The notes below the pieces were generated by a model that had not been told where the DNA came from, searched no databases, and saw nothing but the letters and a program-made list of their open reading frames with translations. DNA of 64,000 bases from Antennarius striatus. Taxonomy: Eukaryota > Chordata > Actinopteri > Lophiiformes > Antennariidae. Shown piece by piece: positions 1 through 64,000 of this stretch. Position 1 is the stretch's first letter. Every line of letters starts with the position of its first letter. The translations under genes and the position numbers were made by a program. The stretch lies in NCBI RefSeq assembly GCF_040054535.1, contig NC_090782.1, forward strand, positions 23,058,501 through 23,122,500, given 5' to 3'.

Positions 1-3000
1 TTCTACTAGTGTTGCTCCCAATTGAACTGGTAGGAGCTGAGGTGGTCATATCTGAAGTTGTGGTGCTTGGAACTGGAACTGTGGTAACCACAGTTGTGGT
101 CGTTGGGACCAGAGTATTGTGTATAATTGTGCTTGTTGGATCTCGAGTATTCATGGCTACAGTTGAGGTCTCACTGGCCACTTTAGTGGTTTCTGCACTA
201 TTAGTGGCTACTGCTGTAATCGCAGGAGTAAGAGCAGTGTCTGCATCTGTATATGTTCGACCTAAATTAGTTGTGGATGTACTTGTGGTAACAGGAGTCA
301 CAGTTGTTATTCCTGAAGTGGTAAGTTGTGTTATAGTGGCCACTTCTGTTGCTGGAGTGAGAGTGTTATCTGTAAGTGGAACGATTGTAGCTGGATTTGA
401 GGTGGATGGCATTTCAATGTTTGGAGCTAGACTTGATTCTGTATTTGTGCTGGCTTGACCCATGGTGGTGGGAGTTTGTGTTGATTTTGTGGTTGGAGCA
501 AGAGTGGTTTGGATGATTGTACCAGTTGGATTTGACATGGTGCTGGCTACAGTTGAGGTCAACGGAGTCACACTAGTGTGCTTTGCAGTCATATTGGCCA
601 CTAATGAGATCAGTGGTGCTGGAGTGGTTTCTGTCTTAGTGCTGGTTTGACCTAGAGTAGTGACGGCCACACTTGTGGTTTTTGCAGCTGTGGGGGTTGG
701 AGTTTGTGTTGTGGTGGCCACTGTTGTGGCTCCTGGAGTCAGATTGGATTCAGTAATTGTATTAATTGGGGTGAAAACTGAGTTGGGCACTGTTGATATT
801 GGTGGAGTTGAAATTTCTGTATTTGTGCTGATTTGAACTGGAGTACTGTCAGTTACACTTGTGGTTATAGGAGCTGTAGTTGTCTTGTCTGAAGTTTTAG
901 TGCCCGGAGCTAAAGTTGAGGGGATCACTGCCACCATTGTTTCAGCCAGAGGGGTTACTGTATTTCTGCTAATATGGACTAAAGTAGTGTTCACAGCACT
1001 TGTTTTTGTTGTATTTGAGGTTGTGCTGGATGACACTGTTGAGGGCACCACTGTTACTGTTTTTCCAGCCAAAGTGGTTTCTGTATTTGTGCTGGCTTGA
1101 CCCGGAGTAGAGCTAGCTGGACTTGTGATCATTGGGGCTACAGTTGCAATATTGGAATTTTTTGTGGATGGAGCGGAAATTGAGGGCACCAGTGTCATTG
1201 TTGTTTCAGCCAGAGTGATTTCAGTAATTGTGTTGGTCGTAGGTGGAGTTGAAGTGGCCTCTGTTTCAGTCATTGGTGCTGGAGGGAAGGTTTCTGTATT
1301 TGAGCTGGTTTGACCTGGAGTAGAGTGGGCTGTATTTGTGTTCATAAGAGCTGAAGTAGATGCTTCTGAAGTTGTGATTGTTACAGATGCAGGTGTGGTA
1401 ACCTCTGTTGCAGTCATGGGACCCCAATGGGTTTGTGTGATGGTGCCGGTTGGATTTGGAGTGGTGCTGGCTTCAGCTGAGGTCGTATGAGTCACACTGG
1501 TGGTTTCTGTAGATATGGTGGTCAATGTCTTGGTTGTTAGAGGAGTAATAGTGTCTGTATTTGTGTTGGAGAGAGCCGTACTGGTTCTGCCACCAGTGGA
1601 AGTGGTTGGAGCTGACGAGGTAATATCTAAAGTTGTGATTGTTGGATCTGGATTTATTGTGACCACTGCTACAGTTTTTGGAGTGGTTTCTGTATTTGTT
1701 TTGGTTTGACCTGAATTAGTGGTACCTGGACTTGTGGTCAGAGGAGCTACAGTTGTTTTATCTGATGTTGTGATGGCTGTAGATGGAATTGTGGTAGCTA
1801 TTGTTTCATGAATTGGAGGCAAATTGGTTTGTATGTCTGTAGTTGTTTGATTTGGAGTGGTGCTGGTGATAGTTGAGGTCATATGAGCCAGGGTGGTAGT
1901 TTCTCCAGCTAAATGGGACACTGTTGTGCTTGCTGTAGCTCTAATAGAGTCGGAATGTGTGCTGGATTGACCTTGAGTAACTGTGGCTGGACTTGTGGAC
2001 ATTGTGGTTGTTATTTCTGATGTTGTAAGTATTGGAATTGGAGTTAAGGTGGCCATTGCTCCAGTCATTGGAGTCAGAGTTGTGGAAAGACTTACACTGG
2101 TTTTGCCTCCAATTGAAGTGGTTGGAGCAAAAGGGGTGTCATCTATTGTGGTTGGAGCAAAAGATGTGGTGACGACCATTTTGGCTGTTGGAGCCAGAGT
2201 GGTATCTGTAATTGTACTAACTGGAGTTGGAGATGAGGTGGTCACAGTTGTTATTGTTGGAGCCAGAGTGGTTTCTGTATTTGTACTGGTTTGACCTGGA
2301 GTAGTGCTAGCTGGACTTGTGATCATTGGGGCTACAGTTGCAATTGTGGAAGTTTTGGTGGATGCATCTGAAGTCGAGGGGACCAGCGTTGCTGTTATTT
2401 CAGCCAGAGTGATTTCTGTAATTGTGCTGGTTGGAGGTAGAGCTGAAGTGGCCTCTGTTTCGGTCAATGGGGGTGGAGTCGTTTCTGTATTTGAGCTGGT
2501 TGAATCAACATTCCTTGGTGCTGAAGTGAAGGTTTCTGAAGTTTTGGTGGATGCATCTGAAGTTGAGGGTACCAGTGTTGCTATTATTTCAGCCAGAGTG
2601 ATTTCTGTAATTGTGCTGGTTGGAGGTAGAGCTGAAGTGGCCTCTGTTTCTGTCAGTGGGGGTGGAGTGGTTTCTGTATTTGAGCTGGTTTGACCTGGAG
2701 TAGAGTGTGCTGCATTTGTGGTCATAAGAGCTAGAGTTGTTGCGTCTGAAATTGTGATGGTTACAGGTGCAGATGTGGTAACCTCTGTTGCAGTCATTGG
2801 ACTCCGAGTGGTTTGTGTTATTGTGCTGGTTGGATTTGGAGTGGTGTTGACTGCAGCTGACGCCGTTTGAGACACGCTGGGGGTTTCTGTAGGTATGGTG
2901 GTCAATGTCTTAGTTGTTAGAGGAAGAGAAATGTCTGTAACTGTGCTGGATGAAGCCATACTGGTTGTTCTCCCAGTGGAAGTGGCTGGAGCTGTTGGGG

Positions 3001-4258
3001 AAATATCTGAAGTTGTGTTGGTTTGAGCAAAAAGTGGAATAGTGAGAGTGAATTCCTCCTTTGTGTTCATTTGGCCTCGCGTAGTGGTAGGTGGACTTGC
3101 GGTCAGAGGAGCTACAGTTAAATTATCTGACGTTGTGATGGCATTCATTCGGACCACACTTGGCTCCGTAATTCTTCTGGTTGAATCCACGGTCATTGTG
3201 ACCATCGCTGTGGTTGCTGGAGCTGGACTATCTTCTGTAGTGATAGATACACTTGAAGATGTGGTTGCTGTACCTTCAGATGAGGTCATAGTTATGTTTG
3301 ATCCTTAATTAACAAATAATATGACAGTAATTAATAAAACTAAACAAAGTGAGTAAAACCGCTAAATGATAAATTTATCTCATATGATGACTTTTACTAT
3401 AGAGCAATAAAACCATTACTTATTCTCTATTTGTAGTATATGTCAGTTCTGTATTAGAATATAAAATGTATCCAATTGTTAAAACAACAATCGAAAAAAT
3501 CAGAAACCTCTTTCTGTTCTGTAACCATGAGGCTTTGCTTGCTTTGTGTTTGGTGCTATTGTCTCGCTCAGAGATGGCTGGCAGGTTGAAGTGCATCAGT
3601 TTTCTATCTGTGATTTGTTATGATCTTCAGGTATATGAATGTGTTTTTTTCAATGTTAACATCAATCTAAACATTTCCTGCAATTATATAACTGATATTG
3701 CTTCAGAGCAATAATGTAATTATTTTTTCCACATTGTAGTTGAGTTTTAAGATGTGAAACAGTGGAACCTGATGCTGTCTGCAAACTGATTCCTGTTAAT
3801 GCTCCCATTTATGATTGAAACATGAAATTAATGAATGAAGGAAACATCATTCTGGCAGTCAGTGTCAGTTTGAAATTTACACCATTAATGAGCCACATCA
3901 ATCATGTTTAAAATTAATCCTCATCTATTTTTAAGGTCATAGATAACCATTTTTAGTCCAACATTTGTTTTGTATTGATTGGAGGAAATTTAATACTTGA
4001 AAATAATGTTATTTTGTTGCACTAGATGAATAGCAGAGGGTAATATTTGGTCAATATCAAATGTAAAACTACTGTTTACCTTCAGAGTACTGTTCCATTT
4101 TAGTTTGACATTATTAGACACTTGAGAAAGTAAAATATAAACAAGGAAAGCCATCAAAACCTTTCTTGTGAAGAATCTTGCAATTAAGTTTTACCTTGAA
4201 CAGAGGATGAATGTAAATATCCCATCAAAAATATCCAATAAACAGCCATCTTCTCCAT
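1..4258 (-). CDS. Mucin-like Thr/Ser/Pro-rich secreted or surface protein, 5' part (3' end outside window)
   Basis: Two exons are read on the minus strand. Exon 1 is 4258-4195: an ATG at 4258-4256, then a hydrophobic signal peptide beginning MEKMAVYWIFLMGYLHSSS, ending CAAG before the donor gtaaaa. Exon 2 starts at 3303 after ttaattaag; its first two bases complete the split Gly codon, so the phases agree. From there the frame has no TAA, TAG or TGA down to base 2, about 1,100 codons, and it leaves the window open. The composition is dominated by Thr with Ser, Pro, Val and Ala, as in mucin PTS domains; an early N-I-T sequon follows the signal peptide. A phrase like GQTSTNTE recurs. No Cys-rich, SEA, VWD or transmembrane part is in view, so membrane-bound versus secreted cannot be decided. 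I do not recognise the family member. It is divergent from ttc14. The alternative, low-complexity noncoding repeat, is unlikely given the long open frame and matching signal-peptide exon. Confidence 0.72.
2..3303 (-). repeat. Imperfect coding repeats of the mucin-like exon with higher-order duplication
   Basis: Gly-Gln marks (ttgacc on the + strand, in frame) recur near 455, 647, 1097, 1310, 1706, 1967, 2291 and 2690, at irregular spacings of about 190-400 bp. A larger duplication is visible: 1097-1310 closely matches 2291-2515, part of it is repeated again at 2515-2690, and 1310-1700 matches 2690-3010. This is what unequal crossing-over in a mucin array would give. The repeat units are diverged, not a clean satellite. 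Confidence 0.7.
3304..4194 (-). other. Intron 1 of the mucin-like gene
   Basis: AT-rich intron between the signal-peptide exon and the Thr-rich exon. The minus-strand donor is CAAG|gtaaaa at 4195/4194 and the acceptor is ttaattaag|GA at 3304/3303. An in-frame TAA lies at 3307-3305 just before the exon, which supports the acceptor as the true boundary. Nothing else is recognised inside it. Confidence 0.65.
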
Positions 4259-4363
4259 GAAAAACTGGTGTTACTTGTCAGTAGTCCAGCCACAGATAAC
4301 GTTTGTCTGAGATTGTACATTCCATTCAGGGTTTTTTTTTTTGGAAATTACTCCTCCCTCGGC

Positions 4364-4369
4364 TTTAAA
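4364..4369 (-). promoter_or_regulatory. TATA-like box upstream of the mucin-like gene
   Basis: TTTAAA on the minus strand, about 105 bp upstream of the proposed ATG at 4258. The distance fits a TSS near 4335 with a short 5' UTR. Motif match and spacing only. Confidence 0.3.
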
Positions 4370-5181
4370 GGGAGTAACAAGGCTCTGGTGAGACTGGGCA
4401 CCGTCATATAACCTGAAAAACTAGGTTGGTCAAAGTCACAGATGTATACAAAATACATGGCACTAAAACCATATCATAAAGCACATGGTAGATATAGCAA
4501 TGGCTGGATGTACGATAAACCCATTCGCTTACTGGCTGTCAGGAGTCCAACTTGAGCCTGTGAGACATGTAAAAAAAAAAATGAACATGTTTGCACAACA
4601 ATGCTTCATTGTCGTACTGGAAAAATCTTACATGCCATTTCTGTCAAATGGGATTCTGTTAGGTAAAATTACAAAGAACCTTCATCAAGTTTGGAACAAG
4701 TTTTGTTTCAGGTGACTTATTCATTAAGTACAGTTCCTATTCGCTGGTTTCATTTTTGTTGACTCTATTCTACATTATTTGTTTTTAACTCACTACTAAA
4801 GTGAACTGAGGTTAGGTGATTGCACACATTTTATTTTCCAGATATCTTGAATTTTGTTTTGACGTAGCCTCAAAACAATTTTCTGTTGTTCAGGTTCAAG
4901 TGACAATAGCTGTTGTGGAGGTGTGTGATACCTGAGTGATCTGTAGTTACTGTTGTCACTGCTTTGCTTGAATCAACAAGATGAAAACTGTAAGCTCAAC
5001 AAATAAAAATTAAATAAAATTTAACAAGGGTCTTGTGCAACCATTGGTTGTCGGTCCAATGACTTGGAAAAGGTTTTCTCTCCCTGAGCATTTATTCTTG
5101 TAAGTCAGTGCAAACTGATAATACAGTAATATTGAAATATATTCATTCATGAAGCATTTCTCAAAAGACAGTGGCAAAGTG

Positions 5182-5255
5182 TTTTACAGAATAAAACACT
5201 TCATGTTTATTCTGTAAAATGTTTTATAAATGTGAAATATTTTATATTTCACATT
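5182..5255. repeat. Two adjacent perfect inverted repeats
   Basis: First hairpin: arms TTTTACAGAATAAA at 5182-5195 and its exact reverse complement at 5206-5219, with a 10-nt loop. Second: arms AATGTGAAATA at 5229-5239 and its exact reverse complement at 5245-5255, with a 5-nt loop. Both are AT-rich. They may be remnants of a foldback or MITE-type element, or cruciform-forming DNA; no target-site duplication was identified. Confidence 0.6.
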
Positions 5256-5540
5256 CAGAAAAATGTAAATATATAAAAAAAAATTAAAAACACAAAAAAC
5301 TTGGAAAACCTGAGTGAATTCCTGCCTTTAAGAGCTCATGTATCTTCTTTCTTTTTAAATGTTTACAACTTCAAAAGTAGAAAAAAACTATTGAACTTGA
5401 TTGTTGTTTATTCTTTAATTGCTTTAAAACGACCACATATTTAATGACTGTTTTAAAACGCATTTCACAGACGCAAATAGTATTTCGTACACGGAAGAGG
5501 AGCAGACGAGCAAAAATCAGCCTTCAGTTCCTAGATGTGT

Positions 5541-6042
5541 TTCACCGGACCTTTTAAGTGTAACACATCTTGCGCATGCGTACTCGTCCATATGTGTTAT
5601 TCTCGGAGTGTGAGTAACGCTAACAGGTTGAGTTTGCAGCCAAAGCGCAGTTTTGCGCATGTTAAACGATAGTTGTGTATTGCGAAATCAATTAAATTCA
5701 CAGATTTAAAATAATAAGAACTATTGCGAGTTTTTAAAGATTAGCCAACATTATCATGACGAACCAGTGTTAGCTAGCTAGCTAGCTAGCTAAAAATGCA
5801 TTGCTAACAACGTCACATCCATACTACCTTATTTATGATTCAGTTTTCTAAATAATCCAATGTTTTACGACTCGATACACAACTCTGACAGATTGAAGTG
5901 CCTCCTAGAGAGAAATTAAATTGTCTCTACAACAAGGAAAATGTCACATTTGTTAAATTTGGGCTAGCTTGAGCTAACCTATGGCTTCAACAGGCTGCTC
6001 CAGATATACCTCGTGTTGTGATGTGACTGTAGTCCTCTGAAA
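5541..6042 (+). promoter_or_regulatory. ttc14: ttc14 promoter / 5' UTR region with NRF1 motif
   Basis: The region holds a perfect NRF1-type palindrome TGCGCATGCG at 5571-5580 and a second half-like site, TGCGCATG, near 5654, typical of TATA-less housekeeping promoters. A (GCTA)n run lies at 5772-5792. The ttc14 ATG follows at 6043. The TSS is not determinable by eye. Confidence 0.45.
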
Positions 6043-9000
6043 ATGGACAGAGATTTGTTGAGGCAGTGTCTGGCCTATCACGGAGAACCATTACTCAACA
6101 AACTGAATTGTGAGCAGACAGAAAACCCAGACTTCCAGGCTGTGGTGTCGGATTTGGGCAAGACCACGTATGAGAGGTAAGTGTGCAAGGTCTGATGTCA
6201 GCTTTCACAAGTTCACAAGCCTCCCCCATCCACTCTTGTTACCCCTTAACTATTTAAAAAATTGGTATGCATTGGAGTTGGCAATGAATTTCTGCAAGAA
6301 CTCAGCGTTTTCCTCTCCTTCATTTTTTTGAAATGTGTGTTTTTTGAGTAGTAATGGTGATGGACGTGGGAACCCGCTGGTAGAGCAGTTCATCGCCAGG
6401 AAGGCTGATATCCTGTTCTGTCCGACATGGAAAACTGCCACCCATCAAGAAGAGGACTACGAGGAGGAGGAAGAGGCGGCAGGTTTGTGTGGATTCAGTC
6501 TCACCTCTGGTTCTGTTCACAGCAAACTCTGAAAAATATTCCTTTTGTAAAGATTTCTATCGATCTTGAGCCACTTCTACATCTACTTCTGTCAAAGTTT
6601 GTTAAAATAGAAAAACATGTTGATTCTGACAGATGGTGGTGTGTGATTTGCAGCTTAACGTCTGTGGTGTCAGTGTATACAGTTCGTGTTGAAGGCAGTG
6701 AAATGCATCTTTGCTTTCCCAGAGCCTTGTGCCGTCATGCCGCCGTTGGAGTTATTCATGGAGGTGTCTTTCGAGGAAAGAAGAGCCATGCTGTACAGGG
6801 ACTTGGAAAGAGGAGATATTGTGGTGGGAAGGATCAACAACATACGAGAATACGGTTTCTTTCTCACTCTGCTTTGCACGGCAGTTGGACTAAAGAGAGA
6901 CATAGAAGACCTGGAGCTGTCGGTAAGTCGACCAGCTAAATCTGTTGGATGTTCTTCAACTACGTTGGATCAGATCAAAACCAATGAGACACCTACCGTT
7001 AATGTAAAAACATTTGTATGCATTGCATAACTTGGTTTTTTTTTTTATTTGTCACAACCGCCTGCCTGATGGATCAAAACAAAACGTGTGAACGCCGTCC
7101 ACATTTTCAAACAATTGTGTGACACATACAGAAACACGTACATCAGTTTTCCTGCAGTTTCATGTGACAACCATTTAGTTTGTGACCTCTTAGCGGCTAG
7201 CTCGCTACCCGATACCATCCTTCCCCTTTCCAACTGTTTCCTGACTTTACACAGCTATTGTTTAACAACGGCTCAAGTGTCCCCCCCCAAAAAATTAAAT
7301 GTTATTAAATCTTAATTTTCCTTTTCTTTTGTATGCACAGGCTCTGTGTCATATCAAAGAAATTCCCTCCACTGGCAGCCATGATGATCCTCTGTCCTAC
7401 TACCAGATCGGGGACTTTATCAGAGGTTAGTGTCTGTTGGATTTGTCTGTAACACCCAAACTTCTTTGGAGGTTTTTTGAGTTTATGCTTTGGTAGCTTC
7501 TCACTCGCGCAGCTTCTATTATTTCAGCTACATCAGAGGCACCGATGCAAATAAACAAAGCTACGTGTGTTTTTATCGCTACAGAGTTCATTATCATCAG
7601 ACATGATGCTACGTCATGAAATGAGTTCTACTGTTTGGCTTGTTCTTGTCATGACGGAGGTTAAAATCATTTCATGTCAGACCTTTTCAGATGAATTAAG
7701 GCCTTCCTCGTTGTATTGCAAAGAACCGTGCAGTGTTTTGTTAACTGATTTGGTTTCAAAGTCAGGTATGAATCTTGCATTGTTCTGTAATCACACACTG
7801 TGACCAATGCACAACCGTTTAGTTTGGTAGTTGTTTTTGCTCTCCCTCTGTACGATACCAGTTTCTAACTTGGTAGCTGGACATGTGAATGATGATTGTG
7901 GCTAATTAATGTTGCACATCGATTATTTTTTTATTTATTCTTGTTTTTTCATCTCCCATCTTCTGTACATTCTCCTTTTATAGCTGCAGTGAAAGATATT
8001 GACCGTTACCAGGAGAAAATCACAGTTTCCCTCCTGCAGGCTTCTGTTTCTCCCAGACTGCAACACGTCAAACTGGGAGTCGTTGCCCGGGAGGAGCTTC
8101 CTGTCCATTACAGGTAAGTACACAATGTGACATGACAACACACTCAACAAAGGTGTGTTTAAACACACAACATGTGAAAAGAATGAATAATGAATGGCAG
8201 CAGTGTTTCTCTGTCAGCTACATATTCAGCTGATTTCATTTTTGACTGAAAAGAAAGTAAAGACATCCTCTCCTCTCCTCTTAGTCGTAGCGTTCGCGCA
8301 GCCGCAGACTCCAGCGAGACATACGAGCGGATACTGATGGGTTGCCATGGTTACCACAACCCTTCTGTAGTGGACTACCTGCTGGATAAGGTGGGAATTA
8401 GCGACACCCGCCCACCCTCGGCAATGAGAGGACTACAAAGGTAAAGACATCAGCAGACGCTTCACTGGAAGAACATTTGTGGTCTAATCAGGAGTGTAGG
8501 GATCGATCGGGGATCGCAAGAAGTCTTCTATCATCTAGTCAACAATTCTTTTATTTCCTTGATCGTCTGTTTGAGGTTTAGTGAAAACAAATTTAAGTCT
8601 GCACTGTTTTGTTTGACGCACGGAAGGCATTTGAAAACCAAACGACAAACCGTGAAACACAGAATTATGGGAGGGTTTTAGTTTTAGAATTGATTTTAGT
8701 CTCTGTTAGCTCAGTGTTTTTCATCACTTTAATATCTATCATCATCTTTTCTCCACAGTAAACTTTTCCAAGAGGAGGATTTTGCCTCCGTGATCAGGAA
8801 GAAACAGTCTGCATCGTGGGCCTTGAAGTGGTAAAAATAAAATTTAAACTTTGACCTCAGAGAGTTTCAAATCATCCTGATTCACCTTCAGCGTCTCTTT
8901 GTTCACTGTTTCTGACATCACTGACATCACCTCGTCTGTCTGCGGTCTCTTAGTGTCCGTGCAGGCGTGGACCACTTCAAACATGGCCGACACGTGGAAG

Positions 9001-9438
9001 CCATGAATGAATACAACAAGGCCTTGGATATCGACACTAATAACGTGGAAGCTCTGGTGGCACGAGGAGCTCTGTGAGTGTCCTGTTACCCAACCTGCTA
9101 ACGGGGTTTTTTGTTTCTTCAGTTTCTCTTCCACCTTAGACTTTGCAATCCTCCCTAATGCATCTCCAGTGATCGGATTCTCTCTGCGTCTCTGATTTTA
9201 ACTCACAGGTACGCTAACAAAGGTAGCATTGTGAAAGCTATAACGGACTTTGAGCTGGCTCTGGAGAACTGTCCAGATCACCGCAACGCCAAGAAGTATC
9301 TGTGCCAGACGCTGGTGGAGCGAGGAAAGCAGTGAGCAGCAGAGCCTTTGATATTCAGTGATACAGCTGTGAAATTCATTACATCTGGTACTGATCTGTG
9401 TGTGTTTGTTTGTGTGTGTGTGTGTGTGCGTGTGTGTG

Positions 9439-9491
<53 letters not shown>

Positions 9492-9626
9492 CTAGGCTGG
9501 AAGAACAGGAGAAACTTGTGACAGCGGAGGGTTTGTACAGAAGAGCTCTGTCTCTCGATGATTTGAACCTGGAGGCGCAGGAAGCTCTTCACAAGATCAC
9601 AGAAACGATACAGGTGAGGAGCCACA

Positions 9627-9659
<33 letters not shown>

Positions 9660-11749
9660 TGGAGTCAGCGGGGATGAAGCCTTATTTGTTTTTGAACTTT
9701 GATATTAAACTAGTCTGTGGTTTGTAATACTGATGAAGTGTTTTCGTGTGTGTGTGTGTCTGCGACCCTGCGACGCTGCCCTTTGACCCTCCGACTGCCA
9801 CGGTCTTGTCACCTGCTCTGTGGGGGGGGTGAAAAAAATAAACTGCACCCTGACGACGACTCCTCCCCTGGACGCTGTGGTGCGTTGTGTCCCTGGTATC
9901 ACTACGGTAACGTTGAACCCTTCTCTATGTCGATGGGGAACAAACACTCTCTCTTTCCTCTGCATATCCATCCGTACCTCTGTCCATCTATCCTGTTGCT
10001 ATGCCAACCACGTCCTTCTTGCATTACGCCACTTCTTTGGTGAATAAATCGCTTTCTGCTTTTTCTTCGATCATTTTGTCATTGGTGTTATTTTGTTGTG
10101 ACGCCCTTCTCATGCCTTCGGCTTCCCAAACCCCCCCTGCATACGTTTTTAATTTAACACGAATGACTGAATCGATGAACCAACGCCTCGGGTCTTTGGC
10201 CTTTTATGTGTTTGAATGTCTCTGTGGACTTTTTGCCTGCCAATATCACGTCTTGCCTCGCCTCGCCTGACTAACGTAAAGAAATCGATTCGCCTGCGAG
10301 AAGAGGCGCTGGCGAAGGAGCAGGTGAAAGCTTCCAGCAGCCAGACCAGCGCCGACAAATTGCGTAAGATCTTAAAAGAAGAGAAGAGGTGAGTTTGCTC
10401 TGATCTTTTCAAGGTTAAATTCAGACTCGCCCCCATAACGATGGAAAATCGGGAGGGGGTGACATTTTGCAGTCGGAAAAGCATTCTGGAGCCACAGTGA
10501 AACAGTGCTTTAGCATTTCCGAGATCAGCTGATGCACGGTAACGTGTGCAAAAAAGCTGTAGATCCGATGGAGACGGATCTAAGATTTGCATTGATTCCA
10601 GGTTCTTGTTGAAAATGTGAAAATTCTGCAACACTGTTTCGCTGTGATGCTTTCAAGATGTTTTGTCCACAAAGTCATTTTTTACCTGAGTTTAGAAGAT
10701 AAAACCGGAGTTATTCAAAAAATGATCATCTCAGAATGTCAGCATCAAAATCTTCAGTAAATGTCTCTTGCAGGATGAAGAAAAAACGCAAGAGGTCGGC
10801 CTCTTCCTCTTCGTCATCCTCTGCTTCCTCCAGGAGGAGCTACTCCTCCTCGTCCTCTTCCTCCTCTCGCAGGAGATCGAAAAAGAAGAAAAAGAAGAAG
10901 AGGGGAAGTAAGCACCATCGCAGGATCTCCTCACGGGAGAGCAGGAGGAGTAAGGAGGGTAAGAGCGAGAGAGACAGGAAGGAGGAAGAGGAGGAGGAGG
11001 AGGAGTGGTGTCCTGCACCTCCCAACACCTCTGCCACCTTTCTCAATCAGAAAGGAGTCCTGGCGTTTGGAGAGAGTGATGAGTATGAGGCAGAGGAGAA
11101 GGATGCTGATGAGAGAAGGATCAGTCGGCTCTATTCTCTGTCAGCAGCTTCAAATGACGAGGATTCGGACTCGTCACGCAGGGTGAGGAGGAAGAGGAGG
11201 GACAGCGAGGGGAAGCAGGGGAGGAGACGCGACAACAGTGTGAGCAGAAGCCCTGAAAGAGGGGAGAGGAGTGGAGAAAGGAAGGAGAAAAGCAGGGAGA
11301 GAGGGAAGGAGGACAGCAGGAGGTGGAGAGTAGACGAGCAAAGGAGGAGGAAAGTGTCTTCCTCCTCCACAGAGTCGGAGTATTCACGGAAATCTAGTAT
11401 CAAATCTGAATATTTGGGGAACTCCGGCTCTGCATCCAAACATTCAGAGGGTAGGATGAGACACGACTCCTTTAGGAGGAACTCCTTTGAGGGCAGCAGG
11501 TACGAGAGGAGAGGCCAGGAGGAGAATCAGAGGGAAGGAGAAGCAAAAGGAGAGGAGTGGGGGAAAGGGAAAGCAGAGGAAGAGAGCAGGTCAGAGGGAG
11601 GAAACCCGTGCGGAGCTCAGGAGCAGAGGGGTCTGACCTCCACGCCAGGAGGAGGAGGAGGAGCTAAAAAAAACCTCCCTACCAACTTGTTGGACATTTT
11701 TAATCAGATCGCCCAGTTTGAGAAGGAGAAGGGAGTCAGGCCAAAATGA
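6043..11749 (+). CDS. ttc14: Tetratricopeptide repeat protein 14 (12 coding exons)
   Basis: Exons: 6043-6176, 6352-6482, 6723-6922, 7341-7425, 7984-8113, 8285-8440, 8759-8830, 8954-9073, 9209-9331, 9496-9613, 10282-10388, 10774-11749; 2,352 nt, 783 residues, close to human TTC14 (about 770). All introns are GT-AG and all phases join. The N-terminus [18 protein letters not shown] matches the family. Residues about 119-205 form an S1 RNA-binding domain ([18 protein letters not shown] onward). Residues about 304-420 carry TPR motifs (exons 8-10). The last exon encodes a Ser/Arg/Lys/Glu-rich tail with RS-like and poly-Glu runs, ending in GVRPK. The conserved phrase PANTSA-type (here [12 protein letters not shown]) lies within the tail. 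The S1, TPR and RS-like parts suggest a nuclear RNA-associated protein; its exact role is poorly known. Open frame before 10774 in the last exon is intronic, not an alternative start. Confidence 0.95.
9396..9489. repeat. (TG)n microsatellite abutting ttc14 exon 10 acceptor
   Basis: TG dinucleotides with a few interruptions run to base 9489, followed by atctag and exon 10 at 9496. The array fills the place of a normal polypyrimidine tract. Confidence 0.95.
9627..9655. repeat. (AC)n microsatellite in ttc14 intron 10
   Basis: About 14 AC units that begin roughly 14 bp after the exon 10 donor at 9613. Confidence 0.9.
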
Positions 11750-12029
11750 CGACACAAGCTAAAACCCAGACTGAGCCCGATACTAGTGAAACGATCCTGC
11801 TGACTTTCATTTTATTTTGAAAGGTTCTTTCTCCTCCTGTCGCCAGCAGTTACCAACGTTCAGTACAAATATTAAAATGTTCAAAAACCGTTCTTGTGTT
11901 CACGTCACCGTCACTGCCTATATTTACGACCTGTCGCTTTTACGTTTCTGTTGTCAACAGCCTGACTGTTAATCATTCTTCTGGCAATGAATCCAACACG
12001 TTCTGCAAACAGTCAGTAAAAACAATAAA
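11750..12029 (+). terminator. ttc14: ttc14 3' UTR and polyadenylation signals
   Basis: After the TGA at 11747-11749 there is ATTAAA at 11871-11876 and canonical AATAAA at 12024-12029, followed by a GT/T-rich stretch (tgttgttgtgttg) that fits a downstream element. The AATAAA is the likely main site. Confidence 0.7.
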
Positions 12030-15000
12030 GCGTTGAAATATCAAAGGTGGATGTTGTTGTGTTGTTTTTTTAAGGGTTAGGGGTTTTTTCTTTTCAACAA
12101 ACTGGGAACTGATGCCTAAAGATGTTTCCGTCAACAGAATAATCCATGTATGTGTGAGTTATCTATTTGAAGAAACAGGAATAAAGTTGTTTAATTCCAA
12201 CAAAAAAAAGCAACGATATGAAAATTTAAACTCAACAATGAGCCTCATAACGCTTAACTAGTGATGACAGAAAGCCTTTCACCAAAATAATACATTTTCT
12301 GAATTATACTCACTATAAAAGAGAATTATTTGGAAATTATTGTAAATTAAAACCTTGAGAAATGTTTCTTCTTAAGCGTCTGAATATCTTATTTCCATCT
12401 GAGCTCTTCTTGAATTGCTGCCTCATGATTCTAAAATTTATCACTGCTTATATAAAACTCTTCAGACAATAAAGGCCCTTAGATCCACGTGATGCTGGAA
12501 GGACTGGGTGAGGTTTTGCTGCAGAGAGTCAAAAAGTTTTAAGTCAACGGTTGCAAAGAGCTTGCACATTCGTCATCACGCTCCCTGAAAACCTCCGGTC
12601 AAATTCAGTGATGGAAATATTTTTCCGTGGGGTTTTTTCCGAGCGACTCACAGGATGGCCGACACACCCACCAGAGAGAAGAGATGTTTCTGTCCCCTCT
12701 GGCTCAGTAGCATAGTTTGAAGAGGCTTCATTTTCCAGCAGGATTTTGATCCTGAACACGCGTGGAAGCTGCTGTGTGCCGGGCCTTTTTGAAGTCCAGG
12801 GAAGGGCGAGTGCTGCTGGCTTGTGTGGATTTCCCTCCACATTGGCCAGGCCCAGACCTAAGTGGAGAAAATTGGTCCGAAAGTGAAAAGTGTGAACAGA
12901 GCAGCATCACAAGGCCCTGATCTGGGACACTTTCAAAGGGCTTTGACAGCCGGTGTATTAGAGCATGTTTGAGTCGTAGCATCCAGCCACAGAGGGAATG
13001 TTTCTGAGTCTACGTTTTTAAGATAGAACCACGATCTTAAGAGCCGTGCTAACGTTAAAGGCTGTCCTGTGTGCAGTTTAGGCCTCTGTGCTGGTCCAGA
13101 TTGAAATTCTTCAGCAGATTGACTTGAATGTTTGTAGATACTTCATGGTCTCCAGGGGGTGAAGGACTTTCATAAGCGCCGTCGTTTTTATTACTGTATT
13201 AATATCTCAACAGCTAGTATTTGGTGCAGACATTGGATGTCGACCAGACTTTGATTGCAGCATCATTATCGGGTCAGCCTCATCTCACTTTAGCTCTAAG
13301 TATGAAAATTTTAAATTCTAATGTTAAATTTATAAAATTTGTATTTTTCCTGCTTCTATTTTATTTGATAAAAACCAATGCGGGTCAGCATCCCAAGAAG
13401 ACGAGATGACGGAATTTCAGGTGAAGTGAAAATCCTGCACAAAGGTAGAAGAGTTATAAGAAAGGAGATATTTGTGATACTGGAAAAAGATTTCAGTGAA
13501 CTGGCCCTTTAAGAAGAACTGGGTTGGTTTTTGTAAATGCCGTAGTTTCAGTCGTATCACATTTTTGATGGAATCTATTTTTGAAGAGGTTTGAACCATG
13601 AGCTGACTTTTGCCGGCCATCTGGATCAGGTGTTCCTCAGGGACTAAATTGAAAAAGAGCGCCTTCAGATTCTCACCAACAGGGGCCAGCGGTCTGTGGA
13701 GGAGTTTGGCTCCATTACGTATAGAAAACACTTCCAGTCTTATACTTTTTGAAACGCTGAACCACGTTTGTGTGAAACTTTCTCGTGTTATTCCCGGGTT
13801 GCCTGAACTCACCCACTTGTCTCCTCCTTTACCAAATTAAAGCCCACAGAAGCTGCGTGGCTTATTTGGTGCTTTAAGCTTCTTGGAGTCACACATTTAA
13901 TTAAATAACTGGACACACACACACTGGAGGCTGCGCGACCAGCCGTGCGTTACTCCGTACCAAAGTAGCTTACTCTGGGCTTAGCTGTCAACCTCTGGCT
14001 TTTCCTCTCCATCATTACTGGTCCCATCATCAGCGATGGAGTGGAGAGGCTGCACGTCCCAGTCTATCCAGTTAGGGCAGATTAACCATTAATATACAGG
14101 CAGTAGTCGTCTAATGCTGTACGCTCTGTCCCCTCCGGATCTGGTCCTTCCTGTCTCAGACGCCTGACATCTTAATCTTCACACACTGACTACAGGAGAC
14201 CCTCCAGTTACTCCCCAACCCACTGAGCGCTCGCTCTGTGGGTCATCATTAGTCCTGTAAAGAGGCACGGCAGGAGTTTCTAGTTCTGCAAGATGCATCA
14301 CTGAACACATGGATTATCCCAGGGCTGTTACCCTCCTCAACATGACTGGTGTGGTGACTGCACCATACATTCAATTACACTAAAGCATGTGCAGCTGCAC
14401 AGGGAAACCTGTTGTCACCTCATTTTGAGTTCCTCCAGATATTTATGCAGCAATCCAGTCAAATTTTAAAATACATTCCTTCGATTGCTGTGTTTTTCCT
14501 TAATTGTGCAAAACCGCTCCATATATTTTTCACAACATTTTCCAAAAGTCTGAAGCATGGGCCTCGAAAGCTGAATAGATGTGCAGCGTTGTTTGGCCTT
14601 GGAGGAAGCACCGTGTTTGTTCCGCTGAGTGCCATTCTAGTTTAGAACATAAAACAGCACCTGTAGCATCAAAAGCAAAAAATATTCTGCATAGCTTTAA
14701 CGGCAATGAAAAGAAACTTCATTTGTATGCAAGAAATAATTTGAGAAAATAGAAAAAGACAACTACAGCAGATGGGATGTCATGATTCATTTAGAATAAC
14801 ATGCAAAACAAAAGTAATCAGTAGCTAAATATTCAAGTTTTGTGCTGAAAGCATCAGATTTATCTGTAATTCTGGTCTTTGTGGGAGAACTGACACAGCA
14901 GTCCACAGATCTCTCCATGAAAGGTGGTTTTAGGCTTGTTGATTTTGCACAAAATGCTGTTGTTTGTTTATTTTAGCCTCAACAAACTCAAGTGTTTTAG

Positions 15001-16480
15001 ATGCCTCTAGTTCATCCTTCATATCCATAATCATAATGCGAACAGAAAGTTTTTTTATTGAAAAGCAAACAGGTCAGAATGTCTGAAGCAGAGGCATCAT
15101 CCCCTCACCAAGGAGGCTGCAGTTATGCGACTGGCCATTGGGGGGCAGTGGCGCACCATGTCTGTGGATCCCCAGTGGTGGATTTGAAGACGGTCTCCTC
15201 TCCATCCGTCTTCAGAGGAGTCTCTTTGTTTGTGTAAGGAACTGCATTTTACAGAAATGATTTATGTATTTGAATCAGAACAGGAAATCTAGTATATAAA
15301 TAAAGATTCATGTCTTCTGGGTCTTATGAACGAGGGTGTTGCCAGAAATTCTGTCTTTCTGAACCCAACTTCACTCAGGACCCTGAACCATTGATGTCAG
15401 TTTAATATCTGATAATAATGAAATGTAATCCTTGATATGTTTTTCAGCTTTCTCACGGTGTTTTTTAGTCTTTTTTTTTTTTTTTTTTTAAATTCATCTT
15501 GACTCAGAAGATTTGTTTGGGTAACCTTGGGGTTTCAACAGCATGGGAAACATATTTTGTGACTTTATAACTATCACAAAAAACAGTAACAAACTATTGC
15601 ACTCCTTAAATTGATTTTTGAGATATGTACTTTTAAAACTGTTTGTATCTTTTTTTCATGTCTGTTGAGGTTGGTCTGCGTCCCGTCCCTCCGCAAAGTT
15701 TCACGGAACTTTGATAAATTACCACCACATTTCATAGATTCCAATCTGTCGCCAAGGTTTTGTCCAAATATCTCTATTAATTGTGTAGATAACTGCAAGA
15801 ACATCGCTCAAAGTAATCACACAAGTAAAACAAGGCAGCAACCGATTACTAATTTCTGTGAAAATCAAAAGTTTATTCTGTTAAATATCAGAAAACCAGG
15901 AAAACATCTCAAAGGCTTACAGAATCCACTGTTTTCTCCATCTGACTGTCCGGAACAGTAATAATTCATTTCATTAGGAGGATTTGTTTTATTAAGACAA
16001 CAAAATGTATAAATTCACTCAAAGACATTTGACAAACACTTCCAACATTTTGACATTTTATAATTGAATATACCAAACAACAAGTGTACATCATTAGACC
16101 TCCAGTTCTGGACTAAAGGGATGCTTCCAGGATTTAGTTTTCACATTTTCTTTTATTTAAGTAATGCATGAATCTGCATGAAGTAACCAGACGAATTTGT
16201 GTTTGTGTGCAGTTTGAGTGTTTTTTTTTTCATATTCTTCAAATTTCATAACATCGTTCTATGTGTAACTGTATGTACTGTACTGTATGATTGTGGTATG
16301 TCTTCTTCTGCTACTTCTTGTTCTTCTTGTTCTTGTTCTTCTTCCCTACATTTCATATTACTTGTTGAAATGTCAGTTCCTGTTTGCGTGAATTTCTTTT
16401 AGGTTTTGCGTCAACGTGACTATCTTGTATTTTGACTTTAATGAATGAACGTGATTTGAAAAATCAATCGTCTTCTTCTT
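12030..16480. other. Intergenic DNA, no gene recognised
   Basis: The ttc14-fxr1 interval begins here. An open frame of 131 codons on the minus strand (13417-13812) has no recognisable domain, start context or splice partners, and I do not call it a gene. Poly-T runs lie near 15471-15490. I found no CCDC39-like coiled-coil exons. Confidence 0.55.
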
Positions 16481-17410
16481 CTTCTTCGTCCTTCTCCTTC
16501 CTCCTCTTCCTCTGTGGGGATACACATATCTCCACATCTTGCATACTGCAGGACATCGGCCACAGAATCCACCTCATCACTCTCCTTTTCTGCAGACCTG
16601 AAGGACTTTATTTCTCTGGGAGGTTAAGCCCTGACCCTGTGCTGTTGCAATAAGCTGAGAGCAGAAAAGAAAGAAAAGAAAGAAGGCCATGGAGGGAGGG
16701 AGAGCGGTGTGACTGCTGGAGGGGAGAGAATAAGCGGACCTTTAGTCCTTGGAGGTGTGGGTCTCTGTGCCGGGCCTGGAGGTCAGCGGCAGCAGCTGTC
16801 CTGCTTGACCGACTCTGATGAAGCTGCAGATTCTCACCTTCATGAATCATCCAGCTCCATTCTTCTTCTCCTCCTCCTCTTCCTCTTCTCCCACCTGGAC
16901 TCCTTTTCACAAAGAGAGGGGATTCCTCCTCTTAGGCCTCTTTCTTCGTCGCCGAGGCAATCAGACAGTTGAACACGTGGAGGGAGATGAGACATTTTAA
17001 ATTAGTGTTAGGAGAGGGGGAGGGGGGGAGAAGGGGGAAATTACATTTTTCATTTTCTACAATAAAAGGTAGTACATTGAATTCTCGGAGCATGACAATA
17101 CGGAGCAGTAAGTAATGGAATAGGAGCGGACGTGGCGTCTGTGTGTTAGTGGATAATGAGGAATTTAAAGATGTACCGTCCTCTGCTGCCATTCAATCAC
17201 ACACTCTCTCTGCCTGTCGCTGTCACCGCTCCCGTCTCGCCGCCGTCACAATACCGGACTCAAACTCCTCCGCCAGCGGATGTGTTCGAATTAGTCTGAA
17301 ATCATCCAGGCCGGGTCCTCAGGAAGTTTCTGGCATCAGCTCTTCCACTGGTGGAGGAAGTACTCCCATCCCTCGCTGGAGCAAAAGTGTTGTTACTATG
17401 TTATAATGAC
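16480..17410. other. Possible noncoding regulatory block
   Basis: A TTC/CTT-rich stretch is followed by complex sequence of balanced composition (about 16540-16660 and 17040-17330), without open frames of coding character. It resembles conserved noncoding DNA only by composition; there is no specific motif evidence. Confidence 0.2.
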
Positions 17411-18319
17411 AGCATCACAGTCTGGTTTGTGAGTTTTGGTTCATTAGTCTGATGAGGGAATAAAAAGTTTTCAATTATTAAAACAATTCAATGAACAAAA
17501 ATATCTTTTAATAGCAGAAAAGCCTTCAGATCGTACGCTGTGTGCACACCGACACACATGGAAGTTCATTTGACTCTCTTCACCAAGGATTCCTATTCAC
17601 ACGTCTGACCAGTGGCTGTAACCCTGTGAATGAAACCTAGACGGCCGTCAGAGAGGTCCCACCAGCCCAGCAAAGCTTCCTATGACGGTTTCCTGAACCA
17701 AAGAGCTCAAAAATGAGATTATCTGCAGTAAAAATCTGTGTGGATCATAATCCAGAGTTGTGAATTAATCTGTTCCGCAACCCAAGAACCGTTCCTGGTC
17801 AACATGTCGATGGCTCCTTGTTACTGATCAGACTTCAGCTCAGCAGGTCAAAGGTTACTGGTTTTCATCCACAATACTGTGTCCACACTAAATATGGATA
17901 ATCCAACAAGTGCGGTTTTCACTAATGGTCTGTTTAGAACTTCATTTCTACAGTTATGTGGTGGAACCAGTGACAGAAGATCTGAGATCCGGACCCCGGA
18001 CACCCCAACGCCTGGATGCCTGAACGCCTGGACGTCTTAGTATGAAACTGCAGGCTGTCCTAAAACACGGATCGTCACGTATGTGGTTTATACTTTCATA
18101 CAAACATCAGTCCTTCTTAAACTAAAGCAGGTCTTCAGTCGGCCTTCACTCTGTCATCATCATCATCATCATCGTCATTATAATAATAATTATAATAATA
18201 ATAGTAATAATAATGGTATTTGTAAACTATAGCATATCATTTAGGAACATCATGCGATGACATCATCACAAAGCGCCATAGTAATTTCAACTCCAGCCCC
18301 AGAACATAAAGAAAACCTG

Positions 18320-18431
<112 letters not shown>

Positions 18432-19330
18432 ATCCTTTACTGCGCCGACCATAAAGACTGTTTTGACATAATTGCTGCCCTTGGAGTGCATGAAGTGGAG
18501 AGTGAACCCTTATTTATTGGAGTCTCAACACCCCCCACTGGTGCCCTTCCTCCCACTGAGCTGTCATTACAAAAAACACACACAGCAGGATGCCCCGACA
18601 CAAAATGCAAACATCATTGGTCTGAGTTGTTCCACAAGGCCTAATGGCATAATGTGTCTTTTTCATTTCCCCAAGAGGCTTTCCAGCATCCTTTGCTCCG
18701 TTTACACTGTACTGACTCATCTTGGTAGACGGTAGGAAAGCTTAAAGCACTATTATCACTATTATCAACAGGCAAACGCTCTCTCCACATTATCAGGATG
18801 CCACCTTTATCTGTTCGATTCAGTTGAAGTTGAGATTTTTTTTTCCCACCTAATGAATTCCGTGTTGGATGTTGTTTTGGGTTTGTTTTGGGTTTTTTTT
18901 CCTTCCTCTCATTATTGAATCGGCGCGATGACGAGGCAGGAGTTTAGATGGGAGAGCGGCTGAGCAGCCATCCGTCAGAACATCCTTCAGCTGTCGTGAA
19001 TGAAAAGGAATGAATGTTCTGCAAGTGTTCAAGGCCTGAGTGAGAGATGAGAGGATTCTGTTGATTTGCTAATGGAGGAGAGGTGGCAAAGAACATGCAG
19101 CACCTTGTGTACAAAAACACTCTTTTTTTAAAATGTTTTCTTCCTTTTCCTGCGTTTCCTCCCCTCCTTTCCCCAATTTTCCACTTATTTTCTATGCACA
19201 GATAAATATTCTAGCCGCTTCTGATATTCTCCGAGCCTTCAACATTCTGCTGTTACATCCTCAGCTCCTGTGAAGACGCAGGGACAAGCACATTGTGCAC
19301 TCTGAGAAAATGTTTCCTTCCAACAACAAA

Positions 19331-19435
<105 letters not shown>

Positions 19436-19599
19436 ATGCTCCTAGTGGTACACAAGTGCACATTAGCATACGTTTACACTCAGGTGGACAGAGGTAAAAA
19501 AAAATCTCACAAAGCTTGCAAATTCCATTGCACTTCAAAACCTCCTCCAAAAAAAAAAGGGAATTGGGTTAATTTAGTAAACACAGGGTCAGAGCCGCA

Positions 19600-19601
19600 T
19601 G

Positions 19602-19641
<40 letters not shown>

Positions 19642-19681
19642 CGTGCGTGCGCGCACATGCACATGCGTGTGTGTGTGTGGC
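19600..19681. repeat. Imperfect (GT)n / GTGC microsatellite
   Basis: GT units with TA and GC steps, including gtgcgtgcgcgcac. Alternating purine-pyrimidine sequence of Z-DNA-forming type. Confidence 0.9.
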
Positions 19682-19739
19682 AGAAACGCTGACTGAGTGA
19701 AGCAGCAGTCTAAACCCAGCCACTCTCTCCAGAGATAGC

Positions 19740-21360
19740 GCTTCTTTCTCATTTGCTCTGGACCTACTTTAATAATAGCTGTGCATAAGTAATTTCTAAA
19801 AGGCCAGGCAAGCGCATGGGCGTGGGTGGGTGGGGGGAAATTAAACTCATTTTATCTGTGAGCAGGTGGATTCCTATTTATCATTAACATGCATAGAATT
19901 TGCACAATGTTATTTCTTGCTGCTGCCACTGATGGAACGTCATCCAAATAATGTCGGAGGAGGGTCTGCCCTTTTTTTTTTTTTTTTTTTACCCCCCTCC
20001 CTTCTTTTTCTACCGCTTATGCTGGAGTGAAATTCATAGATAAAAGTACTAGGGTTTTTTTTTTTTTTTTCTTGCAATTTTCTGCAAACGGAAACTAATT
20101 CTGGGAAGCTTCTTATTACAGTGCTGGCTCATTTGGTTTGCATTAAAAGGGAGACAGCAGCGACATTAGGATTTCTGCCAGATTCTAGAAGATGCTCCAA
20201 CATTTTCTCTTATATCATTAGTAACGCCCCCCTCCCCATCCCATCCCCCCACCCCACCCCCTTATACTTATAGAAGCCCCCTTCCCTATTTTAACTTGCA
20301 TTAAACAATCTCTGCTCATTACTGGCCCAATAATAAAACTGGTATATATTTGACTTCCTGGTTTAGATCCTATCAAAATATTGGAATGTAAATGTGTCAT
20401 TCTGAACACATGATATGGAGGTTAATAATTGCTGGATAATCTCTGTGTTATTTTAGCATAATTCAACAGCAGGATTATTGTCATTTTGATTTTAAATTAG
20501 ACTGGGCTTTTTAATTTGTGTTGGATTGTTTTGGGGTTTTTTTCCCATCACAGCACGATTGGAGCTGTTTCTGGACCTTATATTTACAGTATGTGTGTGT
20601 ATTTTTCTATAAAATGAGATAAAAAGAAAAAAAATTATGCTTAAATCTCATCAAAATACAAAAGTATCCAGTGAAGTTAAATAAAAGAATGAAATTCTTT
20701 ATTTTTTAGATGCTGGAACCAGAAAATGTTGCTCAAAACAGAAAACATTCTTGAAAATGACTTCAAGAATCCATCAAAATAATTGCAAATCAACTGTCTA
20801 ATTACTTTAACACTAATAGGAATCATTTATTTCTCTGTTTTAATGTCATTTTTTGCCCCACAATGACTGCATCCCTTATATCCTCTCAGCTCTGCATCCA
20901 CATCCATGTTCTTGTCATGTAGTGGAACAACATCACACGCCACACTTTGCGGAGGGGGATCATGGGAGATCCTTCTGCGGGCAGGATTAGACTTGCCGTT
21001 ATGGGCGATGAGGAGTGAGATGATGACGATGTGGGTCTCTGTTTCCTTTTCTCTCCCCTGACAAATAAGAGCGCGGCGGCTCATGGCAGCCCCTCAGCTC
21101 CTGACAGCCGTCCAAGCAGCCTGCAGGCCGGCAGTCGGCCATTGTTTTGTAATGTGTTTCACTCTGCCAGCGCTGATCCTTGCTAAGGTACTTACCACGC
21201 CATTGTTGTCTAAGTATGCTATTTTCTGGCTGGGCACCTCCACTATAGAATGGGATGCCTTTTCCCCCCTTCCTTTCTTTCTATCCTTCTATTTTTTTTT
21301 AGCTTTTTTCAAAAGAGAGGTTTGTTACAGCCGCCGTCATGCTAATCCTGCTGTGTGATA
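19740..21360. promoter_or_regulatory. Candidate conserved noncoding / enhancer block
   Basis: Complex, balanced sequence, broken only by poly-T/poly-C runs, with dense developmental-type motifs: ATTTGCACAATG at 19898-19909 (a POU-like half next to a SOX half on the opposite strand), TTTGCATTAAAA near 20137, and two CCATTGTT SOX-type sites at 21139-21146 and 21200-21207. No coding potential is seen. Its position in the interval next to the FXR1-SOX2 neighbourhood makes long-range regulation plausible. Conservation itself was not tested. Confidence 0.35.
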
Positions 21361-23640
21361 TGTATATGTGTCAACACAGAAAAAGAGCGAGGGAGCGAGG
21401 AGAGTCTTAACCCAGCAGACAAATGGTGTGAGTGGCAGCGAGGCAGATAGACAGACACGTCCCATTCACGCCACGCTGTCCTCCATGACACCAAATTACT
21501 GTTTATCAAAATAAGACGGGCGCTATAATAAGGATACTTCAGGGGTGCGTCCTCTAATGCCTCCTGAATGCAAACAGGCCTCCTGATATTTCTACGTAAC
21601 AGTCACCCTGCAGGTCAGAGAGCAGATATTAGCGGCTGAAACGATTGAATCTCTTTTATAAACTCAGATTTTTGTCTGTTAACAAGGAAAAGGAACATAA
21701 TAATACATAAATTACTAACACTGTCGTTAAAATTATTTACTTTCTTGATGAGATAAACCGCAGGATTGATGCTTCCAATGTTTGTACAGCAAATATAGAG
21801 CTGGAAGCTACTTACATTAGCGCAGAATAAGTGCGGGAAACAAAAGACAACAACAATCCAGAAACAGCAACAAACATGAAGTATTATCTTACAAACTCAA
21901 CTGAACATTTATGGAAATAACAGAACTTGGGTTGATTTTGGGGAAAAAATATTCTTTAAAACAAAAATCAAAGAAGTCACGATTACCTTTGAGGAAAATG
22001 TGTGCAGAATAAAGATCAGGACATCTAGAGGTGAAGACTGAATGGAATGTCATCGGTTTTCCAATCTTTAGGAGGAAAAAGTGTAACATCATAAAGGAAT
22101 TAATGTGAATAAAAAGCTGCTGATTGGTTGGGATTGATTCAATCACCCATTTCTATCCTACCAATCTCTCACTTTTCACATCTGTGAAATGTATTCTGTA
22201 TCATGATATCAACACAGCTCCAGAATAAACCAGTGCAGAAACATTAAAAAATATTATTTTTTATTGATTGTAGCCAAATGTTTGATATTGACTGGTAAAT
22301 AAATGCTTTAAAATGTGTAATTTATGTAAAATAGAAGAATGTGAAATCCTCAGGTAGTTCAAGTCACCAGCCACGCACAGGATAGTGTCCTCTCTGTTGA
22401 TGTTGTTTTTTCGAACTTTAACCACATTTATAACTGCAGCTCAACTTCCATTTAAATTAATCATCGCTCTGACATCTTTTATTTCCCCCATTTCTGTTAA
22501 AGTGTGCATATTTCACTCACCGATCCCGACGGTGGAACAGAAAATCTGCGGGAGCATTAATAAGCCTTAATATAGAAACATATTTGAACCCTGGTCCTCC
22601 ACTAAGTAGATTATAAACATTTATTATAGCATGTTATCGTAATATCCTGCACAGCATATTGCAAAACTTCTGTGGGCCAGTTTTTCTCTGGGTGCAGGAG
22701 AAGATCATAGTTAATTCAGCAGCGTTATGGTAATGTAGAGGTCCCTATCGGTCCCGGCATCACACATACTAACAAGCTTAGGATAAGCCCATCCTGGAAT
22801 GGTATGAGGTTTGAATTTCTGGAACCACTGTGGTCTCTGCAGCCAAATCTCACTTCAGCAGAAACCAGAGGGGTGATTCCTCTGCTTAAAAAATTAGTGC
22901 TAGTGCATATATATTTTTTTGCAAGGAAAGGAGGTTTGGTACCTTGAGAGGAGAAAAAATGCACTGTACGTAAAAAAAGGAAAAATTTAAGGATGGCAGA
23001 AATCGTCTTCAGAGGACTAATCAGCTGGCAACTCTGAAAAGCCTGTAATGTGCATTAAGAGATTTATACACAGCGCAGAGGTAAAGCCTCACAACATTGT
23101 CGACTCATTTAAAGATGCCAACATCTAAACTTTGTGCACTGTTAACAAATGCACACATGTTAAGTTGGTGTACTCTGCACTTCTCCTGTCTCTGTAAATC
23201 GCAGTGTATCTGCCATAAGCGTGTTATACCCCGGGGCTCATCAGCACCATGTGATCCCCGGGCAGGGCTGCCGCTGTGAGACAACATGCTAAATCCTGTT
23301 TGTGAGACTCTGCTGCTCTCAGCTCCCAGACTAATCTAACCACCCTCAACGTGGACGCAGGAGAGCGGCGTCTGTCCATCCGAGAGGCGAGGCGTCGGCC
23401 CGGATGCTGTCCACCGGGTTTGGTCCTATTAGTTCAGGAACACAGTGTAGAGTTACTTCCACTTGTGTCATCCGACTGGTAAACACCAATACAGCAGAAC
23501 TGATAGAAAATGTACACTGGAGAAAAAAATTTAGTAAGCTTGTTTTTAAGATGATGCAAAATGAGATATAAAAGCTTTTCAGATTTAAAGTCTTTGTTGT
23601 TGGCAAAGACAGAAGCAGATCTGTATTACAGAATTTTTTT
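21361..23640. other. Intergenic DNA, nothing recognised
   Basis: AT-rich with short chance open frames only; no repeat family or regulatory motif stands out. Confidence 0.5.
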
Positions 23641-23659
23641 TTCAAATAAAGGTTATGTC

Positions 23660-24085
23660 AATGTTGGGGTTATTGTTTGCAGTAGGGTTACTTTGGGTTA
23701 GGGTTATAATTAAGGTTTAGGGTTACGTTTAGGATTAGTTAGATTTAAGGTGGCAGTTGGTTTTGTTTAGGGTTAGTCTGGTTTAGGTTAGGGTTGCACC
23801 AAGGCTTAGGGTCAGGTTAAGGTACCACATGGGTGCAGCACTCAAAAGAGTACTCCAAGAAGAACGGGCACATGGGGACAACTACTTTCAATACACATTG
23901 ATCAGAGAGGACCATATTTACTAAAAGTACCGCTGATCACCACCTGACGCTTGTAAGGAAGGTGCTGATAGGGTTAGGTTTGAAGCTAGAGTTAGGGTTA
24001 GGTTTGGAGCTAAAATTAGGATTAAGGTTGGGTTTGGAGCTCGAGTTAGGGTTAAGGTTAGGTTTGGAGCTAATAATGACGTGTG
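23660..24085. repeat. Degenerate TTAGGG-like interstitial repeat and minisatellite
   Basis: Many imperfect copies of gttaggg/ggtttaggg lie at about 23660-23820. From about 23970 to 24085 there is a more regular array built on gttagggttaggtttggagct, with units of about 36 bp. It resembles eroded telomere-type sequence inside a chromosome. Confidence 0.8.
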
Positions 24086-24599
24086 TGAAACGGTGTAGAG
24101 TAACATAAAGAACAATTAATCTGAATATAAAAGGAGTATACTGCATGTAAAATATAATTTTATGGTAGACCCTCCATCCATATCGAAATGATGGCCGACT
24201 GTTCATAATTACATCTATTTACATGTTATTTTGCTGCCAAAAACACATAAAGAACACCTTCTTTACAGGTGAAAGGAGAAATTTGACATCTCAAAACTGC
24301 AGGCAAAGAAGAAAATGAAGTAAAACTGAATGAAAGGAGAGTGAAAGTTAGTCTTTGGCTTCAGTAACCATCTTTTTCTTCACTCCAATCTGTCTGTCTG
24401 TATGTCTGCCTGTCTTTTCTTTCTCTCTAAATGATAATTCCGAACATCACAGATTTTGCACTTTTAGCAGGTCTCGGGGAAAAAAAAAATTAATTAATGC
24501 AAACTCCAAGTGCTATCAAAATTATACATTTGGAGCGGCGGCAGATACAGAGAGAGAGAGAGTGAGAGATGTGAGGACACTCTGGTCTCATTAAGAGAG

Positions 24600-25120
24600 C
24601 AGGCAGAGTGGAATTAGTCTGAATATAATGACAGGCCACACTATCTCATGTAAAAACAGCCCTGTTTTCCTCTCTCATTCATTGGTATTAGTAATTAGTT
24701 TTGGCCCTAAAACTGTCACCCTTTACTCTAGAAAAGGCAGATGTGATTTGAGGTGCAATTTAATCTTGCTTTAATGAAGAACTAATGGACGCATTGCAAA
24801 TTACTTTTTTCCCCCGCCAACCCCCTGTGTGATTGAACAGGGGCTTGGGAGAGGAAAAAAAAAAATCTATTTCCTGCTTTTGAAAAGATCAAGAGTATCT
24901 TTGATAATGGTGAGAGCATCACTGGCAGCTTCATTGCATTGAGCCAACAAGCTCTTTTACCCGAATCACAATTCAGTGGAGAATGGGCCACAATTAGTGA
25001 CAAAGCAGAGAAAGCACTGCAGGGCCTGGGCGAGCCTCTCTCTGCTCCAGGCTCCTTGTTAGAGACGGGCCCTGGAGGTGTCACACAGGAACAATGAAGC
25101 CTGATAAATTACGCCCCCCT
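24600..25120. promoter_or_regulatory. Candidate conserved noncoding / enhancer block
   Basis: Complex sequence with homeodomain cores (ggtattagtaattag near 24686), ATTGCAAATTAC near 24792 and SOX/TCF-like acaaag near 25000. It is noncoding in all frames and stands out from the simple-repeat surroundings. Inference from composition and motifs only. Confidence 0.33.
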
Positions 25121-25527
25121 CCTGGAAAAAAAAAAGAAAAAATGTACTACTAATTTTCAATTATACCTATAATGCATTCCCGATTGGAGAGAGAAATTGG
25201 ACATGTGTGGAGGAGAACAAACAGTCATACGCTCAATACACCTCTCTGTTTGTGACACTGGAGCTCTCTAAGAGCTCGTGACATCCAGAGGGTATATTAG
25301 CAAAAAAAAAAAAAGACATTTAATCTAACAGCTTGCTGGTGATTTTATAATACGGAAATGGAAGTAGAAAGAATATTGGTGCCAAATAATATCTCTTCAT
25401 TGCGTTTCTGTGAGAAGATAATCATAGCCACAAAGACACATCATAATTTTTGCTTAACTTGGAAAAAAATGTTGTTTGAGCAAGGATAATTTTCTTTGAG
25501 TCTTGAAAGAGTAGGATAGAGTTTGAA

Positions 25528-25713
<186 letters not shown>

Positions 25714-26945
25714 GCTGCTCTACAAACCACTTAAGGGATGCTGTGTTTCAAACTGGCATCGCTAACAGATGATGTTGTGGAGAATATATCAAGGCCAAAT
25801 AATAGTCCTTGAAACGGGTGAAAGGGGATGTGAGAAGCGAGGAGGGTCAGACATGTGGAACACGTGTATCCGTCTTCATGTGTGTGTGAGTGTGTGTGTG
25901 TGCATGCATTTCATGTACAGCAGGAGCAAAGCAGAAATCCTAATGGGAGTGGGCTTAACTCTTGCACACAGCCTCGCTACATATCTGATTACTGGGACCA
26001 GTAATTTTCTTTCCTTAAATAAGGAAGAAATTGGATAGGATGAATGAAATTTGGCTGTCATATTGCAATGATGGTGCAGCAGGGAGATTATGTGTTTCAC
26101 ATAATCGTTCATCATTTCCCAACCAGTGTTCAGGCTTAGCATAATGGAATTGGTAAACTGGTTTAAATCAGAACGTGAGAACAGACTATCAGGCAGACGG
26201 TGTGGGTCTGTGGTAATGTCTTCAGACCAGGCAGAGTATTTCCACCACAGAGTTGCACAAACACATTGAATTCCACACCGTGCAAATGCTACCGCTACAC
26301 ACACTGTCTCCGTCTCTTCCCTTTAATACATCAAAAGACCCTTAAACCGTCCATAGAGTCGTGTGTTTTTCTTTTGTGCTTTATTTCATCTTTATTTCGT
26401 CTTCTTTTAGCTGTTTTTAAGGTGTCTATGTGGATTGATATCATCCAGAAGTGCACGGTTTCTACGTTTCTTTTTGTATTTCAAAGTAGAATGTAAACAC
26501 TACCTCTAGTTCTTCATGTTACAGATATAGATCTGCATTCTCTGCAGTAAATGAGACAAAATCGAACATATTCCGATATAAACATGTCCTATATGTAGTG
26601 ACATATCTGCTGTGACCCTAAGCGATTGAAAGAAGATAATTCTGATGATACCGGGGCGAAAACCAAAAATAATTTACAGGTTAATCTGACTAAATAAAAA
26701 AAATCTTCAAATTATAATCCTGTAATATAGTTCAGATGACAGTCAGCAGATTCACAGCTGAGTTCTGCCTTCTTGGATGTTACACTTCCTCAGAAACACA
26801 CTGGAGGAAGTCCAGATTGGTCACCCTTCACCCATTCTGGTGTTAAGCACTAGAGCCCCCCCCCTTATGGATTCATGACTTGTCCATAAGTGTGAATGTG
26901 ACTGAATGGTTGTTTTTCTCTCTGTGCCTCGGACCTGTAATTTAG

Positions 26946-27146
<201 letters not shown>

Positions 27147-28110
27147 TCACCTGTTGGCCACTAGGTGTCACAGTGGTTGTTTCTAACAGACATACTGTTC
27201 TGTTTCACTTCTGATCTGTTTTCATCTTAAAATCTAAATCAGGAATTTGTGAACAGAAATGCACATTTCTGAGCAAAGCGTCTCAGATGCAGACATGCTT
27301 TTGATCTTAAAAATACGATATCTGGACAGATCTGAGAATTAATTATGATAAATCTGACATCGTTACACATAATATTTATGAGTTTAAAGGGCCTAAAACT
27401 TATTGTATAATTATAACATAGCAAACCAAACACATATGTCAAATAATCTCAATAAAATATACAACATATATCTGGAGATACCAAGGGTTTTGAAGAAAAA
27501 GAAAATCTGTTTCAAAATGATTTTTTTAAAAAGTCGGTTTTACAAATTTAACTATGTTCTGAGATCTTCTGATGGATTCATTGAAAGTATCCTGAGTCTG
27601 CAGGAGCTAGAAGGGATTTAACAAACAAATGTTCTGAAAAACACTTCAGTATGAGCTGCTGAACATGCTTTCTGCATATTTCCATACTTTTCATGTGGAG
27701 GAAGTAAATTCTGTGTATATCACGTGTAATCCAACAGTAACTAAACAACCAATGAGCTGCTTAAAATGCATGACAGATGTGACGCCATTAATAATAAGAC
27801 ATAATAAAGAAGAGACAGATTTCTGAGAATTAAGTCCGAATTATTGCAATTATTGTGTCTGAATGCTGCTGCTGCAACATTTAAATTTCCTAGTTTGGGA
27901 TCAATAAAGTGCATCTTATCTTATGAATATCAGACCTACAACATTTTTCCTGACTGAAGCTTTTTATTAAGTCTGACTTGTTTGCCTTAAGACAGGGTTG
28001 TTGTTGTTTTTTCCAAAACACTGCAATAATACTACATATAAATAGAAAAATACAAAAAGGGACACAAATTAATGTCTTCTTCTTCTCCTCCTTCTTCTCT
28101 GTGAAGTGAA
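27147..28110. other. AT-rich intergenic DNA upstream of fxr1
   Basis: No gene recognised. It carries the retrotransposon tail at 27855-27925 and a short TTC/CTC-rich run at about 28074-28098. Confidence 0.55.
27855..27925 (+). mobile_element. Retrotransposon 3' tail (fish LINE/SINE type)
   Basis: The run ctgctgctgcaaca ... cctagtttgggatcaataaagt followed by a short atcttatctta tail is the characteristic 3' end of non-LTR elements common in fish genomes. Only the tail is present, as in 5'-truncated copies. The family is not assigned. Confidence 0.55.
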
Positions 28111-28229
28111 GCGGAGCAGAAATGTCAAATGAAGCGTCTCTTTGTTGAATCATCAGCTTTAGGGAACACCACTGATCTTTTTAATGCGTTAATTAAATTC
28201 GTAGTGAGGAGAACGCAGTTAATGCAGAC

Positions 28230-28310
28230 GCAGGTTCTTTTGCGGGTTGACGCGCCCCTCCTGGCGCTTTATCGAACACCTGTCGTCCCAGCATCCTTTG
28301 CGTCTCCAAT
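28230..28310 (+). promoter_or_regulatory. fxr1: fxr1 proximal promoter / 5' UTR
   Basis: GC-richer stretch directly before the fxr1 ATG. TCCCAGCATCCTTTGCG at 28286-28302 resembles a ZNF143/SBS motif, which is common at housekeeping TSSs. It ends only 8 bp before the ATG, so transcription starting here would give a very short leader, or the motif lies within the 5' UTR. Confidence 0.4.
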
Positions 28311-36462
<8,152 letters not shown>

Positions 36463-38345
36463 TCAGACCTGAGCAAAGGAAACGGTTTCAAATATTTACA
36501 ATTCTTTGGCTGCACTCGATTGAATCTCTCCGTCTTTGGAGTGAAACATTTAAATACAAGAAGCACTGCTCTTTTTTTAAACATTACAAATATCTGAAAC
36601 CTATTCCGATGCACACGAGTTCTTAACCTTCACTCGAGTTCTGTCCAACCAGTCATTGTACTACAGTTTTTATTTTCAACAGTTCTTCCTGTATGAGCTT
36701 GCCAAAGATAGCCAAACAGACACATTTACAGACACTCATCTCGACGGGCACAGCTGCTTCAAAAAAAGAAAAAAAAAAAAACGCTTGGGAAAGGCAGGAA
36801 GACGGTCAAACAGAGTGTTGCGTCTGTTAAGCAGGGCTGCGTTAGCAACCAGGCAATCACTTTGGGTTAGCAGTTCAACCCATGGGATTCCTGTACGTCG
36901 CCCTGGAAAGTTTAAACTTCAGTATTTTAATGTTAAATCCTTGAGAAACTGCTACAAGTCTGGTGCGAGAAAGGAGCGCACACCAGGCGCCGTGGGAAAG
37001 ACGTTTCTGCTGGTAGCATGTTTCTGGTAACGTGTCTCCGTGTGATTGGCTCCCACTAAACATAGTTTTCAGTCCAGTATGTTCTGAGTGTTTATAACAG
37101 TGTTTATAACATCCATATAAACTGTGGTACGAATGCAGCAGGTTTTTTTAATCGGTAAATACAGCAGGGTTTTCAAACTGATTGTATTTTACCAGGTAGA
37201 CTCAGAAAATGCTTCCTCCTTTTTGTAAGAATGTTTTGTGACTCTAAGTAGTTTGTCGATTAAATATTCTGCATGAGCAGACTGACAGTGCGGATGGGGA
37301 TAGGGGTGGGGAGGGTATGTTTGACATACTTGTGATCAGCTGTTGTGCCTTGAGAGTAGATTCAACATGTCGTTGCCTGGCTCTGCACACCATCTGAAAT
37401 TGTCTCACTTATTTTGGTGTTGCTTTTTGACTCCCTGCCTGCCGTAGACATCCCACATGGACTAAACGTTCCCTGATTGGACAGAAGGCAGGTGGTGGCA
37501 AACACTGAAAAAACCCTGAAAGGATTTCAGAGGCATATCTATTTTAAAATTCGGTTTGTTTATTCATGTTTGTTGGGAAATATATATTAAAAATAAGTGT
37601 TGAGGAGTGTGCCGTTAGCTGCTTTCCCTTTTTCAATATGCAACCACTTCACTCATAGAGATGTTATTACAGCGTGTCTGGAAAAGACGATAGAGAAGTT
37701 GTTTTCTTTGCACTGAAACCTAAACTTTGTCTGTTAAAAGTTGATTGTAGTTGAGTGTGGGAACTGGCCCGTTACCATTTATATCTGGACAGAGATGTAG
37801 CCATCAGGGCAGGGTTTCCTGGAAACATCTCATCGCTCAACATTTTAATCAAAGATGACAAGAAGGATACCGATCATTACCGCTTCCTTAAAGAAACCCC
37901 ACAAGGTCACATCATTCAAATGAAGTCCACAACTGCATGAATCCTGTTTGAACAGGAAGGACCTGACTCTCCTAGTGATGAGATGTTTCTAGAAAGCCAA
38001 AGCCGGGTGACAAATTGTTTCACGGTTCTTCCACAGACTGGTCGGCTAGAAACTGCTCATGACTTTTCCACTAAGGAAGGTTTATTTGGTTTATTTATTT
38101 AAAGATGTACAGTATTTAAAAAAAACATAAAAAAACAAAAACAAAAGCTCTTTTTGACACTAAAACATGCATTGCTTAGGGTTTTCTTTTAAAGCAGTAA
38201 CTGAGTTGGTACATCCCAAGTGTTTTTTTTTTTTTTTTGGGCCAACTACAGTATGTTTTTTTTTTTTAACGGATCATTCTGGTTGGTTGACGTGCAATAT
38301 GTTTTGTATGCAGGTAGTTCTTAAATAAACTCGATCTTCCATTTA
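36463..38345 (+). terminator. fxr1: fxr1 3' UTR with AATAAA
   Basis: About 1.9 kb from the TAG (36460-36462) to AATAAA at 38324-38329. It contains poly-A and poly-T runs and an ATTTATTTA AU-rich motif near 38093. A stretch of open frame here (61 codons at 37755) is judged noncoding. Confidence 0.7.
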
Positions 38346-38727
38346 GATCTAAAACCCAACTGTGTCCATTTGTCTGTCTGCGGTGCCTGAAGGCTACCAG
38401 AAAGCGATTCTTGATTTCGAACACATTGCAGTCTTTTCATCTTAAATCTGTGACTGATATATAAAATCACGACTTTCACAAATTTTTAAAAAATGGGGTC
38501 ATTGTCCATCAAATAGTCAGCTTTTGCTTTTACAAAGTCACAGTTTTAATTTACTGCTAATTCTCTGGTGTAGGTGAGGGGGCTGTCACCAGCCCCAGCT
38601 CAAAACCCTTGCTGTTGAACAAACAGGCTGCTGTTAAAAATGTGAATATCATTTGAGGTTGCTGGCTTGTAGTAAACCAGCTAAAAAGAAGGTAAATCAA
38701 AAAGGGAATTTCTCCATTTGTACAGAA

Positions 38728-38733
38728 TTTATT
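38728..38733 (-). terminator. dnajc19: Possible dnajc19 polyadenylation signal
   Basis: AATAAA on the minus strand, 62 nt beyond the stop codon. It would give a very short 3' UTR; a more distal site towards 38.4 kb, facing the fxr1 3' end, is also possible. Confidence 0.4.
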
Positions 38734-38794
38734 TCAGAAAAATCAAGTCTAATGATCGAGTCAGTCGCTGCAGCAGGATGGTTGAGATCAGAGT

Positions 38795-40045
38795 TCATTT
38801 GTACTTCATCTGGCTGTCCAGCAGATCCTTCGCTTCGTTTATCTTTGCTGCCAAGTAGGGAGAACCACCTGCCATGCACACACACACACACATACACAAA
38901 CAACTATCCATATCAATATTTATTTGCTATAAATAAATTCACTGAGCATCAGATGCATTTCGAGCCAACCTTACCCCTGTCTGGATGGTTCAGGATCATC
39001 AGCTTTCTGTGGGCTTCTCTGATCTTATTCTTGTTGGCTGTGGGACTGAAAGACAGACCAGAGGTCCAACAGTGAATCATTGTTGTGCTAATCAATGTGA
39101 ACAGATCAACATGTGCACCCCTGGATGGTGCAGAGTGCTCGCATACCTGACACCCAAAATCAGGGAAGCTTCTCTTTTGTTCATCGTGGGTTCAAATCCA
39201 CCTCTGTAGTACCCACTTCCAAAGGCCTGCAAAAACATAAGCAGGCAACAGCTCACTGGTGGATCAGGAAAAACAAGTCATGAAGTAAAATAAGGAATGA
39301 GACGATGAATGCATCTTGTATCTTCTTTTACTTCTTACCGTCTTCGGGAAGCTCTGAAAGGCTTGTTTCACCTGAGGCTCCATCTGCTTCGCGGCCTGCA
39401 AGGCATAGCGACCTGCAAGGCAAAACCGAGGGGAGAGGAAGGTATGCATCTGATATAGTTGCGGAACACATATTTTCATTTAAATAAACACCTATTGTAT
39501 TTTTTTTTTACAGTGAGACTAGAAGATATACCTTAAGTAAATATAAATATTCAATATTACATGAACACAAGAGCAAAATATCCAAATTCCTGCCGTCAGA
39601 TAATGTCTATGAAGATCTGAATGGTGCAGATATAACAAGTACTGCACATGTAACGTGCATTATGAGACTCAACCTGGAGGGTAAATCAGCTAGCTTTGCT
39701 TCAAATTATACTCACCTGCGAATCCAGCTGCTGCCAGAGCCAGTCCCACGGCCACCATGGAACCGGCCTGCCGGGATAAGTTGACAAGAGGCAGGGATAG
39801 CAAAAAACAAAGCAAAACACTGAGGTCAGAATGTCATACGGCTGCGGAAATAAAGGACACATGCTAAAATTTTAGCTTGAATCGAACGCCATTTACGTTC
39901 GATCAAGTTATGGGCCATGCAAACATGTGGCTAACGTTAGCTCGCCCTTTCAGAACGATCATTATCGCAGTGATCGGCTAACTGCTAACAGGAAGCTAGC
40001 TCAGACAGTTGTCCCGTTTAGTAAACACAAAGTCGGACCTACCAT
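38795..40045 (-). CDS. dnajc19: DnaJ homolog subfamily C member 19 (TIM14-like import co-chaperone)
   Basis: Coding exons in transcript order: 40045-40043 (ATG only), 39767-39716, 39412-39339, 39226-39147, 39045-38975, 38868-38795; 354 nt, 117 residues (human 116). Residues about 5-22 form the single membrane segment ([18 protein letters not shown]). The J domain is in the C-terminal half, with the HPD motif at residues 90-92 (NHPDRGG; human has K where this has R). Then [10 protein letters not shown] and a TGA at 38797-38795. Known family role: a mitochondrial inner-membrane J-protein linked to the TIM23/PAM import motor and to prohibitin complexes, stimulating mtHsp70. The gene is convergent with fxr1. 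All junctions are GT-AG and in phase. The exon 6 acceptor is preceded by a short GT repeat. Confidence 0.96.
38877..38898. repeat. Short (CA)n by the dnajc19 exon 6 acceptor
   Basis: CA units with one TA step. Read on the minus strand they are GT units lying 5-10 bases upstream of gcatggcag|G at 38868. Confidence 0.9.
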
Positions 40046-40290
40046 GTCTGTCCGTTACGTTCCGATTCCGCTGAAAGTCATGGGTATAACTTCCGACCTC
40101 TCATGCTCGCTTTACATGATTGTACCGGAAACTGAGCAGCACTGTCGTAAAACATTGTTGTGGTTTTTCAATGGGGAGACGGACTTGAGCATTAAGCTCC
40201 ACCTACAAATCTAATGAATTCACCAGCCAATCAGAACGCTGTCTGCGTCACGCGGAAGTTGAGCGGAGCTGTAAGGAGGTAATTAAAACT
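40046..40290 (-). promoter_or_regulatory. dnajc19: dnajc19 promoter, possibly bidirectional
   Basis: Compact motif cluster: CCAAT at 40227-40231, CRE-like TGCGTCA at 40244-40250 and ETS-type GCGGAAGT at 40252-40259. The stretch from here to the ATG at 40045 is the likely leader. A donor-like GAG|gtaatt near 40279 on the + strand raises the chance of a divergent transcript (sox2ot or a promoter-associated RNA). Confidence 0.5.
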
Positions 40291-41080
40291 TTATTATGCC
40301 TCATTTAGTTTACGCAAAATTAGTTGTTTATTTGTGTTTTATTCTACCATCAACGCGTGATGTTAGCTCGTCTAAATTAACATTTTAAAATTTATCTGAA
40401 TATCTGTTTACACTTGAGCCAAATGACAATTTAAACATTTACTGTTTTTGGAATGCTAATGTTTAACCGCGTCTCAATAATGCTAGCTTATTACAGTGGC
40501 AGGTTGTAACTACGTAGATATTAGAATGAAATGTTAGCTAACATTAGCCGCCCAAAGCAACTGTTTATAACAGAGTAAATTACAGTTCTAGTAAGAAAAC
40601 CACAAAGAGGACAGCTGAGCATTGTTATTATTATTATTATTATTATTATTAATTAGTCTTAATTTTAAGGGCCAAATTTGTTATTAGTTCTTTCAAAAGT
40701 TATACACTTGTTGTAAGTCAATACATTTCAGAATAAGTCAATTAAATTAAAATAAGTTTTCAGATATAGGACATTGGTTTAGTTGCTGTTGCTAACCACA
40801 CACCAACAAACTAATTTTTTATTTTAGTGTAACTGACGTTTACAACAACAGTTGCTGTTGTTAATAACCAATCCCATTCTCATTCCATGGCCGCTCAAAG
40901 CTCATTCCTTCCATGCATCAGTGGAAGGGCTCTCTGGAGGGGGGGGGGGGTGCAGACCGTGCTCTATTGATGCTGCTCCACTCCCATGTTTGCTTTGCTG
41001 CCACCGTTTACACCTTAATAATGACCTGAGGTGAATGCCAGCACAACTGTGTCCGCCTTCCACCCAAGCAGAGGTCTAAT
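40290..41080. other. Intergenic DNA downstream of the dnajc19 promoter
   Basis: AT-rich; an (ATT)n run lies at 40623-40651 and a poly-G run near 40941-40951. No gene recognised. Confidence 0.55.
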
Positions 41081-42600
41081 TTGCCTGCGCAAGTTAAAAC
41101 ACTCGTGGGTGTTCAGGGCCTTTAGACAATCATTTGAGGCTAGTGTTTCCTGTTAATAGCTTATAAGAGGTGTTGTACTTATTTGGGGATTTCTGAGCTG
41201 TATTGGCTTTTATTAGTCTCATTTTACTAAATGATAAAAGGTTCTTACACCCATTGTGGAAGAATAAGGGAAAGACAGTTGACCAGTCATACATCTTTTA
41301 TCAAACCAGATCAATTTTCTCCCTGGAAACATAATCATTTTCAAAGCCTGGATATATGTTGACCCCAACAATGAAATCAACTTTTTTTCTGTGATTCACC
41401 AGTCAGAGCTTCCAGTCTAGCATTATGTTTTTCTTTATTCTTAAAAAGCACATCTTTCTAAGAGAGAGATACCATAAATCACTTTCCAAAATCAGTGCAT
41501 TCAGTGTTGAATCCAGGAATATTTGGCTTCCCCCCCCCCCCCTGAATCAATAAATCTATTAGTAATGGGACATGGACCAGGCAAGCTAGGAGAACATGTA
41601 GTATTATCAGGCTTCATCAGAGTGTTTTAGAACCGCAATGGTGCGTATCATCCACCAGAAGGCCTATGGCTCATGCAGCAGTTATGGCTTGAAGTGACAG
41701 CTTTCCCGCAGCTACACCAGGAACGGCTGCTCCCTTGTCGGATGTAGAGGCTCCCTGGCTCGGGCTGATGGCTAGTTATAGGACAGAAGATGCTGTGAAC
41801 ATCTGCAGGCTGTCTGTAAGGAGCAATTTACACCCAAACGTGCCCTGCTGCGTCTTTCCTAGCATTGGACTGAAACATGACGGCAACTAACACAATGTGA
41901 CAGTGAAGGGCTTAATTATTGCCCCTATCATTTGCATAATTACACTGTTTTTCTGAGACACGGGCAGTATAGAAATTGTAAATTGTAGTGGACCTGCTGT
42001 CTCTCCTTAGTGGAAGTCGTATTTGAATGGAGAGAGCCTGTTTTGCTAGCCAGGCAGCCAGGCTTAGGCAAGAGGTCCCAATCAGCCAGCCTCCCAGACT
42101 GCTCATTCAATAGGATTTAAAAAGCCAACTGTGTGGAGAAATGAGAGTTTTGCACCTCAAATCATATGGAATTACAGTGCTGGTTGCATATGGGGGGAGC
42201 CAGTGGCAGGCACAAAAGCCCACAGGAAGCAGCTATTTCTGTGTGTTTTATTAACCCAACCAAGCAATTTAATTCTTTTGTTCGGGGGAGTTCTACTTCA
42301 TTGATTAACAAAAGCGGGGATATAATTTTTTCAGCCCCTTTTGAAAAGCCTGAAATGTCAAGCCTTTTAAAGGAGATTATTCTGCCTGTGTGTAATGAAT
42401 AGAGCCCAGAGTAACCTTTTGTCTACAATTAAATATTCCAGCATAAATATAAAAGAAAATCAGAGATGGGGAAGATTGAGTCAGGAGAGATTGGAGAGGT
42501 AGATCCTCTCCCTGATAGTGGCAACAGCCTGGCTCTAATTAGATATGCCAGGCTGGCTGTGAGCAGTCACTCTCCACAGCACGCAGAGAGAGGAGGCAGC
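41080..42600. promoter_or_regulatory. Candidate conserved enhancer block near sox2ot
   Basis: About 1.5 kb of complex, balanced sequence with no coding frame. A perfect POU octamer ATTTGCAT (41930-41937) overlaps a TAATTA homeodomain core (41937-41942), with ACAATG at 41892-41897. Further homeodomain-like sites lie near 42250-42320 and 42535 (ctctaattagata). Position between dnajc19 and the expected sox2 fits a neural/pluripotency enhancer. Conservation is untested. Confidence 0.4.
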
Positions 42601-42613
42601 CTGAGAGACGAGG

Positions 42614-42672
42614 ATGGAGGGGACCTATCTGCTCATCTGTCTGTCCAGCGCCTTCCTCTGGGCATCCAAAAG
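42614..42672 (+). other. Candidate first exon with signal-peptide-like start
   Basis: ATG in a good context (gaggATGG) encodes MEGTYLLICLSSAFLWASKR and stops at a donor-like AAAAG|gtattt. The hydrophobic core looks like a signal peptide. No following exon was found, so this may be chance inside a conserved noncoding block or a lncRNA exon. Confidence 0.2.
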
Positions 42673-42719
42673 GTATTTCAGGAGACTTTGTTGTGTTGTG
42701 TTGCCCACCGTTATTTGTT

Positions 42720-45700
42720 TTCCTGACGTCTTTGTCACAGAAGAGCCGGAGCCTAAAAGGCAATGCCTTGTGGGAACTGCATAAACAGAGAGGGATAGGA
42801 AAAAAGTTATGGTTGTGTGTGCGATTCCGGGGATGGATTAGGAATAACAAAGACACACTTCAGGGACAGAGAGTGGCTTTTTTTCTGATTCAGGAGGTAG
42901 ACTGTGATGCTGCGTGGAGGTGATGAAGAGCGATGAAGTTTCCACTGTGTTTTGTGAGTTGAAGTCAGACTTGGCATTTGGATCGCGTGCCGAGGAGGTT
43001 GAACTGCAGCTGGGCCAAGGCGACCCGAGAGCTTTGAAATGAAATCTGAGCTTTGTTATGTTGAAAACATTTGGTCAGAGTTCTGCTGTGAGTTGATCAG
43101 AAGTTGTTTTAGGCTGTTGCTGAAGAAATTGTTGCGACTGTCATCTGTTTTAAGCACTGATTTAAAGAAGGGAGTTATGAAACTCAACTCAGTCCTCTTT
43201 TAATGTGGACTGGCTGCTCTAATCAGGATGGATGCTGACCTCTGTGCTTCATATTTATTGACCAATCACTTTTTTGATGACTTCTCTAGAAGGACAAATT
43301 TCTGCCAATAGGAACGGTGATCCTGTTGGAGTTTTGACACGACACGTCCGTTCATGTCTTTTGGACACATGCTCATACTTTATGTCCTCCAAAAGGTTCA
43401 TTAAGGAATCACTGTCACATCTGTAACACAATGATTTCACTTTTTACTAATATCACCAGTTATCATCCTAAATTGTTCTTAAAATGATTTGATTCCCAGC
43501 ACCATCATCTCTTTTTATGGAGAAAAACATTTAAACATTAAAAAGTTTATAGCAAATTATTAAAAAGAAAGTTTTATCAAGTTCTGTTCTGTTTGTGACC
43601 CTGAAAAATTGGAATATGTTCAAATTTAAGTAAGGACAAACATTTTGAGTAAAAAATTCTCAAATAATAACTTTATGTATTGACTATAGAAATCTGTATA
43701 AAATAGGACTGTAACTCAGAATATTTTCATTTTCTATCAATCTATTAATTCTTTTGCACAAAAAATGTCAAAAAATATTTGAAGATGCTTATCACTTCTT
43801 TGAAAAGGTGAAGTCCTCACACCTTCTAACTTCACATTACTGTCAGGGTGCTAAATTATTAAAATATATTCTCATATCAGAAGCTGAAATGAGAATATTT
43901 AAACTTTTTTATTTAAGAAATGACTCAAAACAAACCATTTATTATCCAGATAGTTGGTGGTTAAATGTAATAGTTGACGTAATTGACAAAATCCTTCACG
44001 TTTTAAGAAAAATTACAAATACAGACGTCAATACGAGACCTCAAACTCTTGTTTGGCTCTTCTGTGATGAAACTGCACCGTTGATGTGTTGAACTTCTCC
44101 ACAGCCACAAATGATAAAGTCCTGGACAGCTTCAGTTTATTTCCACCAGAGCTGAGCGTTAGTCTGATGGTTTTCTCTCATTCTTTGGAAGTTCTTCAGC
44201 TAAGAATGTTTGGTATTTGACTTAGAAGGCATTAAAGACAGATCTCAGATGGCTTTGCCTTCTTTGTACAAAGAGTCCTGAACGCCCTGAAGATCATAGA
44301 AACACTGTTTTCAAACCAGGTTGTTTCTTAATGTGGGGGGGGGGGGGCTTTGATAGGATGAAGAACATCTTTCAGTTGCTTTCCTGGGAAGTACAATAGT
44401 TCATGCACGCATGTTCTTTATGAACATTATGAGAAGTAGATTGATAGAAGCTGACAGACAAATGGCTTTGCTGTCTTCCCCATCTTGCAATGAAACGGGC
44501 CTGTTTCTGTTTTTCTAGTCAGCGTCACAGAAAGACAGTTTGACTTTTTGAATTTCCTGACCACAGAAGGAAAGGTCAATGTGTCGACCCTTGAATTCAA
44601 ACATTCAAATAAACGTTTCAACATTCAGAGTCCATAGCAACAAGCAAAGAGTGGGATTTCAACTGCAAGCCCTTCTTTTTTGTGATTATGTTCGGAGGAG
44701 ACGGGTGTGCAAATGTAGTTATTGTCATCTTTGTGTGAAAGCAGCAATACTTCATTAGTAGTATGTAAATGTAAGAACAATGTTCAAGTAAGGGCATGTA
44801 AGTGTTGTTGGCTAAATTTACTTCAAGAGACAAGTGTTTGTGCATTAGTTTGTCAGTTAACCAAACCCAATACATTTGAGATGATAATCTGTCTCTGAAC
44901 CAGGAAGGACATAAATATGTCTGAAAGGAAGACAACCAATAAATAAACTTAAAGTCCAGAGTTAAAATACAACTACTACTCAGACTAACTATGAAAAAAA
45001 TTACAGCTTCCAGCACACACACGCTGGTTTCCATGGAGATGATATCTGTTGATGAGACAATGATGTCATGACCTTTACCTTGACTGTCTAAAATAAAGAA
45101 GACTCACTATTTGTCAGAAAACGGCGGCCTTCCAAAGAAAAATCACTCAGCTCATTCCACATGTTTCAGTGAGAGTGAGGAAGACTCTCCATCCTGTTTG
45201 ACCTCCTTCCTCAGCAGGAAGTAGAATTACAATCATTCTGAACTGAGCCCTACACTAAACCGTTAAATCGAAACTCGTCCCACACATTTTTTTTCTCCCA
45301 GACGGTTTGTCGGTGCTTCAGAGGGCTGATTGGAGGAGGCAGCAGGAATAACAGCAGGTCATGAGGTCACAAACCTGTTATGATAACTAAACTGAGGTCA
45401 AACAAACCAATCACAGCCTGCTGATGTTTCCCAATGACAGCAGATTAACAACACTTTGTTAGTTTAACGCCGTAAAAAAATTGCACGAAAGGAATTTGCC
45501 TTTTGTTCAGTTTTCTGTTTGACAATGTTCAGAGATACTAACACAGACTTTAACAACACATGTACAGTAAATAGAAATAATCCCTCCTTAGACTGTCGGA
45601 ATGAATGCTGCCATGATCAGTAGGATAATTTATGGTCAATAATTTCCAAAAATGAATCATTTAATCATATTAGAAGCAAAAATAGATTTTTTGAAATCAT

Positions 45701-45720
45701 TTTATATTTTAATTTGCTGC
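42720..45720. other. Intergenic DNA, nothing recognised
   Basis: AT-rich, with a poly-G run near 44335-44347. Open frames of up to 138 codons (44618-45034, minus) lack domain features and splice context. Confidence 0.5.
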
Positions 45721-46770
45721 AGAATTCTCTCTAATTCCTGGTGAGGAGGCCGTGGGTTTTTACTGGTTCGTTAGACAATATTCAGTTCTTTTTAAACTAA
45801 ATGACTCATGAATAATGGAGGTAATGATTTATTCCAGGATGCCATTCGCAGGTAGCAGAAACATTGCAGGAGTTGCTGAAGAATTTAGACTGTGTGGGTT
45901 TCAGGCTGCTTTAATCTCAATTAACCAGTGGTTGATAATAATATTGGGCACAAATTAACAAGTAATGTGAGGATAATGACCTGTCTGCTCATTGAAGCTA
46001 AACTGATTAATATCATGGATGTCTGAGCAAAGGCAAACTTTCTTTTCCATAGTGGCTAACATTAGCTAGCATACCGCTGTCGACAAGAAGCCACCTCAGT
46101 CTCAGAAACATAACTAAACCAAGTTACTGCATCATTAGTAGCGCTCTGCCCCCCCCAGGATGATGACCTCAACGTCTGACCTCAATACGTGAAGTTTATA
46201 CTTTAAAATATACTCCAAACTCCAGCAACCTGAGTTGGATTTCATGTTAAATTGTAGGTTTTCTTGTGTGTTTAATGGTAAAACTGTCTTTCCCTGCAAC
46301 GGTGAGGTGGCCGGACATAGTTGGATGGTCAGGGCACATGTGTAAATCTGGCATAATGCTGATTTTTACTTTCCCCCAAAGAAGACTGCTAGGTTGGCAG
46401 AAAGGAAACAAGAATTATTCAATCAAACAGCTCTCCTTCCATATCCAGATTTGACTCAAGCAGCATAAAGCTTTCCACATAATCCTTTTATCAAACCCTC
46501 AGATGGAATACTCTTATTGGAAATGCCCAGAGAGAGAAATAATATTCAGGTCATTTCTATCTCCAGTTTATTTTCGCCTTTTTAAAAAAAAAAAAAATCA
46601 CCCCTGCTTTCGGTTTTTATCTTGAGACAATAATTACTTCAGGTTTGCGGATGGAGACCTGACTGCTGATTAGGGATGTTCTCTGACCACTGAGGGAATC
46701 TCTGGCCTCATCAGTAATAAAAGAATCAAATTGTCCTCTATATAAAAAAAACCCAACAGTCTGGGGAAGT
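45720..46770. promoter_or_regulatory. Candidate conserved noncoding block
   Basis: Balanced complex sequence at about 45840-46020 and 46280-46740, with multiple TAAT cores (ctcaattaacc, ctgattaata, acaataattac). No coding frame. Regulatory function is inferred from composition and location only. Confidence 0.3.
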
Positions 46771-46950
46771 GGGTCGGGTCTGTGATGTGTTGAGCCCCCG
46801 TCAGGCGGGTTGGAGGGTGGATGCAATGTGGGTTGGCTGGCGGTGAGGGCTGGTGGTGCTAATATCTCTAAAGTGGTAGATATGGAAGCTTTGAGAGCTG
46901 CTTTTCTGTCCCGTCAGCATTTCACAGCCTTATATCTCTGCTGTCAGAAG

Positions 46951-46972
46951 GTGTGTGTGTGATAGTGTGTGA

Positions 46973-47004
<32 letters not shown>

Positions 47005-47028
47005 TGTGTGTGTGATTGTGTGTGAGTG
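46951..47028. repeat. Imperfect (GT)n/(GTGC)n microsatellite
   Basis: GT and gtgc units with short interruptions; Z-DNA-type alternating sequence. Confidence 0.9.
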
Positions 47029-48422
<1,394 letters not shown>

Positions 48423-48499
48423 CAGACCTATAATTATCCTCCTGAAGAAAACAAGTGTGGAGTGAGTAGTCCATTGTGGAAACAGGATTACAGCCTGTG

Positions 48500-49130
48500 A
48501 GAGAACAGAACGCTCCGCGCTTTGTGCCGGCTAATGTTTCTGACTTCACTCTGAGCTCCATATGTTTGCGTAGCGTCAAATCCTTTGGTTCAAGCAAGTG
48601 TTGTTAATTTCCCTCCCTGTCCATTCTGCCGAATGTGCGACTTTGTCGAACGCGGCCTGTAACGTAGGCCCTCGGAGCAGGTGGTTATTAATATGACAAC
48701 ACACTTTTACATGCAGGCAAACACTTTCTTTCTCTGGCAATCAAACGCCTCGTCTACTTTGTTTTGATGTGGAGCGTAAGAAAAAGAAGAAGAGAGAAAG
48801 AAAGAGAAGGCTAGCTCGTCTTTCTCAGAGTTCCCCGCGTTGGTTGTGTAAAAAAAAAAAAAAACGCCGGCAAACCAATAATTTCGTCAAGTTCTTTTTT
48901 TAGCGGCGCGGCTGAAGCGTCTTTGGATTGCCACATGTATAAAGGCAGCCCGTATAAAGCCATTCACAGCCATGAATGAACACGCCATCTGTGGGGCTTT
49001 CTTATTTCCTCTTCTCTTTTCTTCCCCTCCTTTTTTCAAGCCTTGTAATCAAATTTGAGCAAAATCAAATGGCGGGAGGATAGAGAGAGAGCTGCGGTGG
49101 TGGTGGTGGTGGAGCAGGGGGGGGAGGGTT
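48500..49130 (+). promoter_or_regulatory. Candidate promoter / conserved block with twin TATA boxes (possible sox2ot start)
   Basis: GC-balanced, CpG-containing sequence (cgaacgcggcctgtaacg, gcggcgcggctgaagcg) leads to two TATAAA boxes on the + strand at 48938-48943 and 48953-48958. Two exon-like segments with good splice sites follow 0.6-1.2 kb downstream. Promoter activity is inferred. Confidence 0.33.
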
Positions 49131-49580
49131 CAATGAAAGTACCTTTTGTTGGTCTGAAACGAGCAAGTAATTTACAAAATGCCCTCCCTTTGTGAAGGGG
49201 GCTAAAGGAAGAAAGAAATCAGTAGCTTTTAGAAGCTAGGCCTTGTGCTGCGACGGGCAAGATAATGAAAGCCGTCTTGTGTTTGTGGGCTAGAGAGCAT
49301 CTCAAAGGCAGACTGGGCCCTGGCTCAGGGTTAGCTCGGCTGCTGAAAAAAAAAAAGAAAAAGAAAACAACACTCTCTTCTGTGCTTGTGTGTGTGTGTT
49401 TGTGTGAGTGTGTTTGGCAAAGAGCGGCAAAACAGGACGGCTGTGCCTGGCTACTCTTGGCAGAGACACTCCGAGGAACAGGCAGGAGTTGTCGATGCTG
49501 AGGAGAGAAGAAGGATGACGGAACGGTTTCCACGGCGCCAAGGGGCTGCTGATCTCCTCTCACCTGTTGTCCCGCTGCAG
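49131..49580 (+). other. Sequence between the candidate promoter and the first candidate sox2ot exon
   Basis: Complex sequence ending in a pyrimidine-rich tract (cacctgttgtcccgctgcag). Open frames here are not coding-like. Confidence 0.4.
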
Positions 49581-49872
49581 GTGGGTCGGGCGAGCCCGGT
49601 GCTCAAAAGGTGCGACGCCTCCTTGGGGGAAAAAAAACCCCCCCGAAAGGATACTGGAGATGCGGATGGAGCATCACGCTGGGATCATTATTGCTGGAGG
49701 ATTACCAGGGATTTCAAATTTGTGTCCTCTTCTTCTTCTCCTCTGCCTGGACGTGGTGAGGAGCACCTGACCGCTGAGGGACACTCCTGTTCACCTGCGT
49801 GGATCTGCTGGATTATTACCTGTGTGACACCTGCGTGACACCTGTACAGGACGACGACGGCTGTCACGAAAG
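49581..49872 (+). ncRNA. Candidate lncRNA exon (sox2ot-like)
   Basis: Bounded by a strong acceptor (pyrimidine tract then ctgcag) and the donor CACGAAAG|gtcaga. It has 292 nt and no convincing open frame. It lies on the + strand downstream of dnajc19, the strand and position of mammalian SOX2-OT. The gene identity rests on synteny, not on sequence recognition. Confidence 0.35.
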
Positions 49873-50137
49873 GTCAGATCTTTACCGATGAATGTACGCT
49901 CGTATTTGTGCAATTTAAGCCTGACACATAGGTTAAAGAGAAAGCAACAGAATATGGAGCAGATGCTGCTTCCATAGGCGGGTCCTTCATCCAGCTCACC
50001 TGAGACGGAGTCAAAGCAGCGATACCTGATGATGGGTCTGACAGCACAGACCGTTTCTACTAGAGGCAGCTGTTCTTTAACTGTAATTGATTCAAGCATT
50101 CATGGATATTTAAATCTAATCTGTCTCCGGCCTACAG

Positions 50138-50194
50138 ATGAGTTCCTCGTCTGCAGCAACCGGAGCGTCACCTGAAGTCCCTTCCTGCAAAGCG
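50138..50194 (+). ncRNA. Candidate lncRNA exon (sox2ot-like)
   Basis: 57 nt between the acceptor ctccggcctacag and the consensus donor GCG|gtgagt. It is open in one frame (ATG AGT TCC ..., 19 codons), so a small coding exon is an alternative. Good splice signals on both sides of so short a segment make it the best exon candidate in the right-hand desert. Confidence 0.4.
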
Positions 50195-52310
50195 GTGAGT
50201 TATTAATAACAGATATCACAGATCCCTCCTGTTTACTGTCCTGCTAATCTGTTTAGTTCTCTGCGCACCTCTCAGAGAGCCGTTCCCTCTCCCCTGTATG
50301 TATTGTGCATTTTTTTGTAGTACCTTAATTCCTTATTAATGCCATGTAACACATCAAGTATAACGTCTTATAGTTTTGATGCTTTCCTCGATTAATAACT
50401 ATTCCTTTACTGCAAGAGAATATCTCCGAATTTGTTTTTATGATTGTTTTCTTTGAAAAAGGTTCTAGTTTTTTGATTTTTCCCACATTTAATCAGCCTA
50501 AGTCAGATCCTTTTTTTTTACACCTGCCTCATATTTGTTACGATACGACACAGACAATGACAATCAGCATTCCTTACGTGCTCGCCGATAAGTTGTCGCT
50601 CGCTGGTGGATTGTTCCATCCTAGTCAGATGCAGCAAATTAACGGTGGTACAGTTTTGACATGGCCTGAATGTATTTTCTTTCAACTGATAGTAATGATC
50701 AATCGATCAAACAGAAAGGATGTAGGGAGAGCTACACCTGTGGGCTAAAGCGGAGAACGACGGCGACGACACGTGATGTGATTCGGTGGTGATCAGGCCT
50801 GTGAAAAGTGGAACTTTTATTGTGAGCGTGAGATTTCAAGACAAACGTAATGTCCAAATGTCTTCTGGAGCAAAATTCGGGTATTATACTTTTACAGGCT
50901 TATACTGCAGTTAAATATTCCAACCACAACTTTGAAATATTCTTTTTGCTCCACTCTAATAATCTGATGACATGGTGCTAGATATACTAATGCATTGTAA
51001 GGCTAGGAGCTTTATTTTAAACATTTTGGCTCTGTGTCAGAGTTTTAGGTTTCTTACTTTTTGGCTTTTGAACCTGCAACATTCTCCTCTGACATTAGAA
51101 CCTTTGCAACATTTGACTTGGAAGCAGAGTCTGGTTCAAAGTTCAAACAAAAACAGGGCAAAAAGTGATGCCAGTTTCCACTAATATGGATTAATTTGCA
51201 CCAAAAACAGCTGAAAAATCTTTCAAATGAATGTATGGGGAACGTGATGCGCTGTCACAGGCTGGCTCACAATGTGAGATCGAGTATCTCGAGTGTCACC
51301 ATCTCCCCACCGGAACAATTTATTTAGACTGTCACCTACATCTCTTGTCTCAAGATTCATCAGCAGGTGGTGTGGTGTGGGCGTGGCCTAACAGAACACA
51401 CAACACAAATTAATATTAAATCCTGTTAGAAGTTATTAACCTAATTAGTTAATAACGTACCAATCTCTCTTGTGTTGTCCAATTCCGTCTTAGATCTTGT
51501 ATTTCACTCACTGAATTCCTTTGAGCAGCTGATTACTGACCTGATCAGGTGACCACAAGCTGATTGGCTGTTGAAACAGGTGCTATTATATACTCTCAAC
51601 CATCCACTGATGACTTGACAAGCATTCAATGTCAGTGCCAGTCTATGGCAATGCAGTGTTTTCCTGAAACTTCATAAACGTAGCTTGAGTGCAGCTAAAC
51701 AAATGCAGCACCGCTTAGAAATATCTGGATGAGAGGATACTGTAAATACTGTAGCTGTAAAGCTTTCTGCAGCTGCCAGTTAAAAAGACAGTTAGAAAAG
51801 GTTGTGTGTAACATTAACATGAGCATTTACAGTATTTCTTAGTCCCTTCATCCCCTTTCACAGACATCCACAGCGGCAGCGCCAGCTCATCCAGACTGAT
51901 AATCGTTCAATCTAGACCTCAATATCTCATGGCAGGACGACCTGACCAGATGAGCCAATGTCTCATCAATAATTCCCACTGGACTCCATAAGTAAACGTC
52001 CAGCCATCCATTGACAGGCATGAACATCAAGTCAGAACTACATCGGATCCAAATGTTGTGAAAAAGTTTGATTTAACTGCACAAACCGGTTCAAGTCGGT
52101 CTCATTTCACCTCAGGCACCCCAGGTGTCTTTTTCTTCTGGGAACAATAAACAACAAACAACATTCAAATGAGCTGATTTCTCTGTTGGCATATTGAAAT
52201 GTCAGAATTTGCACTGGAACAAATGCGCTGCTGAAAATCCAGCTATGGTTAATGAGCTATCTGAGTGTCGCCACCCGCTAACACGTCTGGAGGGTTACAG
52301 TCACTGCACA
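50195..52310. other. Intergenic or intronic DNA, nothing recognised
   Basis: AT-rich with short chance open frames. If the sox2ot exons are real this is intron. Confidence 0.5.
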
Positions 52311-53379
<1,069 letters not shown>

Positions 53380-53380
<1 letters not shown>

Positions 53381-53572
53381 GAGCAGTGTGTGGTGACCCG
53401 TTCAACCCCCCAGGGACCCCTTAATAACAGTTAATGGGCTGTTAAAGCAGTGAGCGGGGCTTCTGCCACCCCGGATTGGATAGTCCGGTCTCACCGCCAA
53501 TTACACATCATTGAACAGGAGAGGGCCTGATTTCAGCTGTAATCTCAGAGAGTGTGTGAGAGCGCACCTGCA

Positions 53573-53627
<55 letters not shown>

Positions 53628-53770
53628 ATGCACCTGTCAGTCAGGCTCGTCATCCCTCCCCCAGCTAAGTGTGCCTAGGCAGTCATTAGCAGCAGCAGCC
53701 GGTCATTAAGCCCATCATTTCCTCAGTCTGCAAGCTAACCTACTGATTTGGATAGCTTCTGTACTTAACC
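53380..53770. promoter_or_regulatory. Candidate conserved noncoding block
   Basis: Balanced sequence around a (TG)n at 53574-53628, with cttaataacagttaatggg, gccaattacacatcattg and gcagtcattagcagcagc. Homeodomain-type cores without coding frame; inferred only. Confidence 0.27.
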
Positions 53771-54590
53771 TATGAACTCCCATGATTCCACTGCTCACTG
53801 CACATGATGAGTGCCACTGTGTTTGTGGAAGCAATGGAGGGCTATGTGTGCATCAAACACATTGACAATATGGTGATAAAGAAGGAGTTTGGTTGTGTGC
53901 GGGGGGGGGCGCAGATGGATGCTGTGCATAAACTGATTTAACATTTCTTTCAATTGTACGTTCTATTTTCTTGCACTTTTTTTCTTTAATATTTTTAGAA
54001 CCGTTTTCTGACTGTGATGTCATAATTATGGTCATAATAGTCAATGAGAATTACTTTTGTTTGTTTTTATTCAAATGTCTACAGCGCTGATTCCTAAATT
54101 ATTTGGAAGACTGAGGATCACCTGTTACCAGGGTTACAAAAAAATAATAAGTAATTTACTAGATTCTATTTTATTTATGTTTTACACAGTGTTTAAATGT
54201 GACAACATAGGTTCAGATATATTGTAATTTTCATATTTTAGTGCTTAACTGATGTATGGAGCATAGTTTGCATCCTAAAGTGAGATATTTTGGATCATAC
54301 TAAAAAAAATCAAGGAGAAATATTTAAAAATCATATAGAAATAGAGTAGTGTAGACAGAACAAACTGTAATTATGTCAAATACGTCCTGATTTAAGTTTA
54401 AGACATGCTGCTCTGCTCTTTTGTTGCTGAATTTTGCATCTGTTTGCATATAGTTGTAGAAGAGCTTCTGGAATAATGTATGTTCAGCCTGATGGAGGTT
54501 TAAAACAGGTGTGTTCGAGTGCCTTCATTTAAATATCCTCTAATACTTTCTGACTTCTCCACTGCTGGGATTAACCTCGTGCTACTTTGT
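53771..54590. other. AT-rich intergenic DNA
   Basis: Nothing recognised apart from a short poly-G run near 53901. Confidence 0.5.
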
Positions 54591-55280
54591 CTTAGCCGCC
54601 GCTCGCTGTGTCTCACAGGAAGCCCTCCGAAACCCTGCTAGTGGCGATAGAAGAAGAAATTAGGCAGCTCTCCGCTCCAAATCTTCTGCATTAAAACAGC
54701 CCTCACCTTGGTCTGCGTTAGCCGCAGAGCTAATCCAAAAGCTAGCAAAGTCAATCAGTCAGACCTTAAGCTAACGACAGCTACCAACACCCGGCCTTGT
54801 GTTAGCGAGATAAGGTAATGAGGATCCAGAGGGGGTTAGGGTGAAGTTTGGGGGTCTTGTAGTGGACTTTCAGGATCCATGTGGAATGGAGGTCCAGTAA
54901 ATACACCGGCTCTCGTGTTGAAGGGTGGAATCAGAGGGGTATTGTCTTAAGATGATAAGGAGTGAGAGGCTTACAGACTTGTATCAGCGGCCGGGGATGG
55001 GAGTCTTGTACAGTAATACCTGCTATCTAGATTTAGCACCACAGCTTGGCCCCCCGAGCAGCCAGGTGGTGTTAATATTCCCTTTTGTCTTGTCCCGATA
55101 AGCTAATGAGGGTGATATGGAGGGGCGATGAGTGTTCAGAGCTGCATTAGTGGACCAGGAGGAACAAGGGACAACCCAGATGTTAAACCCTGCACAGATA
55201 CAGCAGCGAGGATCCACTCCATCACACATCAGGGGTTGTTTCCTGGCGATAAAGGAGAGGAGAGCCCTGAGCTACAGCAA
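54590..55280. promoter_or_regulatory. Candidate conserved noncoding block
   Basis: CpG- and TAAT-containing complex sequence (ccgccgctcgctgtg, cgataagctaatgaggg). No coding frame. Function inferred from composition and position. Confidence 0.27.
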
Positions 55281-55584
55281 GGGTCACCAGAGGAAGATAG
55301 TTTTTACATAATGGAGAAGGAACTTGTTATTTTGATCCCGTTTTGATGTTTAAAGATAAAAAACATCTTTTTTTAATAGAAATTTGTCTACATGCATTAA
55401 ATTAGTTCATCACCTTTACTGTTTCTCTGCATGTTGTGTTTAGTGCAAATATTTTTTATTATCAAGCAACCTCATTACATATAAAAGAAACATGATTCTG
55501 TTGAGTTTTAATTCTTTATTTCTTTATTTGACTCTTCTCTTATTTATTTCAACACTATTTTTTCTCTTTTTATGTTAGAGAGGA
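55281..55584. other. AT-rich intergenic DNA
   Basis: Nothing recognised. Confidence 0.5.
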
Positions 55585-55614
55585 AACACACACACATGCA
55601 TGCACACACACACA

Positions 55615-55683
<69 letters not shown>
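55585..55683. repeat. (CA)n microsatellite
   Basis: About 100 bp of CA with atgcatg and ta interruptions near the left end, followed by a short CAC run. Confidence 0.96.
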
Positions 55684-55684
<1 letters not shown>

Positions 55685-56007
55685 ACCACCACCATGCCGT
55701 GCCCCCACTATCCACACTGCAGCAGCAGTCGATGCACAAAACAATGCGGGGAGTGGATTACCCATAATTGCCACTCGTTTAGTGTAAGAATGGTGAAGCA
55801 GGTGAAGAAAGGAGGGAAGAGGAGGACAGGAAAGGAGCCTTACCTTCTAAAGCATACTTGTGTTTTTTATTTTACCTTTTTAGATTTTAGCTGTCCTTCA
55901 GATTTTAACTGTCTGATGTTGGTTGTATGAAGTTCTGTGGGCACTTCTGATTATTTCTAATTTCACCCCCACTGAAATGAATCCTGATGTGATTTTTCGG
56001 AGCAGGG

Positions 56008-56163
<156 letters not shown>

Positions 56164-56362
56164 TAGCGACAGTATGTAAGTATGCGATGGATTGAGTGAG
56201 TGTGTGACATTTAAATGAAGAGCAAAGGAAGAGCATTCCTGACCGAGAGACACAAAGAAGGTGAGCGATGAATGAAGGCACAGAGAAGTCAAACAAACAC
56301 ATCACTGTGTCTTTGTGTGTGTGCGCTGGCGTCAACATGCCAAATGGATAAGCAGCAGTTAA

Positions 56363-57010
56363 AGTGTGTGTGTGTGTGTGTGTGTGTGTATCTATAACTA
56401 ATGGTGCAGATGATGAGCTAGATGATGAGGCTTGTTGTAATCTTCTGCCATCCATCAAACGGCAAGATGACAGCATCACAATACACAGTCTGGGGAGGGC
56501 AGGGACAAATGACTGGAGGTGAACACGCACACACACACACGCAAACACACACACACACACACACGCATCGATTATTCTAAAGACAATTTGTTGTAGAAAT
56601 AATTTTCTAAATTTTGCTGCTAATGAAGGCTTTCTGATTGAATCTTTAGCTAATTGAACGCCGTATCGCTCGTGTCCTGACTGAACTCTGCTGCACGTTC
56701 ATCTAAGTGCAATCACGCTGATGTTCACAAACATATTGATAGTGCAATAAATAGTTCTTTTATATGAGAGTGCATTTTTCATAATTCCTATTCTCGCTGT
56801 GACATAAAGTGCGACATTCAGCAGCACATAATTGATTGGAACATGTGTGTATTTGTGTTGAAGCATACGCTTGTCATCATCAGTTATTGTTGATGGCGGC
56901 GTGTCAGAGCCTCTTCAGGCCTCAAGGCCTCTCGTTGCACACATACACACACACACACATGCACGAGCGGAGACACACACACACGCGTGCGCACGAGCAG
57001 AGACACACGC
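56363..57010. repeat. Cluster of short CA/TG runs
   Basis: TG at 56363-56389, CA at 56521-56565 and irregular CA/GAC runs at 56939-57010, with unremarkable sequence between. Confidence 0.85.
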
Positions 57011-57950
57011 AGCATTGCATTGACTGGCACCCTGCTCTGCTTTTAGAGCCATTACTGTCAAACAGCTGTTAGCACGTCAAGAGAAGTGGTGTTGATGGGA
57101 TGCAGCGAAGGAGGGAGGGGAGGGTGTGTGGAGGAAAGAGCGAGGGGGTGCGAGGTATAAAGTGGTGGATGCATGAATGGAAGGGTGGAGGGAGGGGCCG
57201 GGTAAGGCCTCCTCTAAGTGAAGACAGATTGATGTGGGTGTCAGAGAGGACTCCAGAGAGGAACAGCCCTTTATTTCACAGTCAATTATCAGATAGACCC
57301 GCTGGCCTCGCCGCACAAGGCCGCCGCCCTCATGCAGGATATAGGTGGGTTTCAAACGCCGGCTCGGCACCTGGAGGTGGACGGCTGGAGGATGAAACAC
57401 GGCCCAAAGAGGAAAAATGTGTTGTTTTGTTGAATTTTTTTTCTGTCAAAAGCTTTACATTTACAGTATAATAAAACTGTACAAACTAACTGGATGCTAG
57501 ACTGTCTTGTTTTGCTGCCTCAGCAAGAGGATGGACTTTCAGTATCAGCAGAGTGTTGAGCTAAGCTACCCGGCTAATCGACATATCTGGAATCGTATCC
57601 GCTGACATCTTGTTTTTGTAGAGAGTTTTACATCCAACACTCACCGTTTACCTGAAGGCATGCATCACGCACGGCAGGGTGTGTGTACAAGGTGAGCGCT
57701 AACACTTGTAGCTGCAGTAAAGTAAAGTTTTAAGCTTAAGATGGTTGTAAATATTTATGTTTTCAACCAAATTGGGCCTCTGGAGCTTTGAATTTCTCTA
57801 CATGAGCTGCATGAAGCCACTTTTATCTTTTATTGTTTTCTTTTTTATATAATTTGAAACAGGTCCCCACCTTCTTAAGGTGTTTAAGAAAGTGTAGTTA
57901 CAGACTGAAATGTTTTGCTGATATTTACAGCGTGGCGTTCATCAGAAACG
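57011..57950. other. Intergenic DNA, weakly regulatory-looking
   Basis: Balanced stretch at about 57210-57370 (cacagtcaattatcagatagacc and a GC-rich tail); otherwise nothing recognised. Confidence 0.35.
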
Positions 57951-58215
57951 CAGCGGTCTTGAGGAGCATGTTGCGCGTCGCGTTAGCAATGTTCTTGTCG
58001 CCTGTTTGCCAGCCTCGCAGGTCTGTTCAGAAGAAGCGCATTGTAAGGCACACTCGACAGGTACGGGGAGGTTTTTTTATTTGAGAGGGCCTCGGAACGC
58101 GCGACGGCCTTTCAGACAAGGTCAGCGGCGTCGCGTCGCTATTGGTTTAGCCGCGGCGCTCGGCGATGAAGCCTCATGTGCGCTATTCAGCGTCAGCCTT
58201 GAGCTCGGATGCCGC
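57951..58215. promoter_or_regulatory. CpG-rich island-like stretch
   Basis: Dense CpG over about 250 bp (gttgcgcgtcgcgtt, ggaacgcgcgacggcc, gcggcgtcgcgtcgc), with an inverted CCAAT (attggttta) near 58141. It contrasts sharply with its AT-rich surroundings. Could be a promoter of a desert transcript or an unmethylated enhancer. Confidence 0.35.
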
Positions 58216-60690
58216 AGACGAGTGTTTGTGAAAGAAAACACATGTGCTCAAATAAATTGACATAGCTGGCTCCCATAGGAACAGAATAGACATGGATACA
58301 GTGTATGGCTCTTTATTGTTTATAGCAGTGATTGCAGCGGTTGAAGGCCGTTAAGCCACAAAAGAGAATGAAGCGCCATTAGCCTGGAGAGGAACACGAC
58401 CGACAACGACAAAGCAGAGCACAGACTCATGAAATCTGAAGGAAACATTTACATATCATACAAACCCATGCGGATATGGGACAAATTAAACACAACTTTA
58501 ATGAACAAATGGGGGAGTAGTCTCCAAAAGTCGTCCCACAGGTGTGCAGTGGGTTTGAGATCTGGTGACTGTTACAGCCTTAGCAGACATTTCAGATTCA
58601 TGAAACCATCAGAGAAGCTAGAAAGCAAGAAATAAACTCTGAATTTGATGAAACTTGTGTCCATACACCCGGTTCTTCTCCTTGTAGTCTTCTTCTTCTC
58701 ATTGCTTTTCATTTCAACCACATTTTGCAGCGATTGCTTCGCTGCGACGCGTTGTGCAGGTTGCACTTGGAGTTCCCTTCATTGATGCAGACGTAAACCT
58801 AAGAGAAGCTTTTTGTATGAGTAGATTTGTGTGATGTGTTTCTACATTTCCATAGTCTATCGTCTGTAGCTGATTTTTGCGCGAGTGGTCGTTTGCGTGC
58901 ACAGAAGTGTGTGTCTGCGTGTGTGCTCTCAGTGCCCCCTGCAGTAAAACCAAAGGGAATAAAGAGATGAAGGAGCGAGAGACACCGTGGAGGAAAGATA
59001 GCAGGAGTGTGAGAGAGGGAGAACAAGAGGATTGTTTTCATTATCTCTGGCACACAGAGGAACTTAATCACACTCATACAACACAGAGGTCTTACAGCCG
59101 CAGACTGGATCGTGTGTGCGGAGGTATCTCTAATACACAAACCAATGCATTCTGTGGAAAAGTACACCGCTTGCACAGAACTGAGCCCATTGTGAGATCC
59201 TGCATGTGCAGCTGAATGCAAACCGCTTCAAAATGCATGCAGCATGAACGTTACACATCACCTAGAAGAAAAAAAAAAGACAAGCTCCGGTGAAGGAGCC
59301 TCAGATCTGCAGCAGGACCAAATCATCGAGGATGAAATGAAAATTCTTATTACAGACAGAAAGCTCCCTTTAAAATATCTTCACCAACAAAATCAAAAAG
59401 GAATGTTCTGCAGTTATTTATGTGCTTTTTTGCACTTGTTTCATTTCTACGTCTAATATCTTACATCAATGTTAAATCTATAGGACTGATGTTAAGGCTG
59501 TATCTCATCTGAATGTGAGTTTTATTCATCTTTGCTTGACATCTACGTTTCAGAGAAGACTTGCAGTGTTTCATGAGAGTCTGAATCCTTCTGTTCATCG
59601 ACGTAAAACAAATCTCTTTCTCAATCAATCAGTTTTATTTTTCATGCTGTACATTCAGCTTGAAATATTTTATCCCGGGCTCACAATGGTGGTGTGAGAT
59701 TTATGACGAGAGTGAAATGATGAGAGCCTTAGATTCTTCCTCAGAATGTTGCACATGTAGTTCTTTTAAGGTGTAGGCTGCTGGGGCTGGAAGGATATCT
59801 CTTTTTTATGGAGGATAATGTGTAAAAATGTTTGCGCTATATTTAAATATAGAACCTTTTTTCCCCCCTTGGTACTCCGGAATCCTGTGACATCATTTAA
59901 AAATCAATTTGTAATTCCAGTGGAATAAGACATATAAAATTCACATTGATTAATTTTTTAAAAAGATCTCAAGTCTTTGTTTCATTTTGCCGCTTCATTT
60001 TTTCCAGCATGTTTTCCAGCTTCGTTCTGCTATTTGTCAGTGATGCCAGATAGATTCATCCAAAAACATGCCACCATTTATTTTCTAGAAACTGTAGAAA
60101 GAATTATTTCAAAGTTAATTTATCATCTGTGAAATCATGCCATCGGTTTTATTTAATTGCCATTTATTTATGTGGCTACAATCGATCCTTTACATGTTGG
60201 TAATTCCCTTTTTCTTTTGAATTTAACTGGAGCTGCTTTGTGAGGCTGATGTGTGTGTTGCAGCCACGGAGGCAGCCGGCGCTCCAATAGATGGCATCAC
60301 AGCACTAGACTTCATCCACTGAGCTCCGCTCTCAGTGCCGAGCTGCTGCTCGCATCCACGCCGCATTGATCAGCTGAAACAATCATGGTTTTCATCTTTA
60401 AACCACACAAACATTTCTTGGATCTTTCCTTGAATAATAAAGCAGGAAAAAACATAAATTGCAGTAATATTAGATTAATATAGCTGCTGCACACTGACTT
60501 TAATGCTTACTTACAGTATCTTAAAATCTGTTTTATCCAAAATGAAAGTAAATGTTTTGACGTCATTGATTTGGAATGTCAGGGTTTTTTGTTTTTTTGT
60601 TTTTTTTGAAAAGCTGCTTTTTCATAAGAAAATTATTGCATTAATGGTATAAAATGCAAACAAAACAACTGTTGTGTGACTGCCTTTGTG
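58216..60690. other. Intergenic DNA
   Basis: Mostly AT-rich. Includes a possible transposon fragment near 58500-58600 (listed separately). No gene recognised. Confidence 0.5.
58500..58610. mobile_element. Possible DNA-transposon-type fragment
   Basis: The stretch gtcccacaggtgtgcagtgg ... gagatctggtgactgttac resembles a phrase repeated in fish transposable elements, followed by an atgaaaccatc phrase. Recognition is by memory of the phrase only; the family is unassigned. Confidence 0.3.
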
Positions 60691-60699
60691 GTATTACAG

Positions 60700-61570
60700 T
60701 ATTTTAATTCTGGAGTGGCTCCTTGAAGCCTCCCAGTCCTGTAACTCAACCCGATCTGCTAAACGACTGACAGTTATGACTCAGGATTATAACCTTGTGT
60801 GTGTCGCCGCACCGTGTCTCTGTAATGTGATTAATCACACTCCATTATGCCGCTCTCATTTGTTCCACCATGAACAGTTTTATAGGGAATTAACAGGTTT
60901 CTTCAGCGGGTCCTGCAATAAATCAACATCAGCACCTCAGAGCTCACGTAAAATATTATTTCCCCGGCGTGAAGGAGCGTCGCTTTGGCCTCAGGACGGC
61001 CCTCCTTCTAGCTGCCATTCTTGCTTACAGCTGAATGTGCATCGGTAAAACTGTGATGTCTGTGTGTGTGTTTGTGTGTAAATCCCCTGCTGGTCTGTTT
61101 TGCGCTACACACTCCAGACAGGAGAAAAGATAGTCGGCCCAGATAATGGAGCGTTTCTCTCCTGCAAATATATGAAAAGGGCTCCTGGAATGACAAATGA
61201 TTGTGGTATAAAAACAGTCAGAGAAAACGAGAGAGAGAGAGAGAGAGAGGGGAAAAAAAGTATTCATTAGAAATTATGTGGATGGCGAGGAGCGGCGTGT
61301 TGGCTTTCAGCGTGGCTAAATGTCCTGATGTGAATTTGTGTTTTCACACATACAGGGAAATTCAAGCGAGGCGTACAGGGAGAAAAACAAACGCAGGTAA
61401 ACATCTATTCCAACGATTGTTCCCCTTCGGATACTCAAATGCGAGCGCCGTCCCAGATTTTCAATTATCTCCAAGGGCCGTCTGCAATCTGAGAGATGGG
61501 AATTCTCATTTTCTTTTACTGTAAGTGTGAAAACATCTCGTTCGCTCAAACAGTTTGTGTTTTCTCGGAA
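60700..61570. promoter_or_regulatory. Candidate conserved enhancer block
   Basis: Complex sequence with a perfect 12-bp palindrome GTGATTAATCAC at 60827-60838 (paired homeodomain sites), tattcattagaaatt near 61260 and tttcaattatctcc near 61459. A (GA)n run sits at 61229-61249. No coding frame. It stands out as dense non-repetitive sequence in the desert. Confidence 0.35.
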
Positions 61571-63148
61571 ACATTTCACACGCGGAAAAGACGTAAATCT
61601 ATACTCCAGGGGAATTTTTGAGATTTTTTTTTTACTATTTTACTTTTTTATGCATGCAGCACCACAGGAATATAGTTAGAATGAATTAATAGTACATTTT
61701 GGTTAAATGATCTGGCTGTAATTTGCCCCTGTGATGCTGATATGACTGAAAAGGTGAAGCCTCCTCCCTGGATTTTGTCTTTCTCCTCAGATAGAGGTAT
61801 CATATCAAACTGACAGCCGCTCAGTTTAATGTCATTTAAATCTCTAACTGTTGTGTGCAGACTGATAATCTTCCTCTTTGTGATCTGCGGACTAATGAGA
61901 CCTCTCCTCTCTGCCTCTGTGGTGAAGCCTCCATCCTAATTTCTTAATGCTGAAACACAAAGACTTGGCTGCTGTGCGGCCTCAGTGGAGCGCCGGCGCT
62001 GACCACGATTCCACTGAATAAAGGAACGCTGGGAAAAAAGAAGGAGAGCTGGAAAACAGAGACGGACGGAAATAGAACAGCAGCACCGTGCGGTTTTTTT
62101 GGGCACTGTTGACAAAAGGCTATCATGTGTACCAGTTAAACGGACAAAAATACCCACAATCCTCTCTTTGGTGCTCATCTACAGCCATGTCACATCTCAG
62201 GTCTAAAATCTGTAATGATGCATAACACCGGGAGAGAGAAAGGAGACCTTTAGAGAGTGGAGAAAGGTGTCGTCTGCTAACATCCTCAGGTTAAGGCACG
62301 ACTGTGGCGACTAAACACGGAAACACTCCCAACAGTTGGAGCGTTTTTATCATTCCTGACCTCATTTTACAATTTGGTTAAATGAAAATGTTCTACAATT
62401 TAAATCCTTGTTGCTATTTTTGTCTTAACAATCCACACAAGGACTGGATTCCATTATTATTATGTTAAAATCTAATTAAATCTTCTTTTCACTGACACAC
62501 ACAAAAAATTTACTTGTACGTTTATATAAAATCTGGCAAACTGATGCAGAGTTTGAAAATGTTGTTTTTCTTTTTCCTGAAGGGGATCCAGAAAAATCCT
62601 GAAAATGTTTTTCTTTTCTGCACCAACCAATATTTCCACGAGCTATTTCTGAATGCTGATTAGTAATAATATTATTTTATTATATATTTTATGATATTAT
62701 GGGCTGATTGCAGCAGTCCAGGTCAGAGTTTACAGAATGTCCCCATCAGAATCAGAAGGTTTTCCAGGACGTCAGCAGGATTTCTTATCTGGTTGTACTT
62801 TTTTCCATCAGTGCTCCTCTTCGTTCTTCATCCATCTATCCTTGGAGGCCTGATTCTTTTTCAGGCGTTTCTGGACAGGAAGTTACTGCTTCACCATTTA
62901 TATAGACACACACAACGTCTCAAGGCTGAGTTTTATTTCATCTTTTCTCCTCAAAAATGTGAAGTTTTTCTTTTAATCTCTTCTCTATATTCCAGAGTAT
63001 TTTGTCAATACTTCCCAGCAAGTTGACAATTTATTTGTGTTTATTTGCTAACATTTCCAATGTCCATCTGTTAAAAAGGTTTATATGGCATATCAAGGAA
63101 AAAATGTACTTAAGATTCACTTTTAGAAAACAAACACAAACGACCTGT
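61571..63148. other. Intergenic DNA, nothing firm
   Basis: AT-rich; a moderately balanced part at about 61740-62070. No gene recognised. Confidence 0.5.
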
Positions 63149-63182
<34 letters not shown>

Positions 63183-63188
63183 ACACAC
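63149..63188. repeat. (CA)n microsatellite
   Basis: About 20 CA units with one GTA interruption. Confidence 0.95.
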
Positions 63189-63229
63189 ATTTAATGTATT
63201 ACTTACAGATTAATACAGGCATCCAACCT

Positions 63230-63647
63230 ACTTCCCTCCCCAGAATGTGTGTGCGTTATTAACCCCAACACTACTCCTGCTTGTCTGCCGACATTAACCC
63301 CGTTTTGTTCCCCCTCTCCTCCCCTCTCCTCTCCTCCCCTCTCCTCTTTTCTCCTCCCTCTCTCTCCCACGGCGCTAATGAAGTTCAATAGGTGCGTTTT
63401 TCCTCTCGTCTCTCCTGCGATTATTCTCTCCTCGTTTTCTCTGTCCCTCCATCGCTCTATAGTTGGCAGTGGCAGAGGTTAGACAAGCACACTCTGCCCC
63501 CCCCCTCTTCCCTCCCTCGCTGCCCCCCTCCCTCACTGCCTCACCGGGTCCCCGAGGTGCTCTCTGCTTAACGAGGCTGGATATCTGTTTCCTAAAATCA
63601 ATCGTCTGTCTTAAACGGACATCCCCAACCATCTGCTTCAGGGGTTT

Positions 63648-63696
<49 letters not shown>

Positions 63697-64000
63697 TCTG
63701 TCACTGACTCGCTGGCACTCCAATCCCAATATTTGTCGAGTGTGTGATCCAGCAGGCTCCTGGAGGGCCCCAGAGCGCCAAAGCTGGGGTTGTCCGGGGG
63801 CTCCTCAAACTGCCTGGCTGGGCTGGGCTGGGCTTGGGGGGGGGCTCTCACTTGGCCCTACTCCTGCCCCCCCCACCCTCCCTTCTCTCTCATCCCTCTC
63901 CTCCTCTGTTGCTTTTCTGTTTGATTAATCTGTAAATCTGTGCGACACGCGGACGAGGCTCCGCTGGAAAAAGCAGTGAAACGCAGCGCTAATCCCTTTA
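63230..64000. other. Pyrimidine-rich then GC-balanced DNA at the right edge
   Basis: CTCC-rich runs (about 63308-63365, 63498-63540) and a (CA)n at 63649-63694. The pieces between (63366-63480, 63540-63645) are complex and may be regulatory. No gene recognised. Confidence 0.4.

Follow-up and report, generated by a model that had tools for sequence, protein, structure and literature searches.

Known mucins and the frogfish locus

In the definition of Lang et al. (PMC1552070), a mucin gene encodes a PTS region together with VWD or SEA domains, MUC7 and MUC20 being the exceptions. MUC3A and MUC3B are described as having a single giant PTS-encoding exon 2 composed of imperfect as well as perfect repeats (PMC9578598), and MUC4 of human and chicken as having at the N-terminus a signal sequence as well as a large PTS region (PMC1552070); human MUC4 is placed at 3q29 with MUC20 (PMC13345508). 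MUC7 arose in placental mammals, and in its repeats nonsynonymous change is reported to track synonymous change, with the numbers of Thr and Ser kept (PMC4997351). For the fish lateral-line Mucin-5AC (si:dkey-205h13.2), 2-27 CysD domains are given (PMC11765562).

The window considered here is 64,000 nucleotides of the frogfish Antennarius striatus (NC_090782.1, positions 23,058,501 to 23,122,500). Its left end holds a candidate mucin-like gene and a divergently oriented neighbour:

1..3303, minus strand: giant Thr/Ser/Pro-rich (PTS) exon, stop-free, no Cys, diverged internal repeats; leaves the window
3304..4194, minus strand: predicted intron 1, 891 nt; GT at 4194-4193, AG at 3305-3304
4195..4258, minus strand: predicted first coding exon, 64 nt; ATG, 21 signal-peptide-like codons plus 1 nt, phase-1 GT donor
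4362..4369, minus strand: TATA-like TTTAAAGC, possible core promoter ~110 nt upstream of the ATG (consensus match only)
6043..11746, plus strand: TTC14, divergent neighbour, 1.8 kb from ATG to ATG

The locus resembles MUC3A and MUC3B (SEA-type membrane mucins of the MUC3/12/17 kind, at human 7q22) in having one giant PTS exon near the N-terminus, the splice being predicted in the frogfish. Exon 1 of MUC3A/MUC3B is a short signal-peptide exon. The likeness seen is one of layout; the frogfish locus lies beside TTC14-FXR1-DNAJC19, whereas that of MUC3A/MUC3B is ACHE-TRIM56-SERPINE1, and any equivalents of the SEA domain, transmembrane segment (TM) and cytoplasmic tail of MUC3A/MUC3B would fall beyond base 1. 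With the membrane mucin MUC4 the locus shares a signal sequence (here predicted) and a large N-terminal PTS region; MUC4 also has AMOP, VWD, EGF and TM, none of them visible in the part of the chain within the window. The resemblance to MUC7, a secreted mucin of placental mammals, is one of repeat behaviour, in that PTS repeats are subexonic and Thr/Ser content is kept while sequence drifts; MUC7 is much smaller than the frogfish chain. Like the lateral-line Mucin-5AC, this would be a fish mucin with a signal peptide (predicted) and a probable secretory fate. Identity with that protein was considered and rejected, its CysD domains contrasting with a PTS exon that lacks Cys: cysteine-rich modules, CysD or other, between PTS stretches are absent (0 Cys in 1,100 visible residues).

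An open frame on the minus strand

A preliminary description of this DNA had pointed to a minus-strand frame running stop-free from 3303 to base 2, and so it does, with 0 stops in 1,100 codons against 16, 36, 66, 73 and 91 in the other five frames. At 1,101 codons it is the longest stop-to-stop stretch of the whole window (the runner-up has 348). That searches for complete ORFs miss it, as had also been claimed, is borne out: the default listing (at least 150 aa) has nothing over 1-4300, and the frame shows up once open ends are allowed. The plus strand over the PTS exon offers only the short Val-rich shadow frames that had been described, the longest of 151 codons.

Neutral drift simulated from the present sequence at 0.11, 0.15 and 0.20 substitutions per site produced on average 6.3, 8.7 and 10.9 stops, and at none of these levels did any of the 300 runs stay free of stops. 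(A repeat simulation, of 100 runs per level, averaged 6.5 stops at 0.11, where the lowest count was 0; at 0.20 every run had 5 or more; across 0.11-0.30 substitutions per site the averages were 6-15 stops.) Since drift accumulates stops in this way, the open frame exceeds chance expectation.

Composition and searches for relatives

The translation of the PTS exon is 31.4% Thr, 12.7% Ser and 9.2% Pro, and the visible chain holds 485 Ser and Thr residues in all. The published cut-off for a PTS (mucin) domain is >40% Ser/Thr and at least 5% Pro per 100-aa window (PMC5728529). This level is reached in 886 of 1,023 windows of 100 residues; 67 of the 137 that fall below it are N-terminal (windows 1-66 and 68), the other 70 are scattered at 37-40% Ser/Thr, and none of the 137 fails on Pro. 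The longest run free of Ser and Thr is 8 residues, and in all 11 blocks of 100 codons Thr and Ser together number 39-48.

The PTS exon had no match in scans against Pfam, NCBIfam and PDB, an Rfam scan of the window gave none at gathering score, and the visible PTS exon contains no VWD or SEA domain, the C-terminal part lying beyond the window. Candidates for protein comparison were drawn from 5.8 billion proteins, those of 0.55-1.75 times the query length (about 617-1,963 aa) being eligible. For the whole joined protein 7,987 candidates were scored, none at E<=0.001, and for the first 120 residues there were 356 candidates, none at E<=1, a blank that is weakened by the length rule and by the low complexity of the query. 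Of the 7,998 proteins scored for a TTC14 control in the same search, 535 matched at E<=1e-5, the best among the matches listed being that of A. striatus, so that fish proteins were within the scope of the search.

A chain of this composition might also belong to a surface protein other than a mucin (an adhesion GPCR, a sialomucin of the CD34/podocalyxin type or some other receptor) that bears a mucin-like stalk and has its functional domain left of the window. Such proteins also carry long Ser/Thr-rich stretches behind a signal peptide, and the window presents only the N-terminal part, in which these scans found no domain. On the other hand, a PTS region of 1,100 or more residues exceeds most such stalks and would in any case act as a mucin domain; this explanation is unlikely, if worth keeping in mind.

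The predicted first exon

The exon at 4258-4195 encodes MEKMAVYWIFLMGYLHSSSVQ plus 1 nt, followed by GT (AAG/GTAAAA). In the predicted splice the final G of exon 1 joins GA of the PTS exon to make a Gly codon. An in-frame TAA at 3307-3305 dictates that the frame be entered at 3304/3303; a second AG 36 nt farther upstream has the richer pyrimidine tract (12 of 15 vs 10 of 15) but would bring this TAA into frame. The donor of exon 1 is mediocre, and the pyrimidine tract of the acceptor modest.

Of 114 other 1-kb slices of the window, 5 contain a first exon of like quality, as do 8 of 500 Markov sequences. (The thresholds behind these counts were picked after the candidate was known: alternative thresholds give 1-20 of 114 slices, and at the strictest hydrophobicity threshold tried the candidate itself fails.) The match is thus only moderately better than chance. 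The preliminary description had proposed precisely this arrangement of ATG, signal-peptide-like codons and a phase-1 donor fitting the acceptor at 3304/3303, and it stands at that strength.

The PTS exon may nevertheless be real and this exon 1 wrong, some other upstream exon supplying the signal peptide, or translation starting elsewhere. The exon-1-like candidates in those five unrelated slices speak for such an error; against it, the exon at 4258-4195 is the sole splice unit to pass in 3304-6400 (with an alternative internal ATG at 4249), its phase is right, and a TATA-like element lies at the distance listed above, the 1.8 kb up to the start of TTC14 containing nine matches of this sort in all. 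An error of this kind, though improbable, is compatible with a mucin gene at this locus, and the likelihoods of the two overlap.

Diverged repeats and frame maintenance

The PTS exon contains a 63-residue tandem repeat (window 2349-2690), and its self-alignments of more than 150 columns are 56-78% identical in DNA. As many as 77 of 78 self-alignments are in frame, a result that codon periodicity itself favours; all nine that are at least 68% identical and at least 100 nt long are in frame, and the net length of their indels is always divisible by 3. Between internal copies dN/dS is 0.71-1.41 (five usable, partly overlapping pairs out of eight compared; the three left out are 351-1161, with w 0.88, and 461-1617, with no value, both of which the protein aligner misaligned, and the most distant pair, 823-1957, with w 0.90). 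Substitutions fall on the three codon positions in the numbers 169, 190 and 173 of 727, with no third-position excess. With dN/dS about 1 and no such excess, residue identity within the repeats is without purifying selection.

At a value of about 1, dN/dS was set aside as a decisive coding test. Refuting the gene on a lack of purifying selection needs care: the repeat residues are unconstrained, yet the frame is kept. An open frame with drifting residues fits a translated mucin domain, in which a glycosylatable composition rather than a sequence is kept.

A dN/dS of about 1 would also suit a mucin gene that died not long ago, or a repeat that is not expressed, its frame open until lately but now out of use, and the lack of a homologue in the length-limited protein search and an exon 1 near chance level point in that direction as well. 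Set against this are 3.3 kb without a stop or a net frameshift. Any gene death would have to be recent, because a mean of 3.3 stops (range 0 to 9 over 100 runs) is reached with drift of as little as 0.05 substitutions per site; a dead gene is accordingly rather improbable.

The TTC14 neighbourhood

The mucin-like frame adjoins TTC14-FXR1-DNAJC19, a conserved vertebrate block. TTC14 of the window equals A. striatus TTC14 residue for residue, bar one split codon at an exon edge, and its ATG is separated from the PTS exon by 2.7 kb. This match places the window in the striated frogfish or a species very close to it, and upholds the fish origin assumed in the preliminary description. CCDC39 has no match in the window at E<=1 (with a human CCDC39 sequence as query). 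A search for literature joining mucin, teleost and ttc14 found none; the word 'mucin' is absent from the main text of two turbot papers on the fxr1-dnajc19-sox2 region and of the frogfish genome paper (PMC11192929). Public A. striatus RNA-seq (BioProject PRJNA1078610; assembly JBANDW000000000) spans 13 tissues, ovary not among them.

A gel-forming mucin of the MUC2/MUC5/MUC6/MUC19 type, with VWD domains in unrecognised exons, would share the long PTS exon, but is scarcely credible: the visible chain has no Cys, VWD was not matched by any of the 10 ORFs scanned out of the 18 of at least 35 aa on the minus strand between the PTS exon and TTC14, and the interval of 2.7 kb is too little for N-terminal VWD domains at the gene sizes of gel-forming mucins. 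The predicted order also argues against it: the signal peptide would join the PTS region directly, where the gel-forming layout has VWD domains before the PTS.

A probable new mucin

The PTS exon and the predicted signal-peptide exon at the left end of the window would together probably encode the N-terminal portion of a mucin, which would be a glycoprotein either secreted or tethered to the membrane. The earlier designation of the gene as mucin-like is upheld by its composition, by the large majority of windows above the PTS cut-off, by maintenance of frame during repeat divergence, and by a layout in which a predicted signal peptide directly precedes a giant PTS exon. The predicted order of signal peptide and PTS region makes it likely that the mucin is of the membrane-tethered or the simple secreted type, with its C-terminus beyond the window.

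Transcription, splicing, glycosylation and a secreted or surface fate are what we infer for such a gene. The predicted signal peptide would send the chain into the ER, and Golgi GalNAc-transferases would be expected to O-glycosylate a large share of its Ser and Thr residues. Densely glycosylated, the Cys-free chain would then be extended and form a stiff, hydrated brush at an epithelial surface, held by a SEA/TM/GPI anchor, or by none, as encoded left of the window.

The gene is probably a new representative, perhaps a lineage-specific one, of a familiar kind of gene. Much more speculative, and very improbable, is an orphan anglerfish mucin, a Thr-rich repeat expansion behind a signal peptide at the TTC14 locus, unrelated to named mucins and recruited for a mucus found in anglerfishes alone, for instance the gelatinous egg veil of Lophiiformes.

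Mucin genes are easily missed or broken in annotations on account of their long, repetitive PTS exons. Where residue conservation fails to back a coding call, frame maintenance among repeat copies can do so. A mucin-like gene lacking a detectable relative beside TTC14, FXR1 and DNAJC19 would, if true, add another case in which a mucin has arisen, or has diverged so far that its relatives are no longer recognised. Lophiiformes are reported to make a gelatinous egg veil, and the frogfish gene could encode a mucosal or egg-coat component.

Open frame and composition

The frogfish window probably holds a protein-coding gene of mucin type, predicted from sequence, whose visible part is largely a single giant exon rich in Pro, Thr and Ser (the PTS exon). 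As the preliminary description had it, the minus-strand frame from 3303 to base 2 is without a stop (0 in 1,100 codons, by a stop count of all six frames); the remaining five frames over this exon have 16, 36, 66, 73 and 91 stops, and the second-longest stop-free run in the whole 64 kb is 348 codons. (The frame runs off the window and is therefore omitted from a list of complete ORFs, which has none of at least 150 aa over 1-4300, again as anticipated; an ORF listing with open ends includes it.)

Features of the window (positions; strand; feature; basis)
3303-2; minus; PTS exon, running off the window
4258-4195; minus; exon 1, predicted signal-peptide exon
6043-9332 (human-query exons), 6043-11746 overall; plus; TTC14; human query, A. 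striatus protein alignment
28311-36144; plus; FXR1; human query, Pfam PF12235 (E 5.5e-27)
39419-38804; minus; DNAJC19; human query
9397-9489, 9623-9659, 25528-25711, 52312-52463, 56010-56162 and others; CA/GT arrays

The 1,100 residues comprise 31.4% Thr, 12.7% Ser, 9.2% Pro and no Cys, and T+S reaches 44% in this frame only (6-20% in the others). By the rule for PTS domains described in PMC5728529 (more than 40% S/T and at least 5% Pro per 100 residues), 886 of 1,023 100-residue windows qualify; the 137 failures comprise 67 N-terminal ones (windows 1-66 and 68) and 70 dispersed ones with 37-40% S/T.

Repeat history and constraint

Self-alignment resolves the PTS exon into a patchwork of old duplications. 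Exon positions 160-790 and 1525-2173 are 78% identical, identity in self-alignments exceeding 150 columns is 56-78%, still without any stop, and a 63-residue unit is tandemly repeated at 2349-2690. Net indels are multiples of three in the nine best self-alignments (at least 68% identity, at least 100 nt); one pair of copies has gaps of 4 and 17, which sum to 21.

Random substitution of the present exon at 0.11, 0.15 and 0.20 per site introduced a mean of 6.3, 8.7 and 10.9 stops, with no stop-free run among 300 at each level, and a second simulation (100 runs per level) gave means of 6.5, 10.8 and 15.2 at 0.11, 0.20 and 0.30, with minima of 0, 5 and 5, figures that serve as a guide and not as an exact test, since the start is the present sequence and every site is treated alike. 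Simulated drift of 0.20 per site would also lower T+S from 44% to 36%. Differences between copies are spread about equally over codon positions 1, 2 and 3 (169, 190 and 173 in 727 codon pairs), and dN/dS is 0.98, 0.71, 0.73, 1.34 and 1.41 in the five usable, partly overlapping pairs; single residues are thus free to change, but not the frame or the S/T content, as expected of a mucin domain. The repeats of MUC7 are alike in changing sequence and keeping T/S content: nonsynonymous change is described as tracking synonymous change, with the numbers of T and S staying (PMC4997351). The same picture would, however, be left by a mucin gene that had been silenced very recently.

Predicted exon 1 and splice sites, putative promoter

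An upstream 64-nt exon in phase with the acceptor had also been proposed, and as sequence it is there. It starts with ATG, encodes MEKMAVYWIFLMGYLHSSSVQ plus one base, and is followed by GTAAAA; the acceptor AG at 3305-3304 precedes G-A, so that the codon split across the predicted junction is Gly. An in-frame TAA at 3307-3305 shuts the frame immediately upstream of the acceptor. (An alternative AG 36 nt farther upstream has a better pyrimidine tract but would put this TAA into the message.)

Candidate first exons (an ATG, the right phase and a GT donor, with minimum values set for donor score and hydrophobic stretch) were sought across 3304-6400, and the one splice unit returned was exon 1, which has two possible start codons. 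The same scan had hits in other places too: 5 out of 114 further 1-kb slices of the window and 8 out of 500 sequences generated by a first-order Markov model. The thresholds had been chosen just under the candidate's values (donor 3.0 for 3.04, hydrophobicity 2.0 for 2.10). Other thresholds gave 1 to 20 of the 114 slices with hits, and exon 1 itself fails at the strictest hydrophobicity threshold tried. Because chance scans give comparable hits and the thresholds lie so near the candidate's values, the signal peptide is a reasonable prediction, nothing beyond. The original observation of a mucin-like gene stands and its reading as a mucin is largely reasonable (composition, PTS rule, kept frame); exon 1 is moderately above chance. 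A wrong exon 1 is itself compatible with a mucin, so the odds of that alternative overlap with those of a mucin-type gene. Nine TATA-like matches fall between the mucin-like gene and TTC14; one of them, TTTAAAGC at 4362-4369, lies ~110 nt upstream of the mucin-like ATG.

Neighbouring genes

TTC14 and the mucin-like gene are divergent, 1.8 kb ATG to ATG. TTC14, FXR1 and DNAJC19 were located with human sequences. An approximate TTC14, assembled from the window's exons and used as a protein query, had 535 matches at E<=1e-5, headed by the Antennarius striatus protein. The window covers residues 1 to 783 of that protein, with mismatches solely at exon edges (where the adjoining exon matches) or at a split codon, residue 303; a spurious low-identity match of the Ser/Arg-rich part was disregarded. 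The window accordingly comes from striated frogfish (Lophiiformes) or an extremely close relative. FXR1 and DNAJC19 form a conserved block. In human, CCDC39 sits between TTC14 and FXR1; a human CCDC39 query has no match anywhere in the window, 11747-28310 included. In turbot, fxr1, dnajc19 and sox2 are described within the sex-determining region (PMC4199694).

Long CA/GT dinucleotide arrays are numerous (up to 92 copies), and the TTC14 exon at 9494-9613 lies between two of them. Upstream of TTC14 is a perfect 22-nt TAGC tandem (5771-5792), where CpG is more frequent (o/e 0.87 over 5501-6000).

Kind of the probable mucin

Pfam, NCBIfam and PDB scans of the PTS exon gave no match. A protein search found no homologue in a database that includes many fish proteins (as seen with the TTC14 query), which is weak evidence because the limit on eligible lengths (~617-1,963 aa) and the biased composition cut its power. 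A gel-forming mucin is unlikely, since the 1,100 residues lack Cys, there is scant space before TTC14, and 10 minus-strand ORFs scanned upstream, out of 18 that reach 35 aa, showed no VWD domain (two matches under the curated cut-off, DUF7769 and a Kazal domain, are taken as chance). Fish lateral-line Mucin-5AC, as far as PMC11765562 describes it, is built of CysD domains, and the Cys-free PTS exon differs from it accordingly.

The visible protein would be the N-terminal part; the region deciding between tethered, secreted and receptor forms lies left of base 1. Exon 1 of MUC3A and MUC3B carries the signal peptide. The predicted gene shares with these two the layout of one giant PTS-encoding exon as exon 2 (15.9 and 39.3 kb, respectively, according to PMC9578598).

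The gene would be a further case of an already known kind, the mucin type. Public RNA-seq is described for 13 tissues (PMC11192929). A gelatinous veil is reported around the eggs of Lophiiformes (PMC12186722), and recruitment of an orphan mucin for that veil would be compatible with the data, if very improbable.
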